A DNA stretch of 35,546 nt from Saccoglossus kowalevskii (lineage: Eukaryota; Hemichordata; Enteropneusta; Harrimaniidae), in contig NW_003144786.1 of assembly GCF_000003605.2 (NCBI RefSeq), positions 411,959 through 447,504 of the forward strand, read 5' to 3'. Shown one piece after another: positions 1 through 35,546 of this stretch. How positions within the stretch are numbered: position 1 is the first letter of the stretch; every line of letters begins with the position of its first letter. The notes under the pieces were generated by a model that saw nothing but the letters and a program-made list of their open reading frames with translations, was not told the DNA's origin and ran no database searches. The position numbers were made by a program, and so were the translations under genes.

Positions 1-321
1 AAGCCAAGATAATTGAAATCTTTAACTATATTGATTTCTTTTCCTTCATAAAAGAATATTTCCTTGTTAAGGAGTCTGTTACACTTATTGAATATCATTA
101 TTTTTGTTTTATCTGTGTTGACTGACAACTGCCATTTTGATGTGTAGGCTGGTAGTTAATCCAAACAGTTTTGTAATCCCTTTTTGGATTTTGAAAGAAT
201 CACAATATCATCTGCATAAAGAAGGCAATTAATGGGTGTGTTGTGTAACAGAGTAGGGTCACAATGATCATTATCAAAAATATCAGGCAGGTCATTAATA
301 AATAAATTAAACAGACCAGTC
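1..321 (-). mobile_element. Non-LTR retrotransposon reverse transcriptase fragment, decayed
   Basis: Read on the minus strand, one frame gives NLFINDLPDIF, then LLYADDIVILSKS, then VNTDKTKIMIFNK. These correspond to the reverse transcriptase palm of non-LTR retrotransposons; YADD is the catalytic motif and VNTDKTK the downstream motif. The frame is broken once by TAA shortly after the YADD block, so the copy is dead. Similarity stops near 321, beside a T-rich run, so the copy looks 5'-truncated; its 3' part leaves the window on the left. The wording resembles CR1/L2/Jockey-group elements, but I cannot name the clade from this fragment. Confidence 0.85.
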
Positions 322-1813
322 TTTTTTTTTTTTTCTAATATATTTTTTGTGCCATGCGACAGTTACGGACATTGAATGTCACTGTTGTCTCTCCTGACTT
401 TTTTTTTGTATGTACAAATTGCAAGTGCTAGTGCTGACACATGGTGCATCTTTGCCACAGAAGTCATATTCATGTTTGGGACTACATGACAGGGATGTGC
501 GGCCATCTTCCTATCAAATGGCAATTTAAAGTCGTCCAGTCTTGATCCAATTCCCAGTTCACTGTTAAAAATGGAACATTTTACCTATTTTGTCTCCCAT
601 TATCCCATTATCAATAAATAAATGGGCTTGAAGTTAATACGCTAAAAAGTATCGCCCGATTGCTAATTTGCTTTATATTTGTAGGTTATTGAGAATATCG
701 TTGCAGAACAGCGTCATCAGCATTTGTCAAGGTTTGTATTGATAATGTTTGTTCATAACCACATGATCTACCATTTGATTTACCACAGTGCATTGTCTTA
801 GGCCCTATTCATTCCACTTTGTATTGTGCTCCCCTAGAAGATATTTGCTATGTTCATGTTATGGGATCTCGGCGTGTGCCGACATGTGTTTTCAGCAGCT
901 GTGTCACGTTAGTCAGACCCACCCGTCTCATGCCGAAATCACGCCCTCATTCGTTGATCTGTTATTTGACCCAAACATGGAAAACGATACGCATATGATG
1001 ATAATTACTATATTGAAATTATATTCATTTGCTGTTATGATATTTATGAATGGATGGATGGCCGAGAAGATTAAAAAAACAATTATTTTTTCACGTTGAT
1101 GTAGCATTGCAAGAAAAAAATGGTTGCAGCATTACATGAATATGCATCACTGACAACGGTTTGCATTCATTTCATTCATTACTACACCATTTGACAATTT
1201 ATAGCTTCTCTCCATCGTCATTTCATACTAGTATGAATCAGTATATTTTCTCTAAAATTCACCACTGAGGGTGTGATTTCATAAACATGCAACCTGACCA
1301 AAAGTGGTATAACTGTATACATCACATAGTGTGCTGGTGCAGTCAGCGAGGCACTTTGAGATACAATTCATGATTCTTGTCAAAGGGATGTAGAAGCTCT
1401 TTTGACAGAAAAACAAACATCCTGAACCTGAGCCATTGACTATTAACAGTCTTTTCACAGTGAAATTATTACAATATGTTACGAAACTTTGTATATGAAT
1501 GATGAGATTTCATAACATAATGTGATATAGAAAAAAACAACAAGTTTTCCTTCACCATGATTTAATATTCAAACCTACATACAATATGTACAGTATATCA
1601 TTTATAATCTATATTGATTTACAAATACTTCATCATTGTTTGATAAATATAACTCTGAGTCAAAATGCATATAAATACAACCTGAGTGAAACAAAGAAAA
1701 TGCCAAATCACATGATAACTACAATTAGAAAATGGATGTTATGAGCACAACTTAACATTACGTAATCTTATACTCATGTTGTAAGATTCAACATATCATC
1801 ATGCTCTGTTCAT
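322..1813. other. ACADM 3' UTR plus unannotated AT-rich sequence
   Basis: The part nearest 1813 should be the 3' untranslated region of the acyl-CoA dehydrogenase transcript. I see no coding exon with recognisable similarity here. The 103-codon plus-strand frame at 788-1099 has no recognisable domain and is not called. A minus-strand TGTACATA (1592 to 1585), matching the Pumilio consensus UGUANAUA, lies in the putative UTR, but an 8-mer can occur by chance. Confidence 0.5.
1561..1566 (-). terminator. Candidate polyadenylation signal ATTAAA for the ACADM gene
   Basis: ATTAAA reads on the minus strand about 250 nt past the stop codon at 1814-1816. I found no canonical AATAAA between them on that strand. 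An AATAAA also occurs inside the last coding exon, but using it would remove the end of the protein. No transcript evidence is available. Confidence 0.35.
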
Positions 1814-4800
1814 TTAGTTTTCTCCAAGCTTGACTTTATTAATCCATTCTCTTGCTATGATCATTCTTTGAATCTGAGCAGTTCCTTCATAAATCTGCAA
1901 AAAAAAAAAAGAGATGTGTCTTATTATTATAGATTGCTGCTGCCAGACAAGATGAACAGCTGAACACAATACGAGTCATTGATTTCCGATATACAACATA
2001 TATATCATATTCTTGGACGTAATAAATAATGTAAGACAACAAGTATTTTGTAGTCTAATCACAGCTTCCTCTACTCTAATACTCTAAAATTCCCTCTCAC
2101 TAACCCGAAACTCTCATACATAAGTATATAATATGGGATGGCACGTCTAGCTAGCAGGCCCCCTAGCAACCTGTAGTTGCGTCAAAGTACGGCAACTACA
2201 TTTGTGATGCTATAAAATAATTGCTCAAAAAAATGCACTGTGGTATTTTAGCAAACATAAGTTCAAAAAAAAATATTGCTGTGCTGTTAGTCGCCCGAGT
2301 ACGAACATCACCACTCGTTCATTTTTAGAGCTCAAACGAACTGAAATTGACATTATATTATACTTCTAAATGTCTGGACTATACAAATAACATTTATAAG
2401 ACCCCCGTTAATATTTCTTTTATCGACAATACCCATAATCAACAAATGGTTGTAAAATGGTTAATGATTTTACTTCAATCAATTTACCTGGAATATTTTG
2501 GCATCCCGCATTAGTTTCTCCACTGGATATTCACTATTGTATCCATTTCCACCAAATATTTGTACTGCATCTGTAGCACATTTATTAGCGACATCTGCTG
2601 CCCATGCTTTGGCAATGGAAGCATAGTATGTGTTACGATGACCTTGATCATGCTCCCAACAGCATTTGTAAGTAGCCAATCGAGCTGTTTCAATTCCTAT
2701 TGCCATTTCAGCTAATATGAAAGCTACAGCTTGATGCTACAAAAGAAAAGAAATTATTATTATGTCAATAGAATGAGTTTATTTCGTCTGTTCAGGCACT
2801 GTTACAAGAAGAATGGTTAGGAAACTCTCTATTCTTTTGTAGCATACTGCACACTGCCAGATCGAAATGGATCGAAAGTTGTCATCAAATACATCACAGC
2901 TGGTCCCACAATCCTCTGAGTTCTCAACACAGTTTTTCAGCAATTTACCTGAGTTGTTATGACAAAGGCAGACAAAATGGATGACCTCGCTAACCTAAAA
3001 AAAAAACAACGTTATTTTCTAAAGTTATGATAACTGCAGTTTCATATTAAAATACCTAAACAATAACGTAGTATCGAATAACAACATTTTAGAACATTTG
3101 CAGACCAAGTTTTTATGCTAAGAAATACCATGGTCAAATTTGATTCACAGACGGCAAATCTGTCAACAAAACAAACTACCAGAATTTTCATTTTTTTTAG
3201 AACAACAAAACCTTGAATATATGGTTGGACACTCATCAAAGAGAGGTCAATGGGTAATTAGCATATCTAACAATAGAGTTTCCTAACCATTCTTGTGGTA
3301 ACTGTGGTATTAGGAGAACTAACTTGTTTACACTTTGCATATGTTCACAAATGAAAGCAAAATAATGATCACATTTAATATACATGTGTCCCAGTTAATA
3401 AAGCAACACATGGGCAACATAATTACAGTATTTGCGAGCAAGTTTTAGCATGCCCTTGCTGTTGGTAGAATAAAAGACATCACCATGCGCCAGCACAATA
3501 CACAGTACATTTCACAGAATGATGATTATATTTCAGACATCACCCAGAGGTACATGTAGACCCTGAATGTACCCAGTAATCCAACATGACTGGCTGTGTT
3601 CTTATCTAACTCATGACATGCACCCTTACCTGTGCAATTACTTTGCCCATAGTTTTTCTTTCCAGTGCGTATTTAGTGGCTTCATCCAAGGCTCTCTGAG
3701 CAAGCCCGACAGCACCAGCAGCAACCTAAACAGAGATACCGGTAATTGCAGATTCAGTTCATCACAAACATTATTAAATCTTTAAATATGTTATATTTTG
3801 AGCATGATCTGTTATCAGATTAAAGTTGCTCAATACAGTTTCGAAAACATGGTGGGTTCAAAGTAAATTTGTTTATGTGAGGGCTACATTCTATCACCCA
3901 TAAGTGTTGGCATATAGGACAAATTACTGAAACTATCATAAAATGTAGTTCCAGACACATTAGTGGTGTTCTTCTCACAACGCCTTTCATTTGAGAACAT
4001 TGTAAAAATGTGTGTGAGAACAGAATACGCCATTGTATGGCGTCGGCGTTTTGAGACCGTTGTAAAAGGGGTGGATCAGATCCTAAACACCGTTGTCACA
4101 CCGACTCTTGCACAATGCAATGTGCCGTGTGAACACAATATGGCGACCAAACACCCTTTATCGCAGACTTATTTATTTATGCAAGATGGCGTCAGAGGTT
4201 ACAGAACGAATGTTGAACTGGTCAGACAAAGAAATGAAATTACTGAATAACTGTATGGAGAGAATCGAATATTCAAAGGATGATGGTCTAGGGATGCTAG
4301 AGTATATGCTGTGATTGCAGAAAAAGTGACTGAAAAGGGGTTGGATAAGACGTCATTACAATGTCAACGGAATATCAAAACTTTACGTATACAGTACAGA
4401 GAAGTGACTGTGCACAACAACAGAAGCGAAAACTATGCCATTTTGGATGAACTACACAAAATATTAGGTGGACAATTCAGCAGATTAATATTTGCACAAC
4501 GAAAAAACAGTGTTAACACCAGCATTTTTTAGACGTGTGAGAACATGGTTATTGTCATGTTTTACTTTTCTCCTATGGACTCCCATGCATTAACTCTGTA
4601 TCCACATACAGTGATATCACATTTACCTAAATAGGGCCGTCTCCTAAGACTTTTATTAAACTGTATTGAGCAACAATTGTAGAGTCTAAGACATGCAGAA
4701 AAAAAATCTAAATTTATTTGTTATTTGCATAAAGGTTATAAAAATAAAATTTTGTTTTTTAAAGTAGAGTACAGTAAAAAATGAGCTATTTTATACTCAC

Positions 4801-7800
4801 TGGTGGTCTTGTTTTATCAAAGGCACCCATGGCAATTTTAAAACCTGCTCCATCACCTAACAAGACGTTTTCCTTTGGTACAACAACATCTTCAAAAGTA
4901 ATACCACGAGTGTCACTACAACGTTGTCCCATGTTGAGTTCCTGAAGTAAAAGTTGCAATATTAATATATATTTTCAACAGTATATTAACCTGTGGCAAA
5001 CCTAAGATAGTTGTTTCACAGTGAAGGAGATGAACAAATAACTGATTACATACCTTTCTACCAGGTGTAACACCAGGCGTATCTCTATCAACAATGAACC
5101 CAGTAAAGGCACCACTTGCTGGTCTTTTCAAATCAGGATCTGTTCTAGCTAATACAAAATACCAGTTAGCTTTTCCTCCATTTGTAATCCACATTTTTTG
5201 TCCGTTTATCACATAGTGGTCTCCTTTTTTCTCAGCACGAGTACGAATCCCGGCGACATCAGATCCAGCACCAGGCTCTGTTACAGCATATGCCTAAAGT
5301 AAAAAATACACGTACTTGTATTGTACATATCTTACATTGGGTAATAGCAAAATGTGATACATATACAATAATACATCTCGTATCGTCTAAGGTGGTAGAT
5401 ATGTTTATATATACAAATGACAAGCAAAAGGCATCTCATACAGAATAGTAGTCCAACTTACACACATTAGAGGTTCTTCTACCATTCGTCCAAGATATTT
5501 TTTCTTCTGTTCGTCATTACCAGCAATAATTACAGGTGTTTGCTATGAACACCAATATACTGTGGTTAGTATCAAACATTAATTTAAGAACTCTTTTCCA
5601 TCACTGAAAGCCAGTGTTCACAAATTATATTCCCATTTGACAACTTTTCTTTGTCTGGTTATGAACACTTGTCAACAACAAGCAGCCTGTTGGCTGGCTG
5701 ATATAGCTCCACTGTACAGTTAGACAGTTAAAAACAGCATTTTTTACCAAAAATATTCACTGAAATTAGAAAATTAGACTTGTTGTCATATAAACATGAT
5801 TGTTCATATAAAAAAAAAACATTTTTACTAAAATTTACCAAAATATTCACTAAAATTAGAGAATTGAAGGCATCGTCACAAAATGAACAAATCTGACTAA
5901 GCTCACTCAAGATGTCTACAGGTAAAATAACGACGCAATTAAAGCCATTTTCAAGTCAAAACTATTGGTAGCATTTTTACTAAAATTAAAGATTTGAAGA
6001 TATCTTTATGAAACAAATTTGTGAGAGGTCCACCTAGTATCAAAACAATTAGACCTGCTGTTTTCAAGAAGTCAAAAATGTAATTTATATTAAACATTAG
6101 TATATTTTATATACTTCTTTATTTCAATGCACTCAGAAGTCAGCAAAAAGAAGATTTAAACTTAGTCAATATCATAACAGCTCCATCAACTCCTGAAGCT
6201 ATAAACATTGTACATTCTGTTCCTTCAATGTCAAACATAATACAAGATCTTTAAATCAAGTGTAATTCTAATGCCATATTATCTTACTCCAAGATTGTTG
6301 GCCTCCATTGCTACTTCTATACCAGTGCATCCATACGCCAACTCTTCTGTCACTAAACATGCATCAAAAATACCAAATCCTGGTCCACCTGAAATAGGCA
6401 AATCAACAAATCATTGTCAATGACATAGTCTGAGTTTGTATTTGGGTAAAATAACATTCAAAGAAACAGAACATGTTGTATATTTGAGATCAGTGAAGTC
6501 ATGTTCAAGAACCGGTTAAGGATATAATAAAATGAAATCAACATGGCAGCCAATCAGCCATTTTGAATCAAGGCACACAAAAAACATTATGTTTGTTGTT
6601 CATACTAAGCTTGAAAAAAAATTGGCCCAGGCATGGCTGATAAATAACATTTATATTTGTGTTTCTGAAAAATGGAAAGAACATTTGAAAAGAAAAATGT
6701 TTGCCAGTCAGCTAATTTGAATCAAATTCCCCCACCATGAATGATGGAGGATTTTTTGAAAACTATAATTTATCAAGAATAAAGCTCAAAAGTTAGAAAT
6801 AGTAAGAATATTTTTGAACCAAATGACATGATTCTATCCATTTTTGAGAAACAGCTAAATCCACACTGATTTAATTTTATGGATGACATCCTCTGAAGAC
6901 CCCCAAAACTAATGCAAGAGAGCGAAAAAAAAAAAATCCTGCCAAAAAAAAAAAAATGCTGCTAAAACCACAGGACTACGGAGCTGTTATAACGAATTGA
7001 ACCACAGTGTATCAAAAAAACGACAACAAGTTTTTATTTGTAGGAGGCACATGTTGATGTACACATCTCGTACTATATTACTGTCACATGTATCATCACC
7101 TTTGATTTTGAAAAGGCAAGAGGATAAGGCAGATGTTAGCTTTGCCAAAGGCATACACATCAACTCAATAAAAAAAAAAAAACTTACTGTGTTGTATTGA
7201 AAAAAAAAAAAATAATTAAAATGAACAATAAGTTTGTCAACAGCAACCTGGAAATTAACTTCTTTGACATTCAAACTACAGCTTTTAAAGTGACACTTCA
7301 AATAGACTAAGTGTAGACACAAATGCTCTAGAACTACTTCAACTAAGTTACAAATTATAAGAGGCTCGATATTGAAAAAAAAAACACCAACAGAGAGTCC
7401 ACAAAAATTTTGATGCAGAAAATTATGTACATGTATTTTGATGAAAATTTGTCATATGATCAAAAAATTACTGACTGTGTGTGCAAGCAAATTATTCGAA
7501 TCAGAAAATGAAAAAAAAAAATAATAAGAAACCTATCTTCACCCCGAAAGGGGACTTAGGCCGAGGAACTTCTGCTGCTTTCGTTGCAGTTTTGGCGACT
7601 TCAATGCTGACAAAGCAACCGAACTGACTTGTCGCCTGACCGACTTTTAGGCCACCATACACCTCCACTCCTCTCCCATTTCTCTCATCGTTGCAGAAAA
7701 AACGAGGAACAGCCACTCTGGACAATATGTCCTTACAGTTGTCTGGGCAAAACTCGCTTGCCGCTACCGATCTCTCGTATAGCTGTGTAAACGTCACATC

Positions 7801-10800
7801 TCCCTGGCCAACGTCAATTGCGTACCAGTCTACAACAATACCTCCGTTTTACCTCTGAACTTTTATGCTCACGTATTTTGGTGGTGTGGTCGCCATGTTG
7901 GATCATTTATGACAAAATTGGCATGTTTTGAGACAATCTCCTTCCCATAGGTCTTTGCGCTTTACGTATCGCGCATCTAACTGTGCAGAGTTTGGTTTTG
8001 AGGTAGTCCAAAACGAGTTTTACGACAAGTCGGCACTTTGCAACAATATGAGTCGGCAAGTTCCGGACAGAAAACCGATCTGTGGAGACTCGTCAGAGAT
8101 TTTTTTTTTTTGGGGGGGGGGGGGGGGAAACAAGCGAAAACTAATGCGCATGCGGATGTCATCCATAAAATTAAGTTGGTATGGCCTAAAGATTGTAATT
8201 GACAATAGGTAGTAACTGATATATGGTTATATATGTTATCTGTTCTATATAACTAATTTACCATATTCCTGTGGAATGTGTGTGTTCATTAGTCCAAGTT
8301 CCCATGCCTTTTTAATAACATCAACAGGAAACTGAAAATGAATAAATAATTGCATTACACAAGGTAAATAAACAACTGTGACTGGACTATCCACAATTTC
8401 CAATGTTTTCATCTTTTTTTCCATTTAAAAAAATATGGCAGACAGATTTGAAAATACCATAGGTATTATTCTTCTTTTATCTATCTGCTTAAATCTATTT
8501 ACCGGTATGTCTTTTTTATCTATTCCCCATGCCAAGGCACATAGTATATGGAACTATGACATATAAAATATAAATAATATTAAATAAAATTTTAAATCTG
8601 CTTTTAAAATACTTTGCTGCATAAAAATAACTTAATTTTAAAATATGATAAGTTTGTGTATAGTGTTTTTAAAATCAGATTTGATTTTGGGTTTACCACC
8701 TTGACCATTTTCTGCACAAATAAAAATAAATTTTAATAAATTAGCTATGAGTCATTCCAATATGTGGGTTAACCCTGATATACATTTTTGAAACATGCTA
8801 ATGAAAAAAAAAAAGAACTTCATATACTTAGATTTTATAAGATCAAAAACTGTGAAATAGCTTATGTTATGTTTTGTATTACCCCTTGCCGTAACTTCAC
8901 TAAAGAATTAATTGACGGGGACAAATTACCTCGCCTGTCCTATCATACTCGGCAGCTTTGGGTATCATTTCTTCTCTCGCAAATTTGCGAGCTAATTGCT
9001 GATATTCCTTCTGTTCATCTGTCAACTCTGAAATAAATTTCATAAATCCTAATTTAGAATGAGTAAATAGATCTTGTTCCTAAACATGCCTTTCTACGGC
9101 TAGTAATCGTATATGCAAAGAAACTTCTGTCTTTTCAATGGTGAATACATGAATGTATACACTTTTTGTTTTGTAAACAATTTTCATTGCAGTACTGCGT
9201 AGACTGACACAAATACTTTAGACAGCTGTATGATATAATGCCAATGTTTTTCTGAAATGTGGCTGTGATTCGAATAGAGGTTGTGTCAAGTCTATTCTGG
9301 GATGCTCACATAAACACATGTGTGTAGATTATATTTACTGTAAAATACTTTATTTTATTAAGCTGAAATTAATTTTCACTGAAAAGACTTTTTGGGTGTT
9401 TTCTTTGGAATTTATTTTCACTGATTTGTGACAGAGTTGAATGTAAAATATAGGAAAAAAGGTATATTCGCTGGATTTTATTTTCACTAATCATTCCTTC
9501 AGTGAAAATAGCGAAAATTAATTCCAAGCAAAAATAAAGTATTTTACAGTAACTTGTATTTTACAATAATTGTTACAAGCTTGGGCTAAAAAAATGAAAT
9601 ATTCTGATCATAAAGCGTTCAAAGGAGAGCTATGAAATATTAAACCAATGATATTTAGTACAAGGATCACCTGATGAATTGTATCGCCCGCCTAAAGCTA
9701 TACGAGAGATTTAACTGATTGTGTATGTCTGGCTAAATGCTGCAATAGGCCATTTTTAAGTTCACTGCAACATCCAAAGCGAAAAGATCAGCTTTTCAAC
9801 ATTGAGATATGAAAAAGGAAATTCAAAATCAAACAAAGTCTTCCACTCAATAAATGGGATCTTGCATTAAAGTGGCATTCATCATTCATGTTGTTAGAAC
9901 TCACTATATAGAGTCTATTGAGAGGTTATTGAGCTTGTGAAAATGTGCGGATAGCGAGAAATCAGCCCGAAACAGACAGTGACTGGAGAGAATTTTATTT
10001 TTCGGTGGGCCACCCGTAAACAAAGACCCGAACGTCAGCTACTCGGCTTTGTTATTGAAATCAGTTGACCTAGGGAGTCTCGAGCTAAATTGTTTTTATC
10101 GTGTGTATGTTTTTTTGAACGTGATTTGAGTATACATGATTTGAATATTAATTCAAAGATAACAATATTTAGACCAGAAAAATAAATTTTGTCATTCAAA
10201 TTTTAATGGGATATATATATTAATCATGAAATAAATATCCATATCTGGAAAAATCTATGCTAGTACTAAATGATACAAATCATGTTGAAATATTATACCA
10301 ATGTGCTCCACAATAATTTTTCTGCAACAGATTCCTATACATTAGACTGTATTTTGAAGCTACAAGATTCAATTTGTTAATAATACATATTTGTACATCT
10401 TGTAGGTCTTTTTAAGTTTTTATAAGTACATGTGATAAATGGAATTGAAAAACATATTTTTATGTATTTGTTTACATATTTGACGTATTCTGTATATGAT
10501 TACTGATACTGCTCGACTCCTCATGACATCATAATGTATTCATGTAACTTACCAAATGATATACCAGCACTTGACCGTGAAACAGCTTCAGTTCCTGGAA
10601 TTGTAGTTAAGGCTCGAACATTATTATTCCTTGATATCCACTACAAATACACAACAATGGAAGACAGTTACTACAACATATGCCATATAAAATGAAACAA
10701 GATTTGACTGGAATTTATATTCGAATTTTGTTGAAAAACAATTTATTTTACATGTGTTGTATACGTTAACCCATATCAAGCATTACGTAGCATTGAGACT

Positions 10801-12774
10801 TATTCACCACCAGTTTCGTATACAGTAGATTGTTCCTGTTGTCCCCCCAGCTGACAGGAAATTGCAGAATTTGAGGTCTGTGTCTTTGACTGGGCATTAT
10901 ACTACGAGAAACATAGTACAATCATGTCAATTGAAAGCTAATAAAATATGCTACCAAGCATTCAACTACTTCAAAAATGATATTTGGGTTAAAAAAATGC
11001 AGAATTGGCAACAAAAAATATATACATTGCATGTACAAATATAAAACATGATTCAAACTGTGTAATATTCACGAAATTGCTGCTGAATAAATGATTTTTG
11101 TGGTGAAGAAAAACAAGATTATTAATTTTCATGTTGTGACCAAAACAAAAAGACTTGCGTGAACACTATAAGAAGACAGTGTTTTCATATAATATATGTG
11201 TCACATAATTAACTGTTTTAGTAAATAAGGCCTTTTGGTAACAGTGGCTGCCAGCTGGGAGATCATCCCGGTTTCAAAAAAACATTGACATTGTTAAAAC
11301 TATTGTCCTTGATTTCATTTTCATTGCAAGATTTACGGTTTTAACCTCCAACTGAATTCATGGGTGTGGGAAAAGTGAAAAGACTTTATACTCCATCAAT
11401 GAATAAAAAGTCAATAGGCATGGTGCTCATTGATCATAATATAATGAGAATGTATCTCACTGCCATGAGCTAGGAGCATTACCAGGATTATAAAGAAAAG
11501 AAATACTAACAATTGTTAAATACAAGAATATATGTTCTCAGATGATTTGCCATGAAAAATTGATAAAGTGAAAATGTACTTGGAAATAATTTTAGTCAAT
11601 CACAAACAATTCTGGTAAACTCATCCAGGAGCCATGTTTGATGTTTTTTATCACTTTCCAAATTCAGTACATAAAGGCCTAGAGCTTTCACTTGTTCCCC
11701 TATACAACTTGGATGCTTAATCATTACAGTGCCAAGACAGACAGTGGCCACAGGCCTCTTGAATAAGGTTGGCCAAGAAGTCATCAGATGTCTATTTCAC
11801 CAAGAAAATCAAAATATTCTTGTTTATTTTCTGTTTTGTATATAGTTTAATTTTACTGATTTTTGATGAGTTGATTGTAAAATATAGAAATACTGGTCTC
11901 TGACTGGATTTTATTTTGACTGATTCATTCCTTTCAGTGAAAATAGCAAAAATAAATTCCTAGTAAAAATGAAGTACTTTATAGTAAATCATTTAGGTAT
12001 TTGGATAATTTTTGATAGCTAATTTGCATAATTTTCAGAGAATCGACTTCTCATGAACAAATTTCCATCTATACTCATCAAGGCAGCTTCACAATAAAAA
12101 TCAATTCAAATGGTTCAGCGTTTTTTGAGAAGACGCCCACATACATCAATAAATTTTAGATTAATAAGATTACAGTAGAGAACCTGTTGAAAACATCAAT
12201 ATGTTATAATAGATGTCTTGCCTGTAGTAGACGTAATTAATTTGAGCTGTCTTATAAACAGGTCAAGCTCTGTTTCATCACATATTTTGCTGTGTAGTGA
12301 TAAAAACAGTCCCACACACGAAAGGCCTGTGATGCGATTTCTCACTCATTTGGTCTCACACTTTCACATTACAAAATCTCGCAAATATGCCTATCAGTGA
12401 AGACTTACAAAAAATATTCTTTCTATATATTCCTCCAATCTTCCGGACTCAGAAATTCAAACCCCCATATTGTAAGGGAAATTAAAAACACCTTTTTGTC
12501 AGTATACTAATAAAAGTGTAACCGTCCGTGCTGTTGTAGCGTGACTGGGTCATGGTCAAATAGTACAGGCTGTACGCTGTTGACTGTGGGGCAGGAGATC
12601 GTTTCTCGATGCCGCGTAACAACGTTGAACTTAAACATTTGTTTTAGTAATCTAGCAATATATTATTAGTACATTGTCATCCGTGGAAAACTATTAAATC
12701 GTCTGATACATAAGAAAAAATAAAGGAAATACCTTCACTGCAGAACAACCGAAAGTGAAAACACGACCTGCCAT
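1814..12774 (-). CDS. ACADM: Medium-chain specific acyl-CoA dehydrogenase, mitochondrial (11 coding exons)
   Basis: FAD-dependent first dehydrogenation of mitochondrial beta-oxidation for medium-chain acyl-CoAs; electrons pass to ETF. Exons, 5' to 3' on the minus strand: 12774-12733, 10640-10553, 9027-8930, 8331-8262, 6388-6288, 5542-5462, 5293-5054, 4941-4801, 3725-3630, 2736-2488, 1894-1814. All introns are GT-AG, frames join cleanly, and the total is 1287 nt (428 aa plus stop; human 421 aa). Residues 1-14 ([14 protein letters not shown]) look like a mitochondrial presequence start. Visible motifs are the flavin signature [11 protein letters not shown] (162-172), WITNGG (195-200), [19 protein letters not shown] near 381-399, and the catalytic-base motif IYEGTAQ with Glu405 (mature human Glu376). 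The site of human Lys329 is Gly333 here. The gene looks intact. Symbol is by orthology to the human protein as recalled. Confidence 0.97.
2949..2994 (-). other. Candidate cryptic or poison exon in ACADM intron 9
   Basis: In the 893-nt intron between ACADM exons 9 and 10, the minus strand has a pyrimidine run ending in TAG at 2995, then 46 nt, then CAG|GTAAAT at 2949/2948. Forty-six nucleotides is not a multiple of three. Inclusion would add about 15 codons and then shift exon 10 into a frame that reaches TGA within about ten codons. The encoded residues have no counterpart in acyl-CoA dehydrogenases, so this is a splice-signal prediction only. A second AG five bases downstream would give 41 nt, also frameshifting. 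Confidence 0.35.
3985..4552 (+). mobile_element. Degenerate PIF/Harbinger-like element carrying a Myb/SANT gene remnant
   Basis: This block in ACADM intron 8 surrounds the Myb/SANT-like pseudogene at 4186-4532. Ahead of it, two direct repeats of about 30 bp (near 3989 and 4046) share TTTGAGA, TTGTAAAA and TG-rich ends, as subterminal repeats of DNA transposons often do. GTGTGAGAACA occurs on both sides of the coding remnant, near 4012 and 4535, in direct orientation. I found no clean terminal inverted repeats or TTA/TAA target-site duplication, so the boundaries are approximate and the Harbinger assignment rests on the protein. Confidence 0.4.
4186..4532 (+). pseudogene. Frameshifted Myb/SANT-like (trihelix/MADF-type) DNA-binding protein, Harbinger ORF2-like
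   Basis: ATG at 4186 opens [20 protein letters not shown], then about 18 more matching codons. The frame is lost near 4291-4297 and similarity continues in another frame as [19 protein letters not shown], followed by [16 protein letters not shown] and a tail ending at the TAG at 4530-4532. The pattern (tryptophan start, I/V-A-x-K in the second helix, QC-x-x-x-I-K-x-L-R-x-x-Y in the third) is that of Myb/SANT-like proteins that accompany PIF/Harbinger transposases. No transposase is nearby. The gene lies antisense inside an ACADM intron, and the frameshift makes it very likely non-functional. Family assignment is by pattern recognition only. Confidence 0.5.
5676..6085 (-). repeat. Tandem-repeat family B, reverse copy in ACADM intron 5
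   Basis: On the minus strand this stretch carries the same core phrases as the copies at 32.9-34.3 kb: TTTTGACTTCTTG, then a TTTTGATACTAGGTGGACCTCTC block, then AGATTTGTTCAT, ATCTTCAATTCTCTAATTTT and GTGAATATTTT. It ends (5720 down to 5676) with GTGGAGCTATATCAGCCAG...GCTGCTTGTTG, matching the conserved end of the two right-hand copies. The hairpin and microsatellite head is not seen, so the copy is probably truncated. Confidence 0.75.
7503..7896 (-). pseudogene. Unidentified protein-coding remnant in ACADM intron 4, one in-frame stop
   Basis: On the minus strand, ATG at 7896 in a good context (CAACATGGCGACC) opens [15 protein letters not shown], followed by one TAA at 7851-7849. The same frame then stays open for about 115 codons, through [18 protein letters not shown] and [19 protein letters not shown], and runs into an A/T homopolymer near 7512. 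Base composition is clearly richer in G+C than the surrounding intron, which suggests inserted sequence. The TAA lies next to AG|GTAAAA, so 7896 to about 7853 could instead be a small first exon. I recognise no domain. A transposon ORF or a captured gene fragment are both possible. Confidence 0.3.
7541..7552. repeat. Short perfect hairpin CCCC-GAAA-GGGG
   Basis: CCCC GAAA GGGG forms a 4-bp G/C stem with a GAAA tetraloop if read as plus-strand RNA. It sits at the end of the unidentified coding remnant, and no role is evident. Confidence 0.3.
8100..8127 (+). repeat. Adjacent homopolymers T12 then G16
   Basis: Twelve T (8100-8111) are followed directly by sixteen G (8112-8127). The G run can form an intramolecular G-quadruplex on the plus strand, which is the template strand of ACADM. 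It is an error-prone site for sequencing, so the exact length is uncertain. Confidence 0.9.
9335..9552. mobile_element. 218-bp MITE with perfect 22-bp terminal inverted repeats
   Basis: The first 22 bases (9335-9356, starting TTACTGTAAAATACTTTA) and the last 22 bases (9531-9552) are perfect inverted complements. The inside is also partly palindromic: TTCACTGA near the left and TCAGTGAAAATAGCGAAAAT near the right can pair, so the whole element can fold. There is no coding capacity. It lies in ACADM intron 2. A diverged relative of its right half is at 11850-11987. Confidence 0.85.
11850..11987. mobile_element. Diverged second copy of the 9335-9552 MITE family
   Basis: The stretch repeats, in the same order, the internal phrases of the first copy: GTAAAATATAG, CTGGATTTTATTTT, TCATTCCTTTCAGTGAAAATAGC, AATAAATTCC and an end resembling AAGTACTTTATAGTAAA. 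The left terminal repeat is eroded. It lies in ACADM intron 1. Confidence 0.7.
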
Positions 12775-13069
12775 GTTGGAAATGGGAATGTGGTCGTAGA
12801 GGGCGATATACACAAATCGTCTTTTGTTTCGACATGAGATCAATTGGCTAAATGTGTACTAATGATGTGTGGTACCGTTGAAAAGGTCTTTGCGTGTATT
12901 TTTCCTAAATATGTGCTAGTCAAGTCAAGTCAGTAGCTTACAATGTAATGACAATTTAAAACTGTTGTCAGATTATGTTTTTTGCTTGTTATTTGCCTCC
13001 ACGAATTTATATTCACACTTTGATACAAGAATGTCTATGCTCAAAAAATGTACACGACCATAGTACCGT
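12775..13069. promoter_or_regulatory. Probable ACADM promoter/5' UTR region
   Basis: This is the sequence directly upstream of the ACADM start codon (minus strand). I see no convincing TATA box or recognisable operator-like site, and cannot place the transcription start. It is assigned by position only. Confidence 0.35.
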
Positions 13070-13139
13070 GATAGAGGGACTGTGACACGACGTACTTATT
13101 CCGACTCTGCTCATTTGTTTATATCACAGTCCCTCTATC
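13070..13139. repeat. Perfect 16-bp inverted repeat (stem-loop) upstream of ACADM
   Basis: GATAGAGGGACTGTGA at 13070-13085 and TCACAGTCCCTCTATC at 13124-13139 are exact inverted complements separated by 38 nt. A 16-bp perfect stem is unlikely by chance in a window this size. It may be the core of a tiny MITE or a structured element; no further symmetry beyond the arms is clear. Confidence 0.8.
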
Positions 13140-13329
13140 TGTGTTTATATTTTACTACCAGTCCACCATCTCAACATTTTATGGTGTATAAATCAGCCAG
13201 ATGCTTACAAAGAGTTAATGTAACTTTGACACTGAGTTATTATTCAACTATATCACTATTAATTTCATTGTCTTCTATTAAAATCAAAGAAAGCTTAGAA
13301 AGAACTCCCATGTACTGAAAGTATTGGAG

Positions 13330-14442
13330 ACACATTAAAAATAATTCGAAATTACTTTCGAATTTCTTGCTGAAAACTAATTATGCAAATTAGAAAATTA
13401 ATATGAACAGATTTGAGTGTAAAACTAATGAGGTCTGTGCAATGTAACAGAACATCTATGTACCAAGTTTTATTGAAAGGTGATCAGAACCAAAAATTTG
13501 TGAATTATTATGCTAATTAGGGAATTAATAAGAAAAGATTTTAACCCCAAACTAATCAGGTTTGTACATTGTCCTAGAGCATCTTTGTACTATGTTTCAT
13601 TGAAATGGAATAATTAGTACTTTAGATATCAGTGTGATAGCTTACAATTGGGTAATTATGCAAATTAGGTAATTACTATGTACAGATTTTAACCCACAAT
13701 TAATCAGGTCTGTCTATTGTCCTACAGCATCCGTGTACAAAGTTTCAATGAAATGTGAAGATTAGTACTTAAGATATTAGTGTGAAAGTTAAAAATAGAT
13801 TAATTATGCAAATTACGTGATTAATATGCATAAATATTCACCGAAAACTAATTGGATCCCTGCATAGTTCTAGAGTCATTGAAATGTGATTAGTACTTGA
13901 GATATCAGTGGAAAAGCTGACAATTAATTGATTATGCAAATTAGGTAATTATTATGCACAATTATTTATCCTAAAACTAATTAGGTCTCTGCATAGTCCT
14001 TGAGTGTCTATGTACCAAATTTCAATGAATTATTAATATGTACTAATATTACCCTAAAAACTATCAGTCTGTGCAGTGTCCTATGACATCTATGTACAAA
14101 GTTTCACAGATTTTTACCAAAAACTAATCAAATCTGCACATAAGTTCAGAGCATCTATGTACCAAGTTTCATCAAAATCCAATGAGTGTTTTTTTAGATA
14201 TCAGTGGAGCAGTCATGGAACAGCTAAAAATTAGCTAATTATAATGCAAATTAGGTAATTAATATGTACATATTTTTACCAAAAACTGATCAAATCTGAG
14301 CATTGGTTCGGAGCATCTATGCACCAAGTTTTATAAAAAGCAATTTATGGTTCTTGAGATAGCAGTGGAACAGACAGACACACAGACACACACACAGACA
14401 AACTAAATGCAAAGATTCCCATTGTGTGCTTTGCACATGGGA
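13330..14442 (-). repeat. Tandem-repeat family A: about seven diverged units of 130-155 bp, ACAG-type microsatellite, terminal hairpin
   Basis: Units recur with landmark ATGCAAATTAG at 13383, 13510 (variant), 13658, 13806, 13934 and 14244, with at least one further degraded unit between the last two. Each also has a TCTATGTACCAAGTTTCAT-like phrase. The array ends in an ACAGACAGACACACAG-type microsatellite (about 14369-14402) and a hairpin (14418-14441, CCCATTGTGTGC-TTT-GCACATGGG with a 3-nt bulge). Read on the minus strand the order is hairpin, microsatellite, cores. A reversed, shorter relative is at 33624-33800. It lies between ACADM and the TRIM-NHL gene, with no coding potential. Confidence 0.85.
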
Positions 14443-15736
14443 GTCAATAAGTAAAATCTGCAATTTGTAATCCAAAGAGTTACTGCAATGAAGTTGAGAA
14501 TAAGTAGCTGCATAATTTGTGTGTGTGTCATTGCCACAAATATTTTAATTTATGCAAGCAGCCATTCCCTGTATGTAAGGTCACCCCCAACTATGCCCGT
14601 CCTGTCATTTTTATGATAATAAGTCAAATAAAGTGAGACAAATTTGTTTCATGCTGTATATATTTTAATAATCAATGTTTGATATAATTGTAATCATGTG
14701 ATGGTTATGTAACTTTGGGAGAGTTCTCAAATAATCTCCATTACAAACCAGGTGTAAAACAGTGTACAACTTAAAACTAGAACAGCAATTAATGAACATC
14801 TTCCCTGGGATGTTCAAGTGATATTCTTCCTCCTCTGTAAATCTCACCCAACACATACGATTCCGGCTAAAAATACGAAAGGAATTGCCTTGGGTTGTTC
14901 CTTTGAGACAGAAAACAAAAAGACAATCCGATACAACCGAAATTCTATCCTCGATGAACTCAACTCTGAAGTATGGTTATAATAATTTTTGCCAAACTTG
15001 TCTGCAATGCAAAGAAGTAGATCTGTGGGGAAAATAACTAGGCATTAAATTTTGTCACATTGAAAAGAAAATGTTAAAATAAAAATGTTATTGTTGTTCA
15101 AAAACTGCATTATATCACACGGATTATCAACATGCAAGAAGTTATGGAATAATTACACCACCCTTTTTGACCAAACTTTTGGAACAACAATTAAGCAAAC
15201 AAAAATCCTAACAAAATTTACTGGGCGGTGTACATAAAATACATTTAACGGTAAAATGTTTACGTTCTCTACACGAGTCTACATCGGGTGATGATATACA
15301 TAATGAATGTTTTTAAATTAGTGCAAACATTTCTTGAATAATAATTTGCGATATTGTACATAAGATGCCATTTCTTGAAAAGTATTACAATATTCACTAA
15401 GATGAAGTGTTTAAAAATACAAACCAACAGAACTACATTATATACACGCTATATGACACTGTAACCATGACAGTAAATTCAGCTTTGGATAAATTAAAAC
15501 TTAACGAAATACTGTGCTTCTACACTTAACAATATTTTACATAGTTGTTATTCAATGGTCTCTCTGTAACTTTAATGTTGTAGTTTTGTTCTTACGCATA
15601 TATGCAAATCATGCTATTCTCAATATTAATGTTGTTGTTTATTGTTGTTTACCCTAATTTTAAATTTACTGAACCAAAAACTTGCACTATAAATATGTAT
15701 TGTGACCATTCATAAAGAAGTACAAGGAATTTACTT
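14443..15736. other. Intergenic region and 3' UTR of the TRIM-NHL gene
   Basis: No gene or repeat is recognised between family A and the TRIM-NHL stop codon. The part next to 15736 is expected to be 3' UTR. Confidence 0.5.
15638..15643 (-). terminator. Candidate polyadenylation signal AATAAA for the TRIM-NHL gene
   Basis: TTTATT on the plus strand reads AATAAA on the minus strand, 94 nt past the stop codon at 15737-15739. The distance is plausible for a short 3' UTR; there is no transcript support. Confidence 0.45.
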
Positions 15737-18019
15737 TTATTGTGCGAAAACCTTAATACAGTTATTTCCGTGGTCTGCGACCACAACCTTACCAAATGGC
15801 TTATCATCAGTGACACAGACGCCTGTAAGATTATTCAATCCATCTTGGTCACTATCAATACGAGATAGAAATACACCGTGTGAATCATATTTCATAACTC
15901 TGTGATTAAAGCAATCACAAACATACATATTACCATCATTATCACAAGCAACATCGTATGGACAATTGAATTGGTTATTACCATTACCCTGACTGCCAAA
16001 ACTGAATAAGAACACACCATCTGAATCACACACCTGGATGCGATGGTTGTATTCAGCCACAATGACATTGCCCTTGTTATTAATGGTCATTCCATATGGG
16101 TTGCTAAACTCACATTGCCCATTACCAAAAGAACCAAATGACTTGACATAGTCTCCATCTTGTGTATAAATTCTGATACAGTGCGAACTGTTATCACAAA
16201 CATACACTCTACCATTTGTAGGGCTGATAGCAATTCCGTCAGGGCATCCCAATTCCTGATTCCCAAAACATCTAATTATCTTGCTGTTCTCATCACATAC
16301 AACAACCTGTTTGTTTCTATTATCTGTTATGAAGTAATAACCTTCCTTTGATACTGCTACATGGCGTGGGTCAAACCCTGATGTAAACGTTGTGAACTGA
16401 ATAACACGTTGATGTATCCCATATAAGGAAAACAACTGAACTCGCTTATTGCCTTTATCACATACAGCAGTCACCCCATTCCCAAATACCCTAACTCCCT
16501 GGATATTTCTGAACTGACCCACACCTGAACCTTTTATACCATATTTACATAACAATCCCTTATTTGGAATTATGGTAATTACAGTTGGTGACCCCTCAAC
16601 ATGTTTGTTAAGAGCTAAAACGGATAATTCATGCTTTCCTTCTACTTTACCCTGATATTTCAGAGATAGTGTCTCGTCAAGGTTTTCTAAAACCGATACG
16701 TTTTCCTCAGATGCCCTCAGCTTGGCTCTAATTTCATTTATAGCTAGTGGTCTTGAACAGTCATCACTTTTTGTCAAAGAAGCTGATAATTCTTCACCAA
16801 TTCTTCCATACTTTGGGACATCTCTGAGCTGAAAGTTATACCTGTGATAAAGTATAACTCCAAGGTTTTTGGTTTCGTGGAAATCGGATCTCTGGAATTC
16901 AATGTAGTCGTCTGTGATTGGTTGCTGTTGGGTCTTCACTTGTATTAGCATTTGTATCTGTGACATCATTCCCTTCTTTGCTGACATCATCTGTGCAGCA
17001 TTCCCATAATGCATTATATTCCTCCCAAAGTCACGTACATGTTTCATGTCATTCTCTGCAATTTCGAGTTCCTTAATTTGTGCTTGCAAGTTTTGTTTCC
17101 GGGATTCATATTCACACTTCATCTCCGCCATCAGTTTACTCCCATTTTCACGGATCTTGGCTGTGATTTCTACGATTGTCTTTTCTATGTGTTCATTCAG
17201 TTTCTTCTCTTCTTCTTGAAATTGGTTCTCCAGAGCTTCTGATGTAGTTTTCACTTCCTGTTTACTGGCCCCTGCTTGTAGTTCCTTCTCTTGCAGTTTG
17301 TCTAACATCTCCATGATGTACCCTTTATATTCCGATGCCGCATCATTAAGGTATCGGTGGTTATGCTCAGTCAGTTTATGATCCAGAGCAATACATTCCA
17401 AACATATTGGGATATTGCATGTATCACAGTAAAATTTTACCTGGTTGTCATGGTGACTGCTACAATAAACTGGAGGCTGTACTTTAGCTGGATCGGTAGA
17501 GCGTGTATTGTTGTATGTTTCAAGCGACATCAGACGATGGGTCTTTAAACATTGGATCTCTTTATGCCCCTGTGTGCAGTTGTCACAAAGTCCAACTGCA
17601 CAATCCAAACATCTAGTTTGTGATATTCCTTGTTTGCAACTACCGCATTTGTCGCCTTCTGCTAGTTTGCCGTCTCGCTTCTTCTCAATCAATCCAGCGA
17701 GTTCACTGAGAAAGAAATTCTTGGAAATACTTGCCAGTCCTTCTGGTAGGTCATGACTTCTTCTACATACGGGACATAGTACAGTCTTTCCACCAGCTTT
17801 CTCGACTAACGTACCGATACACTGTTCACAGTAGCTATGTAAACAAGGTAGAATTCTTGCATCTCTGTATCGCTCTGAGCATATCGCACAGATCAGAATA
17901 TTCTCATCCATTTCGTCAAGGAGTTTTGACTCGGCTGTCGCCATAATGCAGTTACAGCGGTTGTGGTCGTTTATGCTGAACTTTACAGTCTTATTGAGTA
18001 ACTTTAAATACGAGGCCAT
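15737..18019 (-). CDS. TRIM-NHL protein, TRIM2/TRIM3/TRIM71-like probable E3 ubiquitin ligase, single exon
   Basis: 760 aa. A C3HC4 RING finger is at residues 44-85 (CAIC...CLHSYC...CPVC). B-box 1 spans about 125-161 (CGSC...CLDC...CDNC...H) and B-box 2 about 186-222 (CSSHHDNQVKFYC...CLEC...H). A coiled coil spans about 228-330, a poorly conserved filamin/immunoglobulin-like segment about 385-485 (ends EGSPTVITI), and six NHL repeats about 487-758, each with a D-x-x-N-x-x-I/V-x-V-type pattern. RING TRIMs are E3 ligases, and NHL propellers bind partner proteins or RNA. Met26 (17944), directly ahead of the RING-proximal MATAESKLLDEMDEN, may be the true start; residues 1-25 lack recognisable similarity. 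There are no introns, unlike its neighbours. I cannot choose between TRIM2/3 and TRIM71 or a lineage-specific paralogue, so no symbol is given. Confidence 0.93.
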   Translation of the reverse strand: MASYLKLLNKTVKFSINDHNRCNCIMATAESKLLDEMDENILICAICSERYRDARILPCLHSYCEQCIGTLVEKAGGKTVLCPVCRRSHDLPEGLASISKNFFLSELAGLIEKKRDGKLAEGDKCGSCKQGISQTRCLDCAVGLCDNCTQGHKEIQCLKTHRLMSLETYNNTRSTDPAKVQPPVYCSSHHDNQVKFYCDTCNIPICLECIALDHKLTEHNHRYLNDAASEYKGYIMEMLDKLQEKELQAGASKQEVKTTSEALENQFQEEEKKLNEHIEKTIVEITAKIRENGSKLMAEMKCEYESRKQNLQAQIKELEIAENDMKHVRDFGRNIMHYGNAAQMMSAKKGMMSQIQMLIQVKTQQQPITDDYIEFQRSDFHETKNLGVILYHRYNFQLRDVPKYGRIGEELSASLTKSDDCSRPLAINEIRAKLRASEENVSVLENLDETLSLKYQGKVEGKHELSVLALNKHVEGSPTVITIIPNKGLLCKYGIKGSGVGQFRNIQGVRVFGNGVTAVCDKGNKRVQLFSLYGIHQRVIQFTTFTSGFDPRHVAVSKEGYYFITDNRNKQVVVCDENSKIIRCFGNQELGCPDGIAISPTNGRVYVCDNSSHCIRIYTQDGDYVKSFGSFGNGQCEFSNPYGMTINNKGNVIVAEYNHRIQVCDSDGVFLFSFGSQGNGNNQFNCPYDVACDNDGNMYVCDCFNHRVMKYDSHGVFLSRIDSDQDGLNNLTGVCVTDDKPFGKVVVADHGNNCIKVFAQ

Positions 18020-18672
18020 TTAAGATAATCCCAATTGTCATTACCACTCGCTACCGCCTTTTATCTTCACCCACCAAATACTATTTGACCATTGAACCTC
18101 ATCTCGTATCGCCTGTGACATACGAGGCATTATATGACTGTATTAATTTGTTTTTAACTGACAGTGAAATGTACTTGGTGCCTGCAAAGTGTTAACCATA
18201 AAAGCATGTGTGATAAAACTAAGTGAGCTAAAGGATCCTGTTTGTCGTTATGACAATAGAGTACGCGGAAATTCGGAGAATAAGTCACGTGTGTATGTAT
18301 ATTGTATACAAATAAGATGGTTGCACTTCTGGGTATTTATGACTCTTCGTTGAGAAAGGGGGGTTAAGGTATATCGCGAGAAATAAACATAATAAATAGG
18401 GGTCACGGTGAAATGTATCTCAGTTGTTTGTGTTTCAAAGGTTTTACATAATTATTGATTTTGACACATGTCATGAACTTTTTGTTTTCTTTATACGAAT
18501 TATTTTTTTCTAAAAACCCATATTGCAAATCTCCAGCAAATCTGATCATTTGTGTTTATGGTAGCCATATTTATACATGTATTATAATGAAAGTGACAAC
18601 TATAAGACTGATATGGACACTACAGCTTAATGTAATTAAAAACAGATTCTGAGGTAACAATTCACATTCGAC

Positions 18673-18821
18673 TGACTTCATAGTACTGGCGGGTACGGCG
18701 GGTACATAATATTACGCATTTTCTTACAGACAACTACTAGTCTATTATTCGCCTGATCACGAGATATTATGTACCGCCACCACTACAATGCTCGTCGACT
18801 GTGTTTAGTGTATATGAAGTC
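18673..18821. mobile_element. 149-bp inverted-repeat element (MITE-like)
   Basis: The ends are GACTTCATA (18673-18681) and TATGAAGTC (18813-18821). Inside, GGCGGGTACATAATAT (18697-18712) pairs with ATATTATGTACCGCC (18764-18778) apart from one extra base. Two nested inverted repeats suggest a small non-autonomous DNA element or a structured locus. No target-site duplication is clear. Confidence 0.5.
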
Positions 18822-20105
18822 CCGCAATGAAGCATTCTGATTGGTCGAGAAGCATTGAGCTGATTTTCACTTGAGATTCTGCAGATTCTGGCAAAGGAAA
18901 CGTGCAAATTACAGTGTTACGAATAAGTTCGATATTGGTAGATGGGTAGATGGTTCTAAACTCTACAGATACGTATCGAATATAACGTTTACTTCTACAA
19001 GATGGCATAATGTGTGGTTACTGACCACTTCTTGGTGCCGTGTCATAGCTATAAAAACATCTCTATGGCTCCCTCTCTCACGACGTGTGTTTATATAGGA
19101 AATTGCGTGTTCATTTCACCCATATCTGTTATAACTATATGCATCATGTTTTAACTACGTCATATTAAAAGCTTTCGTATAATTGGCATTTTTAAATTAT
19201 TAAAGTTATCATCATCATCATCATCAATAATACGTAACCTATCCCATATATAAAACTCTCCATTTTTTTTCTCCATATACTCTCTTTTTTCATTACTGGT
19301 GACATATACTGGATAATTGGCAGCACACCGACATTGAATCACCGTCCCCAACATGAGAGACGGTGATTAAATTTTGTCGTCATGCGATGGACAATCTAAA
19401 AAGGGCACAATTTTAGTTTGTTCTGTTTCTGACCTACTGAAAGCAAAATATCATCCGTTGTTTACTCCTAGCATTATGAGTAATTCGTGACGCGCTTCTC
19501 AAAATTGATTGACTAAAGTGGTACTCATTCTGGTCCAGTATCAAATCTGTTCAGGACCATTGTAGCGACGAGACATACCGGCTGCACTTCACTCGTGGAT
19601 GACGATGCACAGTTTGGTTTGAATGCAGAAGCAGGGTCGTGGACGTACTGAACTATACAATGTGTTTTACATTGTTTATATTTTAGACAGTTTTGGCGTT
19701 ATAGTGATAAAATGTTAGAGATCTTCCACAAGTGGGACGTACTTAGAAACTAAAATTATCAGAATAATTGCAAATAGGTCTTTTTTCGAAAGCAAGACTG
19801 CACTTAAATAGCGAAAAGTAAATTTGGTTTTAAAAAGATGAGAAAATCTCCGTATAAATAACAAGATAGGATGGCGTCAATGGAACCACAGTTTGTTGTT
19901 TGTTTGAACCATTGTAAAACGAGCTTGATTGAAAACGACTACAATTCAGAAACGTTCGATAAAAACAGTAGTAACTTTAATAATTAATAAAATACAGTAA
20001 TATGGTTATTATAATTTAGGATTAACACAACATTTTGAATGGAATGCGTATATCACATACAGTGTTAAACATGCATGAAGGGCAATTTATATAAACATAA
20101 ATACA

Positions 20106-20111
20106 TTTATT
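20106..20111 (-). terminator. Candidate polyadenylation signal AATAAA for the TESK-like gene
   Basis: AATAAA reads on the minus strand 68 nt past the TAA at 20179-20181. It is assigned by position and motif only. Confidence 0.45.
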
Positions 20112-20178
20112 ATAACAAATTATTTTCTGATAGTTCGTGACGTCACTGTCCCAGAGGGATGCGTACGCGGGAGCATAG

Positions 20179-25447
<5,269 letters not shown>

Positions 25448-27936
25448 CGTGCGTAGTTTGACATCGTTCCAAAACTGGTAAACTTTAGATTCCAGAGAGC
25501 GACGTAGATTATTTTACAGTGCCAAGTAGTACTACAAGCGTCTCTGAAATATGACAAGCACTGTTTTTGTGCGTGTTCTATTCACTACTCTGCATCATTG
25601 ATGGCGGTCTATTGTTCTTTGGTGTTCTATTGCCATGACGTTGTAACCTTATTTGCATATCGTGTAATTCAGGTAGCGTACCTTGCCTATAGGTAATAAT
25701 CACAGAGGTGCAGGACAATAGGCTTTGAATGAAACCGTTAATTACGTACAATTTGCTCGTTATACAGTTTGTTGTCAAATAGAAATCATCGAAACGTCTA
25801 CCATGTCCCTTTACTTCACTCATTTCACACTTGCCTGAACACTATAATTATAACCACAATTCCCTTTTTGCCTCATTTTTTTTTATTTATTTCTATGTTT
25901 TCAATTTTATTTTTATTTTTAGACAAGGTACCCATCAACACATAACGATACAAATATATACAGACCAAATTAGCAAATAAAGAAATTCGACAATATAACA
26001 ACAGCCTAAACAACTTCAGCAATTCAGGAATAACAGAGCAAATTGTGTAAAAAAGCAAACAAACATATAAATAAAATATAAATACAAAATTTTCCTGGGA
26101 TTCATTTCATTTTAAATTTATTAGGAATGTTTTAATATGCGAAATATATTATTCTGGATATACAGAAAAATGAAATGTAAACAAGCATTCACACGATTCA
26201 CTGAATATGTTGCTATCATCAAACATGTCTATCCGTTGCCATGGATATTATTATAACGAATATGTGAGTATTTATAGATTTATTGAGTTATATAATCATT
26301 CATGTTATATAATCACTCATACAAAGTTTACAAAATGAATTGTTTTCATATGTAAATTTTGCTATGTGTTTTGAAATCAACTTCGTAACGGTTTGATCCA
26401 CGGTGCCGAACTGTGCCATTTTGTTAACAAATCTTGATAATATATGTTGTTGCTGACTAGTCGTGGTGAAATTAATACCGAGCATTCTAAAAATAAACCA
26501 ATTGCTTGAGCTTCTCAGATATTTTGACAATGTATACGTCACTGGCAATGGTATATATAACGAATACCTTACTGGTTTGACATTCAATTTTGCTTTTTTG
26601 GGAGCTCAATACTAAAATTGTGCGAAAAACAACAAACAATGTCAACTGTGCCACTACTGTTGTTAAATAATTAATCTAAATAAGAAAATTGATTGATGTG
26701 TGTTAAAGTTGTGGTGATTGGTTTTATTTTATTCTTGCATGGAAATATTATCATTGATTCTCGGGTCGGGTTCAACTCTATTCGTGCAATACCGCCCTCA
26801 TTAGGCAGTTCGTGCATACAATGAATGCTGGTTTTTCGAATGGGGTTATTTTTTGGATTTGTGCAATGCATTTGACCTCGCTGATAATCGTGCTCTTTTG
26901 ACTATGCTCCAATGTTATGATGCTAATACTTAATCACTAAGAAGAATTCACAATCACAGACTCAGATAAGGTTCTGATCAAAACAGCCTTCAAATGTAAC
27001 TTCTGTTAGAGAACTTTTTCACCTCTTTCTGCAGTTGGCATCTGGAGCGATATCCCCATCGGCATTAGAAATTGGGTCATAATCGCGAATTCTATTATAA
27101 ACTCGTGTTTGTCATTAATAACAAATAATCTCCCATTTTGAACATATTAACCATCGTGACTTAGCTGTAACTGTTATTCCGAATAACGGAATCTTGAGGG
27201 CAATATCTCCTGGATGCGCTGTCATTGCTTGGTAATACGATAACCCGCGATCACACATTGAAGAACCTATTACTTGCTACGGCAAATTGTCTGTGTCATA
27301 ACAATTATTACATATCGTATATTTAATATTTGTATTTTCATGTTTGTTTTTCATACTATATAACTTTCTTGTTAAATTAATAGAATCCCACATGAACCAA
27401 TGACGTATGTAAATAACGGTTCTTGGTCCGCTTATAGCACGTCAGACTTCGATTATTCGTAAGGTGACGGTGAAGGTTGCAAATCAATGGTTGTAGTCGA
27501 CAGAGGGCGCAACAACATTGTGTCTTACCAGAGGTACATTTCAATACGGACCTAAAAATACATGTATGTTTAAGGTCTATGAGTACATATACCTGCGGTA
27601 TACATCACTTGGTTGTATCGGTATAGACAGAGTATGTGTCATAAAAGTATATAGTATATAAATTAAATGTGTATAGCAGCCCTGTGTACATACATGTAGT
27701 TGATTTAGACCTGTGCACAGAGCTATATGCGTAGATAACATTGTAAAACTTGTGATCTTGCACAGCCATAGTAATTTATTGTTTCATATAAATTAGTGGG
27801 AATTAGTCAGGCAATACCTTTGACGAACTATTAAACTGTGGGTACTGAAAGAGCGCCACCTGTGCGTTTCGCGGTCGTACCTATTTTTTTTTTTTTTTAA
27901 ACCTAGGGGGTCAACAATACACGAAGCAAAGTAAAG
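25448..27936. promoter_or_regulatory. Divergent intergenic region between the TESK-like and sortilin-like genes
   Basis: About 2.5 kb separates the two start codons, which point away from each other, so both promoters should lie here. I found no recognisable core promoter element. The region is AT-rich, with T-rich stretches near 25865-25920 and 27882-27898 and a short palindrome GTTATTC-C-GAATAAC at 27172-27186. No coding sequence is recognised. Confidence 0.5.
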
Positions 27937-30900
27937 ATGGCGGCCTGGCAGAGGTTTTGTGTACTTATAGTGCTGATTTTGTTCGCTGCTACCACTGTTA
28001 TTACGGCGAAAATTACCGACCTTCTTTCATCACACACGTCGATACTATCTAGTCCTTCGATGAGCCAGCAAAGAAGATTGTTGCAGCCTGTTAAATCGAA
28101 AAAACGTGATATCCGGAACTTGTTTCGCAGAGAGGCACCACAGTGCGGGGATCCACCCATTGAAATTACGAACCTCCAAAACGGCAAAAATCATGTAAGT
28201 ATCCCTGAAAATGTGATGTTTTTTTTTTATAATTTTGTTACTTCGATTTAATAATAATGGACGTGTATAATATTATGTTAACGTCCACTTTGTAGATTTG
28301 CCAAAAAAGTATGTAACCAGAAATGATTCGTTATTATTATTTTGGTGTCGTCATACTGATGTGTTCCATGCCTACTGGTTATTATGTATGTATGTTTGCG
28401 TATCACACCAGCTGGTGTTACCTCACAAATCACAAAACGTGCTGCAATTGTTTTCGATATTGTGCGTTATTTTTTATGAAAAATAGTATTATAAGGTAAT
28501 TCCAGAAATTGCCTCACCTCAGGAACAGGTGATTTTAAGTTTTCACATTTGTCCCTGAAGTCGGAAGGTATGAATGTTGTCTAAAAAATTCAGTTTAGAT
28601 ATGGAAAATTCACTAAAATAATGTCTAAATTTGTGTAAACAAACAATGACATGACAAGGAGTATGTGTTCAGCAGATTTTGACAGAAACTTGTATTCTCT
28701 GAATTTCATCTCCTGTTTAGTTCATAGTGTAGCATCATTTGTTTACATTTACAGTCTCCCTGAAATCTACTATGACAACATTTTTAAAAGGGACATGTAC
28801 ATGTTCATATAAAACACGCAGTGAACAATACTGTTATTTTACCTTTCAGTGCAAGTGGCCGATTCTCTGCAGTAAGTTACTGTGCATAAAAACATGAGCA
28901 AAACATACAACAAGTGCGATGGCCATGACTGATATGTCGTCTGATATTTTAAAAAGCCTGAAAAAAATAATCTCACCAACCTATGTTAAGTTATCACACA
29001 TTTTGGTATGGCCTTATTAACTTCAGTATTCATAATACCACTAAACTGTTTTAAGTAAATGTATCAATAAAGAGTGTATGGTTATAATGTCACAAGCCTG
29101 AAGCATGTAAAATAACCACAGCATTTATTGGCAATTCATGCTCCAAAGTAAACTGTAAAGTAAATCTCAAAGTAAAATCTCATCAGATTTTCTTACTTAT
29201 TCATGCCTCAGTTATTTATATGAGTATCAGTTTAATCAATGAGTTAAAAGATGCTTAGTTGGGTATGCAGTGTATTACCAGAAATGCATGGGAAATGTAC
29301 ACATCTTACATTTTGATGGATTTGTGCATATTTTAATTATGTTACATTGTTACAAAAAACTGCTCACAAAAACAATAATCCAGAATGAATGTGTCACCAA
29401 AAGCTTTGCAAAGCATAAAACCATCTGATATTTTTTGGACCTACAAAATTGGCCATCAAGCAGTCCCTTAGACAAACATTGGTTTATTGGTATGACATAC
29501 ATGTATGCACTACCATTTTAGTTTGTATTAAATATTCAGATGATGTATGTGTTGTTATACTAGCAAGCTAGTAACTTTTGGAGCATGTCTTAATCACAGA
29601 TCAATTTTAAATTATTCTTCCCTTGTTGCTACCTTGATTGTGTTCCCAGGGTCAAAATTTTTCCCGCTTCTTGAATTCATTGATTCACAAAATTTCTAAT
29701 TTCTCATTCAAGTAGTTTACCATACATGTATATCCACCAATTTTCAGTAGGTATGTAAATGAATTTCCAATGTTGCTATGTTAATTGTATAAATCTAAAT
29801 TTCACATCATATTGTTTTTTTTACAGTTTGAGTTTACCAATGAATCAAATTACAACATTGCGTTGACCTGGGCTGGTGTTGATAATGAGGTTAGTAGTAA
29901 TAAATATAGCTGCAAGCAGCATTAGTGAAGTTTCAATTTCTTTGGTTGCTTAGTTACCAGATTCACCAATATTTCAGCAGAATATGCAGTTTCAGGCAGA
30001 AATTTAAGAATCTAGCTCTGTTTTCTACCATATACTACATGTTGATTTTTAATAGTAGGTAAGAAGTTTGTCGTATGATATATAACATCTCGATATATGT
30101 TGGTATAACGTTGTACACGAGTCTGATATTTCTGAGGGACAACTTTCAAGTATGGCTATTCAACTGAAGCAATCAGGTTCCTGAAGTCTAGTTATAAAAT
30201 TAACACATGCCCAGTAATGTAGTAATCAGAGAACTCAAAGCTTGTCTGTTTGTTGTCTATCTTCAAAATATCTTGTTTTGACCATAGACTAACATATGTT
30301 ATACAAAACTCATTTACATTAGGGCATCGTCTTCTATCACAGAAAATATGGTAGTTTTTGTACCATTAATTTTATGCATGCAACGATATGTATATAGCCA
30401 GTCTTGCTTTTGTTTAATTAATTAAAAACACTATACCCGCGTAATCAAATAACCATTCGTCTCGGATAGTATTCTTGTTTCAAGTAAATATATCGCGATC
30501 AGCTGATCGCATTACCATACTTTCTGTTCCACTTACATATACACGCCATATATGTGTGTTATGTCTGTTTTTAAAATCATGGGCACTAAAAAAAAATGAG
30601 CTGGTGATGTTGCAAACTATTGACGCCTTTCGCTGACAAAATGGGTTTTCCCTCTAATGTAATGTGCATTGGAGCACCTACTTATTATTGGTGTGCTCAA
30701 TTTGATTTTCTTCTTTTGAAGTAAAATAATTATTTACAGTATGTTTTTTTTTTAGAATGTCCTGCACAATTGATTTATAAATATAAAGGGTGTCATATGT
30801 TATTAAAGATAACAATAATACATGTAACAAAGTGGTGTTGATTAAAACATCTGTTGCACCCTATATGATCCTGGCTGGATGTGTACCATCTATTACTATT

Positions 30901-32619
30901 ATTATGTGCATCAAATGACTCATTGCTTTTAGCATATTTCAATGTTATTAAAGATAAAATTTAAAATAAAATGTATCATTTATTTTCTTATGTTTTATCA
31001 TATCATTATACATTTTGTTTAGCATATCCTCGGGGGCGGAGCTACGTCACAGACGTTCCACGTTGCTAAGACGCGCACCACTGTACCATGCATTTCTATG
31101 GGCTCTGTGCGCGCTGCTGTGGAACGCCGGTCGAGCCGGTGAAAATTCGAGAAAACAATACAAACTCAACTTTGAAGTAATCCCGAACAATCAAATTTAT
31201 ATATGTTACACACGTAGGGCTAATCTTGTTGCACTGTTCAGAGGAGTCTCAACAATCACCCCAAAGTACCGTTTTCTGCGAGTTTTGGGCCTTTGTTTTC
31301 ACCGCCGCGGGTTGCCAGGCGGTGAAAATGCCCGGATGTCCGCACCCGAGGATAGCGCATACTGTGAATAATATTGATGTACTTAATTAAAGGGCGGTGG
31401 TCGTCGCGCCGCGTCCTGTTCAATATGAGACTAATAGCGACGTATACAACGCGTGTAAAATACATTGTTTATTTACATGAAATTCGAACACGTGCTGTGC
31501 GACGACCACCACGCTTTAAGGAAGCATTATTCTATGTTTACAAGCCATGTTAGACTGTCCATTGTATCAAGAAGTATGCTAGATACAGTGAACACAACAT
31601 CTATACCATTTGAAAAGACAAACGTTTTAAAAAACTGTAACTTGTACCTCAGACTACTATCTGAGCTTGTACTGAATGTAAGAGACTGTTTATATTTGCT
31701 ATGGGTGGTGACTATTATGCAAATTATCTGTCAATTATGTCTTTGGCTGATTAATTAAACATAGCTTTCAAAACAATGACATGTGCTTTTGCTTTTAATT
31801 AACAAAATGGATTTTTACATCCTATAAAATCATCAAATTCACTTTTTTCCTACTGAGTGTTTGCTCCTTGTAGTCCAGCATTAAAAAATACATTAGGTTT
31901 CAAAGCAAAAAAAACATATACAGCATCCTTAAAAAGATTTTCAACAATTTGATCAACAATTTGAATGCTATTTTGTGAATGTTATATGAATCAGGTGCAA
32001 ATGCCTGGGTACAACGAACAAACAAGTTCAAATATGTGTAAAAGGGTAGGTGGATCCATTTTGAATGTGCCAAAATTGTAACACATGTTTTTTTAATTTT
32101 TTATAGTTATAGTTTTTATTGTCTTAATCAAAATGTGCACAAACAAATGTATTTTGTGAGAAATGAAAAAAGTTGACAGACTTTCAATTGATTAACTGTG
32201 CTGTCATGCTCTTGTGTATACATTATTAAACAAATTTCAAAGTATTTTGTTTTTTTTATTTCTTCTAGGCAATAATAATGCTAACAACTTTTGAACTTGG
32301 TATGTTTGTTGGTGCATCGCATCTTTGGAGGAGGTAAGTGTTCATAGAAGTTGTTTACCCTCTTCTCCCATACATTCACATTTCATATTCCTCCAAGACA
32401 AATCTTTCACTGTAGACCTTAATTGAAGTATTAGTGTTGCAGGGATTACAAGATTTATGTGGTTATATTACTGTTGATTTAATATGATTGATTCTTGATG
32501 TTTTTACTCCTTACAGTTCAAATCATGGAAAAACTTTTGAACGCATTTCAGATAAAATAAATCATGCATATGTCAGAAGTAACAATGGTGTTTTTAAAAG
32601 TCCTGTCAAACCAAATATG
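27937..32619 (+). CDS. Sortilin-like VPS10-domain receptor, first four coding exons (partial)
   Basis: Exons: 27937-28194, 29827-29889, 32269-32333, 32517-32619, giving 163 aa in frame, with GT-AG introns; the gene leaves the window at the right. Residues 1-24 (MAAWQRFCVLIVLILFAATT...A) are a signal peptide. Basic runs KSKKR and FRRE near residues 53-66 are candidate furin sites, as in the propeptide of sortilins. The VPS10 start follows: NIALTWAG, then AIIMLTTFELG, then LWRSSNHGKTFERISDKINHA, close to human sortilin's LTTF and SEDYGKNF...I..I wording. Sortilin-family receptors carry cargo between Golgi, endosome and surface. The first exon ends in a YNG-like segment (LQNGKNH) with no clear counterpart. 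SORT1-like is favoured over SORL1/SORCS, but the fragment is short. Confidence 0.88.
28195..29826. other. Sortilin-like intron 1, no gene recognised
   Basis: A 1632-nt intron, AT-rich, with no repeat or coding sequence that I recognise. Acceptor is a T-run then TTACAG at 29821-29826. Confidence 0.5.
29907..29950 (+). repeat. Possible interspersed repeat start (AGCTGCAAGCAGC)
   Basis: AGCTGCAAGCAGC, a short palindromic phrase that I recall as opening interspersed repeats in several invertebrates, occurs right after exon 2. I could not see the other end. Confidence 0.25.
31025..31354. mobile_element. GC-rich 330-bp MITE-like element with TA target site
   Basis: The ends are inverted complements with one mismatch in 13-14: TATCCTCGGGGGCGG (31025-31039) and CCGCACCCGAGGATA (31340-31354). 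A TA at each end would fit Tc1/mariner-type target-site duplication. The block is much richer in G+C than the intron around it. A plus-strand frame (31015-31371) happens to be open across it, but its translation has no known domain and continues into the flanks, so I do not call a gene. Confidence 0.6.
31387..31519. mobile_element. 133-bp MITE-like element with TTAA flanks
   Basis: AGGGCGGTGGTCGTCGCG (31391-31408) is the inverted complement of 31498-31515 at 15 of 18 positions. TTAA lies directly outside both ends (31387-31390 and 31516-31519), as in piggyBac-type insertion. It lies 36 nt right of the preceding element. Confidence 0.65.
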
Positions 32620-32911
32620 GTGAGTAAGATGTACAATATTTACCATCAGTTCAGATTAAATACTTTTACATAGGTGATGTGCACAGTCAATGATGTATAT
32701 ATTAACATGGTAATTCTAAGTTTCATGAATTACTAGAATCAATTTCTTATTTTCAATCCCATGTGTACAGTAGTTATGCATGTATTCTGATCCGGTAAAT
32801 AACAGAATCTTTTTTCTCTCTTGTGTACCGCCAGCCAATCACAGTTATTGTTATAACAGTCATGATGCGAAGGCTGTTGACTCACTTACAAACCATTCGT
32901 TACATTAACTT

Positions 32912-33443
32912 TTTAGCTTCGCTGTTGACTTTGTCGAGCGGAGCTTATCATATGAGTGATTGTCTGTTGTCGTCGTCGTCCATGTCAATGTTTTACTTTT
33001 TTGACTTCTTCTTGAAAACTACAAGCCTGAATGCTTTGATACTTGGTGTATATGTACCTTGGGTAGACCTCTCTTAGGTTTATTCACTTCATGTTGATTT
33101 CTTCAATTCTCTAATTTTGGTGAATATTTTTGTCAATTTTTGTAAAAAGTGATATTTTCGACTTCTTGTTAAAAACCACAAGTGCAATTGCTTTGATATT
33201 ACATATATAGGTACTACATGTGGACCTCTCTCAGATTTGTTCATTTTGTGATGATATCTTCAATTCTCTAATTTTGGTGAATATTTTTGTCATTTTTGGT
33301 AAAAAGTGATATTTTCGACTTCTTGTTAAAAACTGTAAGTCCGATTGCTTTGATATTATGCATATTGTTCATATGTCTTCAGTTCTTTAATTGAAATGTG
33401 CATTGCTAACAGCGGAGCTATCTCAGCCGATGGGCTTCTTGTT
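32912..33443 (+). repeat. Tandem-repeat family B, first copy, with head hairpin and TCG microsatellite
   Basis: The head is AGCTTCGCT (32915-32923), a 13-nt loop, then AGCGGAGCT (32937-32945), a 9-bp stem with one mismatch. Next is a GTCGTCGTCGTC run (about 32968-32980). Three cores follow; the phrase GACTTCTT...AAAACTACAAG recurs at 33003, 33160 and 33317 (157-bp spacing), with GCTTTGATACTTGGTGTATATGTACC in the first. The end, AGCGGAGCTATCTCAGCCG...GGCTTCTTGTT, recurs in the second copy. Confidence 0.85.
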
Positions 33444-33623
33444 AGAGTTTTCTTGTGTTTATGACAAATACACAGATCTTGTATCATTAAGTCAATAGAT
33501 GTGTAATTTTCTATTTTCAAAGCAATATGTGTCTTAGTGCCTCTAGATAAAAAAAAAACCTTCTTCTTAAATCGTTCTTGGACAATTGTTGACGAAAAAA
33601 TTATAGATGCTGCTTCGTCAAAA

Positions 33624-33800
33624 AGAATCCCATGTGCAAAGCACACTATGGAGTCTTTGTAGTGACCCTGTCTATATGGCTGTTCCACCAGTATCTCAAG
33701 AACCGTCATTTGGATTTTGATGAAACCAGGTACACTGTATATAGATACTCTGTGCATATTAATAACCTAATTTGCATGATAATAAACCAGTAATTAGTTA
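33624..33800 (+). repeat. Tandem-repeat family A, short reversed copy
   Basis: The plus strand here is the reverse complement of the family A end at 13.3-14.4 kb: the hairpin phrase CCCATGTGCAAAGCACA, then a degraded microsatellite, then TATCTCAAGAACCGTCATTTG, ATGAAACCAGGTACA and TAACCTAATTTGCATGATAAT. About one core unit remains. It lies between the two family B copies. Confidence 0.75.
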
Positions 33801-33865
33801 TTCCAGTAACCAACCGTCTGTATTGCAACCATTTTGGTCACCTTGGCGGATTAAATTTTTGTTAT

Positions 33866-34296
33866 TTTGATATCTTCAATTCTCTTATTTTGAGAAATAT
33901 TTTTGGTAAAAGTGATATTTTCAACTTCTTGTTAAAAACTACAAGTTCAATTGCTTTGATACTATACATATAGGAACTACAGTTTGACCTCTCTCAGATT
34001 TGTTCATTTCATAATGAGATATCTTCAATTCTCTAATTTTGATGAATATTTTTTGTAAAAAGTAATATTTTCGACTTCTTGTTAAAAACCACAAATCCGA
34101 TTGCTTTGACACCATACATACAGGTAACTACAGGTAGACCTTTCTCAGATTTGTTCATTTCCTGATGATATCTTCAATTCCCTAATTTTGATAAATATTT
34201 TCTCAGATTTGTTCTTTTTTTAATGATATCTTCTGTTCTTTAAATGAAATGTGCATTGCTAACAGCGGAGCTATCTCAGCCGAGAGACTGCTTGTT
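33866..34296 (+). repeat. Tandem-repeat family B, second copy
   Basis: Phrases of the first copy recur: CTTCAATTCTCTTATTTTG, CTTCTTGTTAAAAACTACAAG (33923, again 34073), GACCTCTCTCAGATTTGTTCATTTC and the end AACAGCGGAGCTATCTCAGCCGA...CTTGTT. No head hairpin is seen. Confidence 0.8.
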
Positions 34297-34981
34297 TTTT
34301 CTGTCACAAAAATCTAACCTGTTTTGTTGAGTAATTTAGCAGAAACGATAATGGGTTCACAGGTAAAATATACAATGGTGATAAGGCTTGAAACAAGAGA
34401 AACAAAATATATCAATTGGATAAAAATTTGTCCTCTCCTGTTCTTCTACCTTCCATGTGCTAACGAATTGCAAAGATAATCATATAATTGTATGATATGA
34501 AATCAAACATATATTTCTAAAAATACAAATGTAGACAAGTGAGTATGTTGGAGAACTTGGTTAAATTGGTTAGAATTATGTTATAAATTCTTGATACATT
34601 TTGGGAAACAATTTCTACTTCAAGGTCTCTATGAATAAATTTTTCTTCACACTCACTTTGTTTACATGTTGCATTACCTGCATCATTTTGTAAATTTAGA
34701 AGTCTATTTTAATTTTAATTTAAAGCTGGATAAAATTGAAAACCTGACTGGAAAAGTTTTTCTGATGAAGAGCAAGATATATTAGCTGATGTTGATCTTT
34801 TTACATTTGATGTTTTTGTCATATTTCAGTAATCTTTATTCTTATGTTTTCTGTGAATAATTCAGTTATTATAAACATTTTTAGTAAATTTTTAAACAGG
34901 TGTCATCACTAAACTGCAGCACCAAAGGTGTGGTTGTTATAACACTCTGTACAGACCACTTACTATAAACACAGCACTAAT
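34297..34981. other. Intron or intergenic spacer, no feature recognised
   Basis: Probably sortilin-like intron 4. I looked for the next VPS10 exon, expected to begin with a strand resembling K-V-V-L-T, and could not find a convincing one. Confidence 0.4.
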
Positions 34982-35546
34982 TAGTCCCCGTTCGGACGTA
35001 GTCTGAAAACGAGGACTTATGTTTTGCCCTGTGTGCGTCCGTGTGTGCGTCCGTGTGTGCGTCCGTGATCACCTGTATCTCGAACATGCATGGACCGATT
35101 AAGTTCAAACTTCACTCATACATCACACATTATATGGGACATATGCACATGCATTTTTTTCATGATCCAATTAACGATAGCCGAATAGCGGCCATTTTAA
35201 GGCCGAAAATGTATCAAAATCGCACATTTTCACCATTCCGGACCCGGATCTCAGTTATGCATGGACAGATTTTGTTCAAATTTGGTACATACATTAAACA
35301 TAATAGGACCTTGATGCACGTCATTTTTTTTTTTTTTTTTGGATCGGGTTTGAAATGGCCGACTGGTGGCCATTTTGTTTTAAAGAATTCAGTTCTGGAT
35401 CCGTATCTGAGACATGCTTGGATTGATCGAGTTCAAACTTCACAAACTCAAGGTACATCATGTCACAAATATGTATGTGCATTTGTTTCATGATCTCATT
35501 AACGATAGCCAAATGGCGGCCACTTTAAGGCCGAAAATGCATTGAA
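34982..35546 (+). repeat. Tandem-repeat family C, hairpin, 12-bp microsatellite and about three cores, cut by the window edge
   Basis: AGTCCCCGTT (34983-34992) and AACGAGGACT (35008-35017) form a 10-bp stem with one mismatch. GTGTGCGTCCGT repeats exactly three times (35031-35066). Cores follow with ATGCATGGACCGATT-type landmarks at 35085, about 35257 and 35413, a TTCAAATTTGGTACATACAT phrase and a GGCGGCCA...TTAAGGCCGAAAATG phrase. The element runs past the edge. Confidence 0.85.

What the first reader, a model, noticed from the sequence alone, without database searches (positions are those of the whole stretch)
12912..35546. Three repeat families share one architecture: hairpin, microsatellite, then core tandem repeats with a common motif
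Families A (13330-14442, minus reading), B (32912-33443) and C (34982-35546) share little sequence overall, yet read in one orientation each has a short imperfect hairpin, a simple microsatellite, then several cores of about 130-170 bp. The cores contain AAACTTGGTACATAGATG (A), TTTGATACTTGGTGTATATGTACC (B) and TTCAAATTTGGTACATACAT (C), usually preceded by a TATCTC/ACTTCTTG-type phrase and a CGATT-like block. This is reminiscent of pearl and Helentron-associated non-autonomous elements (core repeats plus microsatellite), which I know only in outline. Three families converging on the same plan could be a superfamily mobilised by one helicase, and the shared motif could be the recognised site. 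The motif assignment is by eye and I did not compute alignment scores.
Basis: partly seen in the sequence, partly recalled or inferred. Interest (0 to 1): 0.75.

Follow-up and report, generated by a model that had tools for sequence, protein, structure and literature searches.

The report
Three non-autonomous Helentron-type transposon families
The three repeat families are short 'passenger' transposons of the Helentron (rolling-circle) type, built on the plan already described in oysters and flies; two of them also share a short internal sequence block whose meaning is open.

Summary
Own-genome copies give sharp ends: A 13283-14445 (-), B 32914-33442 (+), C from 34982, cut by an assembly gap at the window end. 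Each has a 5' hairpin (subTIR plus complementary repeat), a microsatellite, cores of about 130-170 bp and a 3' subTIR. Insertions lie next to T; empty sites for B and C show no duplication beyond at most one T. A 3' palindrome is present in B and C by sequence (energetically weak), not in A. B and C both end CTTGT.

The 'common motif' holds only in part. A and C share TATCTC-N25-AAAYTTGGTACATA, modestly beyond chance; B does not. The block also occurs in relatives of C and a few other nearby repeats. Inside family A it is hardly better conserved than the rest of the core, so a recognition-site role is unsupported.

The genome holds a Helentron with Rep, PIF1 helicase and endonuclease domains, but its ends were not found and nothing links it by sequence to A, B or C. 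One shared helicase is plausible, not shown. New members of a known kind.

The parts
13283..14445 (-). Family A element, 1163 bp, both ends present
   Evidence: 5' GACTCCCATGTGC and 3' ...CTTTGAT ends shared with other own-genome copies
14414..14445 (-). A 5' subTIR with complementary repeat: two-step hairpin with a 3-nt loop
   Evidence: the family form folds at -12.0 kcal/mol, z -4.6
14370..14400 (-). A microsatellite (GTGTGTGTCTGT)
   Evidence: Tandem Repeats Finder
13380..14367 (-). A core repeats (steps of 127-151 bp in the consensus); several carry TATCTC-N25-AAAYTTGGTACATA
13283..13315 (-). A 3' subTIR (GTACATGGGAGT) and terminus; no palindrome found
   Evidence: 1 mismatch of 12 to the 5' subTIR; fold z +0.7 for the family form
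32914..33442 (+). Family B element, 529 bp, both ends present
   Evidence: both ends found in 30 of the 30 loci fetched, window copy included
32914..32945 (+). B 5' subTIR and complementary repeat (two-step hairpin, 3-nt loop)
   Evidence: the family form folds at -13.1 kcal/mol, z -5.5
32961..32982 (+). B microsatellite (GTC/GTCC units, variable length between copies)
   Evidence: sequence and copies
32998..33400 (+). B core repeats (157-bp period)
33409..33442 (+). B 3' subTIR (ACAGCGGAGCTA), imperfect palindrome, terminal CTTGT
   Evidence: palindrome fold weak, z -1.0
34982..35546 (+). Family C element, left end and cores; cut by an assembly gap at the window end. Other copies end GAACGGGGAC...TCATTGACAATGA, CTTGT
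34983..35017 (+). C 5' subTIR and complementary repeat (two-step hairpin, 3-nt loop)
   Evidence: the family form folds at -15.6 kcal/mol, z -5.7
35030..35067 (+). C microsatellite (TGTGTGCGTCCG)
33864..34295 (+). Second B copy, 5'-truncated
   Evidence: blastn to the B consensus and a 3' end
33625..33805 (+). Fragment of an A left end and first core
   Evidence: blastn to A

Best explanation
A, B and C are three separate families of non-autonomous Helentron-type rolling-circle transposons (HINEs). No transposase gene was recognised in them; a Helentron Rep/helicase/endonuclease supplied in trans is inferred to recognise the terminal hairpin and subTIRs, peel off one strand, and insert the copy next to T without duplicating the target. 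The tandem cores and microsatellite are passenger DNA. Shown here: the ends, hairpins, subTIRs, insertion context, empty sites for B and C, dispersal, and a Helentron in the same genome. Inferred: mobilisation in trans, the rolling-circle mechanism, and which Helentron does it.
For: Plan: the oyster Cg_HINE description is 5' subTIR, complementary repeat, microsatellite (GTCY, GTCC or GTCK in several), central repeats, 3' subTIR, palindrome, T-rich insertion without duplication (passages). SubTIRs: B 0-2 mismatches of 12 in 30 of 30 elements; C 2-3 in 14 of 14; shuffled 12-mers reach 2 or fewer in 0.35-0.49% and 3 or fewer in 2.2-4%; A 0-1 of 12 in 3 of 3, no shuffle run. Context: base before the element T in 30/30 (B) and 14/14 (C), after it T in 25/30 and 11/14, flanking T content 0.36. 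Empty sites: of 44 joined flanks (30 B, 14 C), 7 have a match across the junction in the loci held; 6 have no indel near it (B in L016, L028 and, at only 77%, L033; C in L049, L058 inside a B core, and L059 matched by L038 at 98%), and 1 (B in L038) differs by one base in a run of T. Hairpins. Helentron on C2261: PF14214 108.5 bits, PIF1 86 and Exo_endo_phos 46.4 bits; its Rep reads CGSPHTH, with the S between G and P that PMC4067079 gives for Helentrons (passage). C-like left ends also carry other cores (L005, L016, L037, L054), the modular habit described in oyster.
Against: No autonomous element sharing the ends was found: the C2261 stretch has no match to A, B or C better than E 0.06, its termini were not identified, and a run of N lies about 1.8 kb past its endonuclease frame, so a 3' end could be hidden. 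The A 3' palindrome is absent (z +0.7) and those of B and C are weak (z -1.0, -1.7). For A only 3 elements with both ends were in hand and no empty site was tested. A one-base T duplication cannot be told from the element's own terminal T, which is T in all 44 elements. The other matches to the C2261 Rep are partial, many with stops.
Confidence: 0.87

Rival explanations
1. They are HINEs, and the shared block TATCTC-N25-AAAYTTGGTACATA is a selected signal (for Rep, helicase or a host factor) kept in the cores of otherwise unrelated families.
For: Exact spacing: 85 matches at a gap of 25 against 0-3 at each other gap from 17 to 35 in 285,143 bases (by my reading 80 of the 85 are in copies of A or C, which were fetched on purpose). 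In 216,641 bases outside A, B and C, 21 weight-matrix hits of 12 bits or more (best 35.9) against 0-3 per matrix in 20 column permutations (best 20.5). Cross-family identity of 13 representatives is 0.556 in the block, 0.271 upstream, 0.338 downstream (most representatives were picked by the matrix or pattern, and some are C relatives, so this is biased upward).
Against: B lacks it. In A the block is hardly more conserved than the rest of the core (0.699 and 0.678), and the best 49-column stretch lies elsewhere (0.795). Several further hits lie in elements with C-like left ends, so they are C relatives and not independent. Common descent of the cores explains the sharing.
Confidence: 0.12
2. 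They are canonical Helitrons (5' TC, 3' CTRR, insertion between A and T).
For: No target duplication beyond at most one T and a possible 3' hairpin in B and C.
Against: Ends are TAG or GAC and CTTGT or CTTTGAT; the base before the element is T in 30/30 B and 14/14 C. The Helitron features are recalled, not from a call.
Confidence: 0.04
3. They are TIR-type DNA transposons (MITEs) with internal satellites, moved by a cut-and-paste transposase.
For: Inverted repeats near both ends; pearl elements have been listed among MITEs (PMC5139131 passages).
Against: No duplication of two or more bases at the empty sites; the 3' inverted repeat is subterminal and the extra complementary copy is only at the 5' end.
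Confidence: 0.04
4. One Helentron lineage mobilises all three families. This can hold together with the best explanation.
For: Same plan; B and C end in the same CTTGT after a palindrome; all three 5' hairpins have an outer stem, a small bulge, an inner stem and a 3-nt loop.
Against: Stem sequences are unrelated and A ends CTTTGAT without a palindrome; no autonomous element carrying any of these ends was found.
Confidence: 0.35

Closest known systems
Cg_HINE elements of Crassostrea gigas (PMC7492417, passages seen)
   Same: Order of 5' subTIR, complementary repeat, GTC-type microsatellite, central repeats, 3' subTIR; T-rich insertion without duplication; related ends with unrelated cores; in some clusters two conserved segments in otherwise dissimilar monomers; autonomous partner not found.
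   Different: Sequences not compared (figures not held, supplements not read); A here has no 3' palindrome.
DINE-1 and mite HINEs (PMC4067079, passages seen)
   Same: SubTIRs, an inverted repeat by the 5' subTIR (DINE-1), 3' stem-loop, central repeats, insertion at T-rich or TT sites; no target modification seen in the mite HINEs.
   Different: There, two mite HINE subfamilies share 84-99.9% identity with longer Helentron repeats; no such partner was found here.
Pearl family, DTC84 and MgE of bivalves (named in PMC7492417 passages)
   Same: Short arrays of about 160-bp central repeats (pearl), comparable architecture.
   Different: Sequences not seen; not compared.

Membership tests
HINE (non-autonomous Helentron) | 5' and 3' subterminal inverted repeats | tested here: met
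   B 30/30 with 0-2 mismatches of 12, C 14/14 with 2-3; A 3/3 with 0-1
HINE (non-autonomous Helentron) | Inverted repeat complementary to the 5' subTIR | tested here: met
   all three fold, z -4.6 to -5.7
HINE (non-autonomous Helentron) | Microsatellite and central tandem repeats | tested here: met
HINE (non-autonomous Helentron) | Palindrome near the 3' end | tested here: inconclusive
   present by sequence in B and C but folding only z -1.0 and -1.7; not met in A, z +0.7
HINE (non-autonomous Helentron) | Insertion at TT or T-rich sites, no target duplication | tested here: met
   B and C: (a one-base T duplication cannot be excluded). A: T before 4 of 5 left ends and after 5 of 6 right ends, no empty site tested
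HINE (non-autonomous Helentron) | Sequence identity with an autonomous Helentron of the same genome | tested here: inconclusive
   Helentron present but its ends were not found and no similarity was seen in the stretch held
HINE (non-autonomous Helentron) | No coding capacity | tested here: inconclusive
   of 32 stop-to-stop frames of 90 aa or more, none overlaps A, two (92 and 136 aa) overlap the edges of B and one (163 aa) lies over C; these were not searched against families
Canonical Helitron | 5' TC, 3' CTRR, insertion between A and T (recalled) | tested here: not met
Pearl family | Sequence similarity to pearl consensus | not testable with these tools
   no Repbase or Dfam on hand; no pearl sequence in the passages seen

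The most novel reading that the evidence does not exclude
The block TATCTC-N25-AAAYTTGGTACATA is an old functional signal kept in the core repeats of several unrelated Helentron-associated families, and possibly of other animal repeats, acting in replication or mobilisation.
Probability: 0.1. Interest if true: 0.65.

Novelty: new member of a known kind. Interest (0 to 1): 0.3.

Why it matters
That makes the open question of which Helentron moves satellite-carrying HINEs easier to test. The partly shared core block is a lead on how satellite-like cores relate between families.

Tried and rejected
Gapped alignment of whole consensuses did not single out A-C; A-B came out best there (37 of 1000 shuffles), against the ungapped result. 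The Rep fragment on C3364 with B-like and C-like repeats downstream was rejected as evidence of a partner: the B piece stops before its 3' end and runs into C-like repeats, which I read as nested debris. Searches for a subTIR pair around the C2261 Helentron gave only weak pairs. The region upstream of the Rep on C1479, 826 bases to the contig end, was read by eye only; I saw no such hairpin. A form of the block with 21 specified letters had no exact match in viral contigs or genome contigs, and no paper held the block strings asked for. My memory that similar blocks follow microsatellites in other animals comes from no call and is not used as evidence. No Rfam family reached its gathering score in the window. 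An extra genome search with the stretch from inside B to the second B found B copies again. The host organism was not identified.
Full report
Its longer frames read like animal genes to me (names by eye); the organism was not identified.

Copies and ends. Genome searches scored 40 candidates per family and all 40 matched, out of 2,559 (A), 3,394 (B) and 2,340 (C) first-look candidates, so copy numbers are lower bounds. Comparing copies with their flanks (8 A loci, 30 B, 30 C) gives sharp ends. B: TTTAGCTCCGCTGTCGACTTTGTCGAGCGGAGCTTATC at the 5' end and ACAGCGGAGCTATCTCAGCCGATAGGCTGCTTGT at the 3' end. C: TTAGTCCCCGTTCGGACGCAGTCCGAAAACGGGGACTTATG at the 5' end and GAACGGAACGGGGACGTGTCATTGACAATGACTTGT at the 3' end. 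A: GACTCCCATGTGCRAAGCACAAAATGGGAGTC and GCACATGGGAGTTCTTTCTAAGCTTTCTTTGAT. In the window these put A at 13283-14445, B at 32914-33442 and the start of C at 34982. C is cut by an assembly gap that starts at the window end.

Anatomy. All three 5' ends fold into an outer stem, a bulge of 2-3 nt, an inner stem and a 3-nt loop, with unrelated stem sequences (z -5.5, -5.7, -4.6). A scan of the loci held found 48 such hairpins: 47 carry A, B or C ends, 1 is C-like, and one resampled set had none. The 5' and 3' subTIRs agree in 30 of 30 B elements (0-2 mismatches of 12) and 14 of 14 C elements (2-3); shuffled 12-mers reach 2 or fewer in 0.35% (B) and 0.49% (C), and 3 or fewer in 2.2% and 4%. In A, 3 of 3 elements with both ends have 0-1 mismatches. 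The 3' palindrome is weak in B and C and absent in A.

Insertion. The base before the element is T in 30/30 B and 14/14 C; the base after it is T in 25/30 and 11/14. Of 44 joined flanks, 7 find a match across the junction in the loci held. Six have no indel near the junction: B in L016, L028 and (only 77%) L033; C in L049, L058 (inside a B core) and L059. One, B in L038, differs by one base in a run of T. The element begins and ends with T in all 44, so a one-base T duplication cannot be told from the element itself.

The motif. Ungapped comparison supports A-C only, modestly (5 to 15 of 300 Markov sequences reach the observed value, depending on window length), and neither pair with B; a gapped alignment does not support A-C (391 of 1000) and gives 37 of 1000 for A-B. 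In the loci held the spacing of 25 between TATCTC and AAAYTTGGTACAT is strict (85 matches against 0-3 per other gap), but by my reading 80 of the 85 are in copies of A and C. Outside the three families a weight matrix made from A and C cores finds 21 sites where permuted matrices find 0-3. Several belong to elements with C-like left ends and other cores (L005, L016, L037, L052, L054; picked by eye from 37 low-scoring rows of 67, most of the rest being the hairpin read on the other strand), hence relatives of C. Within A the block is hardly more conserved than the rest. Common descent of core repeats is the simplest reading.

Autonomous partner. PF14214 has 8 matches in the genome and the C2261 Rep has 26 matched stretches, one being itself and the others partial. 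C2261 carries Rep, PIF1 helicase and an endonuclease of the Exo_endo_phos family; PMC4067079 describes Rep/helicase with endonuclease, and a separate RPA frame, for Helentrons (passages). I did not look for an RPA frame. The ends were not found, and the stretch held shows no similarity to A, B or C beyond short words.

Verdict. The architecture claim is right and matches a known kind. The three-family motif claim is half right. The single-helicase claim is open.

Noticed in passing
window 5813-5896 and 5973-6083 (-): Further fragments of family B core repeats.
   Followed up: no
window 9416-9475: Piece of another dispersed repeat; it matches the joined flanks of the B insertion in L028 (83% over 60 bp).
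   Followed up: partly
L037:2962, L054 (-) 3213, L005:2400, L016:569: C-like left ends joined to cores different from C: module exchange as described in oyster HINEs. L005 has a matching change on both sides of the stem.
   Followed up: partly
L049 (-) 793 and 1330: Two further sequences resembling the A/C block, 25.3 and 17.6 bits; only the first exceeds the best hit of every permuted control.
   Followed up: no
L071 (C3364), locus 1749-2901: Helentron-like Rep fragment interrupted by a long minisatellite whose frames read as repeats of HIVDVNYQGVTSHRGCQLPRC.
   Followed up: no
L073/L074 (C238, C3452): Long open frame with a divergent Helitron_like_N match (38.1 bits for L073) and a different Rep signature, GNRPHVH, not the Helentron GSPH.
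   Followed up: no
window 21475-21763: 22-bp minisatellite, 13 copies, next to frames that read like protein-kinase exons (name by eye).
   Followed up: no
window 15737-18019 (-): Single 760-aa frame that reads like a TRIM/NHL-repeat protein (name by eye, not searched).
   Followed up: no
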